Source of the DNA: Lysobacterales bacterium
GTDB taxonomy: Bacteria > Pseudomonadota > Gammaproteobacteria > Xanthomonadales > SZUA-36
Assembly (NCBI GenBank): GCA_029859645.1
Contig: JAOUCS010000014.1
Coordinates: forward strand, 1 to 44,386
DNA length: 44,386 bases
Direction of reading: 5' to 3'
The notes beneath the pieces are model-generated. The model had not been told where the DNA came from. It saw nothing but the letters and a program-made list of their open reading frames with translations, and searched no databases. Positions 1 through 44,386 of the stretch are shown piece after piece. Position 1 is the stretch's first letter. Each line of letters opens with the position of its first letter. The position numbers were made by a program, and so were the translations under genes.

Positions 1-867
1 GCCGATGGCGATGCGGTAGCGCAGGCGAGAACGAGGTTACGGCTTTGGCGAAGCTAAAGAAGTGGCCGAGTGAAGCCGTCGCGCGTTGATGGAGGCGGCC
101 TGAAGGTGGTCGAGGCTGGAGCCAGGCTCAAGGTCCAAACAGCAGTGTTCCGGGTCGGCAATCAATAGGCCACGGCGTTCGAGCGCCCGCACGATGCGGC
201 GGCTCAGGGTAACGAGCAGGCTGTCAAGGTTCTCACAGGTCGGGCGGCGGGTTCGGTGAAAGGTTAACCGATTGTTGGACAAACGGTAGGCACCGTCCAG
301 GAACAACATGTGTAGGTGAACGTTCAGGTTAAGTGCCGAACCGAAGCGCTGGATCAGCGTGACGGCGCCGGTGCGTGCACCGGAGGACACGGTAAAGCCT
401 GAATGACGGACCACGAAAGTTGAGATGGCGCGATGCACCACGGTCAGTACCGCAGAAAGCGCGTTCGGATCGTTGGCAAACAGAAAGCGCAGGGGAAATG
501 GAAAAGTCAGTACCCATTGCCGGACCGGTGCCTCGGGGAACACGTGATCGACAAGATGAGCGGCTGATTCCACCATGCGTCGGGCACCGCAACTGGGGCA
601 GAATCCTCGGCGCTTACAACTGAAGGCGACCAGGTGCTCATGGCAGCAGTTATCGCACTTGACTCTCAGGAAGCCATGCTCCAGCAGCCCGCACTTCAGG
701 TAATCCTCAAACTCCTGTCGGACGAACTTCGGCAGATAGCCGCCAGATCGTTCAATTTCGTCGACGAATCGTGGGTAGTGCTTTGCGATGACGGAGTAGA
801 GTTCCGTCTGTTCAGGCTGATGTCGGTAGTAGCCTGGGGCGTTGGTGGTTGGAGATCGTGCAAGCAC
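1..867 (-). pseudogene. IS91-family (Y2/HUH) transposase, interrupted and cut by window edge
   Basis: The gene reads leftward from a GTG at 867 and resembles IS91/IS801 rolling-circle transposases. The N-terminal zinc-binding region has C-x2-C and later C-x2-C pairs (CDNC, CPSC). A central HUH motif is seen as VHLHML, followed by family-typical residues. An in-frame TAA at 37-39 ends the frame at 276 aa, whereas the family is usually near 400 aa. Directly after the stop, in the same frame, come RLRYRIAIG, residues the family normally carries shortly after the Q-A-A-S-I segment. About 22 codons, including the stop, therefore look inserted. The catalytic tyrosine region would lie left of the window. 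An inactive copy is likely; a sequencing error cannot be excluded. Confidence 0.8.
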
Positions 868-1101
868 CGGTCATGAACAAAATGGGTAACTCGTCCATGG
901 TTCAGGCGCTTGACCCGCGTGTCTGCAGTAGTAGTACCCGGATAGTTGTAGGAAATGCTTGCCGGAGCAGGGAGGCGGTGTATCAGTTAATTGCCCCTAA
1001 ACTGAATCTTTATCTCCCCCAGTGACCGTGAATAGACCTAAGGACACAGCAAATTAAATCCGATAAATAGTTATTTCGAATCATTACACGATTTAGAAAA
1101 A
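868..1101. other. Gene-free stretch upstream of the transposase
   Basis: No convincing reading frame, RNA or terminator is visible here. It lies on the 5' side of the transposase, where the terminal (terIS) end of an IS91-type element should be, but I cannot identify that end by eye. With the repeat and spacer at 1102-1272 it forms about 400 bp without a protein gene between the transposase and tRNA-Phe. Confidence 0.5.
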
Positions 1102-1127
1102 ATGGTGCCCAGGGGCGGAATCGAACC
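1102..1127. repeat. Direct repeat of the tRNA-Phe 3' end (possible att site)
   Basis: These 26 bases are identical to 1272-1297, which is the 3' end of the tRNA-Phe gene (CCA end, acceptor strand and T-arm) plus one flanking base. The copies are in the same orientation, 170 bp apart. The distal copy has no matching anticodon or D arm, so it is not a second tRNA. Duplicated tRNA 3' ends are the usual trace of site-specific integration, but no integrase gene lies between the copies. A decayed island or a partial tRNA duplication would both fit. Confidence 0.7.
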
Positions 1128-1240
1128 TGGATTGGCGGTATGTAGCTGATCAACGAACTGAACTTTGCCCAATCCAAAGTGTTGAACTGTTGCCACTCAG
1201 AAGTTACACGAGTGGTGATCCTCCCGTGGGCGCCATCCAC

Positions 1241-1268
1241 AAAAAAAGCGCCGTTCAGGCGCTTGTTT
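1241..1268 (-). terminator. Rho-independent terminator of tRNA-Phe
   Basis: On the minus strand a perfect 7-bp stem (AAGCGCC / GGCGCTT) with a 5-base loop is followed by a run of T, about 10 bases after the CCA end of the tRNA. Position and form fit termination of the tRNA transcript. Confidence 0.8.
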
Positions 1269-1272
1269 TGGA

Positions 1273-1348
1273 TGGTGCCCAGGGGCGGAATCGAACCACC
1301 GACACGCGGATTTTCAATCCGCTGCTCTACCAACTGAGCTACCTGGGC
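1273..1348 (-). tRNA. tRNA-Phe (anticodon GAA)
   Basis: The minus strand reads GCCCAGGTAGCTCAG and so on to an encoded CCA, 76 bases. The anticodon stem and loop around TTGAAAA give anticodon GAA. The T-loop GGTTCGATTCC and the acceptor stem GCCCAGG/CCTGGGC are intact. A good promoter lies upstream and a terminator just downstream, so it appears to be a single-gene transcript. It follows the DUF1761 gene on the same strand. Confidence 0.97.
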
Positions 1349-1374
1349 AACAGGGTATTCAATGAAGGCGCAGT

Positions 1375-1403
1375 ATTAAACCTTTTGGGGCTCATAAAGT
1401 CAA
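1375..1403 (-). promoter_or_regulatory. Sigma-70-type promoter of tRNA-Phe
   Basis: On the minus strand a -35 TTGACT (1398-1403) and a -10 TTTAAT (1375-1380) are separated by 17 bp. A GC-rich discriminator (ACTGCGCC) follows, as is common in growth-rate-controlled stable RNA promoters. It lies between the stop of the DUF1761 gene and the tRNA. Confidence 0.75.
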
Positions 1404-1404
1404 C

Positions 1405-1800
1405 CTACATCAGGCCGAAAACCAGCCCGTACAGGGTAAATTGCATGGTGTGATAGCCGGCGTTGATCAGCCAGAGTTTAAGGCTTTTCAGCTCGAACAG
1501 GTAATTTACACCGAATGACGTGGCTACCCAGGCCAGGCCTACTCCGACGCCCGAGTGGAAGGCCATAAAGAAACTGGCATCCGGGCCGATCACCATCGAG
1601 AAAGCAATGGCAGCAACCAGGCAAAGCAGGAACGATAGGCCGAATATCTTTACCTTGTTGGCAGCTGCCAGCTGCTCATCACTCAGACCTGATTCGCGCT
1701 GCCAGGCCTTGCCAAACAACAGCGGCGAATACCAAAGACCGCCCAGGGCGAAGGCCGACAGGGCTGCGAGCAACGATGGAAGCCATTCAAACGCTCTCAT
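1405..1800 (-). CDS. DUF1761-type small integral membrane protein
   Basis: This 131-aa protein has about four hydrophobic segments (roughly residues 8-28, 52-72, 78-98 and 110-130). The early sequence [14 protein letters not shown] is typical of DUF1761 proteins, whose function is unknown. It is the last protein gene of the ftsY-mutY-yggX row and its ATG overlaps the yggX stop by 4 bases, so it is probably translated by coupling. Nothing in the sequence suggests a substrate. The family call rests on recognised motif and topology. Confidence 0.75.
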
Positions 1801-2063
1801 TCCGGCACGTACCCTTCAGGTTTTTCGGCAGACCCTTCGAACAGGAATTTCTCCATCTCACCTTCAAGGTATTTACGGTGCTCCGGGTTGATTGGTGATA
1901 ACCGGTTCTCGTTGATCAGCATGGTCTGGTGCGCCAGCCATTTCTGCCAGGCCTGCTGCGAAATATTTTCGAAAATCCGTTTTCCCAGCTCGCCGGGGTA
2001 GGGCTGAAAGGCCAGCCCGTCCAATTCTTCATCCAATGCCTGGCAATGTACTTTTCGGGTCAA
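1797..2063 (-). CDS. yggX: Probable Fe(2+)-trafficking protein YggX
   Basis: This 88-aa protein matches the YggX family end to end: V-H-C near the N-terminus, [10 protein letters not shown]-x2-H/W-x-Q-T-M-L-I-N-E and EHRKYLE, with a C-terminal EGYVPE. YggX proteins are small cytosolic proteins that protect Fe-S enzymes and affect iron handling. The start is TTG: it gives the family N-terminus, no ATG is suitable, and a GGAG-type ribosome site lies 8 bases upstream. It overlaps the mutY stop by 4 bases. Pairing with mutY, an Fe-S protein gene, is a known gammaproteobacterial arrangement. Confidence 0.93.
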
Positions 2064-3115
2064 TTGAGTTCTCCGTTATTCAGTTTCTTCAGCAGATTAC
2101 TGACCGGCCTTGGCAGGCCGAGGCCATCCTGCTCTGACGAGGTAAACCAGCCAAGGTTTGCAGGGCATTTTACCTGTGTTCCTTCCACAGCAGTAAGCAG
2201 TAGTGGACAAATGGTCATTCTAATGTGGCTGAGCTTGTGCTCAAACGGCGACAGAGGCTCGGTTTCCACCTCTGCTATTCCCAGCGATGCCAGCGCTCTT
2301 GCCTCGGTAGAACCGGACGGCAGGCACCACAGGCCGCCCCAAATTCCTGCCGGAGGTCGTTTCTCCAGCAAAATCCGGCCGTGGTTATCCCTGACCACCA
2401 GCATGTGAACGGTCTGTTCGCTCACCTTGATCGGTGGCTTCGGTGTGGGTAAGTCGGACACCCTGGAAAGTGCCAGGGCCTGGCAGTCTGCTGCGACCGG
2501 ACAGGCGTCACAGCCAGGTTTGGAACGGGTACACACGGTTGCACCGAGATCCATGACAGCCTGGGTGTAATCAGCACCCCTGGCAGCGGGCAGTCGTTGT
2601 TCGGCTTCCGACCACAGAATCTTCTGGACTGCGGTTTTACCACTCCAGCCCTCAACGGCGGCATGCCGTGCCAGCACCCGGCGGACATTGCCGTCCAGTA
2701 CTGCTGCCGGCTGGTCGGTGGACTGCGAAATGATGGCATTGGCGGTGCTCAGGCCGATGCCGGGCAGGGAACACAATGCCTCTGCTGTTGCAGGTAAGTT
2801 TCCGCTGAACTTCTCAGCGCATATCAGCGCGGATTTATGCAGGTTGCGCGCACGGGCGTAGTAACCCAGCCCTGCCCATAGTGTCAGCACATCGTCGAGA
2901 GGCGCATGGGCCAATGTCCGGATATCGGGGAAGTCATCCATCCACTTTTCGAAGTAGGGAATGACGGTGCCGACCTGGGTTTGCTGCAACATGATTTCGG
3001 AAATCCACACACGGTAAGGCGTGCGGGGCTGTTGCCAGGGCAGGTCCTTGCGGCCGTGCCGGTCCCACCATTCGAGCAGGCGGTCCGGGAATGAAGGCAG
3101 TTTCGCCCTATTCAC
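2060..3115 (-). CDS. mutY: A/G-specific adenine DNA glycosylase MutY
   Basis: The 351-aa product removes adenine opposite 8-oxoguanine in base excision repair. Visible residues are Glu40 in [10 protein letters not shown], the helix-hairpin-helix [12 protein letters not shown] (118-129), catalytic Asp141 in VLDGNVRRV, and the 4Fe-4S ligands Cys195, 202, 205 and 211 with C-x6-C-x2-C-x5-C spacing. The C-terminal third (about 230-345) is the NUDIX-like 8-oxoG recognition domain. The start is a GTG just 3 bases after the ftsY stop. Length and motifs are normal for the family. Confidence 0.97.
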
Positions 3116-3118
3116 GAA

Positions 3119-4111
3119 TCAGCCGATGGGCAGGATGGCGTTGACGAATGATCCCGCGTCGAAAGGCCGCAGATCCTTGGCCGCCTCACCCACGCCGATA
3201 AACCGTATGGGCAAGTTCAGTTCGTGTGCGATTCCGAACAGTACGCCACCACGGGCCGTACCGTCCAGCTTGGTGACCGTGATCCCGGTCAGGCCGATCG
3301 CCTGGTTGAACTCACGCGCCTGGTTGAGTGCGTTCTGGCCGGTACCTGCGTCTACTACCAGCATGATTTCATGCGGCGCGGAATCGTCGATCCGGCTCAT
3401 CACCCGGTGAATCTTCTTCAGCTCTTCCATCAGGTTGTGCTGGGTATGCAGGCGCCCCGCGGTGTCGGCGATCAGTACATCAATACCCCTGGCCTTGGCA
3501 GATTGCAGTGCATCGAAGATCACCGCGGCCGAATCGGCGCCGCTATCCTGTGCTACAACTGGAATGTCATTACGTTCACCCCATGATTTGAGTTGCTCGA
3601 CCGCGGCGGCGCGAAAGGTATCGCCGGCAGCCAGCATTACACTGAGGCCGTCTTCCTTGTAGCGCTGGGCCAGCTTGCCGATCGTTGTGGTTTTGCCGGC
3701 GCCATTAATGCCAACCATCAGGATGACGAAGGGTTTTTTTGCCGCTTCCACGGCCAGGAACTGCTCGCAGGGCTCGATCAGTTCGTAAAGCTCGGCCTGC
3801 ACGGCGGGCAGCACCTGCTCGGGCTGAGTAATCACTTTGTTCGAAATACCTGCGCGCAGATTCTCAACGATTTCCAGGGCCGCGTTCACGCCGATATCAG
3901 AAGTGATCAACGTCGTCTCGATTTCATCCAGCAGGTCTTCATCGATGGAGCTGCGCCCGGTCAGTAACGCTCCCAGCCGCCTTCCCAACTGGCGCCTGGT
4001 ATCCTCAAGGCGGAGCTCAAGCGCATCCTCGCCGGATTGTTCTGCAGGCCGCAGTTGGACATCCTGGACGGCGCCGGGCTTTTTCTTGTTTTTGCGGAAT
4101 ATGCGCAGCAT
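3119..4111 (-). CDS. ftsY: Signal recognition particle receptor FtsY
   Basis: This 330-aa SRP GTPase docks ribosome-nascent chain complexes at the inner membrane. After a short basic/acidic N-terminus comes the four-helix N domain (about 30-110), then the G domain with P-loop GINGAGKTT (134-142), DTFRAAA (164-170), DTAGR (216-220) and TKLDG (280-284), ending in the FtsY-typical GVGEAAKDLRPF. The acidic A domain is very short compared with E. coli FtsY. Here ftsY heads a minus-strand row with mutY and yggX, divergent from rsmD, which is its common neighbour in gammaproteobacteria. Confidence 0.97.
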   Translation of the reverse strand: MLRIFRKNKKKPGAVQDVQLRPAEQSGEDALELRLEDTRRQLGRRLGALLTGRSSIDEDLLDEIETTLITSDIGVNAALEIVENLRAGISNKVITQPEQVLPAVQAELYELIEPCEQFLAVEAAKKPFVILMVGINGAGKTTTIGKLAQRYKEDGLSVMLAAGDTFRAAAVEQLKSWGERNDIPVVAQDSGADSAAVIFDALQSAKARGIDVLIADTAGRLHTQHNLMEELKKIHRVMSRIDDSAPHEIMLVVDAGTGQNALNQAREFNQAIGLTGITVTKLDGTARGGVLFGIAHELNLPIRFIGVGEAAKDLRPFDAGSFVNAILPIG

Positions 4112-4165
4112 GCTGTAGCTGTCCTCGATGGATGATGGGGCGATATGCTAATTTTGGGGTCGAAT

Positions 4166-4732
4166 ATGAAAAAGAAAAGACCGGGAACCGTGAGAATCAT
4201 TGGCGGCAAATGGCGAGGCACACGCCTGCCCGTGCCGGATCTCACGGGATTGCGCCCATCCGGTGATCGTAGCCGGGAAACCCTGTTCAACTGGCTACAG
4301 GCCGACATTCACGGCGCGACCTGTATCGACCTGTTCGCTGGCAGCGGAGTACTTGGACTCGAAGCTGCGTCACGCGGCGCCGGGCAAGTAACTTTAATTG
4401 AAAAATCCAGGGTCGCAGCTGCCGCCATTCGCGAAAGCGCTCAGCGTCTGGACGCTGAACAGGTACAAGTAGTGCAGACCGATGCTATTGAATGGCTCGC
4501 CGATTGTGAATCCCAGAGCATGGATATCGTCTTTATCGACCCGCCGTTTTGTTCCAGCCTGGAGCGCCGGGTGATCGAGTTACTGTCGATGGGTGATTGC
4601 TTAAATACAGGGGCCCTGATCTATCTGGAAACCGCCTGGGAAACGCCGCCTCTGGTGCCGCCACCGGCCTGGGAGATCATCCGTGAAAAGCGGCTCGGCG
4701 AAGTCAGAATGCAGCTTTTGAAAAAAAATTAA
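4166..4732 (+). CDS. rsmD: 16S rRNA (guanine966-N2)-methyltransferase RsmD
   Basis: The 188-aa enzyme methylates G966 of 16S rRNA using S-adenosylmethionine. Motifs are RIIGGKWRG near the N-terminus, LRPSGDRSRETLFNWL, the SAM-binding DLFAGSGVLGLEAASRGA, and the catalytic DPPF (normally N/D-PPY/F) in IFIDPPF-like context. An upstream ATG at 4145 would add seven residues. I prefer 4166 because a GGGG ribosome site lies about 7 bases before it and homologues begin close to this point. The gene is divergent from ftsY with only about 54 bp between them. Confidence 0.94.
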   Translation: MKKKRPGTVRIIGGKWRGTRLPVPDLTGLRPSGDRSRETLFNWLQADIHGATCIDLFAGSGVLGLEAASRGAGQVTLIEKSRVAAAAIRESAQRLDAEQVQVVQTDAIEWLADCESQSMDIVFIDPPFCSSLERRVIELLSMGDCLNTGALIYLETAWETPPLVPPPAWEIIREKRLGEVRMQLLKKN

Positions 4733-4799
4733 TTTTTTGAAAGAAATTCATTCCCATTTGGGTCATCTATTATGCAGGCGGTCTTCGCCTGTGTAGTAA

Positions 4800-5707
<908 letters not shown>

Positions 5708-5715
5708 AATCGAAA

Positions 5716-7386
5716 ATGACTTTCCGGGCAATATTTTGCCTGGTGCTGATAACTGTTGCTGCGCCGCTGTGGGCGGTAAGCACACCCGACAAGGCGGCGA
5801 TCGCCAGTGCACATTTCCTGGCCACCGAGGCGGGCCACGAAATCCTGTCAAAAGGCGGCAACGCGTTTGATGCGGCCATCGCGGTCAGCTCTACCCTGGC
5901 AGTAGTCGAGCCCACCAGTTCGGGAATCGGCGGCGGTGCTTTCTGGCTGTTGCACCGCGCTGCCGACGGTTTCCAGACAATGATCGACGCGCGCGAGCAG
6001 GCGCCAGGCGCGGCTCACCGGGACATGTACCTGGACGAAGAGGGCAATGTTAACCGTGATCTCGCGATCAACGGCCCGCTGGCCGGCGGCATCCCGGGCG
6101 AAATAGCCGGGCTGGAGCACCTGGCGGTTCATTATGGCAGGCTGCCTCTGTCCGTCAGCCTGCAGCCGGCCATCCGGATAGCCCGGGACGGCTTCAAGGT
6201 GGATGAGAAATTCCATGCGCTGATGAAATGGCGCATCGATACCATCAAGCGCTGGCCTGAGGCGTCGGAAGCCTACCTTGCTGACGGTGAAATGCCGCCG
6301 GTGGGTCACGTGATCAAGCTGCCTGATCTCGCCTGGGTGCTCGAACAGGTCGCTGAGCGCGGTGCCGAGGGGTTTTACGCGGGCCCGGTGGCAGAGCGGA
6401 TGGTGAAAGGCGTGCGCGAAGCCGGCGGCATCTGGACGATGGAAGACCTCGCAGCCTACAAGGTGAAGGAACGCGAGCCGATACGCGTGATACACGGTGA
6501 TTACGAACTGGTCACGGCGCCACCGCCATCCTCAGGGGGTATTGCGCTGGCGGAAATCCTGAATATCATCGAGCCGTTCCGGGTTAACGAACAGGACCCG
6601 GTTTTGCGGACCCACCTGCTGGTGGAAGCGATGCGCAGGGCATATCGTGACCGGGCCATCTACCTGGGCGACCCCGACTTCGTCAATATTCCCGTGGCTA
6701 TGCTGACCAATCCCTACTATGCAGATGGTTTGCGTGCCTCGATTCGCCCCGACCGGGCCACGCCCAGCAGCATGCTGGCGGGTAATGACCAGTTACCGGA
6801 CGGCACCGACACCACGCATTTTTCCATCATCGACACCGAGGGCAATATGGTCGCGGCTACATTGACGGTTAACCTGCCTTTCGGCTCGGGCTTCATGCCA
6901 CCTGGCACCGGATTGCTGATCAACAATGAGATGGATGACTTCTCCGCCAAGAAAGGCGAGCCTAATGCCTATGGCTTGATCGGTTTTACAGCCAACGAGA
7001 TCCAGCCCTATAAGCGGCCGCTATCCAGCATGACCCCGAGTTTCATGATCAGCGGCGAAAAGCGCGCCGTGATCGGCACGCCCGGCGGTAGCCGGATAAT
7101 TACCATGGTGCTACTGGGCATCCTGGATTTCGTGCAGGGTAATCAGCCTGAATCCTGGGTATCACTGCCGCGTTTCCACCACCAGTATGTTCCCGACAAG
7201 ATTTCTGCCGAGCCGGACGCGTTCTCGCCCGAAGTGGTCGAGGGTTTGCAGGCGATGGGCCATGAAGTGGAAGTCCGCAGCAGAACCTGGGGCAATATGC
7301 ACGGCGCCATGTGGAATCTCGAAACCGGTGAAGTCAGTGCCGGTTCCGATCCGCGCTGGCCATCCGGTCGGGCCATCGTCAGGTAA
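5716..7386 (+). CDS. ggt: Gamma-glutamyltranspeptidase, secreted
   Basis: This 556-aa Ntn-hydrolase cleaves gamma-glutamyl bonds, for example of glutathione, in the periplasm. It has a signal peptide (about residues 1-20, ending PLWA), the early GGNAFDAAIA and SGIGGGAF motifs, and the autoprocessing site where Thr366 in DTTHFS becomes the nucleophile and new N-terminus of the small subunit. Also present are NNEMDDFS, RPLSSMTPS and the GTPGGSRI loop. The start at 5716 restores a signal peptide; a longer frame from 5503 overlaps the ferredoxin gene and is not credible. It follows the ferredoxin by 8 bases and precedes an M20 amidohydrolase, suggesting peptide or conjugate scavenging. Confidence 0.94.
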   Translation: MTFRAIFCLVLITVAAPLWAVSTPDKAAIASAHFLATEAGHEILSKGGNAFDAAIAVSSTLAVVEPTSSGIGGGAFWLLHRAADGFQTMIDAREQAPGAAHRDMYLDEEGNVNRDLAINGPLAGGIPGEIAGLEHLAVHYGRLPLSVSLQPAIRIARDGFKVDEKFHALMKWRIDTIKRWPEASEAYLADGEMPPVGHVIKLPDLAWVLEQVAERGAEGFYAGPVAERMVKGVREAGGIWTMEDLAAYKVKEREPIRVIHGDYELVTAPPPSSGGIALAEILNIIEPFRVNEQDPVLRTHLLVEAMRRAYRDRAIYLGDPDFVNIPVAMLTNPYYADGLRASIRPDRATPSSMLAGNDQLPDGTDTTHFSIIDTEGNMVAATLTVNLPFGSGFMPPGTGLLINNEMDDFSAKKGEPNAYGLIGFTANEIQPYKRPLSSMTPSFMISGEKRAVIGTPGGSRIITMVLLGILDFVQGNQPESWVSLPRFHHQYVPDKISAEPDAFSPEVVEGLQAMGHEVEVRSRTWGNMHGAMWNLETGEVSAGSDPRWPSGRAIVR

Positions 7387-7405
7387 AACGAACTAAGGAA
7401 ATTCG

Positions 7406-8692
7406 ATGAATAAACACATTCTCTGGTTGATCCTCCTGCTGCCGCTGAACGCGCCGGCGCAGATCACTCCGTCGCAACTGGACCTGCTGGCTGCTGAGGT
7501 GCAACCGCAGGTGGTCGAGTGGCGACGCTGGTTTCACGAAAATCCGGAACTGAGTAACCGTGAGTTCAAGACAGCGGCGCAGATCGAAGGAATTCTCCGC
7601 GAGATGGGCCTCGAACCGCAAACGGGGATTGCGCACACCGGTATCATCGCGATCATTGAAGGTGGCAAGCCAGGGCCAATGGTCGCCATTCGCTCCGACA
7701 TGGACGGCCTGCCGGTGGTGGAGCAGACCGGGCTGCCGTTCGCTTCGACCAAGACCGATGTTTATAACGGCCAGGACGTTGGCGTGATGCACGCTTGCGG
7801 CCATGACAACCACATGTCGATGCTGCTGGGCGCTGCCTGGGTGCTCAACTCGGTGAAAGAAGACCTGGCGGGCTCGGTCATGCTGGTTTTCCAGCCGGCT
7901 GAAGAAGGCGCACCTGAAGGCGAAGCAGGCGGCGCCGAGCTAATGCTTAAAGAGGGCATCTGGGCTGAAAGTAAGCCTGAGGCGGTGTTCGGCATCCATG
8001 TCGGCATCGCAACTCCCGGCGGCCAGATTGCGGTGAAACCGGGCCCACTGATGGCTGCGGTCGATAGCTTTGAGATAATCGTGGTCGGTAAACAATCACA
8101 TGGTGCGATGCCCTGGAACGGTATCGACCCGATCGTCGTGGCATCGCAAATCGTGTTGGGCCTGCAGACCATCGTCAGCCGCCAGGTCGATGTCACGCTG
8201 GCGCCGTCTATCGTCAGTGTCGGTCGGATTTCCGGCGGCGTCCGTAATAACGTGATTCCCGACCGTGTCGAGATGGAAGGCACCATCCGAACCTTCGATG
8301 AGAACATGCGGCGTGAAATTCACGCCCGGATCGAGAATACCGCCAGGGCTATCGCATCAGCAGCAGGCGCGGAAATTGAATTCAAGCTGTTGATTGGTTA
8401 TCCGGCCGTCAACAACAACGCGGAACTCTTCGAGAAATCGTTACCGATTTTGCAGCGAGTGTCGGGTGACAACCCCGTCAACATTATCACGCCGCAGACC
8501 GTGGCCGAGGATTTCTCGTTTTTTGCCAATGAAACTCCTGGCCTTTTCCTGTTCCTGGGCAACGGGCCGCCGGATGTAGACCCCACTACCTTGCCCGGTA
8601 ACCATTCGCCTTATTTTGATATGTACGAGCCCAACCTTGAGATGGGCGTGCGGATTTTCAGTAACCTGGTGGTCGACTACCTCAATAACTGA
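7406..8692 (+). CDS. Secreted M20-family amidohydrolase (hippurate hydrolase-like)
   Basis: This 428-aa metallohydrolase is of the M20D type, which cuts N-acyl amino acids. Residues 1-19 form a signal peptide ending NAPAQ. Metal-binding motifs are RSDMDGLPV (96-104), HACGHD (129-134) and a Glu pair in QPAEEGAPEG. A lid or dimerisation domain follows (about 215-330), then the C-terminal NHSPYFD. An AAGGAAA ribosome site precedes the ATG by 6 bases, and the gene is 19 bases behind ggt. Export together with ggt suggests joint release of amino acids from conjugates; the true substrate is unknown. Confidence 0.9.
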   Translation: MNKHILWLILLLPLNAPAQITPSQLDLLAAEVQPQVVEWRRWFHENPELSNREFKTAAQIEGILREMGLEPQTGIAHTGIIAIIEGGKPGPMVAIRSDMDGLPVVEQTGLPFASTKTDVYNGQDVGVMHACGHDNHMSMLLGAAWVLNSVKEDLAGSVMLVFQPAEEGAPEGEAGGAELMLKEGIWAESKPEAVFGIHVGIATPGGQIAVKPGPLMAAVDSFEIIVVGKQSHGAMPWNGIDPIVVASQIVLGLQTIVSRQVDVTLAPSIVSVGRISGGVRNNVIPDRVEMEGTIRTFDENMRREIHARIENTARAIASAAGAEIEFKLLIGYPAVNNNAELFEKSLPILQRVSGDNPVNIITPQTVAEDFSFFANETPGLFLFLGNGPPDVDPTTLPGNHSPYFDMYEPNLEMGVRIFSNLVVDYLNN

Positions 8693-8707
8693 TCGATTTG
8701 CGCCGGG

Positions 8708-9772
8708 CTATGAAGTCGGAATCGTCAGCACGGGAGCATTCGGGTCCGTGGCCTGGTTGGTCAGGGTCGTCATGAACAGCATCAGTGTAAATACACGCTT
8801 GGATGTCAGATCGGCATTTTCTATCCAGTACCAGTAACCTTCGTACCGTACCTGTGCAAAACTGTCGTCCGGTTTTTCTGCGCTTGAGTGAACCTGGAAA
8901 GGCCGTTTAGACGAGGTAGCAGCGTCATAGCCGGGAACTGCATGAGCGGCCTTTTCAGCCGGTACGTCGATGAATCCAGCCATCGCGGACAACATCTGGA
9001 TCACCGACCGGGTTTGAATGGCAAGGGTGTCCGGATCAGATTTGAATGGAGCGTAGATGACACGAAATTGATCCCGGCTGGGGTCCAGGCTGATGATCTC
9101 GCCCACCCTGCGGCTCTTTGCAATGGTTGATTCGGACAGGCCTTCTTTCTTGAGCCTGAAGACGATGTCATGCTTGTTGTTAGCATCCTTGGTCAGTTCA
9201 AAACCCACCGCGCCCAGGATTTGCAGTTCCTGCATCAGCTGCACATATTCGATAAACTCAGGATCGGCAGTACTGTCTTTGCGTCTGGTGACAGACCAGT
9301 TGTGTACGCCATTGATCGCTTCGACGGCCCAGGTAAATAAAAGCTCGCTGCTGTAACCTGCCTGGATCAGTGCCAAAAGGCTGGACGGCGCCACAGGTTC
9401 GAGGATCGCCCTGAGGTAGTCATCGCCGGTTTTAGGCATGTAAGTGATGGTCGGACGGTCGGTATACGTGCCGCTGGCGCCCAGCCCCTGGGAGTTACCC
9501 CCGACAAAATTGTCTGAAAATCCCAACCTGCCGTTCACCGTGGTCGATAGTGTGTAGCCACTGACGATTGAACCCACATCAACGAAAACCGGCATGTCCA
9601 CGAAGCGGATCTTAACAATATTGGCCAGCATCTGGTTTTTCCAGGTATCACCAATACTGTTGCCGTAATTGATCTGGTCACGGTCCATGGTTTTGGGGCC
9701 GTAACTGCCACAGGAAGCCAATAACAAGCCAAGTCCCATAGCCGTTAAAGTCTTGCAGATCGAGGTTTTCAT
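8708..9772 (-). CDS. Lipoprotein of unknown function
   Basis: This 354-aa protein has a lipobox (LLASC) after a short hydrophobic signal, so it should be lipid-anchored in the envelope. I do not recognise a domain of known function. Its early part contains NQMLANIVKIRFVDMPVFVDV, and the C-terminal part has YWYWIENADLTSKRVF, both patterns I associate with uncharacterised proteobacterial lipoproteins. ATG 9772 is preferred over a GTG two codons earlier. It starts 12 bases after the upstream amidohydrolase gene, making it the third gene of that operon. It is convergent with the M20 gene, with no clear terminator between. Confidence 0.75.
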   Translation of the reverse strand: MKTSICKTLTAMGLGLLLASCGSYGPKTMDRDQINYGNSIGDTWKNQMLANIVKIRFVDMPVFVDVGSIVSGYTLSTTVNGRLGFSDNFVGGNSQGLGASGTYTDRPTITYMPKTGDDYLRAILEPVAPSSLLALIQAGYSSELLFTWAVEAINGVHNWSVTRRKDSTADPEFIEYVQLMQELQILGAVGFELTKDANNKHDIVFRLKKEGLSESTIAKSRRVGEIISLDPSRDQFRVIYAPFKSDPDTLAIQTRSVIQMLSAMAGFIDVPAEKAAHAVPGYDAATSSKRPFQVHSSAEKPDDSFAQVRYEGYWYWIENADLTSKRVFTLMLFMTTLTNQATDPNAPVLTIPTS

Positions 9773-9784
9773 AAGCACAAGAAT

Positions 9785-11035
9785 CTATTGGGGTTTGATA
9801 TAGGCCCGGGGCAGCTCTGTCGACTCGGGTAAATAACGATCCCTTAAAAGAGTCTGCCGGGAGACCATGGAGTCCATTTTACCCCCAATAATCACCTGGT
9901 CAGCGACCGAGGTCACTTCAAGTGGATCTCCGCTCCAGATGACCAGGTCGGCCACGCTGTTCTCCTCGATGCTGCCGTGATCATCGCCCAGTGAAAAAAT
10001 CACCGCGGGGCTTGTGGTCAGGGCAGCCAGCCCGGCTTCATAGGGCAGGCCATTTGAAACTGCATTGCCTGCCAATTGTCGCAACTTCCTGGCCTGGTGG
10101 GTTTCGGCGCCTGTAAAGGCAAAGGTCACACCGGCCTCGTTCAGCAGGGCGGCGTTGTCCAGCCGGGCGCCCAGTTCATCAAAACTACCTGGCAGGTTGA
10201 CCAGCGGATCGATCAATACCGCTACACCGGCTTCGGCCAACTGGTCCGCAACCATCCACGCCTCGGTTGCGCCGCTAATCACAGCACGGAGGCCGTGGTG
10301 TTTGGAAAACGCGATCACCTGGAGAATGTCGCTGGCCCGGTCGGCGTTGAATACTACGATGCCGCCGGATTTATAATTCCGCAGCACCTGCCTTCCAGCC
10401 ACGGTTAATAACGGTTCGGGAGCCCATTGCACCTCCGAAGCGGCCTCCGCCATCGCCTGCTCGAGCTGCATCCACTGGCCGGCGCGCGATCCGGCGCTCA
10501 GGTCAGACGCATCGGCGCCGACATCGATGAACAGCACTTTGTCGCCCAGAAACGATCCGTATCCACCGTCGAGCGATACGGCCTGTCCCTGGCCGCCAAC
10601 GATACTGCCGGAGCGGTAAGCTTGCAGCATGGACCAACTGAAACCCTCGACCCTTGTCACCGGGATCACGGAGGAGTTGGGATTGAATGCGAGAGTCACG
10701 TCGAATTCCGGTCTGAGACCTTCGATGGCCAAGCCTCCGTCGACAGATGATTCGACCGCTGATATTTCCACCAGCCCGATTTGGTTGATGCCGGCAAAGA
10801 AGCCGGGTGTTACCGGCCGGCCTTCTGCTTCGATGACCCGTGCATCGGAGGGTGCGGACAGGTCAATGCCGACAGCCCGGATTCTGCCTTCCCGCACCAG
10901 GATGTCGCCATTTTGCAGGACGGACTGGCTGCTCATCGTGTGGACAGTTGCATCGTTGATGAACAGGGTTTCCGCATTTACGGTCAGTGAAGTGGCGAGA
11001 GCGAGCACCAGGACAGTCATTTGATCACGGTTCAT
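9785..11035 (-). CDS. Secreted amidohydrolase-like protein lacking the HxH metal motif
   Basis: This 416-aa protein has a signal peptide (about 1-21) and the amidohydrolase beta-sandwich start (GDILVREGRIRAVG). Where active members have P-G-L-I-D-x-H-x-H, it reads TPGFFAGINQ (76-85), so both metal-binding histidines are missing. The C-terminal sandwich strand SVADLVIWSGDPLEVTS is intact. Its ATG overlaps the stop of the neighbouring amidohydrolase by 4 bases, and that neighbour keeps all metal residues. I infer a non-catalytic partner, or an enzyme with altered chemistry, acting with the upstream protein in the periplasm. Confidence 0.85.
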   Translation of the reverse strand: MNRDQMTVLVLALATSLTVNAETLFINDATVHTMSSQSVLQNGDILVREGRIRAVGIDLSAPSDARVIEAEGRPVTPGFFAGINQIGLVEISAVESSVDGGLAIEGLRPEFDVTLAFNPNSSVIPVTRVEGFSWSMLQAYRSGSIVGGQGQAVSLDGGYGSFLGDKVLFIDVGADASDLSAGSRAGQWMQLEQAMAEAASEVQWAPEPLLTVAGRQVLRNYKSGGIVVFNADRASDILQVIAFSKHHGLRAVISGATEAWMVADQLAEAGVAVLIDPLVNLPGSFDELGARLDNAALLNEAGVTFAFTGAETHQARKLRQLAGNAVSNGLPYEAGLAALTTSPAVIFSLGDDHGSIEENSVADLVIWSGDPLEVTSVADQVIIGGKMDSMVSRQTLLRDRYLPESTELPRAYIKPQ

Positions 11036-12423
11036 TGTGCTGCTCCCAGTTGCTGCCCGAGTTCGAAATCGGAAACAGGTTGCCGCTCGGGGTCATTGCG
11101 GTCAAAGAGCAGGGCGCCATCGACAAACACCTGGTCAGCCTTGGCATAAACGCTGAACGGGTTGCCGTTCCAGATCACCACGTCCGCCATCTTGCCGGCC
11201 TCCAGCGTGCCCGTCTGGTCCAGGATGCCCATCGATTTGGCCGGGTTGGCCGTGATCCAGCGGATCGCGTGCTCAGGCTGGATGTCCATCCCGGCGCGCC
11301 TGCCACGGGTCATCGCCTTGGCCGCTTCCTGGTTCAGCCGCTGAATGCCTTCTTCGGAATCCGAATGCACGATGGCGCAGCTGCCCTCCGGCCGGTCGAC
11401 CAGCGCGATATTTTCCTGGATGCCATCATAGGCTTCGGCCTTGAATCCCCACCAGTCAGCCCAGAGTGCGCCGCACACGTTGTTCTCGGCCAGTTCGTCG
11501 GCAACTTTGTAGGCTTCAACGCCATGATGGAATGCACTGACGGTGTAGCCAAATTCGTCGGCCATATCGAGAATAGTCATCATCTCGTCCGCGCGGTAGC
11601 AGTGCATGTGAACCAGGACTTCACCTTTCAAAACCGCCGCCAGCGTTTCCAGTCTCAGGTCGCGCGTGGGCGTCTTGTTTTCAGAGCCGTTCTTGTCGTT
11701 CTTTTTACTGTCTTTCTTCGCCTCGTACTCATCCCAATCCTGGATGTATTTTTGTGCCTCGATCCATTGCGCGCGATAGCCTGCAACATTGCCCATGCGC
11801 GTGGACGGTGTCTGTTTCCTCTCGCCATAGACCCGCTTGGGGTTTTCACCGCAGGCCATCTTCAGGCCATGAGGCGCGGAAGGGAACTTCATCGCCTGGT
11901 AGCTGATTGACGGAACATTTTTCAGCGTGACGCCGCGCCCACCGATCAGGTTTGCCGAACCCGGCAGGATCTGCATGGCGGTGACACCGCCAGCACGCGC
12001 GCGGTTGAAGCCGGGATCCTGTGGCCAGATACTGTGCTCGGCCCAGACCTGCGCGGTGACCGGCGCGGTCGCTTCGTTGCCATCGGAATGTGCTTTGATG
12101 CCGGGGCTTGCGTATACACCCAGGTGAGAATGAACGTCGATCAGACCTGGAGTTACCCAGCGTCCTTCGGCGTCGATGACCTGCGCATCGCCAGCCCTGA
12201 TGGTCTCATTGCCGCTTGCGACTTGTTGAATCCGGCCATCGGAAATCAACAGGCTGCCGTTTTCAATGCGCTCGCCCGTTCCGGTCAGCAGGGTGGCATT
12301 GACGATCAGCACCGGCTCCGAAGGAAGCGGTGAGTAGGTGGACGGGAAAGGCTGGGCATTGACTGTAAAAGAGGAGGTCAGCCCGATCAAGGCCAGGCTG
12401 AGAAAGAAATTTCTGAAAGTCAT
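11032..12423 (-). CDS. Secreted metal-dependent amidohydrolase (imidazolonepropionase-like)
   Basis: This 463-aa enzyme begins with a signal peptide (to about residue 23, VNAQ). It has the HxH motif at His98/His100 in TPGLIDVHSHLGVY, later His clusters HMHCYRADE and FHHGVEAYK, and the catalytic Asp candidate in HSDSEEG, followed by the C-terminal MADVVIWNGNPFSVY. A Lys-rich, polar insertion lies around residues 205-230. The start ATG at 12423 has AGGA 6 bases upstream; an upstream start at 12453 has no such support. It probably hydrolyses cyclic amides or peptides outside the cytoplasm, as related secreted amidohydrolases do, but the substrate is unknown. First gene of a three-gene operon. 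Confidence 0.88.
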   Translation of the reverse strand: MTFRNFFLSLALIGLTSSFTVNAQPFPSTYSPLPSEPVLIVNATLLTGTGERIENGSLLISDGRIQQVASGNETIRAGDAQVIDAEGRWVTPGLIDVHSHLGVYASPGIKAHSDGNEATAPVTAQVWAEHSIWPQDPGFNRARAGGVTAMQILPGSANLIGGRGVTLKNVPSISYQAMKFPSAPHGLKMACGENPKRVYGERKQTPSTRMGNVAGYRAQWIEAQKYIQDWDEYEAKKDSKKNDKNGSENKTPTRDLRLETLAAVLKGEVLVHMHCYRADEMMTILDMADEFGYTVSAFHHGVEAYKVADELAENNVCGALWADWWGFKAEAYDGIQENIALVDRPEGSCAIVHSDSEEGIQRLNQEAAKAMTRGRRAGMDIQPEHAIRWITANPAKSMGILDQTGTLEAGKMADVVIWNGNPFSVYAKADQVFVDGALLFDRNDPERQPVSDFELGQQLGAAQ

Positions 12424-12489
12424 ATTTATTCCTGGTGTTATGATTTCCGGCATACCGGACGAGCTGGCCGGCAGGATACTACATCATAT

Positions 12490-13164
12490 ATGAAAAAGCT
12501 GATCAATCAGCCCGAATTCAGACAGTGGATCGAACGCAGCCTGGAGCGACAGGAAAATATCCTGGCGGTCAGCAACCAGGGCACGATTCTGCGTTACCAG
12601 CGAGATGACCTTGACCTGGTCGTCAAGTCAGCCATGGGTCGTGGATTATTGCGTAAGTTCCGGGAAAGAACCCTGCAAACCGAGTACCTGGCCTATCAGC
12701 GCCTGCTTGGACTGAAGGGTGTGCCTGCCTGTTATGGCATGGTCGACAATCGATACCTGGTAATCGAGCATGTTCACGGCAAGCCTTACCGGGAAGCCAG
12801 CTGGGATAATCGGGATGCGTGGTTCGAAAAGTTCCTGGTGCTGCTTAACGCGATGCATCACCGGGGTGTAAGTCATGGAGACCTCAAGTCGAAGTCCAAT
12901 ATCATGGTCACCGGGGATGAACAGCCCTGCGTGATCGACTTTGGCACGGCCATTGTTTTCAGGCCTGGACTACATCCGTTGAACAACTGGCTTTTCAGGC
13001 GCGCCCGCCAGATGGACATCAACGCCTGGGTCAAACACAAGTACCACGGCCGCTATGAAAACATGACGGATGAGGACATGGCGTTGCTGCACTACAGCTG
13101 GTTTGAATACCTGGCCCGAATCGTTAATCGCAGGCCGGTTAGGACCATTCCCCGCAAGAAATGA
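12490..13164 (+). CDS. Small protein-kinase-like protein (RIO/LPS-kinase type)
   Basis: The 224-aa product has a kinase-like fold signature: candidate Lys46 in LVVKSA, a hinge-like YLVIEHVHG, the catalytic loop HGDLKSKSNIMV (Asp131) and DFGTA (150-154) as metal-binding motif. The loop form H-G-D-L-x3-N resembles RIO and Kdo/LPS core kinases more than Hanks-type kinases. There is no signal peptide or membrane segment. It is divergent from the amidohydrolases and convergent with oleD. The target could be LPS, a protein or a small molecule; the sequence does not decide. Confidence 0.75.
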   Translation: MKKLINQPEFRQWIERSLERQENILAVSNQGTILRYQRDDLDLVVKSAMGRGLLRKFRERTLQTEYLAYQRLLGLKGVPACYGMVDNRYLVIEHVHGKPYREASWDNRDAWFEKFLVLLNAMHHRGVSHGDLKSKSNIMVTGDEQPCVIDFGTAIVFRPGLHPLNNWLFRRARQMDINAWVKHKYHGRYENMTDEDMALLHYSWFEYLARIVNRRPVRTIPRKK

Positions 13165-13248
13165 ACGGGAAAAGGGAGCAGCAGGCTGGGCGGTTCTTCG
13201 CCGGTTACCTTATCTCGCGGCGGGCGCCCTGCGAATCAGTAATCCGAA

Positions 13249-14238
13249 TCATCGTTGTTGTTTTTCAGCTTCGGTCAGCAGTCGGAGCCCCTGTTCTATG
13301 GAGATTGCCGGGCTGTAGCCGAAATCGCGCTGTGCCGCGCGCGTATCGAACCAGTGGGCCGTGGCGAGTTGCTCGACAGAAAAACGCGTAACCGGTGGTT
13401 CCGAATCCAGCCGCAAAATCCGCCAGGCTGTCTCGCAGATCGAGCCCGCTGTTTTGGCAACAGCCACCGGTACCGCCCGGATGGTTACCTCGATGCCAAT
13501 GGCGGCGAGCAGTCTTTGAATGATTTCACCCTGGGGCAACGGTTCGTTATTGGTGACGAAGTAAGCTTTACCCGCGCATCGTGCGTCACCGGCGAGTTCC
13601 TGCAGCGCATTGAGATGGGCCTGGGCCGCGTTTTCAACGAATATCGTGTCGATGATTTTTTCCGGGCCCGGCAGGGCCAGGCGGCCACCGCGGGCCTTGG
13701 CTGCCAAGCGGGGCAGGATATGGGGATCTCCGGGCCCCCAGATCAGGTGCGGGCGCAGAGCAACGGTTTTCAGGTCATCCGAATGGGCTGCGATCACCAG
13801 TTTCTCGGCCAGAGCCTTGCTTTCAGGGTAAGGCGCCGTGAAATGATCTGCGATTGGCAGCGATTCGTCGGCTCCGCTGACATCGCCACCTGAATGCACG
13901 ATGCTGGGGGAACTGGTGTGGACCAGGATCGGAATGGCCAGTTCCCGGCAAATCCTGATGACATTGGCGGTACCGTCAACATTGATGCGGTGGTAATCAT
14001 CCGGATTACCCCAGACGCCGGCTTTGCCAGCGGTATGAATAATTGCCTCGCACCCTGCTGCGGCGTCTCTCAGTTCATCCAGCGAAGTAATACTGCCTTG
14101 CTTCGAGAGAATGCCATGTTCAAGCAGGTGCTCGGCGACACTGCGCTGAAAAGCAACAACCTGGTGACCCTGTGCGGCGAGTTGCCTGCAGATCGAACTT
14201 CCGAGGAATCCACCGCCACCGGTAACCAGTATCTTCAA
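13249..14238 (-). CDS. oleD: OleD, 2-alkyl-3-oxoalkanoate reductase
   Basis: This 329-aa extended short-chain dehydrogenase reduces the beta-keto acid made by OleA to a 2-alkyl-3-hydroxy acid, using NADPH. It shows the nucleotide motif TGGGGFLG (6-13), Ser109/110 in HTSSPSIV, and the Y137-x3-K141 catalytic pair in YPESK. The start is TTG, 3 bases beyond the oleC stop, and it yields the expected N-terminus. It is the last gene of an A-B-C-D order; this context separates it from 3-beta-hydroxysteroid dehydrogenases, to which it is related. Confidence 0.92.
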   Translation of the reverse strand: MKILVTGGGGFLGSSICRQLAAQGHQVVAFQRSVAEHLLEHGILSKQGSITSLDELRDAAAGCEAIIHTAGKAGVWGNPDDYHRINVDGTANVIRICRELAIPILVHTSSPSIVHSGGDVSGADESLPIADHFTAPYPESKALAEKLVIAAHSDDLKTVALRPHLIWGPGDPHILPRLAAKARGGRLALPGPEKIIDTIFVENAAQAHLNALQELAGDARCAGKAYFVTNNEPLPQGEIIQRLLAAIGIEVTIRAVPVAVAKTAGSICETAWRILRLDSEPPVTRFSVEQLATAHWFDTRAAQRDFGYSPAISIEQGLRLLTEAEKQQR

Positions 14239-14241
14239 TGG

Positions 14242-15933
14242 CTAGCTCTGCATTTTTTTGGCTGCCCACTCCGCCAGTTCTTCACGGCCAATCTTGGAGT
14301 TGTGCCGGATATCCACCGGAAAACCAGGGTGGAATAGCACTGTTCTGATGCTCTTGGTAATGCCGTGTGCCTGGGCCAGTTGCAACAGGTCGAAATGCAC
14401 CCGTTCGGTGTCGACCGGCGACAGTTTGCCCTTCACTTCGATACACAGAACGGGCGTCTGGCGTCCCTTGGTTCCAACCCCCACCACGGCAGAGCGAACC
14501 AGGTCCGGATGTTGATTGAAAATGGCTTCGCACTGATCGGCATACAAGGTTTCCTCAGCAGTCTCAATGCGCTGTGAAACACGGCCGCAGTACCAGAGCC
14601 GGCCGAGGCCGTCCATGATGCCGACATCCCCCATGCGATGCCAGGTGTTGCCAAACTCGTCGCCAAACTTGGACATGGCGGTGGCATTATCCCGTTTCCA
14701 GTAGCTGTCGGTACAACTGGGCCCGGTAACAATAATTTCACCCGGCATTCCATAAGGCATTTCGGTGGTTTCGGACAAGTCATTGAATGCCATTTCACTG
14801 ATCTTGATGATTTTGACCTGGTTGGGCTCGATGGGTTGGCCAACGAATACGCCATCACCCGATTCGATCCGGTCTACCATCTTGTCATCAATCTGCGACG
14901 CGCTGACGCTACTGACCGGCAGACACTCGGTGGCGCCGTAAGGCGTGTGTATTTCAGCATCGCGATAGAGTGAGTCCTGCATCCTCCGGATTGTACTGAT
15001 TGGAACGGCAGCGCCTGCAGAAATGACCCGGGTCACGCTTTCAAGGCGGATATTATTGTCGACACAATAGTTGCTCAGCGTGTTCAGCAATGCGGGCGAG
15101 CCAAAAATGTTGGTTACCTTGAACCGGTCGATCGCCTTGATCAGCTTTTCGGGATCAGCATCCGCCGGCCGGGTCGGGTCCATGTCTGGCACGATGGTGG
15201 TCATTCCCAGCGCGGGGTCAAACAAGGCAAAAGGCGGAAACGTGGGCAGGCTCACTTCACCCGGCTCTATGTTGAACGCGTTCTTCAGCATGTTCACCTG
15301 GGCATTGAAATGGCGGTGGCGGTAAACCACGCCCTTGGGTACCCCGGTACTGCCCGAAGTGAACAGGATGGCGGCCATGTCTTCCGGCTTAACCTGGTGT
15401 TCGAATTCAGCTGCGGATTCAGCCCCCATTTGCCGGAGCTTTTTCAGGTTGATGCCTCCCAGCCCCAGCGTAGGACCCGCAGTGACCAGGAGTTCACAGC
15501 TTTGCTTGGCCCAGCCCAGCACCTTGCGGGCAAAATGAGCCTTGGTCACGCCGATAAAGGCTTTGGGTTCGGCCTCGGCCAGGCATTCCTTCAAAGGTTT
15601 CATGCCAATACCGGGATCGATCAGCACCGGAACGGCGCCAGCCTTGAACAATGCGAAGAACATCGCAAAGAAATTGAGCCCTGGGGTCAGCATCAGGGCC
15701 GTGCGCGTGCCAGCTGTAATGCCATAGGCGTGCAGGCCGCGAGCATAACAGTCGGCGAGCTCGTTCAATTCCTGATAGGTAACGCTTTCGTAGTGATCTT
15801 TCCGAAAGGCGCTGTTTTTGGGGTAGTAAATGGCGATTGCGCTGGGCTGCCGTTGAGCCTGCCAGCTCAAGGCATTCGCTACATTGCTGAATTCATCCGT
15901 GTTCCAGGTTGTTTCCACTGGCATATCCATCAT
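14242..15933 (-). CDS. oleC: OleC, beta-lactone synthetase
   Basis: This 563-aa member of the acyl-CoA synthetase/luciferase superfamily converts the beta-hydroxy acid into a cis-beta-lactone with ATP. The phosphate-binding loop FTSGSTGVPKG is at 191-201, TPYGATE lies near 335, and the C-terminal domain follows the GDVG/WYCGR hinge. An RBS-like AGGGAAG precedes the ATG pair at 15933. Its first 41 bases overlap the end of oleB in another frame, pointing to coupled translation. In some bacteria oleB and oleC are fused, which agrees with this tight junction. Confidence 0.93.
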   Translation of the reverse strand: MMDMPVETTWNTDEFSNVANALSWQAQRQPSAIAIYYPKNSAFRKDHYESVTYQELNELADCYARGLHAYGITAGTRTALMLTPGLNFFAMFFALFKAGAVPVLIDPGIGMKPLKECLAEAEPKAFIGVTKAHFARKVLGWAKQSCELLVTAGPTLGLGGINLKKLRQMGAESAAEFEHQVKPEDMAAILFTSGSTGVPKGVVYRHRHFNAQVNMLKNAFNIEPGEVSLPTFPPFALFDPALGMTTIVPDMDPTRPADADPEKLIKAIDRFKVTNIFGSPALLNTLSNYCVDNNIRLESVTRVISAGAAVPISTIRRMQDSLYRDAEIHTPYGATECLPVSSVSASQIDDKMVDRIESGDGVFVGQPIEPNQVKIIKISEMAFNDLSETTEMPYGMPGEIIVTGPSCTDSYWKRDNATAMSKFGDEFGNTWHRMGDVGIMDGLGRLWYCGRVSQRIETAEETLYADQCEAIFNQHPDLVRSAVVGVGTKGRQTPVLCIEVKGKLSPVDTERVHFDLLQLAQAHGITKSIRTVLFHPGFPVDIRHNSKIGREELAEWAAKKMQS

Positions 15934-16828
15934 TCGAATCTTCCCTGATTCCTGTAAATCGGCTGATCTTATCGATCAATTCCGGCCCGCCGTCTTCAAG
16001 CACATAGTGTCCGCAGTCCGGAAAACGCAGCACCTGGGCTTCCGGAAAGTACTCCAGCCACTGGTTGAGGAAGGGGGTGTCGAACACGAAATCCCTTTCT
16101 CCCCATGCGATCAAACACGGTTTGTTCTGCAGCAAGTGTAATCGCTCGGCGGTATTTATCAAAATATCGTAACCGGGATCGGTTTCCTTCAGCGGGATAT
16201 CCTGGACAAATTTCAGGGTCGCGATGCGGTTAGCAGGGGTGTCATAGGGTAGTGTATAAGCTTGCCGGATTTCCCTGGAGACCGGTTTCTTGAAGGCCAC
16301 ATGCGCCGCAATTCCGGAAAAAGCATTAAAACGGGTGACCAGGAAAGCACCGATGGCAGTGTCTCTGACCAGGCTCAGGGCAGGGGGCATTTTCTTGTCT
16401 TCCGGTAACGGAAAAGCAGCAGTGTTCAGAACCACCATCCGGCTGATCAGGTCAGGGTGCTGCACCGCCCAGCCAAAACCGATCATCCCTCCCCAGTCGT
16501 GTACCACCAGGGTCAGTGGCTGGTCGATACCAAGCTGCCTGACCAGGCTGTCGAGATCCTCGATGCGGCTCTTCAGCCGGTAATCATAGTGGGTATCATC
16601 CGGCTTGTCCGAAAGGCCGCAGCCCAGGTGGTCCGGCACGATGCAGCGGAACTGGCCGCTCAATGCCCTGACCAGGTTGCGGTAATAGAAGGACCAGGTG
16701 GGATTGCCATGCACCATGAGAACCACGGGCGCATCACGTGGGCCCTCGTCCAGGTAGTGCATGCGCTGGCCACGAATCTCCAGATAGTGGCTCGAAAACG
16801 GGTAAAGATGGACGGGCGGTTTTACCAA
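15893..16828 (-). CDS. oleB: OleB, beta-lactone decarboxylase
   Basis: The 311-aa alpha/beta hydrolase resembles haloalkane dehalogenases. Nucleophile Asp111 sits in VVHDWGGMIGFG, HGNPTW (40-45) supplies the oxyanion region, and the late His lies in CGHYVLED. In Ole pathways this enzyme removes CO2 from the beta-lactone to leave a cis-olefin. A stand-alone reading would call it a dehalogenase; its place between oleA and oleC makes OleB far more likely. The start is TTG, since the next ATG (residue 23) would remove family-conserved sequence. It begins 7 bases after the oleA stop. Confidence 0.92.
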   Translation of the reverse strand: MVKPPVHLYPFSSHYLEIRGQRMHYLDEGPRDAPVVLMVHGNPTWSFYYRNLVRALSGQFRCIVPDHLGCGLSDKPDDTHYDYRLKSRIEDLDSLVRQLGIDQPLTLVVHDWGGMIGFGWAVQHPDLISRMVVLNTAAFPLPEDKKMPPALSLVRDTAIGAFLVTRFNAFSGIAAHVAFKKPVSREIRQAYTLPYDTPANRIATLKFVQDIPLKETDPGYDILINTAERLHLLQNKPCLIAWGERDFVFDTPFLNQWLEYFPEAQVLRFPDCGHYVLEDGGPELIDKISRFTGIREDSNDGYASGNNLEHG

Positions 16829-16835
16829 ACGACTG

Positions 16836-17852
16836 CTACCAGACGACTTCCGCCATAGCGCAGTTCAGACCGGAGCCGATTCCCAACAGCGCGACTCGGT
16901 CGCCCTTGTTGATTTTACCCAGCTCGGCTGCCTTGGCCAGAACGATGGGAACGGAGGCCGGGCCGATGTTGCCCATCTCCGGGTAAATCGCATGGACCTT
17001 TTTGGGGTCCAGACCCAGCAGGTTGACCAGCGAGTCGGTGTGAACCTTGCTGACCTGGTGAATGACGAACTGGTCCAGTTCGCTGGCCACCCAGCCGAGC
17101 GCTATCCTCGCGGCATTGAAAGTCGTCGACGCCAGCTTGAGTCCCTCGCTCAGCAGGATGCGGGTATCGGTCATCATCTGGTTCATCTGCCCACGGCACA
17201 GCTTGTTAAATTCCGTGGCCGCGCGGGAAACGCTGCCCAGGTAAGGATGGCCCTCCGGAGCGAGTTCACGCCGTGCCATGACCATGGCCGCTGCGCCTGA
17301 GCCCAGGGTAAGCGATGCGAATTCGGCACGGAACTGCTCTTCGCCCATTTCCGGGTCCAGCATGCGCTCAATGGTCGCTTCGGTGATAGGCCGGCTTGAT
17401 TCCCCGTCAACTACCAGTGCGTACTCCACTTCAGCCCGCTCAATCATTCGCGCAGCGATATCCATGCCGTTCATGAACGCCAGGCAGGCATTGCCCACAT
17501 CGAAATTCAGACAGTTTTCATTCAGATTCAGGTTGCCGTGAACGATACAGGCCGTTGAAGGTTCCAGGTAATCCCTGCAGACGGAGGTATTGATGATCAC
17601 CCCTATTTTCTGCCGGTCTATGCCGGATTCATCCAGCGCCTTTTCCGCTGCGAGCGTTGCTGCATCCGAGGGCGACGTTCCTTTTTCCCAGAAGCGGCGC
17701 GCGCCGATGCCAGATACTTCCTCGAGCAGGTCGTTCCTGACGCCGAGGCGGTCAAGCGTCGGCTTCAGTTTTGTCTCGATTTCCTTGGAAGTGACGCGGA
17801 TTGGAGGCTCAACCGCCGCGAGCGATTGAATGACAACATGCTTGAATTTCAT
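16836..17852 (-). CDS. oleA: OleA, head-to-head acyl-CoA condensing thiolase
   Basis: This 338-aa thiolase-fold enzyme joins two long acyl-CoAs into a 2-alkyl-3-ketoacid. Catalytic Cys123 lies in GNACLAF, with Glu97 (YLEPS), His265 (VIHQVS) and Asn295 (GNIGPASVP). These match the Cys143, Glu117, His285 and Asn315 of Xanthomonas OleA with one constant offset of 20. That separates it from FabH, which lacks this Glu. It leads the oleABCD row, and a PPTase gene is divergent across a 104-bp intergenic region. The expected end product is a long internal alkene or polyene in membranes. Confidence 0.95.
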   Translation of the reverse strand: MKFKHVVIQSLAAVEPPIRVTSKEIETKLKPTLDRLGVRNDLLEEVSGIGARRFWEKGTSPSDAATLAAEKALDESGIDRQKIGVIINTSVCRDYLEPSTACIVHGNLNLNENCLNFDVGNACLAFMNGMDIAARMIERAEVEYALVVDGESSRPITEATIERMLDPEMGEEQFRAEFASLTLGSGAAAMVMARRELAPEGHPYLGSVSRAATEFNKLCRGQMNQMMTDTRILLSEGLKLASTTFNAARIALGWVASELDQFVIHQVSKVHTDSLVNLLGLDPKKVHAIYPEMGNIGPASVPIVLAKAAELGKINKGDRVALLGIGSGLNCAMAEVVW

Positions 17853-17883
17853 CAGGTTCGCCAGGAAAGATAGTGAACATAGA

Positions 17884-17924
17884 AGTATAGTCTAATTTGC
17901 GACACTTCAAGGTGTGGATTTAAA
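17884..17924. promoter_or_regulatory. Divergent ole / PPTase promoter region with a palindrome
   Basis: On the minus strand a -35 TTGAAG (17905-17910) and -10 TATACT (17884-17889) with a short 15-bp spacer could drive oleA. On the plus strand TTGCGA (17897-17902) and TTTAAA (17919-17924) with 16 bp could drive the PPTase gene. The imperfect palindrome ACACTTCAAGGTGT (17902-17915) covers the oleA -35 and the spacer of the other promoter, so one bound regulator could control both sides. This is inference from position only. Confidence 0.4.
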
Positions 17925-17956
17925 CCCGATAAGCCTTGCGCTAGACTGGCTGTGCA

Positions 17957-18736
17957 ATGAATAAGGGCATTACAAAAACGCTGTCAGCCACGCCGGAGAG
18001 TTTCAGTCTCCGCCGGATTCCCCTGGATCGGCTGGTGCCCCCATCCTCGGGGGAGGTTCACCTCTGGTTTCTCGACCTGGGCGAACTGTCGGGTTCGTTG
18101 AGCGCTGCCCTGGGCGGTCGCTGCGACAATCCGTCGCCTGCCACACCGGGGCAATTGCTCATGGCCCGCCGTTTTTACCTGCGTTTATTGCTGGGGGCTT
18201 ATCTCGGCTTACCGGGCAAAGCGGTAAAAATCAATCGTAAGAACCGCGGTAAGCCCATTCTCGACGCAACTGTTCACGAGGAAGAAATCCACTTCAGCAT
18301 GGCCAAGAGTGAAGACAAGCTATTGATCGGGATTTCTGCGTCCAGCCATATAGGCGTTGATCTGGAACGTGCCGGGCGGCATGCGCGCAATGCGATGGGT
18401 GTTGCGCGGCGTTATTTCAGCGCGGACGAGGCAGCCGCACTGGCCGCGTTAGATGCGAGCCTCCGGGATGAGGCTTTTCTTCGTGCATGGGCCTGCAAGG
18501 AATCTGTGGTCAAGGCGTCCGGGATGGGTATCGCGAACCAGTTCCACCGGTTTTCGGTGCAGACAGATATTAACAGGCAGGCCGCGGTCCTCGATTTTGA
18601 TGGCAAGGGTCCCGGCGACTGGTCGCTGGCGCTGGTGCAGCCCTCCGACACGTTTCTCGGAGCGCTTGCCATTGAAGACAGGCTGACCAGCCTCAAGACC
18701 TTTAAACTCGTTGCCGCCGGGAATCAGCCAGGCTAG
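17957..18736 (+). CDS. 4'-phosphopantetheinyl transferase, Sfp/AcpT type
   Basis: This 259-aa enzyme should move the phosphopantetheine arm from CoA to a carrier protein serine. Motifs are NRGKPIL (96-102), IGVDLE with metal ligand Asp135, and FLRAWACKESVVKASG with W178-x3-E182. The usual F-N-L-S-H-S motif reads F113-S-M-A-K-S118, so the conserved His that contacts CoA is a Lys. No carrier protein or synthase gene is in the window. It is divergent from oleA and followed after 2 bases by a PLD-type lipoprotein gene. The role in the ole pathway, if any, is unclear. Confidence 0.87.
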   Translation: MNKGITKTLSATPESFSLRRIPLDRLVPPSSGEVHLWFLDLGELSGSLSAALGGRCDNPSPATPGQLLMARRFYLRLLLGAYLGLPGKAVKINRKNRGKPILDATVHEEEIHFSMAKSEDKLLIGISASSHIGVDLERAGRHARNAMGVARRYFSADEAAALAALDASLRDEAFLRAWACKESVVKASGMGIANQFHRFSVQTDINRQAAVLDFDGKGPGDWSLALVQPSDTFLGALAIEDRLTSLKTFKLVAAGNQPG

Positions 18737-18738
18737 TC

Positions 18739-20532
18739 ATGTTACGGACCCTGTTCCTGCTGTTCGCAGCAATGCTTCTGCTACCGGCCTGTTCCCTCTC
18801 GGAAAAAAAGGTGGAGCAGGTTGATGCCAGGATTAACGCAACGCGTGAAATCGGACTGAATTGCTTTCCCCGGGACAAGGATCGCTGCGCAGTACCTTCA
18901 CCTTTATTGGAACTGGGGCGCCAGGCCCAGCACGATGGCAGGCACCGGCTTACATTGGTGGAATACGGTGAGGACGCGTTGAAACTGCGGATTCACATGA
19001 TCCGGGCGGCGCGGCGCACGGTCGAATTGCAGAACTTCATTCTGAGGGGCGACGACACCGGTGTCCTGATCCTGAATGAAATGCTCGAAGCCGCCCGGCG
19101 TGGTGTTAAGGTTCGCCTGCTGCTGGACCAGATGTTTTCATTCTCCGATGTCGAATACCTGGTTCGCCTGACGATGGCACATAGCAACTTCGAAATACGC
19201 TTTTACAATCCTTCGTTTTACAAGGCAAAAATGGCCAATCACGACTGGATTAACGGCATGGCGTGCTGTTTCAGGAGGGTCAACCAGCGGATGCACAACA
19301 AGCTGCTGGTTACGGATGACCTGGTCGGTCTTGTCGGCGGCCGGAATATAGCGGATCGCTATTTCGACTTTGACACCAATTACAATTTCAAGGACCGGGA
19401 TGTGGCCGTATTCGGAAATACGGTGCCGGAAATGAGGGAGTCGTTTGACTGGTTCTGGAACGGCCCCAAGACGATACCGGTCCAACACCTCAGGGACGTT
19501 GCGGCCGAATTACTGGAAACGGATGATCTGGTCCGGCTGGGTCCTTTCGAGGCGGCACCGAGATTGTTGCCTATCCTGGACCTGGTCAATGATCCGCAGC
19601 TCATGGCCCGGTTGTTTGTCGAGCCGGCCTATACCGTAAAGCGGCTGGAGTACTTTTCGGATGCGCCCCGAAAACATTCCGTCGAGGAGACTCTGCCACA
19701 GGAGGACACGACCGGCGAGCTTTACGACGTGCTGATCTCTGCAAGACATTCGGTAATAATCCAGTCGCCCTACATGGTGCTGTCGAAGCGGGTCCGGGAC
19801 CTGGTGGCTAACCTGCGGCTGAAAAATCCCTTCATAGAGCTGATTTTTTCCACCAACTCGCTGGCTTCAACCGATGCGGACACGGTGTATGCCAACACCC
19901 ACAGGCACAAAAAACGCTATGTTGATGGCTTGCGCTTCCAGATGTACGAGTTCAAGCCTTACCCGGGAGATGCACCCGAATTCTTTCCGCGCTGGGCCCA
20001 GTTAATGGAGGAAAAGAAGCAGGGTGTAGAGAGTAAATCTGTTGTTTCCGGGGACAATTCCGTCATTCCGATGCCTGCACCGCGTGTTGGGTTACATTCA
20101 AAATCATTCGTGGTGGATGGCAAGGTGGCGATGATAGGCTCGCACAACTTCGACCCGAGGTCGGAAGGGTTCAACACCGAAAACGGCCTGATCATTTATG
20201 ACGAGGTGTTTGCCCGCAAACTGGAAGAACTGATACGGCGGGACATCGAGCCGCAAAACAGCTGGATTGTGGCGATGAAACCCAAAGGCGAACAGAAGGA
20301 GACGGCCCTGGCAGATGTTCCCAAGACCATTCCCCAGTTCAAACCCTGGTCCTATGGCTCCACTTCGGTTTACGAACTTGCACCAGGAAAGGAACCAAGA
20401 GTGCCTTCATCACCGGATTTCTATGAACATTATTATTCGGTCGGTGCTTTTCCCGAGGTGGTCAGAACCAGGCGCCAGGCGACCGTGATCTTCCTCAGTT
20501 CGTTTTTCTTCTTCCTGGAACCGATACTCTGA
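18739..20532 (+). CDS. Phospholipase D-family lipoprotein (cardiolipin synthase ClsC-like)
   Basis: This 597-aa protein has a lipobox (LLPAC, Cys18) and two complete HKD motifs: HNKLLVTD (His186, Lys188, Asp193) with GGRN after it, and HSKSFVVD (His453, Lys455, Asp460) with GSHNFDPRSE. Paired HKD motifs build one active site for phosphatidyl transfer or hydrolysis. Its nearest known relatives by motif are the YmdC/ClsC cardiolipin synthases, but the lipobox places it in the periplasm or outer membrane. It lies between the PPTase and a membrane zinc peptidase in one transcript direction. A hydrophobic stretch near the end (IFLSSFFFFLEPIL) is unusual. Confidence 0.88.
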   Translation: MLRTLFLLFAAMLLLPACSLSEKKVEQVDARINATREIGLNCFPRDKDRCAVPSPLLELGRQAQHDGRHRLTLVEYGEDALKLRIHMIRAARRTVELQNFILRGDDTGVLILNEMLEAARRGVKVRLLLDQMFSFSDVEYLVRLTMAHSNFEIRFYNPSFYKAKMANHDWINGMACCFRRVNQRMHNKLLVTDDLVGLVGGRNIADRYFDFDTNYNFKDRDVAVFGNTVPEMRESFDWFWNGPKTIPVQHLRDVAAELLETDDLVRLGPFEAAPRLLPILDLVNDPQLMARLFVEPAYTVKRLEYFSDAPRKHSVEETLPQEDTTGELYDVLISARHSVIIQSPYMVLSKRVRDLVANLRLKNPFIELIFSTNSLASTDADTVYANTHRHKKRYVDGLRFQMYEFKPYPGDAPEFFPRWAQLMEEKKQGVESKSVVSGDNSVIPMPAPRVGLHSKSFVVDGKVAMIGSHNFDPRSEGFNTENGLIIYDEVFARKLEELIRRDIEPQNSWIVAMKPKGEQKETALADVPKTIPQFKPWSYGSTSVYELAPGKEPRVPSSPDFYEHYYSVGAFPEVVRTRRQATVIFLSSFFFFLEPIL

Positions 20533-20536
20533 CCCG

Positions 20537-21220
20537 GTGCATATACTGATCCTCATTGCTGCCTTAGTGCTGTTGATCGCCGGCCCCGGACTGTGGGTCA
20601 AGCGAACCATGGCCCGCTACCATCAACCGCGCGACAGGTATGAACAAACCGGGGAGGAAATTGCCCGTAAACTGCTCGATGCCTATGGACTCCAGGCTGT
20701 GCCGGTCGAAACCTCGACGACAGGGGACCATTATGATCCGACGGACAGGGTGGTGCGGCTGGTGGATTCCAACATGCAGAGCAGATCCCTGACCGCGGTC
20801 ACTATCGCGGCGCACGAAGTCGGCCACGCGGTGCAGGACGCGGAAGGATTCAAGCCCCTGATGTGGCGAACCCGCCTGGTCAAGTGGGTCAGCCCAATCG
20901 AAAAAACCGGTGCGGCACTGATGATGGCCACGCCCCTCATCATCGGCATCACGCGCCTGCCGTTTGCGGGCCTGTTGATGTTCCTGGGTGGTTTGCTGAC
21001 ACTTGGTTCGGCGGTGCTGGTTCATATCCTGACCTTGCCTACCGAGCTGGATGCCAGCTTTGGCCGGGCGATGCCCATGCTGGAAGAGCACGGCGTAATC
21101 TACTCCGCCGATGAAAAACATGCCCGCCGACTGCTGAAGGCCGCGGCCATGACCTACGTTTCCGCTTCGCTCCTCAGCCTGTTGAATATCGCCCGCTGGT
21201 GGGCCATCCTGAGGCGCTGA
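20537..21220 (+). CDS. YugP-type membrane zinc metallopeptidase
   Basis: The 227-aa protein has an N-terminal membrane segment (about 2-20), the zinc motif HEVGH (about residues 93-97) within AAHEVGHAVQDAEG, two central membrane segments (about 118-170) and a final one near 210. This arrangement fits the neutral zinc metallopeptidase family represented by YugP. The start is GTG at 20537, 4 bases after the PLD gene stop, giving the first membrane helix. The family has no firm substrate; a role in membrane protein quality control is only a guess. Confidence 0.88.
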   Translation: MHILILIAALVLLIAGPGLWVKRTMARYHQPRDRYEQTGEEIARKLLDAYGLQAVPVETSTTGDHYDPTDRVVRLVDSNMQSRSLTAVTIAAHEVGHAVQDAEGFKPLMWRTRLVKWVSPIEKTGAALMMATPLIIGITRLPFAGLLMFLGGLLTLGSAVLVHILTLPTELDASFGRAMPMLEEHGVIYSADEKHARRLLKAAAMTYVSASLLSLLNIARWWAILRR

Positions 21221-21259
21221 ACGGCCTGCAGTTGCTCTATCTTCGACCGCGCAGCTGAC

Positions 21260-21439
21260 TTTGCGCCGCAGTTCCTCTCGTCGCATGGGCATCTGATCGA
21301 TCAGGTCAAATGTAGCTTCAAGATCCAGATCAGTTGAACGTGCTTTCAGGCTTCCATCCTTGCCGATCAGGAGCACGGCTGTTCCGGCTGGCTCATGCGT
21401 GAAGTAGCGATCCGTGATTTGTTCGCGCATTTCAGTCAT
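21260..21439 (-). pseudogene. C-terminal remnant of a DUF4174 protein
   Basis: About 60 residues resemble the C-terminal half of DUF4174 proteins: AVLLIGKDGSLKARST followed by FDLIDQMPMRREELRRK. The N-terminal half is absent, and the expected stop after the last motif is missing, since the frame runs on antisense through the zinc peptidase gene to 20564. An ATG at 21437-21439 overlaps the stop of the four-helix protein gene (ATGA), so a shortened protein could still be made. I favour a decayed gene, with a functional short protein as the alternative. Confidence 0.5.
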
Positions 21440-21855
21440 GCACTGGCACTGTTTGTATTTACAGTCGTATGCCGCCAGATGGCAACTGCTGTCCAGGTTG
21501 CAAGTATGGCTACGGCCAGGATTGCAACTTCTACGGCTACCCTTGAACTCACCATTGCCAGGGCGGGCAGAGCTAACCCGGTCAGCAGATAGAGCAGGCT
21601 GGCAGGTTTGGCGGAATCCACGGCCATGCCGAGAAAAACGAAACCAGCGCCCCACAGGGATACCTGCAAATAAGCGACCAGATCAGGAGCAGTGATCAGC
21701 CAGGCGGCGCCAGTGACGACGGCGAGGGCAGGAACCAGCGCCAGAAACGCATTGGCTGACAGGCACAAAATCCTGTTCAATTTGCGGGCCGGGCTATTTT
21801 TCCTGGCATCGCTGCGGCTGTTAATCGTATTCAATTGTATGGTGTGTGTTTTCAC
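21436..21855 (-). CDS. Four-helix membrane protein under TetR-type operator
   Basis: I do not recognise the family of this 139-aa protein. After a polar N-terminus of about 28 residues come four hydrophobic segments (about 32-53, 59-77, 84-103 and 108-127). The start is GTG at 21855 with a good AGGAG site 8 bases upstream. It is the next gene after tetR on the same strand, and an operator identical in pattern to that before tetR lies 18 bases ahead of its start. This suggests it is the target of the regulator, perhaps an efflux or membrane-stress function. It is too short for a standard transporter. Confidence 0.65.
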   Translation of the reverse strand: MKTHTIQLNTINSRSDARKNSPARKLNRILCLSANAFLALVPALAVVTGAAWLITAPDLVAYLQVSLWGAGFVFLGMAVDSAKPASLLYLLTGLALPALAMVSSRVAVEVAILAVAILATWTAVAIWRHTTVNTNSASA

Positions 21856-21872
21856 TTTTTTCTCTCCTGTCT

Positions 21873-21890
21873 ACTTACTGATAAGTAAGT
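21873..21890. promoter_or_regulatory. TetR operator copy 2
   Basis: Inverted repeat ACTTAC-N6-GTAAGT lies 17 bases downstream of the tetR stop and before the GTG of the membrane protein gene. It has the same half-sites and spacing as the copy at 22498-22515. No clear -35/-10 pair is seen here, so repression may act on read-through from tetR or on a weak promoter. Confidence 0.7.
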
Positions 21891-21907
21891 TCTTAAGGCA
21901 AATTTTT

Positions 21908-22492
21908 TTACTCGGTAATTCCCAGGTCAATACGAATCTGGGCAAATATATTTTCAAGGTAATCCAGCCCATGCACGCGGGCCATCTGCCTGGCGCCCTG
22001 GATCATGGCCAGGATGGACACCGCTTTTGACATCGGATCACCATTGAAATCGAACTCTTTCTGTTCACGTCCCAGTTCCATAACCCGGGTTAGCCATTTA
22101 ACCGAGTCTTTCATAAAGCTGTTGTTGGCCTTCTTTATTTCTTCATCCAACTCGTCATAGTCAATAGCCAACGCTCCAACCATGCAGATCGGTCGGCCGC
22201 AATTACACTGGTTAAGTGTGAAGGCAAACAGTCCTTCCAGCTGTACCCGCGCAGCTCCGCCGTAGGCCATAAATTCGGAAGTGGAGCGGCGCAAAACCCG
22301 GTGATTCTCATCGATCAGGGCTTTGATCAGGTCCATCTTGTTGGGAAAGTGATAATGAATAGCGGCGTTCTTGACCCCCATGGGCTCCGATATATCCCGG
22401 TAGCTGAAACCATTGAGGCCGCGTTGCAGCATCAGCTGAAACGCGCGGTCGATGATTTCTTCTCTGGTGTTGGTTGCTGCTTTCACTGTCAT
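21908..22492 (-). CDS. TetR/AcrR-family transcriptional regulator
   Basis: The 194-aa regulator has the TetR N-terminal DNA-binding domain: TREEIIDRAFQLMLQRG, then the helix-turn-helix with FSYRDISEPMGVKNAAIHYHFPNK, the last part being the hallmark recognition-helix region. The ligand domain carries a cysteine-rich CNCGRPIC segment near residue 95, which might sense electrophiles or oxidants. A TTG at 22498 lies inside the operator, so I choose ATG 22492. The promoter upstream overlaps an operator, which fits self-repression. It is probably co-regulated with the membrane protein gene downstream. Confidence 0.92.
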   Translation of the reverse strand: MTVKAATNTREEIIDRAFQLMLQRGLNGFSYRDISEPMGVKNAAIHYHFPNKMDLIKALIDENHRVLRRSTSEFMAYGGAARVQLEGLFAFTLNQCNCGRPICMVGALAIDYDELDEEIKKANNSFMKDSVKWLTRVMELGREQKEFDFNGDPMSKAVSILAMIQGARQMARVHGLDYLENIFAQIRIDLGITE

Positions 22493-22497
22493 TCTCA

Positions 22498-22515
22498 ACT
22501 TACTTACAGGTAAGT
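22498..22515. promoter_or_regulatory. TetR operator copy 1 (autoregulatory)
   Basis: Inverted repeat ACTTAC-N6-GTAAGT. It overlaps the -10 box of the tetR promoter and ends 5 bases before the ATG. The match to 21873-21890 and the location at the start site support binding by the TetR protein itself. Confidence 0.78.
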
Positions 22516-22541
22516 ATAAGGCTGTTTTTCCAGGAATGCAA
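22513..22541 (-). promoter_or_regulatory. Sigma-70-type promoter of tetR
   Basis: On the minus strand -35 TTGCAT (22536-22541) and -10 TATACT (22513-22518) are 17 bp apart. The operator begins within the -10, so bound repressor would block polymerase. The leader would be very short, about 12-15 bases. Confidence 0.7.
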
Positions 22542-22572
22542 GCCTGGCGATCAAACCGGGCGGGAACAAGGA

Positions 22573-24234
22573 TCAGCTACGGTTGGCCCTGAGCATCAGC
22601 CAGGCGCCGGTCACCGTGGATAACAACCCTGCCGCGGACAGGTCGAACAGTTGCCATGGTCCTACCTCGAAGCCCAGCAGCACCGCTCCGCTGAAGAACA
22701 GCGCCGAGCCGCAGATGGTGCGCATCAGGCGGCGACTGGACTGACGTTCTTCCTGGCGGTATTGCTCGAGGTCGCGCGGATCGACTTTCGACACCAGTTT
22801 CCCTTCAGTAGCCAATTTGAGATAGTCATGCAGCAGTCCGGGCATGTCCGGCGCCTTGCTCAACCAGCCCGGCAATCTTTCGCGCAGATCTTTTGCTGCC
22901 TGGTCGATGCCATGCTTCTCCCGAACGATTCTTTCGAGTTCCGGTTTGGAGGCGGCCAGTACGTCCAGCTCAGGGAACAGTTCTCGGCCCAGACCCTCGA
23001 TGTTCAGCAGGGTTTTCTGCAGCATGATCAACTGGGGCTGGATATCCAGTTTGAAGCGGTAAGCCACCTGGAACAGCTTGAGCATCAGGTTGCCGAACGA
23101 AATTTCGTTCAGTGGCCGTGAAAAACTGGGTTCCCCGACGGCCCTTACTGAAGCCTCCAGTTCGTCGACCCGCGTGTCATGCGGCACCCAGCCGGCGTCG
23201 ATGTGCAACTGGGCCACGCGGAAGTAGTCGCGGTTGAACAAAGCCTGGAAGTTTTCCGAAATGTAGTAAAGATCCAGCGGTGTCAGGCTGGCCACGATGC
23301 CGAAATCCAAAGCAATATAGCTGGCGTTTTCCGGGTCGCTGACATCCACCAGGATATTTCCGGGATGCATGTCGGCGTGAAACAGGTTGTCTCGGAATAC
23401 CTGGGTGTAGAACACGCGAATGCCCATTTTGGCAAGGCGTTCCATGTTCACGCCGGCGTCTTTCAGTGCCTGGACATCGCTGATCGGGATACCGTAAACC
23501 CGCTCCATGACCAGCACTTGCTCTTTACAATAGGGCCAGTAAATTTCGGGAATATACAGGTCGGTCGAGCCCTCGAAATTGGCCCGCAGAGCCGAAGCGT
23601 TGGAAGCTTCCCGGGTCATGTCCAGTTCATCGAATATGAATGTTTCGAACTCGCGGACAAACTCGGTCGGTTTCACCCTTGAACCGGTCTGCCAGTATTT
23701 CTCCGCCAGTTGTGCAATGGACATCAGCAGGTCGATGTCGCGGCGGATCAGCTTGCGGATGCCGGGACGAACCACTTTAACGACGACTTCACTTTCGTCG
23801 GGCAGGATTGCGGTATGCACCTGGGCTATCGAGGCCGAGGCCAGTGGTTCGGAGTCAAAAGACCTGAACAACTCAGAAACCGGCTTGCCCAGGGCGCTTT
23901 CGACAATTTCCCGGGCCTGGGCGCCCGGAAAGGGTGGTACCTGGTCCTGCAGCAGCGCCAGTTCATCCGCAATATCGGGCGCCACCAGGTCACGCCGCGT
24001 GGAAATGATCTGGCCGAACTTCACGTAAATCGGCCCCATCTCGTTGAGCGCGAGTCGCAGCCGTTCACCGCGAGGTTTGTCAGAGACGTCTTGCCTGGAC
24101 CAGGGGGTTACCGTCCGCAGCAGCCGCATCGGCCGGTACAGGTGGGTGGCTTCGAGAAATTCATCCAGTTGATAGCGTGAAAGAATCGCGCTGATCTTCA
24201 GCATCCGGCCGAATTGTTTGACGGTATGTATCAT
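22573..24234 (-). CDS. ubiB: UbiB, ABC1/ADCK-family protein for ubiquinone biosynthesis
   Basis: The 553-aa atypical kinase/ATPase is needed for ubiquinone production. It shows KFGQ (72-75) in the N-terminal extension specific to this family, SASIAQVH instead of a glycine-rich loop, FHADMHPGNILVD as catalytic loop, and LDFG. Two hydrophobic segments at the C-terminus (about 505-550) anchor it to the inner membrane. Its ATG overlaps the ubiJ stop by 4 bases. Length and order (ubiE-ubiJ-ubiB) are standard for gammaproteobacteria. Confidence 0.96.
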   Translation of the reverse strand: MIHTVKQFGRMLKISAILSRYQLDEFLEATHLYRPMRLLRTVTPWSRQDVSDKPRGERLRLALNEMGPIYVKFGQIISTRRDLVAPDIADELALLQDQVPPFPGAQAREIVESALGKPVSELFRSFDSEPLASASIAQVHTAILPDESEVVVKVVRPGIRKLIRRDIDLLMSIAQLAEKYWQTGSRVKPTEFVREFETFIFDELDMTREASNASALRANFEGSTDLYIPEIYWPYCKEQVLVMERVYGIPISDVQALKDAGVNMERLAKMGIRVFYTQVFRDNLFHADMHPGNILVDVSDPENASYIALDFGIVASLTPLDLYYISENFQALFNRDYFRVAQLHIDAGWVPHDTRVDELEASVRAVGEPSFSRPLNEISFGNLMLKLFQVAYRFKLDIQPQLIMLQKTLLNIEGLGRELFPELDVLAASKPELERIVREKHGIDQAAKDLRERLPGWLSKAPDMPGLLHDYLKLATEGKLVSKVDPRDLEQYRQEERQSSRRLMRTICGSALFFSGAVLLGFEVGPWQLFDLSAAGLLSTVTGAWLMLRANRS

Positions 24235-24860
24235 TCGGCGGATTCTTCCAGTTCAAGAATACGGTTCTCCAGGCTTTCGGCCCATTCACTGGCCTCCTCA
24301 ACGGCTTCGGCAAACGCTTCGATTTCATCGCTACCGACCACCGGTGACTGGTTCTGTTGCAGGTACTCGCTGATCATGACTCCAGCGCTGCCGGCAGATT
24401 CACGGGCCTGCTCCGCGCCGGCGCGAAGTCCGGCAGCCACCTGGTGGCCCCATACGTCGCCGAAAATTCTTGAGAGCCGACCCTCCCAGTCCGGATCGAG
24501 ACGCGAGAAAAGCCGTTCGAGATCGCGCGCCAGGTTGGCGTCCCCCGAGATGTTCACCCGTGAATCGGGGCTATTCCAACTGCCCAGTTCATCCGGCACC
24601 GCAATAGAGAACAATGCCGCTGGCGATCCGCTGATAGTGGTGTCCGGTTCAAATGAAGAGCGTGTGCCTACTTCAACCTGACCGCCGTTGAAGGCGAAGT
24701 ACAGCGAAATGCCGACACCTTCGATATCCAGTTTGAGCATTCGTCCCTCGAGGCGGTCGATGCGTTCTGGCGTGCCTTCGTCCAGGTCCAGCAGGCGATT
24801 GATGGCAGATTCCAGCATGGCCGCCAGGATGCCCGGAAATGGGGTTCTGTATTCGGGCAT
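24231..24860 (-). CDS. ubiJ: UbiJ, SCP2-domain ubiquinone accessory factor
   Basis: This 209-aa protein has an SCP2-like lipid-binding domain in its first two thirds (for example LDIEGVGISLYFAF and FEPDTTISGSPAAL) and a C-terminal coiled, Glu-rich helix (EAFAEAVEEASEWAESLE). UbiJ binds hydrophobic ubiquinone intermediates in the soluble Ubi complex. I choose ATG 24860, 1 base after the ubiE stop; a GTG at 24878 is also possible. Identification leans on domain form plus its place between ubiE and ubiB. Confidence 0.9.
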   Translation of the reverse strand: MPEYRTPFPGILAAMLESAINRLLDLDEGTPERIDRLEGRMLKLDIEGVGISLYFAFNGGQVEVGTRSSFEPDTTISGSPAALFSIAVPDELGSWNSPDSRVNISGDANLARDLERLFSRLDPDWEGRLSRIFGDVWGHQVAAGLRAGAEQARESAGSAGVMISEYLQQNQSPVVGSDEIEAFAEAVEEASEWAESLENRILELEESAE

Positions 24861-24861
24861 T

Positions 24862-25617
24862 TCAGCTGTGCACTCCACTGTGAATGGCGACGATCCCGCC
24901 AGTCAGGTTACGAAACCGGACCTGGTCAAACCCGGCATCAGTCATCATTTCAGCCAGTTTCTCCTGTGGCGGGTGCTTGCGGATGCTTTCAGCGAGGTAG
25001 CGATAACTGTCCTCGTCGTTGGCAATGATTTTCCCTAGTGCAGGCAGAGCTCCGAAAGACCACGCATCATAGATCGCCTTGAGTGGTTCAGGCTTGACCT
25101 CGGAAAACTCCAGGATCCAGGCCTTTCCTCCGGGCCGCAGCACTCGGAACATTTCCCTGAGGGCGGCATCTTTGTCGGTCACATTGCGCAAGCCGAATGC
25201 AATGGTGACAGCATCGAATTCGCCGCTGTCGAAAGGCAGGTGCTCGGCGTTGGCTATGGCGTAGCGGACGTTATTTGCAATGCCCTGGTCTTCCAACCGT
25301 TGCCGCCCAACGTTCAGCATGGCCTCATTGATGTCGCTCAGTACGACGCGGCCATTGATCCCGACTTTCCGGCTCAGCAATGCGGCGATATCGCCGGTGC
25401 CTCCAGCCAGGTCAAGCACATGATCGCCAATGCCGATGCCGCTGTTGGCGGCAAAATCGCGCTTCCAAAGCCGGTGCACACCCAGCGACATCACGTCATT
25501 CATCAGGTCGTAACTGTCAGCTACGGAGTCAAAAACTTCCCGGACACGGTTGGCCTTTTCCCGGACCGCAACTTCCTGGTAACCAAAATGCGTTGTTTTC
25601 TCTTCGCTCATCGGCAT
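24862..25617 (-). CDS. ubiE: UbiE, demethoxy-/demethylmenaquinone C-methyltransferase
   Basis: The 251-aa SAM-dependent enzyme performs the C-methylation in ubiquinone (and, where present, menaquinone) synthesis. It shows TTHFGYQEV, VFDSVADSYDLMND, HRLWKRDF, the SAM motif LDLAGGTGDIA, and the typical end FRNLTGGIVAIHSG. ATG 25617 has AGGA about 7 bases upstream and fits homologues; an earlier GTG at 25644 lacks this. It leads the ubiE-ubiJ-ubiB operon, divergent from the AsmA-like gene across about 54 bp. Confidence 0.96.
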   Translation of the reverse strand: MPMSEEKTTHFGYQEVAVREKANRVREVFDSVADSYDLMNDVMSLGVHRLWKRDFAANSGIGIGDHVLDLAGGTGDIAALLSRKVGINGRVVLSDINEAMLNVGRQRLEDQGIANNVRYAIANAEHLPFDSGEFDAVTIAFGLRNVTDKDAALREMFRVLRPGGKAWILEFSEVKPEPLKAIYDAWSFGALPALGKIIANDEDSYRYLAESIRKHPPQEKLAEMMTDAGFDQVRFRNLTGGIVAIHSGVHS

Positions 25618-25671
25618 ATTGTATCCTTGCTGCAGTGTTGTCACTAATTTTACTGAGACGGGTAACTTCTT

Positions 25672-26355
25672 ATGAAGAAAGGTCTAATCATTTTGCTGGT
25701 GTTGGTGGCTTTAGCTGGTGCAGCTGCCTGGTATTTCGTCAGTTACCGCATGGATTCGGTGATCCAATCGCAAATCGAATCGGCAGCGACGCAATCTTTT
25801 GGCAGTCGGGTCACCGTGGGCGCGGTAAAAACCGATATTCAGGGCGGATCGTTGAGCATCTCCCAGGTAACCGTTGCCAACCCGCCGGGCTTCAACAACA
25901 AGAACGCCTTCACACTCAATAATATTAAAGCGGTCGTGGATTACAAAACATTCGATATCAAGCGGGTTGTCATCGATAATCCCGAGATCATAATCGAAGA
26001 AATGGGTGGTAAAACCAATTTCGATAAGATGCTGGCAGAGATCAACGAAAGTAGTTCAGAGCCAAAGTCAGCTGATGGAGATAGCAGCGAAGCCAAGACC
26101 GAACCCACCATAGTGATTCATCATTTCCGGATGAACGAGTCGCGGGCCGCGTTCGAATCAAAGTCGATGGATAAATATACCGACCTGAAGGTTGATGCCA
26201 TTGAATTGAACGATGTACGGGGAACGCCCTCAGAAGTAGCCGATATCATTGCCAGGGAAGTGATCTCGGAAATCACCAAGGAAGCGGGTATTGAGTTACT
26301 CAAGGCCAAGGCTTCCGACAAAATTAGCGAGTTTTTTGGCAAAGACAAGGACTGA
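25672..26355 (+). CDS. AsmA-like periplasmic protein with N-terminal anchor
   Basis: This 227-aa protein starts with one membrane helix (about 4-24) and then has a segment typical of AsmA-like proteins (VTVGAVKTDIQGGSLSISQV, NPEIIIEEMGGKTNFDKM). A Ser/Glu/Lys-rich stretch (about 120-145) breaks the domain, and the end is lysine-rich and probably helical. AsmA-family proteins help move phospholipids towards the outer membrane, but most are far longer, so this is a minimal form or a different family. pldA follows after 8 bases, which fits a role in envelope lipids. Confidence 0.65.
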   Translation: MKKGLIILLVLVALAGAAAWYFVSYRMDSVIQSQIESAATQSFGSRVTVGAVKTDIQGGSLSISQVTVANPPGFNNKNAFTLNNIKAVVDYKTFDIKRVVIDNPEIIIEEMGGKTNFDKMLAEINESSSEPKSADGDSSEAKTEPTIVIHHFRMNESRAAFESKSMDKYTDLKVDAIELNDVRGTPSEVADIIAREVISEITKEAGIELLKAKASDKISEFFGKDKD

Positions 26356-26363
26356 TACCTTCA

Positions 26364-27386
26364 ATGAAATTTGAAACCTGCGGCCGCCACTGGGCGGCCG
26401 TCTGTATTTTGGTGGCTGTAAGTTCGGTGACGTTCATGATCGCGACTCCGGTTTCAGCTGCATCCTCGGGCCTGGACCAGGAGTGCGTCATGAGCCTGGC
26501 CGAAACGGCGGATGATTCCACAACGCTGGCGGAGATCCGAAGTCGATGCAAGCAGGCTGAAGAGCCAGCGGATCAGGCTGATGAAGCGGTTGTGAAAACA
26601 GCGCCCAGCCCCATAGACAAGCGGCTCGCGGCTGAACGTGAAGCCGCAGCCAGCCCTTACAGTATCCTGGCCCATCGTCCCAATTACTTCCTCGTAGCGG
26701 CCTACAACTGGGAGGGCTGGGATTCCGAGTTTGAAAACAAAAACGTGGAAAGCCAGTTTCAGCTGAGCCTGAAAGTACCGCTGGCTGTGGGCTTGTTCAA
26801 GGACCGGATGGACGTCTACGGCGCTTATACCAACCGGTCATTCTGGCAAATGTACAACAGCGGTGATTCCGAACCGTTCAGGGAAACCAATCATGAACCG
26901 GAGCTATGGGTACAGTTTCGCAACGACTGGAAAGTCTGGGGGCTGACCAATTCGATCAATACCGTGGGATTTTCCCACCAGTCAAACGGGCGCTCCGGTG
27001 AATTCTCCCGCAGTTGGAATCGCCTTTATGCCTCGTTTCTGTTTGAAAGAGGCCGTTGGACTTACGATCTCAAGCCCTGGATCTGGGTTTCAAAAGACAA
27101 GGAGTCCAGTGACAACCCTGACATCGATGACTACATGGGCTACGGAGAATTTCGGGTCTCTTATGGTAAAGACAAACACGTGGTTAGCGGCATGTTCCGC
27201 AATTTGCTGGAAAGTGGTTTTGACAAGGGCGCGGTGGAGCTCAGCTGGAGTTTCCCGGTGTTTGATTACCCCTACCTGCGTGGTTACGTGCAGTACTTCT
27301 ATGGCTATGGCGAGAGCCTGATCGACTACAACCACAAAGTAAACCGGCTGGGGATTGGGATCTCGGTAACCGACTGGCTCCATTAA
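26364..27386 (+). CDS. pldA: Outer membrane phospholipase A (OMPLA)
   Basis: The 340-aa barrel enzyme hydrolyses phospholipids that reach the outer leaflet. After a signal peptide and a charged linker, the barrel carries YTNRSFWQMY, FRETNHEPEL and the active site FSHQSNGRS...SRSWNR. The triad is His205, Ser207 and Asn219, with the same spacing as His142, Ser144 and Asn156 in E. coli OMPLA. The N-terminal linker of about 70 residues is longer than in E. coli. It sits behind the AsmA-like gene and before a terminator-like hairpin. Confidence 0.95.
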   Translation: MKFETCGRHWAAVCILVAVSSVTFMIATPVSAASSGLDQECVMSLAETADDSTTLAEIRSRCKQAEEPADQADEAVVKTAPSPIDKRLAAEREAAASPYSILAHRPNYFLVAAYNWEGWDSEFENKNVESQFQLSLKVPLAVGLFKDRMDVYGAYTNRSFWQMYNSGDSEPFRETNHEPELWVQFRNDWKVWGLTNSINTVGFSHQSNGRSGEFSRSWNRLYASFLFERGRWTYDLKPWIWVSKDKESSDNPDIDDYMGYGEFRVSYGKDKHVVSGMFRNLLESGFDKGAVELSWSFPVFDYPYLRGYVQYFYGYGESLIDYNHKVNRLGIGISVTDWLH

Positions 27387-27387
27387 A

Positions 27388-27414
27388 GGCGTCTCACGTG
27401 CAACGCCGTTTTTT
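27388..27414 (+). terminator. Probable terminator after pldA
   Basis: GGCGT (27388-27392) pairs with ACGCC (27403-27407) around a 10-base loop and is followed by a G and six T. The stem is short but complete. It sits between the convergent pldA and mscS-type genes. Confidence 0.5.
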
Positions 27415-27435
27415 GAGTTGCACTTCCCTGCCCGG

Positions 27436-28704
27436 TCAGGTTTCTGTGAACAGGTGTACATCTCTTTGGGGAAAGGGGATGGAGACGCCGGCTTTGTCGA
27501 ACGCTTCCTTGGCCTGGCGGGTCAGGTCCCAGTAAACATTCCAGTAGTCTTCGGTTTTGACCCAAGGCCGGCAAATGAAATTCACAGATGAGTCAGCCAG
27601 TTCGTGGACCTTGATGTTGGGTTCCGGTTCTTCAAGGATCAGCGGATGCTCACTGACCAGCCGTTCCAGCACCTGGCTGGCGGTCTCGATGTCATCGCCG
27701 TAACCGATCCCGAATACCATGTCGACCCGGCGCACCGGGCTCACGGTCACATTCGTGATGATGCTGCCCCATACTTGTGAATTGGGCAGGATGACGACCT
27801 GGTTATCCAGCGTGCGAACGGTGGTTGAAACGATACTCACGGCTTCGACTTCACCGAGGATACCGTTGGTGTCTACCAGGTCGCCCACATCGAAGGGCTT
27901 GTTGATCATGATCATCAGCCCGGCTGCCAGGTTGCCGAGGGTTTCCTGCATGGCGAAAGCGAGGATGAAACTGGCGCCGCCGACGACGGCGAACAAGGGC
28001 GCAATGTTGATCCCGAGAATGGACAGAACAATCATCAGGCCGATTGCAAAGGTCAGCCAATAAATGACCTTGAGAAGGAAATCCTGCAGCAGCACCGACA
28101 GGTTTGAAATCCGCCGTATTCCCCGCCTGGCGATTGACCGCACCAGTCTCGCGGCCAGAAGCAGTACGAACAGCGAACCCAGGATGGTGGCTACCCTGAT
28201 GATGAGACTGCCGCCACCGTCAGTAGACAGCGTCCAGTCTATAGCCCTGCTCAATATGGTTTTCGCGTCGGTTGCCTGGAATTCCGCAGCGATAGAGCCC
28301 GAAATGTACTGGCGGTATTTTTCAATCAGTTCAGGGTCCGCGCCCTTGAGTTCCATGGAATCAATGATCAGGTTGAACTTGTTGACAACTTCGATACGGC
28401 GGGCGGAGAGAACATTGATTTCGTCATGAATCTGGCTGACCCGGTCACCGCTGGCCGTCAGGGCTTCGACTTTCAGCCGGGCAATATCGCTCATCGCGAC
28501 CTGCACCTTTTTCTGCCAGCGCTCTGCCTCGGCAGAGAGCTGCTCCACTGTCAGCGGAGAAGTCAGCAACTGCAGTTCATCCAGGGAATGTTCGGCATTC
28601 AGGCTGTCGTAGCTTTGTGTTTTCTCTTCAGCGGCTTCCTGTGCAGCCGCAAAACCGCTGATACAGAACAAGGCCAGGGAAAGGGTCAGAGTCAATATTT
28701 TCAT
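27436..28704 (-). CDS. MscS-family mechanosensitive channel with periplasmic N-terminal domain
   Basis: This 422-aa protein has a signal peptide (about 1-21), a helical, charged periplasmic part (about 25-165) and three hydrophobic segments (about 170-190, 208-228 and 235-255). The third is the pore-type helix in FAMQETLGNLAAGLMI. The beta domain with DVGDLVDTNGILGEV and VILPNSQVW follows. Such channels release solutes on hypo-osmotic shock. Its ATG overlaps the end of the MOSC gene by 4 bases, so it is the last gene of the GNAT-MOSC-MscS row. Confidence 0.92.
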   Translation of the reverse strand: MKILTLTLSLALFCISGFAAAQEAAEEKTQSYDSLNAEHSLDELQLLTSPLTVEQLSAEAERWQKKVQVAMSDIARLKVEALTASGDRVSQIHDEINVLSARRIEVVNKFNLIIDSMELKGADPELIEKYRQYISGSIAAEFQATDAKTILSRAIDWTLSTDGGGSLIIRVATILGSLFVLLLAARLVRSIARRGIRRISNLSVLLQDFLLKVIYWLTFAIGLMIVLSILGINIAPLFAVVGGASFILAFAMQETLGNLAAGLMIMINKPFDVGDLVDTNGILGEVEAVSIVSTTVRTLDNQVVILPNSQVWGSIITNVTVSPVRRVDMVFGIGYGDDIETASQVLERLVSEHPLILEEPEPNIKVHELADSSVNFICRPWVKTEDYWNVYWDLTRQAKEAFDKAGVSIPFPQRDVHLFTET

Positions 28705-29546
28705 GCATAGTGTCCTGTCAATGTGTCGCCGATTTTTACGGTCGAGTGTTCGCCCTGCAAAAGAATCGCATTATGCCCGAAAGCGGGCGCCCGCTTCTTG
28801 CCGGGCATGGGATTGATGTCGCGCAGGGTCTTGAAGGGCTGCCGGCCGGGATGTTTTTCCGCGGTGTCCTGGTTAATGGTGGTGACCACGCAGCGCTCGC
28901 AGGGGTGACAAAAGCCGAGGCTGAAGTTCCCCTGGTCCAGCCGGCTCAGCTGGTGTTCTTCGAATGCCTGCAGGCCCTGGATCACGATATTGGGACGAAA
29001 GCGGTTCATCGGCACGGCGTCGTGTCCTGCCTCGAGTAAATGATTATTGAGAGCCTTGAGTGATGATTCGTTTGCGAGCAGCAACGGGGCGGCATCGGCA
29101 AAATAAGTCGTCGTGCTTTCTCCCAACAGTTCAGCCCGATTCTGGGGGCGGCGAAACCCCTCCTTCATGCGCACCAGTCGCACGCGGCTTTCACTTTCCA
29201 GGGCGGCAGTCAGCCAGCGGGAGATTTCTTCGCCCTGGTCAACGGTTTCACACTGATCCCCCCACACTTTTGTCAAAACGATATCGCCCTGCAGGCGGTC
29301 CGGGGGTACGCTTACAGTCCCAAAACCGGCCCGCGACAGTTCGATGACGCCTTCAGACAGACTGGTATGGATCAACGCAAGCTTCGGCTGATCACGTTGT
29401 GTCACAAAACGTCCATCAGCCCCAACCACCATGAATCGCCGGTCGTGTTCCAGACCCTCTGCGGTCAACGTTGCTTCGCCAACTTCGATGCCTTTCATCG
29501 ATTTGACGGGATAAATCCACAGCCGGGTGACTTCGACCTCAATCAT
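28701..29546 (-). CDS. MOSC-domain protein (mARC/YcbX-like molybdenum enzyme)
   Basis: This 281-aa protein has the MOSC N-terminal beta-barrel domain (IYPVKSMKGIEV, HDRRFMVVG) and the MOSC domain with NIVIQG and the cysteine motif CHPCERCVVTTIN (Cys213, 216 and 219). Cys219 lies where mARC/YcbX proteins bind the molybdenum. YcbX also has a C-terminal ferredoxin domain, which is missing here. Members reduce N-hydroxylated compounds; the substrate here is unknown. It overlaps the GNAT gene by 8 bases and mscS by 4. Another molybdenum system lies 6 kb further on. Confidence 0.88.
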   Translation of the reverse strand: MIEVEVTRLWIYPVKSMKGIEVGEATLTAEGLEHDRRFMVVGADGRFVTQRDQPKLALIHTSLSEGVIELSRAGFGTVSVPPDRLQGDIVLTKVWGDQCETVDQGEEISRWLTAALESESRVRLVRMKEGFRRPQNRAELLGESTTTYFADAAPLLLANESSLKALNNHLLEAGHDAVPMNRFRPNIVIQGLQAFEEHQLSRLDQGNFSLGFCHPCERCVVTTINQDTAEKHPGRQPFKTLRDINPMPGKKRAPAFGHNAILLQGEHSTVKIGDTLTGHYA

Positions 29547-30006
29547 GTCCGGCTATCATGAACACGCAGTTTTCCAGCTTGGGGTCACCGTGGGGATACG
29601 CGGCCAGGTTGAATCCAAGGTTCTTGTACACAGCCACGGCCGGTTTGTTGATGGTCATGACATAGAGAGAGAATTCCCGGGTTCCCAGTTGGTCGCCGCC
29701 ATAATTCATCAGCGCCGAGATAAACGCCTTGCCCAGCCCGTGACCTCGGTATTCGGGGTTGATGACCAGCCGGGCCAGGTGGCAGCGTCCCAGTTTCAGA
29801 TAAAACTGGCCAAAACCGAGGATTTTTCCATCTTCCTTCAATGCTACGACCGAGTTGATCCGGCTCCAGTAAATGTCTTCAAAGAAAGTCTCTTCAGTCA
29901 ACGGATAACGGGTATAGGGGCTGCCCCATAGAAAAACACTTTCCTTGTCGGGGAACCAGCCCATGATTTCCCGTGCGTGTTCGGGAGTTGCATTGATTAT
30001 CTTCAT
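29539..30006 (-). CDS. GNAT-family N-acetyltransferase
   Basis: A 155-aa protein with the acetyl-CoA-binding GNAT motif: LARLVINPEYRGHGLGKAFISALM, followed by LYVMTINKPAVAVYKNLGF. The acceptor is not apparent. The ATG at 30006 gives a normal GNAT start (MKIINATPEHAREI). There is no clear ribosome site, but a 15-codon frame (30003-30050) ends on an ATGA overlap with this start. Divergent from the outer-membrane barrel gene. Confidence 0.88.
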   Translation of the reverse strand: MKIINATPEHAREIMGWFPDKESVFLWGSPYTRYPLTEETFFEDIYWSRINSVVALKEDGKILGFGQFYLKLGRCHLARLVINPEYRGHGLGKAFISALMNYGGDQLGTREFSLYVMTINKPAVAVYKNLGFNLAAYPHGDPKLENCVFMIAGHD

Positions 30007-30050
30007 GTTGGTCGTAAGGAATTCAGCCAGGTCTTGATGTACTCTGTCAT
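30003..30050 (-). CDS. Possible 15-codon leader peptide before GNAT gene
   Basis: ATG at 30050 opens a short frame (MTEYIKTWLNSLRPT) whose TGA overlaps the GNAT ATG. The GNAT gene lacks a visible ribosome site, so coupling from this mini-frame could explain its translation. No ribosome site is seen before the short frame either, and 15 codons can occur by chance. Confidence 0.25.
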   Translation of the reverse strand: MTEYIKTWLNSLRPT

Positions 30051-30086
30051 TATTGGAATGTGGAAGCAATCCGAACGCATGGAAAT

Positions 30087-30950
30087 ATGCGCCCAATTCT
30101 CATCTTAATGCTCTTGATCATGCTGCCTTCTGTGCTGCAGGCACAGGCCGTTGCGCAGGAACCGGAACCCGCGAGGCAGGTTCACTGGGCGATGGGCGCG
30201 TTTTTCGGAACCGGGTGGTACCAGGTCGAAAAGAACCGTTCCGTGTTCATATTTCGCATTCCGCCACGCCAAACCATCAGCCGGGCGAGGTTTGACTCGG
30301 AAGGCCAGCGGAAACTGGGTATTGAAATTCAGTATCCCCTGTCATTTGGTCTCCACCAGATGAATGATATCCCTGATTTTATCGATTTCGAAAACTACGG
30401 CACGGTTACTTTCACGCCGGGTGTGCAGGTTGAAGTCCCGGTCAACTCCAAATGGTCGCTCAGGCCCTATGCCCACCTGGGTGGTGGCTACGAAGTGGAT
30501 TCGGGTAAATGGGCCGGAATCTGGTATGGCGGCATCAAGAGCCGGTACCTGTTGGGCGAAAGTGAAAAGCTCCGGTGGAATTTACTCAATGCAGTATATT
30601 ACGCCGGTTACAAACCTGAGTACGAAGAGCGCGGCCGTTATGGCTCCGTGATGGGCGGGCTGGAATTCAACCAGCCACTGGGCAAGCTGGAACTGGCAGG
30701 CGACCCGTTACGTCTGAACTGGCATGTGACTTACAATTACCTGTTCGACAAGCTGAATTTCCATCTCGATGAAAACCGGGTAGAGTCGATCCAGGACCAG
30801 TGGGAGATTGGCCTGGCGCTGGCGAAGGAGAGCAAACCCATCAAGATCTGGTTCATGAGTTTCGAACACATCGGCCTGTCCTACAAGCGCAGTTCAAACG
30901 GACATTACCGGGCTATTTCATTCAATTTGCGGTCACCGTTTACTTACTGA
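30087..30950 (+). CDS. Putative outer-membrane beta-barrel protein
   Basis: I do not recognise a named family for this 287-aa protein. It has a signal peptide (about 1-21, ending VLQAQA) and many alternating strands with aromatic ends, such as WSLRPYAHLGGGYEVDSG and RLNWHVTYNYLFDKL. It ends in phenylalanine-threonine-tyrosine, as barrel proteins often do. It is therefore probably an outer-membrane barrel of 10-12 strands. The ATG at 30087 restores the signal peptide; a GTG at 30060 is less likely. The next gene starts 1 base after its stop, tying it to the EEP and PLD genes. Confidence 0.72.
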   Translation: MRPILILMLLIMLPSVLQAQAVAQEPEPARQVHWAMGAFFGTGWYQVEKNRSVFIFRIPPRQTISRARFDSEGQRKLGIEIQYPLSFGLHQMNDIPDFIDFENYGTVTFTPGVQVEVPVNSKWSLRPYAHLGGGYEVDSGKWAGIWYGGIKSRYLLGESEKLRWNLLNAVYYAGYKPEYEERGRYGSVMGGLEFNQPLGKLELAGDPLRLNWHVTYNYLFDKLNFHLDENRVESIQDQWEIGLALAKESKPIKIWFMSFEHIGLSYKRSSNGHYRAISFNLRSPFTY

Positions 30951-30951
30951 G

Positions 30952-31848
30952 ATGCGCTTCCCGGAAAGCTATTTACGGATGTATTTACTGGGTGTCACGC
31001 TGCTGATACTGAGCTGGGCAGGGGTTGCAAAAGGCGCCTGCGCCGCAGGCAAAGAGCCGTTGAAAGTCGTGAACTCTTCAATTCTGAGAGTCGTGACCCT
31101 GAACATGGCGCATGGCCGCAAAGACGGCAGAAATCAGATGTTGCTGAAAGGCGAGACCATTCGAAACAACCTGGTCGAGCTGGCTGGCCTGCTGGACCGT
31201 GCCGACGCCCACGTTATTGCTCTGCAAGAGGCTGATGCGGAGTCTGCCTGGAGCGGCAAGTTCAATCATGTTGATTTTCTGTCGGAAAATACAATTTACA
31301 GCTGCAATTTTCATGGAATTCACGCCAGCAACAGGGTGTACGATTTCGGCACAGCCTTATTATCGAAATACGAGTTCCAGGGCGCGTTTGCGCATAGTTT
31401 CGTTCCATCCAAACCAACCACCACCAAGGGCTTTTCGCTGGCGGCGCTGGATTGGAATCCTGCGGCGGCGCCGGCGGAACCGGTCAGGGTAAAGTTTGCT
31501 TCTGTGCACCTGGATTTTTCACGACGTTCGGTCAGAAGGTCGCAGATTGACGAGATGGTTCGCGTGCTGGCGGGAATCGAAGGCCCGCTGGTTATCATGG
31601 GCGATTTCAACACCGATTGGCAGACTGAGGATTCATCCCTAAAATATTTTGCTGAGCAACTGGATCTGACGGTGTTCGAACCCCATGCCGAGGGGTTTGC
31701 CACTTATGGGGACAAAGGGGCGAGGCTCGATTGGATACTGATATCCAAGCAGCTCAAATTCAGCAAATATGCTGTATTTCCAGACGTGGTTTCCGATCAC
31801 TATGCAGTAGCCGCCGAAATCGGCCTGAAGGAATCAGATGATGATTGA
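30952..31848 (+). CDS. Secreted endonuclease/exonuclease/phosphatase-fold enzyme
   Basis: This 298-aa EEP-superfamily hydrolase has an N-terminal hydrophobic signal (about 9-30). Its catalytic motifs are VVTLNMAHG (Asn), VIALQEAD (Glu, metal), HLDFSRRSVRRSQI, VIMGDFNTD (Asp/Asn), and the C-terminal RLDWILIS and SDHYAV (Asp-His). Members cleave phosphodiesters in DNA, in inositol phosphates or in sphingomyelin. Export excludes a repair role. It starts 1 base after the barrel gene and overlaps the PLD gene by 11 bases, so the three are probably translated together. Substrate unknown. Confidence 0.85.
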   Translation: MRFPESYLRMYLLGVTLLILSWAGVAKGACAAGKEPLKVVNSSILRVVTLNMAHGRKDGRNQMLLKGETIRNNLVELAGLLDRADAHVIALQEADAESAWSGKFNHVDFLSENTIYSCNFHGIHASNRVYDFGTALLSKYEFQGAFAHSFVPSKPTTTKGFSLAALDWNPAAAPAEPVRVKFASVHLDFSRRSVRRSQIDEMVRVLAGIEGPLVIMGDFNTDWQTEDSSLKYFAEQLDLTVFEPHAEGFATYGDKGARLDWILISKQLKFSKYAVFPDVVSDHYAVAAEIGLKESDDD

Positions 31849-33685
31849 TCCGTTGAAAACAGCACGCCAGGTCTCATTGCTCGCGGTTCTGATGCTGCTG
31901 GCCTCATGTGCGGGCAAACCTGCAAAAAACGATTGTCCGGCGGGCACCCAGAACCTGCCAGGTTGTCCGCCGCTCAGCGCGGTTGACGATCCCGAAATCA
32001 ATGAGATTTACGCGGACCGGACCTGGCTGCGGGGGAGCGATATCGATGTCGATCTGATTGAGCTGGGCAAGCAGGCAGAAATTCCGATTCAGCATGCCAG
32101 GACCAAGTTTCTTGGGCCAACAGATGAGGCGGCGCTAACCTCCCTGGCGGTCAAAATATGGATGATCGAAAATGCCGAGCACACCATTGATTTTACCTAT
32201 TACATTTTCAAAACGGACCTGATCGGCCAGGCCATGCTGGGCGCCCTGTGCAACGCGGTACGGCGTGGTGTCGATGTGCGCGTGACGGTTGATTCGGTGG
32301 GCTCGATCAGCGGTGGGTCACACACACCATTGCGAGCGTTGCAAACTTGCAGCGACCGTGCCGGTTTCATGCGCAACGCAGAGGGCCAACTGACGACCCG
32401 CAAAGCCCGCGTGCAGGTCGTGGTTTTCAACGCACTTTCGAAAGTCAGTAATCCGAACCGGCGTTCGCATGACAAATTGCTGGTCAAGGACGGCAGTTTT
32501 GAAGGCAAGACGGCGGTAATCACAGGTGGCAGAAACATTTCCCTGGATTATTACGGAATCCAGGCGGATGGCTCCGCGGATCCAGACCCTTTTCGCGATG
32601 CTGAAATTCTGCTCCGATCGGCCAGGGCGGCAGATGACCAAGGCTATTCGGTGGGTAAAGTCAGTGAGATCTATTCGACACTGCTGTTCCTGTTGCCGTT
32701 TAACAAGCAAATCAAGCCGGGTACCAGCGATCACGCCAAGCAGCAGTTCTGGAAGTCGCGCAAGCGGGCACAGGGCGCCCTGGAAACGCTCAAGGGATAC
32801 GACTATTTCAGTCCGCATTACGAAAGAATGGATGAGTACATGAACACCGGCTTCCATGACTCGCAAGTGCGGCTGGCCCACGAACTGGGCAACCTGACGG
32901 ACTCCAAAGTAGTGACTGATGTAGAGGGTAATCAGAAGCGCAACCCAAATTCGATCATGACGTTGCTGGCCCAGATTGGCGACGAGAGACCGGATCTGAA
33001 GTCTGTCAGGATCGTATCACCCTACCTGTTCCTGGCGGAGTACAAGAACAGTAAAGGCGACCTCGTCAAAGACGAGGCAGTGGCTTTCAGGGAATGGCTG
33101 GACAACCATCCGGACACGACCCTGGAAATCATCACCAATTCAGTTCTGACTTCGGATAATTTTCCGGCACAATCGGTGATCGATATGGAGACAGCACCCC
33201 GTTTGCTGCTGCCCCCTGAGGTCAGGGAGGAATGGATCAGTCTCAAAGGCGCGGATGAGATGACATCGCAGCTGGTTAATAGCGAGAAGTGGCAAGAACT
33301 GGTGAACAATCCTCGGTTGAAAGTCTATGAAACAGGCCGCCTTGATTCGGTCAAGCTGGGGCAGGGTGACCGGAACTACGGCAAACTGCATGCCAAGTAT
33401 TTTCTTTCAGAAGACGTCGGTTTTATTGGCACCACCAACTTCGATTACCGCTCCCGCCTGTATAACAATGAAATGGGCTTTTTCTTTAAGGGTCCCGACC
33501 TTGCCAGCGATGTGCATGAGAGTTTCGACCAACTGGTATCCATTTCCTACCTTTGGGGTTCTCCGGAATGGTTGCAATTGCGCAAAGAAGTAATGGGCCT
33601 GAAAGGAATGAAGGGCAATACCACCAAGAGCCAGCGGGGCTGGTACAAGTTTTTCAGGAATTCCGGGATTATCTGGCTGCTTTAA
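31838..33685 (+). CDS. Phospholipase D-family lipoprotein, second paralogue
   Basis: This 615-aa lipoprotein has a lipobox LLASC and two HKD regions. The first is canonical, HDKLLVKD (His211, Lys213, Asp218) with GGRN. The second reads HAKYFLSED, with Glu525 where Asp is normal, followed by GTTNFDYRS. It shares overall layout with the lipoprotein at 18739 but is clearly diverged. It could be a phosphatidyltransferase, phospholipase or nuclease acting in the envelope. Its start overlaps the EEP gene by 11 bases. Confidence 0.85.
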   Translation: MMIDPLKTARQVSLLAVLMLLASCAGKPAKNDCPAGTQNLPGCPPLSAVDDPEINEIYADRTWLRGSDIDVDLIELGKQAEIPIQHARTKFLGPTDEAALTSLAVKIWMIENAEHTIDFTYYIFKTDLIGQAMLGALCNAVRRGVDVRVTVDSVGSISGGSHTPLRALQTCSDRAGFMRNAEGQLTTRKARVQVVVFNALSKVSNPNRRSHDKLLVKDGSFEGKTAVITGGRNISLDYYGIQADGSADPDPFRDAEILLRSARAADDQGYSVGKVSEIYSTLLFLLPFNKQIKPGTSDHAKQQFWKSRKRAQGALETLKGYDYFSPHYERMDEYMNTGFHDSQVRLAHELGNLTDSKVVTDVEGNQKRNPNSIMTLLAQIGDERPDLKSVRIVSPYLFLAEYKNSKGDLVKDEAVAFREWLDNHPDTTLEIITNSVLTSDNFPAQSVIDMETAPRLLLPPEVREEWISLKGADEMTSQLVNSEKWQELVNNPRLKVYETGRLDSVKLGQGDRNYGKLHAKYFLSEDVGFIGTTNFDYRSRLYNNEMGFFFKGPDLASDVHESFDQLVSISYLWGSPEWLQLRKEVMGLKGMKGNTTKSQRGWYKFFRNSGIIWLL

Positions 33686-33736
33686 GAACAGTTTCGCTTC
33701 CCCACTCCCGCCAATCGGTTCACACTTTGGGGTCGA

Positions 33737-35194
33737 TCAGTTCAGTTCCCGGCCCAGCTTGACGACTTCCTCGACCATCAGGTCGAAATCCTCGAAGCGG
33801 CTGCGGTGGTTGGAAATTGCGACGCGCAGGCAGTAGTTGCCCTGCAGGGTCGTATATGAAGGCGCAGCGACGCCTCCCTGCTGGAGCTGTACCAGCAGTT
33901 TCCTGTTCAACGTGTTCAGGGATTCCTGATCCAGGCCGCCTGGATTGTACCGGAAGCAGACGATATCCAGCCCGATAGGGGCCGTCCTTTCCAGTTCCGG
34001 GGCAGCTTCGATCAGTTCGCCCAGGTAATGCGCCTGTTCGACATTGCGGGCGATCATCCGGCCAAAGCGATCCAGGCCATGTTCCTTCACCGACATCCAG
34101 ACTTTCAGTGCGCGAAACTGGCGGGTCAGTTGTAATCCGTAATCGCTGAACCAGAGACTGCCGGAGGCCATGCCTCCGCCCTCGACATCGCGTTGCAGGT
34201 ATTCGGGCACCAGTGAAAATGAATCGGCATGGGTCGCTGCATTGCGAACGATCACGCAGCCGGCCTCGAACGGAATGTGCATCCACTTGTGCAGATCGAG
34301 CGCGATGGAATCTGCACGGTCCATGCCCTTGAGCAGGGGTTGCACGTTATCCGCCAACGTGGCGACTGCGCCAATAGCGCCATCAACGTGGAACCACAGG
34401 CCCTCCTCGTTACAGAAGTCGGCAATCGCTTCCATGTCGTCTATGGCGCCGGTGTTGATCGTGCCGGCGGTCGCGATCACGCAGAAAGGGATCATGCCGG
34501 CTTCCCGGTCTGCGCGGACCTGGTCCCGCAGTGCATCCATATCAATGGTGTAATCGGCATTGACCGGCACCTTGCGCAGCCCCTGGGAACCCAGTCCCAG
34601 GGTTTCGATCGCTTTTTGATTACAACTGTGAATTTCGCTCGATGCATAGGCCGTGAGCTGGCCCGGAGCAGCCAGCACCCCTTTGCGCCGCACATCGTAG
34701 CCGCAGTTTGAGTTTCGGGCCACGGTAAGCGCGGTGAAATTTGCCATCGACGCACCGCTGGTCAAAAGTCCGCTGGCGGATGTCGGAAAACCCATCAATT
34801 CAATCAGCCAGCTGATTACCTGCTGTTCCACCCGCGGCGCCGCGTGGTTGATGCCACCCACGTTTGGATTCAGTACCGCTGCCAGGAAATCCGCCATCGC
34901 GCCCATCACGGTTCCGCTGCCCATGTACCAGGCCCAGAACCGGGGGTGATTGGTGTGCAGATTGTACGGCATGATGTTCGCCAGGAACTCGTCGTACACG
35001 TCGGCCGGGTCAGAAGGGTCTGCTGGAGCAGGTTCCTTCAGATATTGGGAAATGTCATCCGGGACCGGGGTCCAGACGGGTCGTTCCCCGCAAGACTGGA
35101 TGTAATCGAAAGCGTCTTCCACCATGCGGTGGGCCAACTCACGCATCTCATCCCAGTTTTCCGGGTCCAGTGTCTCGAACTTTTCCGTGGTCAT
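33737..35194 (-). CDS. Group II PLP-dependent decarboxylase (aromatic amino acid decarboxylase-like)
   Basis: The 485-aa enzyme shows the family pattern: [11 protein letters not shown] (110-120), [22 protein letters not shown] (stacking His189), [10 protein letters not shown] (Asp271 contacts the pyridine nitrogen) and [14 protein letters not shown] with PLP-binding Lys303. Members decarboxylate L-DOPA/tryptophan, glutamate or related acids, or catalyse aldehyde synthesis; the sequence does not fix the substrate. It is a lone gene, convergent with the PLD gene and divergent from the molybdenum hydroxylase genes. Confidence 0.9.
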
Positions 35195-35275
35195 CAGCCT
35201 GGCTTATTTTCCATTCAATTTATCTCGTGTCGCTCGCCGCGATTGTCCTTGGCTGTCTATAATTCGGACAGGATC

Positions 35276-35743
35276 ATGATTGAATTTCACGTCAACAATC
35301 AACCGGTAAGCTTTTCAGGCGATGAGGATACACCATTGCTCTGGGTTCTACGTGATCACCTCAGTTTGACCGGCACCAAGTTTGGCTGTGGCATCGGCAG
35401 CTGCGGAGCCTGCACAGTTCACATCGATGGCCAGGCCAGCAAGGCCTGCACCCGTAAAGTTTCGTCGGTGACCGGCAAGCGGGTCACAACCATTGAAGGC
35501 CTGGCGACTCCTGATGGCGGCCTGCATCCCGTGCAGCAGGCATGGATCGATGCAGACGTCCCGCAATGCGGTTACTGCCAGGGTGGGCAGATCATGGCGG
35601 CGATAGATTTGCTGAATGAGATTCCAGAGCCGAGCGATGCAGACATCGCGCGGAAGATGCGGAATATCTGCCGGTGCGGGACCTACGTGCGTATCCGCAA
35701 AGCGATCCACCGCGCTTCGGCGACGATGCGCAAGGGGACATAA
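35276..35743 (+). CDS. Molybdenum hydroxylase [2Fe-2S] subunit (IorA-like)
   Basis: This 155-aa small subunit binds two [2Fe-2S] clusters. The N-terminal plant-type set is Cys38, 43, 46 and 58 (CGIGSCGAC and KAC), and the C-terminal set is Cys98, 101, 132 and 134 (QCGYCQGGQ and CRCGTY). It passes electrons from the molybdenum site in the large subunit. The ATG at 35276 follows AGGA and gives the normal start. A TATAAT at 35258-35263 may be the -10, without a good -35. The large subunit follows after 2 bases. Confidence 0.94.
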
Positions 35744-35745
35744 GC

Positions 35746-37986
35746 ATGTTGCGGCGCACCTTCCTGGTTGGCGGTTTGACGGCATCAGGCGGTTTCCTGC
35801 TGGGTATTCCGGCGGTAAAAGCTCTGACTGGTGAAGATGCGGGTAATGGTGCAGGTGAAGCAGGCGGCAAGATTGGCTTTTTCGTTGAGATCAACCCGGA
35901 CAACACCGTGACCATAGGAGTGGCCCAGCCTGAAATCGGGCAGGGCGTGCGTACGTCCATGCCGATGCTGGTCGCAGAAGAACTCGATGTCGACTGGGCC
36001 AGCGTGTCGGTCAGGCAAATGCCGCTGGGCATCGTCAAGACTGCAGATGGTTTTACCTGGAAATACGGGGGGCAGGGTGCCGGGGGCAGCACCGCCGTCA
36101 CGGGAAACTGGGAATTTTTGCGCGAGGTCGGCGCAACCGCTCGACAGATGCTGATCAGCGTGGCAGCGGCGCGCTGGGGAGTCGAGCCAGGCGCCTGCCG
36201 CACTGAGTCAGGTGAAGTCATCTGTGACGCGTTGGGAAAACGCTTTCGCTACAGCGACCTCGCGACGCAGGCGGCAAAGCTGCCCGTGCCCGAGCAGAAG
36301 CCGTCTTTCAAAGAGCCCTCGGACTACCGCATCATCGGCAAGCCCACCGGCGTGGTAGATATCCGCGATATCGTCACCGGCAAAACCAGGTTTGGTATTG
36401 ATACCGAAGTATCCGGGATGCGCTATGCGGTCATCCAGCGCAGCCCCTACCTGGACGGCACCGTCAAGTCATTCAACGACAGTAAAACCCGAAAAGTCCC
36501 GGGTGTCGTCGATGTGTTCAAAATCGATGGACCCGGGCCGGATGAGCCTTACCTGATCCTGGCCAGCGGAGTGGCCGTGGTAGCAACCTCCACCTGGGCT
36601 GCAATGCAGGGCAGAAAGGCCCTGGAAATTGAATGGGACAAGGGACCACATCAACAGGAGAGTACTGAGTCTTTCTGGCGCCAGGCAGAAAAGCTGCTTG
36701 CGGACACTGGCCAGGTGGTCCGGAACGATGGAGACCTGGACGCGGCGCTGAAGCAGGCCAGCAAGGTGGTTACAGCGCGCTACGAAGTGCCGTTCGTGAA
36801 CCATGCGCCGATGGAACCCCAGAATTGCTTCGTGCATGTGGAAAAAGATAAAGCCCGGGTTATTGCGCCCACCCAGTCGCCTTCAGGAGCCAGCAGGGCC
36901 GTTGCGGCCGTGACCGGGCTGCCCCGTGAGCACATCGAAGTTGAAATGACACGGGTCGGGGGTGGCTTCGGCAGGCGCCTGACCAACGACTACGTCGCCG
37001 AGGCGGCGATGATTTCTCAGCGGATCGGCGCAGCGGTCAAATTGCAATGGAGCCGAGAGGACGACGTCAAACACGATTTCTACCGCCCCTCGGGCCTGCA
37101 TGAAATGAAGGCCGGCCTGGATGCTTCCGGCAAAGTGACCGGCTGGACACAGCGCCTGGCCAGCGCCGGAAAATACTACCGTCGCCCCAACGTAGCCCCG
37201 GAAGAGCAATACGCGGCGGAGCTCTACATCGACGATTTTCCTGCACAGATTGTCGAAAACCTGCGAATTGAATGGTTCGAAGTTCAGTCCGGCATGCCGC
37301 GCGGTTCGTGGCGGGCGCCGGCACATACGGCGAATGCTTTCGTGGTGCAGTCTTTTATCGATGAAATTGCGCATGCCAGCGGACAGGACCCGTTGCAGTT
37401 GCGGCTTGAGCTCTATGGAGAAAACAGGGATCTCGAATACGGTCAGCACGGCGGCCCGGTGTTTAACCCATGGCGTCTTTCGCGGCTGCTGAAGCATGTC
37501 GCCGAACGAATTGATTACAAGGCAAGGCGGCCTGGTAGAAAGGGGGTTGGGGTCGCGTCACATTTTACCTTTGGGGGCTACGCGGCGCACGCAGTAGAGC
37601 TGGAAGTTGATGATGAGGGAAGCCTTAATATCAATCGAATCGTAGCTGCCGTGGACTGTGGCATCGCGGTTAACCCCCTGGGCGTTGAAGCGCAACTGGA
37701 AGGAGGCACCATCGATGGACTGAGCACCGCGCTCAACCTCGAAATTACAGTCGAAGAAGGGCAGGTGGTCCAAAGCAATTTCCATAACTACAGGGTTGCC
37801 CGAATGGCGCAGATGCCTGCAGTACTCGAAACACATATCTTGCCATTTGGCGACAAACCGACGGGCATGGGTGAGATGGGGCTGCCCAGCCTGGCGCCAG
37901 CCCTGACCAACGCCATTTACAATGCCTGCGGTGTGCGTATCCGAAAACTTCCTGTCCGGGATCAACTGAAGCAAGCGCTTGCCTGA
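35746..37986 (+). CDS. Molybdenum hydroxylase large subunit, Tat-exported (IorB-like)
   Basis: This 746-aa protein begins RRTFLVGGLTASGGFLLG, a Tat-type signal, so it is probably exported folded with its cofactor. Family motifs are GQGVRTSMPMLVAEELDV, MEPQNCFVHV, GGGFGRR, SGMPRGSWRAPAHTANAF and GMGEMGLPSLAP, the last containing the catalytic Glu. This layout matches isoquinoline 1-oxidoreductase-type two-subunit hydroxylases, which lack the FAD subunit of xanthine dehydrogenase. They hydroxylate N-heterocycles or oxidise aldehydes. No cytochrome partner is in the window. Confidence 0.93.
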   Translation: MLRRTFLVGGLTASGGFLLGIPAVKALTGEDAGNGAGEAGGKIGFFVEINPDNTVTIGVAQPEIGQGVRTSMPMLVAEELDVDWASVSVRQMPLGIVKTADGFTWKYGGQGAGGSTAVTGNWEFLREVGATARQMLISVAAARWGVEPGACRTESGEVICDALGKRFRYSDLATQAAKLPVPEQKPSFKEPSDYRIIGKPTGVVDIRDIVTGKTRFGIDTEVSGMRYAVIQRSPYLDGTVKSFNDSKTRKVPGVVDVFKIDGPGPDEPYLILASGVAVVATSTWAAMQGRKALEIEWDKGPHQQESTESFWRQAEKLLADTGQVVRNDGDLDAALKQASKVVTARYEVPFVNHAPMEPQNCFVHVEKDKARVIAPTQSPSGASRAVAAVTGLPREHIEVEMTRVGGGFGRRLTNDYVAEAAMISQRIGAAVKLQWSREDDVKHDFYRPSGLHEMKAGLDASGKVTGWTQRLASAGKYYRRPNVAPEEQYAAELYIDDFPAQIVENLRIEWFEVQSGMPRGSWRAPAHTANAFVVQSFIDEIAHASGQDPLQLRLELYGENRDLEYGQHGGPVFNPWRLSRLLKHVAERIDYKARRPGRKGVGVASHFTFGGYAAHAVELEVDDEGSLNINRIVAAVDCGIAVNPLGVEAQLEGGTIDGLSTALNLEITVEEGQVVQSNFHNYRVARMAQMPAVLETHILPFGDKPTGMGEMGLPSLAPALTNAIYNACGVRIRKLPVRDQLKQALA

Positions 37987-37991
37987 GCTGC

Positions 37992-38020
37992 CTGACCGGA
38001 AGGTTGCCGTAGTTTATAAT
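37992..38020 (+). promoter_or_regulatory. Promoter for the xdhC-mocA pair
   Basis: A perfect -10 TATAAT (38015-38020) lies 17 bp after CTGACC (37992-37997), which matches -35 at four of six positions. It sits between the large subunit stop and xdhC. The maturation genes may thus be made independently of the enzyme genes. Confidence 0.6.
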
Positions 38021-38055
38021 TTCAATTCTTTCAGCACGTCAACAAAGGACTGAAT

Positions 38056-39132
38056 GTGCATCTTGGAATTCCTGCCCTGCTAGATTTCTATCGCGCGCAC
38101 CGGGAAGAAGATTCACTGGTATTGGCGACCATTGTCGGTACACAAGGCTCTACTTACCGTAAACCCGGTGCAATGATGTTGATCAGCCGGGAGGGGCAGT
38201 ACGAAGGTATGATTTCCGGAGGTTGCCTGGAAGGCGATCTCCTGCACCATGCGGCCGGCGTTTTTGAGTCGGGTGAAGCCGCGTTTGTCACCTACGACAT
38301 GCATGCCGATGAGGAACTGGTCTGGGGGCTTGGGCTTGGCTGTGACGGCGTTATTCATCTGCTGCTTCAGCGACTTGATAAGAAACGCGGTTTTGGCTTT
38401 CTGAAGCAGTTGTACGCTTCTCACAGTGCCAGGCGGGCGGTGTTACTCGCATTGGTGACTGAAACCGATAAAGGCTTGCCCTGTGGGGCTTTCGGGCTGC
38501 TTGACAATGCTGATATATCAGACGGAGAGCCTGTCATTCTGGAAATCCTGCAGTCTCTGGCGACACCATGGCCGCAGTGGCGAGTGAATCGGACGTCGGT
38601 TGGACTGGAGAGCGAATCGGCCGGGCTGATCCTGGTGCAGATGCCGGCCAGAACCCGGGTATTGATCTGCGGCGGCGGACCGGACTCAGTGCCGTTGGCC
38701 CGGGTGCTTTCAGAACTGGATTGGGAGGTCCAGGTAGTGGATCATCGGCCGGCTTTTGCCCGGCAGGAGCGATACCCGTCAGGGTGCCTGGTGACCCGCG
38801 CAAATCCCTCACTGCTCAGCGAAGTGGTGAACCTGCAGGACGTTGACGCGGCGGTGATCATGAGCCATCACCTGGAAAACGACGCCCGGTATCTTGAGCA
38901 GGTGTCCGCTTTCAATATTCCCTATATCGGTGCATTGGGCCCCAGGGCCAGGAAAAAGCGCTTGCGCGAGATATCCGGACGGCAGGACGTCGAAATTTAT
39001 GGTCCGGCAGGACTGGATATCGGGGCGGAACTGCCGTCATCGATTGCCTTGTCCATAGCCGCCGAAATTCACGCGGTTCTGAATCAGCGAAATGGCTGTT
39101 CGCTGACGCTGAAGACCGATGCCCAAGCATAA
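38056..39132 (+). CDS. xdhC: XdhC/CoxI-family molybdenum cofactor maturation factor
   Basis: The 358-aa protein has the N-terminal XdhC/CoxI domain (GSTYRKPGAMMLI, ISGGCLEGDL, LGLGCDGVI) and a C-terminal Rossmann-like domain (RVLICGGGPDSVPLA). XdhC-type proteins bind the molybdenum cofactor, aid its sulfuration and deliver it to hydroxylases. The start is GTG with AAAGGA 7 bases upstream. It follows the large subunit and overlaps the nucleotidyltransferase gene by 14 bases. Confidence 0.92.
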   Translation: MHLGIPALLDFYRAHREEDSLVLATIVGTQGSTYRKPGAMMLISREGQYEGMISGGCLEGDLLHHAAGVFESGEAAFVTYDMHADEELVWGLGLGCDGVIHLLLQRLDKKRGFGFLKQLYASHSARRAVLLALVTETDKGLPCGAFGLLDNADISDGEPVILEILQSLATPWPQWRVNRTSVGLESESAGLILVQMPARTRVLICGGGPDSVPLARVLSELDWEVQVVDHRPAFARQERYPSGCLVTRANPSLLSEVVNLQDVDAAVIMSHHLENDARYLEQVSAFNIPYIGALGPRARKKRLREISGRQDVEIYGPAGLDIGAELPSSIALSIAAEIHAVLNQRNGCSLTLKTDAQA

Positions 39133-39736
39133 GCTGGCGGCGATTCTGCTCGCCGCAGGCTGTTCCAGCCGCCTTGGCCGGGCCAAGCAACTTGTGATTC
39201 ACCACGGTGAAACACTGGTGAGGCGCTCGGCGCGACTCTTGCTGGAGTTGCAACTGGATGTCGTCGTGGTAACCGGATGTGAGTCAACGGCGGTTGTAGA
39301 GAGCCTGGAAGGGTTGCCTTTAACGGTTGTACACAATCCCGAATGGGAACAAGGGATGGGTACATCTATTGCGTGCGGGGCGAAACATATCGCGCCGGCC
39401 AGTGAAGGTGTCCTGGTAATGCCCATTGATCTCTGGCGACTCGGCATAAAGGACCTTTTAGCCATTATTGAATCATGGGAAGCTGATATATCAAGTGTAT
39501 GTGCAACTTCATGGTTTGAGGATAAAACCCTTAATTACGGTCCACCCAGCATATTCCCATGTGATTTAATACACGAATTACAATGCATGCATGGAATTAA
39601 GGGTGCAAAAGTGTTGATCGACAAAGAACGGCAGCGACTCGAGCTCATTCACAGACCCAACGCGGCTTGGGACCTGGACAGCCCCGCGGACCTGCAGCAA
39701 CTACTCAGTCAGAATGAGCGCTGCCCCAGTAATTGA
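39119..39736 (+). CDS. MocA-like molybdenum cofactor nucleotidyltransferase
   Basis: This 205-aa enzyme has the NTP-transferase loop LAAGCSSRLGRAKQL (11-25) and a metal-binding Asp in VMPIDLW. MocA-type enzymes usually have a CD-x-P form there, so the site is slightly unusual. It probably makes the cytosine dinucleotide form of the cofactor for the upstream hydroxylase. Its middle third (39481-39600) is only about 37% GC by hand count, well below its surroundings, although the frame is open. Its 3' end overlaps the convergent methyltransferase by 32 bases. Confidence 0.85.
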   Translation: MPKHKLAAILLAAGCSSRLGRAKQLVIHHGETLVRRSARLLLELQLDVVVVTGCESTAVVESLEGLPLTVVHNPEWEQGMGTSIACGAKHIAPASEGVLVMPIDLWRLGIKDLLAIIESWEADISSVCATSWFEDKTLNYGPPSIFPCDLIHELQCMHGIKGAKVLIDKERQRLELIHRPNAAWDLDSPADLQQLLSQNERCPSN

Positions 39737-40322
39737 AACTGGCGGGTTTCCAGCCAGGAATATACATGGTCTGAAGGTCGCTGCTGGTGAATCCGGAATT
39801 TGCCAGCAACTGCGGTATCGGCCGGTTCAGGTGACACCCGCCACCCAGCATTCCCCAAATGGGGTTCAGGCGATTTTGCCATCGCGCCACGCTGGCATCG
39901 GGTGCCTCTCCATGTTCACAAAAAAGCAATTCACCGCCGGGTTTGAGTACCCGCTTGATCTCTTGCAGTGCCGTTGCTACATCCGGAACGGTACACAGCG
40001 TGTAAGTGATCACGACTGTGTCGGCAGAGTCATTTTCCAGCGGGATTGATTCAGCGCCTGCCTGCATGAATTCGGCATCGATGTGATGGCCACCGGCATT
40101 TTTTTGCGCGATCGACCACATTTCTGACGATGGATCGATACCCCATAAGTGATCCACTTTGCTTGCATCGTAAAACGGTATGTTGAGTCCGGAACCTATA
40201 CCGATCTCAAGCACGCGTCCGCTGGCTCTTGGAATCAGCTTCGCGCGCTGCTTCATGGTCGGCTTTTGTCCACAAGCGAGGTGAACCATTGTCGGCATGA
40301 TGTAAGTGTTATAAAAACCCAT
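39705..40322 (-). CDS. Class I SAM-dependent methyltransferase
   Basis: A 205-aa methyltransferase with SAM motif VLEIGIGSGLN, acidic loop GIDPSSEM, AGAESIPLENDSADTVV and EIKRVLKPGGELLFCEHG. The C-terminal GGGCHLNRPIPQLLANSGF resembles methyltransferases of the METTL7/phospholipid type. The start ATG 40322 gives MGFYNTYIMPTMVHLAC, which fits such proteins. It is not UbiE, which lies elsewhere. Its acceptor is unknown; a lipid is possible. Confidence 0.82.
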   Translation of the reverse strand: MGFYNTYIMPTMVHLACGQKPTMKQRAKLIPRASGRVLEIGIGSGLNIPFYDASKVDHLWGIDPSSEMWSIAQKNAGGHHIDAEFMQAGAESIPLENDSADTVVITYTLCTVPDVATALQEIKRVLKPGGELLFCEHGEAPDASVARWQNRLNPIWGMLGGGCHLNRPIPQLLANSGFTSSDLQTMYIPGWKPASFNYWGSAHSD

Positions 40323-40366
40323 AATCGACCCGGTTCGCCGTTCAGGAACCTGGTGCATGCGGCCGG

Positions 40367-40966
40367 TCAATCGATGCGCCGGACTCCAACTGACCTGCCT
40401 GAGTCAGGGTGTTTCATGATGAATTTGCCAATCATGTTTTGCGTAATGACGATGTTTGAGTCGCCGCCGCTGTAACGCAAGGATCCCGGCGTACGCTGAC
40501 GCCAGACCTGGCCGTTATCCAGCACAAACACGGTTTTTCCGGACCAGCCGGAAAATTGGGGAATGACTTTGGCAAGCAGTTCGAATTTCACTTTCTTTTC
40601 TTTTTTCTTTTCCTTGCTGGTCTTATACCCACCAGGGTACTCATCGGTGGTTTCCTGCTGAACTTCCGGAGCGGGGGATGGAGCGGCAGCGGGCGCAGCA
40701 GCGGGCGCAGCAGCAGCGGTTGCAGCGGCTGCTTCAGCTTCCTTTCGTTGCTTGCCGGGTACCGGGGGTCCCTTGATCGCGCCTTCCCGGTACCTGGCCA
40801 CCCATTCGCTGAGGTGCGCGCGTTCGGCATCCGAAAGCTTATCCAGTCCGGAGGCGGTAAAGTCCTCGGGCGCCATCAGGGTTTGAATTTCAGGTGCATT
40901 CTTGTGTTCAGCCGCACTGACGGTCAGCAGGCCGAAGGCACATATCAGAAGAACAAGTTTTCTCAA
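40367..40966 (-). CDS. Exported protein with Ala/Pro linker, unknown function
   Basis: This 199-aa protein has a signal peptide (to about residue 19), a short conserved part (ASGLDKLSDAERAHLSEWVARYREG), an Ala/Pro-rich linker (about 78-100), a Lys/Glu-rich stretch and a C-terminal domain with FSGWSGKTVFVLDNGQVWRQR. Similar two-part proteins are seen in gammaproteobacteria without known function. The start is TTG with AGGA 7 bases upstream. The low-complexity linker is a real coding stretch, since frame and composition hold on both sides. Confidence 0.75.
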   Translation of the reverse strand: MRKLVLLICAFGLLTVSAAEHKNAPEIQTLMAPEDFTASGLDKLSDAERAHLSEWVARYREGAIKGPPVPGKQRKEAEAAAATAAAAPAAAPAAAPSPAPEVQQETTDEYPGGYKTSKEKKKEKKVKFELLAKVIPQFSGWSGKTVFVLDNGQVWRQRTPGSLRYSGGDSNIVITQNMIGKFIMKHPDSGRSVGVRRID

Positions 40967-41150
40967 GGGTAATCCTGCCTGTGAGAGATTGAATTTGCGG
41001 ATATTTTACACGCATATCGGTTTCGGCGTGGTGTGAGCATGGATTGGACGCCGGTTTTTTTGTCCCGTAAAACTATCCGGACATCGCAATAGATACCCGA
41101 TGTTACTTAAAGGGTCGTATCATAAGGGTATTACGGTCGTGGTATCGGAT

Positions 41151-42317
41151 ATGCAATTGACAAAAGCACTGCTGGTTATGTGGGTGATTTCACTGTTGAC
41201 CGCGTGTGTCATTACACCAGACAAGAAGTCGACGCTGGGTACGATCGATGTCAGTCCGGTCATGGTCCTGGAAAGCAGTCCGCTGGGGAAGGGTGCCGAA
41301 GATCTTGATCTGTCGGGCGTGGACATCCTGGAAATGACTCCAGAGATGATGGATTTTGCCGATTCGTACATGAAAGGTTCCAACAACCGGTACCGGCGTA
41401 TGCAGCGACTGGTGTACGCGATCATCGGCGATGGCCATTTCGAACTGGTCTATGACGATAAAACACGTACCGCGAGTCAGACATTCCAGCAAGCGCGTGG
41501 TAACTGCCTCTCCTTCACAAACCTTTTTATTGCAATGGCCCGCTACCTGGATATCCATGCCGAATACCAGGAAGTTGACATTCCACCGGATTGGTCACTG
41601 GTGGGCGAGTCCTTCTTTTTCAGTCAGCATGTCAATGTCCTGGTTGACCTGGGCGTAGGAATCCAGCGCGTGGTTGATTTCAATATTTATGACTTCCAGG
41701 CCACTTATGACAGGCGCACCATCAGCGACGCCCGCGCCCGCGCGCACTATTTCAGCAATATCGGCGTTGAGCAAATGATGAATGGCGAGACCACTCTGGC
41801 CTATGCCAATTTTCGCCAAGCGCTGTTGGAAGACGACCGTTTTAGCCCGGCCTGGATCAACATGGGTATACTGCATCGCCGGGAAAAGCGCCCCAATTAC
41901 GCGGAAGCCGCTTATAAGCAGGCCCTGGACATCTACCAATTCAACCTCATCGCGATGAGTAACCTGGCAAACCTGTACGCGGAAGAGGGTAAGACTGATC
42001 TGGCCGAACAGTACCTTGCGAGAGTCCGCCTGCACCGAATGAACAACCCTTATTACCGGTATGCCGTGGCAAACACCGCTTTCATCGATGGTGATTACCG
42101 GACCGCCATTGAAAATCTTGATTTCGCGATTGAAAAAGTCGATGACGAGGATCGATTTTACTTCCTGCTAAGCCTCAGCTACCTGATGAGCGGAGATAAA
42201 GATGAGTCGACACGCTGGATGAAGAAAGCGGAGGAAGTCGCCCAGCAGAATGAGAGCCGTGAAAAATACAGTCACAAGCTGGATTTATTGATTAGTCAGC
42301 AGCAGGCGGAAAATTGA
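41151..42317 (+). CDS. Lipoprotein with transglutaminase-like domain and TPR repeats
   Basis: This 388-aa protein starts with a lipoprotein signal (LLTAC, Cys19). It has a transglutaminase-like core: Cys119 in RGNCLSFTNLFIAMARYL, His160 in FSQHVNVLVDLG and Asp in VVDFN. Several TPR units follow (about 205-375; for example AYANFRQALLEDDRFSPAWINMG). ATG 41151 is chosen because the lipobox then lies correctly; a frame start at 41100 adds 17 residues. This combination suggests an envelope cysteine peptidase or a scaffold. The DUF547 gene follows after 111 bp. Confidence 0.83.
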   Translation: MQLTKALLVMWVISLLTACVITPDKKSTLGTIDVSPVMVLESSPLGKGAEDLDLSGVDILEMTPEMMDFADSYMKGSNNRYRRMQRLVYAIIGDGHFELVYDDKTRTASQTFQQARGNCLSFTNLFIAMARYLDIHAEYQEVDIPPDWSLVGESFFFSQHVNVLVDLGVGIQRVVDFNIYDFQATYDRRTISDARARAHYFSNIGVEQMMNGETTLAYANFRQALLEDDRFSPAWINMGILHRREKRPNYAEAAYKQALDIYQFNLIAMSNLANLYAEEGKTDLAEQYLARVRLHRMNNPYYRYAVANTAFIDGDYRTAIENLDFAIEKVDDEDRFYFLLSLSYLMSGDKDESTRWMKKAEEVAQQNESREKYSHKLDLLISQQQAEN

Positions 42318-42428
42318 AAAGCACAAAAGCTGTTTTGCCAACTGAAACAAGATGGTGGACACGGTAGAATATTCTTGAAAGACAGCCGGGCTGGATTGCG
42401 GCCCCGGCAGCTGAAAATTTGAGGTGCA

Positions 42429-43661
42429 ATGATGTTAAAGCGTTTGTGTTCGACCCTGGTGATTAGTGCCGGGCTGATCCTGTCCGGCCCCATATTGGCA
42501 GACACCCTGTCTGAAGTCCCCGCACCATTCAGAGGCAGCGACTCCACTTCCACTTACCAGATCAACTATTCGCAGCTAAACGCGCTGCTGAAAGTTTCGG
42601 TGGTGGACACGGGGCGCTCTACCCGCGCAGTGGCCGATCCCACTCGGGCCCCGACCGGCTCCCGGATGAAGGCCAATGTAAAAAGGTCCACAACGAACGA
42701 AGGCAACCGCTTTTATTTTGAATTGTTCAACGGTGATGATGAGGCCGCGAAGGCGCTGGAGGATATCCGGGACAATCTCGCGGCGCTGCCGTCACAAGCA
42801 CCACTGCAATTTTTTAACCGGAATGAGCAACTGGCATACTGGCTGAACCTGTATAACTTCACGCTCCTCAACGAGGTGGTGAAAGTCTATCCCAAGCGCA
42901 AGTTGAATAAGCTTCTGAAGGGCAAGAAGTCGATTCTCGATAAAAAGCTGGTAACCGTTGCGGGCGTTCCACTGAGTCTCAACGATATCCAGCATGTCAT
43001 TCTGAAGCAGAATTACGAGAACAGCCCACTGGTCATGTACGGGCTTTACCAGGGTATCATCGGTGGCCCCAATATCCGTAAGTCGGCTTACACGGGCGCC
43101 AATGTCCAGCGAAACCTGGCCGACAATGCGGCCGAGTTCATCAACTCCAATCGCGGCACCTACTCCAGGGATGAGAAAATTTTTCGAGCTTCCAGCCTTT
43201 ACGACCGTAACCGGGGCTATTTCCCCAATTTCCAGGAAGACCTGAAGAAGCATTTGCTGGTGTACCTGCAGGGCAGTGAGCGGAGTAAACTCGAGTACGC
43301 GAGTACGATTAAACCGGATATTGACGATTGGACGGTCACGGATATTTATGGCTCCTATCCGCAAATCGGTGGCAGCTTTGCGCAGAACAACGCGGCATTG
43401 CTGGACTCCACCAAATCTGTCACCACGGGTGAAGCGGGTGTAGTCGCCGCGCCAAGCTCTCTTGCCTCCAGTCGCATTGTTTCACGATCATCTCCAACCA
43501 GTTACGTCAGCCCGGAATTGTTGACCCAATTGCAGGAGTTGAAGGCGAAACAGGATGCCACCAACCTCGACAAGGCCACCGTGACGGTGGAGGAACTGGG
43601 TGAAGTTGCGGTTGAACCCTCAACTGAATCCGAACCTGATACCGATAACGACGAGCAATAA
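42429..43661 (+). CDS. DUF547-domain exported protein
   Basis: The 410-aa protein has a signal peptide (about 1-25, ILADT) and a DUF547 core (FNRNEQLAYWLNLYNFTLLNEVVKVYP, VAGVPLSLNDIQHVIL, IGGPNIRKSAYTG). After about residue 315 the tail is low-complexity, Ser/Thr- and Glu-rich and probably disordered. DUF547 has no settled function. GAGG precedes the ATG by about 4 bases. It is the downstream neighbour of the transglutaminase-like lipoprotein. Confidence 0.87.
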   Translation: MMLKRLCSTLVISAGLILSGPILADTLSEVPAPFRGSDSTSTYQINYSQLNALLKVSVVDTGRSTRAVADPTRAPTGSRMKANVKRSTTNEGNRFYFELFNGDDEAAKALEDIRDNLAALPSQAPLQFFNRNEQLAYWLNLYNFTLLNEVVKVYPKRKLNKLLKGKKSILDKKLVTVAGVPLSLNDIQHVILKQNYENSPLVMYGLYQGIIGGPNIRKSAYTGANVQRNLADNAAEFINSNRGTYSRDEKIFRASSLYDRNRGYFPNFQEDLKKHLLVYLQGSERSKLEYASTIKPDIDDWTVTDIYGSYPQIGGSFAQNNAALLDSTKSVTTGEAGVVAAPSSLASSRIVSRSSPTSYVSPELLTQLQELKAKQDATNLDKATVTVEELGEVAVEPSTESEPDTDNDEQ

Positions 43662-43698
43662 AGGCGGCTGCGCTCGACGGCGTTAAATTAAAGAGAGG

Positions 43699-44386
43699 TC
43701 AGTCGCCGAAGGTTTTTTTGAAATGCCGCTGGTAATTCTTCCAGCGGCTGATCGAGCGCGTGTGGAATGGCTCCCGGACCTGCCAGACGCTGGCGGTCTT
43801 CACCGTGGAGCGCTGCTGATCGAATGAGAGGCAGCGTTCGTCCCAGGCTTCACCCAAACTTTCCAGTACCCCGCCGATGATTTCACGTGGCCGGTGGACC
43901 AGGTCCTCGTAGCGGACCTCGAGCAGGTCGGTGCCGAGCAGGGACTTCCAGTGCTCAAGCAACCGGTCCTGCTGGGCCATGTAGTGGTGAATATCAGCAA
44001 GCCTCGTCGAGTAGTTCTGCGATGCGCCCAGGCGGGTCGAAAACACCGACAGCGCCACGTCGCGCCAGTCCCTGCGGGTTACGATAAACCGGGCGGACGG
44101 CAGGATGGCCTTGATCAGGCCCATGTACAGGAAATTATCAGGACGCTTGTCCGTCAGGCGGGTTGATCCACCGGCAAACCAGGCCGAATAAGCTTGGTGG
44201 CTTTCCCGCCATGTTTCGACTTCCCTGCCTGAAACCTCATCCAGGCCCTGCGGGTAGTCTAAAAACTCCTTCAGGACCAGGCGGGGAAAAAACTCACTTT
44301 CGCCGCCCGCCTCAAATGAGGGGTGAGCGGCCAGTGCCTGTTCCAACAGCGTCGAACCGGTTCGAAACATGCCGCAAATGAACACT
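43699..44386 (-). CDS. Sulfotransferase-family protein, 5' end outside window
   Basis: At least 228 residues of a PAPS-type sulfotransferase are seen. The 5'-phosphosulfate loop is FICGMFRTGSTLLEQALAAHP, and the 3'-phosphate region is SARFIVTRRDWRDVALSVF. The C-terminal end has VWQVREPFHTRSISRWKNY, typical of Sulfotransfer_3/TPR-sulfotransferase proteins. The frame is open at the window end, so an N-terminal TPR part may be missing from view. Acceptor unknown. Confidence 0.85.
   Translation of the reverse strand, partial: VFICGMFRTGSTLLEQALAAHPSFEAGGESEFFPRLVLKEFLDYPQGLDEVSGREVETWRESHQAYSAWFAGGSTRLTDKRPDNFLYMGLIKAILPSARFIVTRRDWRDVALSVFSTRLGASQNYSTRLADIHHYMAQQDRLLEHWKSLLGTDLLEVRYEDLVHRPREIIGGVLESLGEAWDERCLSFDQQRSTVKTASVWQVREPFHTRSISRWKNYQRHFKKTFGD

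Follow-up and report, generated by a model that had tools for sequence, protein, structure and literature searches.

The genes for an exported EEP-fold enzyme and a PLD-superfamily lipoprotein very probably belong together as a functional unit, and in seven genomes this pair is adjoined by a gene for a predicted outer-membrane beta-barrel, whose family has no name in either Pfam or NCBIfam. The three genes were analysed in a window of 44,386 nucleotides, which is the whole stretch of DNA under study (Lysobacterales bacterium, assembly GCA_029859645.1, contig JAOUCS010000014.1), and in genomes of the same family and class. The features of the cluster in the window are listed in Table 1.

Table 1. 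Features of the barrel-EEP-PLD cluster, with positions counted from the first letter of the window.
Feature	Position	Strand	Basis
12-stranded outer-membrane beta-barrel, unnamed family, 287 aa	30087..30950	+	ORF, ATG at 30087; predicted model
Spacer of 1 base from the barrel stop codon to the EEP start codon	30951..30951	+	Sequence
Exported EEP-fold metal-dependent phosphodiesterase/phosphatase, 298 aa	30952..31848	+	PF03372, invariant residues, model
Overlap of the EEP and PLD frames, 11 bases (8 with the second ATG as PLD start)	31838..31848	+	Sequence
PLD-superfamily lipoprotein, ClsC-related, second HKD motif without Asp, 615 aa	31838..33685	+	PF13091, lipobox, hhalign

The open reading frames have the placement and spacing given by the first-pass annotation. 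The single base between barrel and EEP is also found in G003, G008 and G009 when the matching ATG is chosen, and a GTG upstream, at 30060, is a possible alternative start of the barrel. The cluster is closed on both sides, by a divergent GNAT gene upstream of the barrel (ATG at 30006 assumed) and by a convergent decarboxylase gene downstream of the PLD (33737-35194), and the closest genes around the triplet encode, according to Pfam, GNAT, MOSC, MscS and decarboxylase proteins. Promoter and terminator scans gave sites that are no more numerous than in shuffled sequences.

The pairing of EEP and PLD is seen well beyond the window. An EEP gene is adjacent to each of the ten full-length PLD orthologs that 39 family genomes, counting the window, contain, as well as to all three further full-length PLDs in a sample of 369 genomes of the class, two of which come from one genus. 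PLD fragments were not counted here, namely those at contig ends in G008, G028 and G031, the broken remnant in G024 and the fragment on contig C26 of G450. Across the 39 family genomes, the co-occurrence of EEP and PLD has a Fisher p of 7e-9 to 2e-7, depending on how the fragments are counted. When approached through the EEP, relatives among the matches listed show a divergent EEP-PLD pair in L163 (Arenicellales), one gene between the two in L164 and L166, and an EEP adjoining a ClsA-type gene in L168; the partial EEPs of L176 and L177 were not counted. At the level of the class, 10 of 14 EEP places are without an adjacent PLD ortholog, two of them at contig ends.

In agreement with its earlier description as an exported EEP-fold hydrolase, the EEP matches PF03372 with 61.9 bits (cut-off 24.5), is modelled with the EEP fold (pLDDT 89.8) and has a hydrophobic N-terminus of export type, as judged by eye. 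Seven residues, N51, E93, H186, D218, N220, D282 and H283, which we take to be the metal-site and catalytic residues of EEP enzymes, are invariant in 23 alignment rows (the EEP of G037 was left out of alignments A2, A4 and A5). An apparent internal TGA in the G037 match was rejected, being the gene's own stop codon overrun by the alignment, with the frame open for 290 residues. The model aligns with 4ruw (Z 28.1), human neutral sphingomyelinase (24.6) and TDP2 (24.1), and the predicted fold ties among many EEP enzymes, including lipid enzymes, phosphatases and nucleases. The profile search gave beta-hemolysin and the Bacillus cereus sphingomyelinase at E 5e-7 to 3e-6, about level with a mannosyl-6-phosphatase (5.6e-6), while the sphingomyelinase SmcL (0.0012) came out no better than a LINE endonuclease (1e-3).

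The PLD is likewise confirmed as a PLD-family lipoprotein. It matches PF13091 in two stretches (65.9 bits, cut-off 27) and carries the lipobox LLASC24-A25, whose C and A are invariant in ten rows, read by eye; among six further PLD orthologs, that of L163 is without a clear lipobox. In the window, the motif HxKx4D stands at 211, and the second motif, HAKYFLSE at 518, lacks the Asp. This Asp is missing in 13 of 16 orthologs and kept in the other three, while all 21 comparison PLDs have both motifs. By hhalign, the PLD profile matches E. coli ClsC at 99.35% (E 6.6e-21) over 378 columns that span both PLD domains, and E. coli ClsB over 106 columns (E 1.6e-6). In the tree, the orthologs form their own clade of 16 rows outside the ClsC clade (support 100/100, on a branch of 4.1, to be read with a long-branch warning). 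The PLD is homologous to ClsC over most of its length but stands in a separate clade, and its second HKD motif is relaxed; it stays below the NCBIfam equivalog TIGR04265 (bac_cardiolipin), with 53.8 against 290 bits. The nearest solved structures of the PLD family by sequence are a nicking-joining enzyme, a phospholipase and the PLD3/PLD4 exonucleases, which are weak matches over about 50 residues; for the nicking-joining enzyme and PLD3/PLD4, the profile E values are 2e-5 to 0.015. As far as the sequences tell, both enzymes keep their core catalytic residues and export-type N-termini, with a lipobox in the PLD. A search for plasmid carriage of the PLD gave no match. A defence system was considered and rejected: the PLD reaches 33.2 bits against DrmC of DISARM (cut-off 133), a weak match because of the shared PLD domain, and at best 28 bits against PADLOC, where no model was matched by the barrel or the EEP.

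The barrel, described as unrecognised in the first pass, remains so by family. Its chain begins with a signal peptide at about 1-22 (by eye) and a short helix at 34-40, followed by the strands, and the model contains 12 of them with a mean pLDDT of 81.8. The closest folds are autotransporter beta-domains, with NalP at Z 20.4 (rmsd 2.6 over 213 residues); those of NalP, EspP and EstA share with the barrel the 12 strands and the helix ahead of strand 1. Unlike autotransporters, the barrel chain has no passenger, only about 12 residues separating the signal peptide (by eye) from the helix in its 287 aa, which leaves no passenger of type Va, and there is no sequence match to them. The window barrel matches no Pfam family, and PF03797, the autotransporter sequence family, is also missing from the hits that 27 members gave with E values of 1 or less. 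By sequence, neither Pfam and NCBIfam nor the solved structures gave a match to the window barrel, which on this ground was rejected as a known porin or enzyme; the refuting case of a match to a well-known unrelated porin did not arise. Membership of PF13505 (E 0.0075 at best, 2 of 27 members) or NF049866 (E 0.0036, 1 of 27) was rejected for other members as too weak. The LpxR lipid A deacylase 3fid (Z 12.9) lies well under the autotransporters. OMPLA was rejected as the identity of the barrel, with no PF02253 match and an hhalign probability of 0.4% against the window's own OMPLA; its absence among the best 50 structure matches listed excludes nothing. As in Slam loci, where an adjoining lipoprotein gene is found in 185 of 353 (passages of PMC5449769), the barrel gene adjoins a lipoprotein gene, but the DUF560 and TPR of Slam are not among the Pfam matches of the barrel and the cargo here is not TbpB-like. 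As a curiosity, L164 has a barrel-like protein of 280 aa directly behind its PLD-EEP genes, which was rejected as a relative of the barrel family by profile (hhalign, 0.3%).

It was stated in the first-pass annotation that no described system has this set of genes. For its EEP-PLD part there is a precedent, the E. coli genes ybhP-clsB-ybhN, which passages of PMC9241728 treat as the clsB operon. There, the EEP gene ybhP overlaps the gene of a PLD-superfamily cardiolipin synthase by 4 bases on one strand, and YbhP aligns with the EEP profile with 28% over 210 columns. However, YbhP is without the hydrophobic N-terminus of the exported EEP, ClsB belongs to a PLD clade different from that of the PLD here and is described as an inner-membrane enzyme (passages of PMC12846801), and the third gene is YbhN (PF03706) in E. 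coli, whereas the neighbours here are GNAT, barrel and decarboxylase. Another known relative is ClsO, a surface-exposed outer-membrane cardiolipin synthase of Acinetobacter; until its report in 2026, the inner membrane was regarded as the sole site of primary phospholipid synthesis (passages of PMC12846801). Both ClsO and the PLD here are PLD-superfamily lipoproteins related to ClsC, and the latter is also expected at the outer membrane. The PLD differs in having its own clade (in a tree without ClsO), no Asp in the second motif and an EEP as companion, whereas the passages on ClsO in PMC12846801 name no EEP or barrel partner. In short listings of the open-licence literature, a weak negative, no paper was found that deals with the barrel-EEP-PLD triplet or with what YbhP does.

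The coupling of all three genes, as proposed in the first pass, stands for EEP and PLD and in part for the barrel: the triplet does recur in gene neighbourhoods of other genomes, and the barrel is not obligatory. In the seven genomes where it adjoins the pair, it does so in three gene orders and from three places of the barrel tree, and in the rearranged G037 the barrel and PLD genes overlap by 4 bases. A simple random-placement estimate for such adjacency in three of five lineages (five by our own count) is 2e-9 to 4e-8. These observations argue against the barrel being an unrelated neighbour of a real EEP-PLD unit at a shared favourable site, which seems an unlikely explanation but has its own evidence: barrel and EEP co-occur across the 39 genomes with p = 0.06 only, of the 36 barrel places, 29 showed no pair (four of the 29 lie at contig ends; the partial G031 C164 and the weak G598 C97 were not counted), G006 and G007, of the same genus, keep the barrel without the pair, and the pairs of G027, G029, G030, G450, G560 and G507 (one side at a contig end in the last) have no adjacent barrel. 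On balance, the barrel is probably a true partner of the pair in the seven genomes, and an accessory one, since the pair is unseen at those 29 places. Elsewhere, barrel genes adjoin a PLD lipoprotein of the ClsC clade in G033 and G450, and the outer-membrane phospholipid enzyme OMPLA (PldA) in G023 and G435, or in G006 with one gene between, neighbours that were noticed after the fact and not predicted. Sulfatase, DUF885, DUF3313, HlyIII, DUF808 and kinase genes are other neighbours. From this mixture and the frequent lack of the pair, the barrel might assist many exported enzymes, or none at all; the wider reading, under which, among other things, the same barrel family would act for ClsC-clade lipoproteins, OMPLA and further exported hydrolases in other genomes, is improbable as a whole.

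As to function, DNA, the cell's own lipids and foreign lipids had all been put forward as targets. The evidence leans to the cell's own outer-membrane lipids, because the PLD is kin to ClsC and some barrels adjoin a ClsC-clade PLD or OMPLA, and DNA and foreign lipids appear less favoured; it seems likely that the substrate is phospholipid rather than nucleic acid. We tentatively suggest, at somewhat under an even chance, that the exported pair acts on the headgroups of outer-membrane phospholipids with the 12-stranded barrel coupled as an accessory. The PLD, presumably seated in the outer membrane, would move or remove headgroups, by hydrolysis to phosphatidate or by transphosphatidylation as in ClsC and ClsO, the soluble EEP would take those lipids, or else the PLD product, as its substrate in a phospholipase C-like or phosphatase step, and the barrel would be the membrane partner, which may hold or pass the enzymes or give access to outer-leaflet lipids. 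Alternatively, the enzymes could obtain phosphate or headgroups as nutrients by cutting them from phospholipids or glycerophosphodiesters outside the cell, with the barrel as uptake pore of the products. Exported hydrolases together with a barrel would suit such scavenging, as would the sulfatases, another scavenging class, near some barrels (G024, G031) and the likeness of the barrel model to the small porins KdgM (Z 15.5) and the COG4313 channel (Z 15.9); yet a Pfam scan of 28 window proteins shows no phosphate transporter or glycerophosphodiesterase family, and ClsC, to which the PLD is kin, is a lipid synthase, so that scavenging is unlikely. The ClsC homology also counts against an extracellular or periplasmic nuclease pair degrading DNA or RNA through the barrel as port, as do the EEP genes next to cardiolipin synthase genes in L168 and E. 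coli and the acidity of the two mature window enzymes (pI 5.7 and 6.0, though above 7 in 7 of 23 EEP rows). With nucleases in both superfamilies, the weak nicking-joining and PLD3/PLD4 matches and the alignment with TDP2 in its favour, this alternative is still rather less likely than scavenging. Attack on foreign membranes by surface-displayed secreted lipases, for competition or host damage, would fit the EEP profile matches to bacterial sphingomyelinases, beta-hemolysin included (E 5e-7 to about 1e-3); none of the closest genes is an obvious immunity or secretion gene, and ClsO was itself formerly misread as a secreted attack lipase, according to the discussion in PMC12846801, which makes this reading very improbable.

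If the action of the pair on outer-membrane phospholipids holds true, the outer membrane would have a second route for the chemistry of phospholipids, formed by a conserved, exported pair of EEP and PLD together with a barrel. The orphan pairing of ybhP and clsB could then be explained, with the EEP finishing or reversing the step that a PLD-type synthase catalyses. Should the barrel display the enzymes, it would also offer lipoprotein enzymes a new path to the cell surface.

The gene neighbourhoods show that the exported EEP-fold enzyme (EEP) and the PLD-superfamily lipoprotein (PLD) form one unit. Among the 39 family genomes covered by the search, 25 have the outer-membrane barrel, 11 carry an EEP ortholog (E below 1e-60) and 10 a full-length PLD ortholog, and the EEP gene adjoins all 10 full-length PLD genes (in G002 the pair reaches the contig edge, which cuts the EEP gene). 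In the 369-genome class sample, PLD occurs in three further genomes (G450 and G560, from one genus, and G507), with EEP adjacent in all three. In named genomes reached through the EEP, the two genes are present but divergent at an Arenicellales locus (L163), and are separated by one gene at L164 and L166. The reverse direction is weaker. Counting the window, the class sample has 14 EEP places, of which 4 adjoin a PLD ortholog, and 3 of the 7 near-complete EEPs listed from named genomes (at least 39% identity) have one; at another locus, L168, a ClsA-type gene lies directly upstream of EEP.

The genome of the window (G000) is an assembly of 3.84 Mb in 255 contigs. The first-pass annotation had proposed a barrel-EEP-PLD operon here, and the three reading frames lie just where it placed them. 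One base separates the barrel stop from the EEP start, and the EEP and PLD frames overlap by 11 bases. Because the GNAT gene upstream is divergent and the decarboxylase gene downstream is convergent, the three genes make a closed unit by layout. A promoter and terminator scan gave a site count no higher than in shuffled sequences.

Coordinates of the three-gene cluster and of other features observed in the window and elsewhere
Stretch	Position	Strand	Feature	Remarks
Window	30087-30950	+	barrel gene	reading frame
Window	30952-31848	+	EEP gene	reading frame
Window	31838-33685	+	PLD gene	reading frame
Window	13249-17852	minus	four genes with 3-beta-HSD, AMP-binding, alpha/beta-hydrolase and ACP-synthase-III domains	next to second PLD gene; domain set of OleABCD long-chain olefin synthesis
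Window	17957-18736		4'-phosphopantetheinyl transferase gene	same two-gene set, with second PLD, in G011
Window	18739-20532		second PLD-superfamily lipoprotein, 597 aa	directly behind the transferase gene; both HKD motifs intact
Window	25672-27386		gene for a small AsmA/TIGR03545-like protein, 8 bases ahead of OMPLA (PldA) gene	gene pair also in G006 and G009
Window	34844-39736		molybdopterin oxidoreductase-type genes, then XdhC/CoxI and MobA-like genes	2Fe-2S subunit (by sequence) and large subunit with MoCoBD domains
L107	3714-4589		second barrel-family copy in the same genome, 34% identical	adjoins histidine kinase gene
L105	6206-7819		sulfatase gene near family barrel	signal-like N-terminus by eye
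L103	4201-7707		sulfatase gene near family barrel	signal-like N-terminus by eye
L093	1-308		sulfatase gene near family barrel	signal-like N-terminus by eye; cut end only, two genes away from barrel
G024, contig C73	35937-36250		broken PLD C-terminal remnant, two pieces	genome without EEP ortholog
L164	6699-8659		unrelated barrel-like protein (280 aa) right after PLD-EEP, then DUF3604 gene

The PLD protein contains two PF13091 stretches (Pfam) and a lipobox whose Cys24-Ala25 is invariant in all 10 rows. In profile alignment, the match to E. coli ClsC spans 378 columns (E 6.6e-21) and that to ClsB only 106 (1.6e-6). A tree built from 37 PLD proteins places the 16 orthologs together in a single clade (support 100/100), separate from both the ClsC clade and ClsA/ClsB; the tree tool warns of long branches meeting at this point. 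The first HKD motif is canonical and the second retains His and Lys in the window, while its Asp is present in 3 of the 16 orthologs; both motifs are intact in all 21 comparison proteins. Given its own clade and the mostly absent Asp, we name PLD a ClsC-related enzyme and do not file it as a cardiolipin synthase.

The EEP protein matches PF03372 above the Pfam cut-off, its core residues are invariant across 23 relatives, and its structure model is confident (pLDDT 89.8). The structure search returns an uncharacterised bacterial EEP (Z 28.1), a mannosyl-6-phosphatase (25.0), human neutral sphingomyelinase (24.6), TDP2 (24.1) and B. cereus sphingomyelinase (22.9). With so many EEP enzymes tied, the fold points to no particular substrate. 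In the profile search, three uncharacterised EEPs rank first, beta-hemolysin and B. cereus sphingomyelinase come next (5e-7 to 3e-6), mannosyl-6-phosphatase scores 5.6e-6, and LINE endonuclease and sphingomyelinase SmcL are both at about 1e-3. Judged by eye, the EEP orthologs have hydrophobic N-termini, and a clear lipobox is present in 4 of the 18 examined (G003, L164, L166 and G037).

The barrel has no match in Pfam or NCBIfam. Its AlphaFold model, built from 27 relatives (pLDDT 81.8), consists of 12 strands with a short helix in front, and the solved structures closest to it in fold are the translocator domains of autotransporters, namely NalP (Z 20.4, rmsd 2.6, 213 residues), AIDA-I (19.9), EspP (19.7) and EstA (18.6), followed by a COG4313 channel (15.9) and FapF (15.3). 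The window barrel shares the translocator fold with autotransporters but lacks a passenger, since only about 12 residues lie between the signal peptide, placed by eye, and the helix. All 13 of its invariant positions carry Gly, Pro, Trp or Tyr, and no catalytic set was seen among them.

The pair adjoins the barrel at 7 of the 36 barrel places examined (35 and the window). The order is barrel-EEP-PLD in G000, G003, G005, G009 and G008 (the last cut by the contig end after EEP), EEP-PLD-barrel in G033, and barrel-PLD-EEP in G037, where the barrel and PLD genes share 4 bases. Pairs without an adjacent barrel occur in G027, G029, G030, G450, G507 (one side at the contig end) and G560, and a barrel search of G507 and G560 gave no match; two genomes from the same genus, G006 and G007, have the barrel without the pair. 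Co-occurrence of barrel and EEP alone gives p = 0.06, and a simple random-placement estimate for barrel-pair adjacency in 3 of 5 lineages, by our own lineage count, gives 2e-9 to 4e-8. The pair-linked barrels occupy three separate places in the barrel tree, and it is possible that the adjacency goes back to a single ancient linkage followed by rearrangements and losses.

A phospholipid-type enzyme gene lies within two genes at 11 of the 36 barrel places, a post hoc count that includes the pair as such and in which a minority of neighbours are annotated. In G033 and G450 the barrel stands next to a PLD lipoprotein that falls in the clade of E. coli ClsC. In G023 the earliest possible barrel start comes 12 bases after the end of OMPLA; in G435 OMPLA is the convergent neighbour, and in G006 it stands one gene beyond the barrel's neighbour. 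Near other barrels stand sulfatase, DUF885, DUF3313, HlyIII, DUF808 or kinase genes. Passages of PMC12846801 describe AsmA-like proteins as carrying phospholipids to the outer membrane, and phospholipid genes therefore crowd the stretch of the window that has the AsmA-like and OMPLA gene pair.

The EEP-PLD operon type is already known from E. coli ybhP-clsB-ybhN, where an EEP gene stands beside a cardiolipin synthase gene. The passages on this clsB operon in PMC9241728 assign no role to YbhP, and according to passages of PMC12846801 ClsO, a ClsC-like lipoprotein, synthesises cardiolipin on the surface of the cell. The parts belong to known superfamilies; as far as the literature searches show, neither the exported pair, whose PLD forms a separate clade, nor the unnamed barrel has been described. 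The window pair looks like an exported counterpart of the EEP/cardiolipin-synthase pairing. As to substrate, reaction and location of the pair and the role of the barrel, we infer that the PLD lipoprotein and EEP would act on outer-membrane phospholipids, and that the barrel may be an accessory to them.
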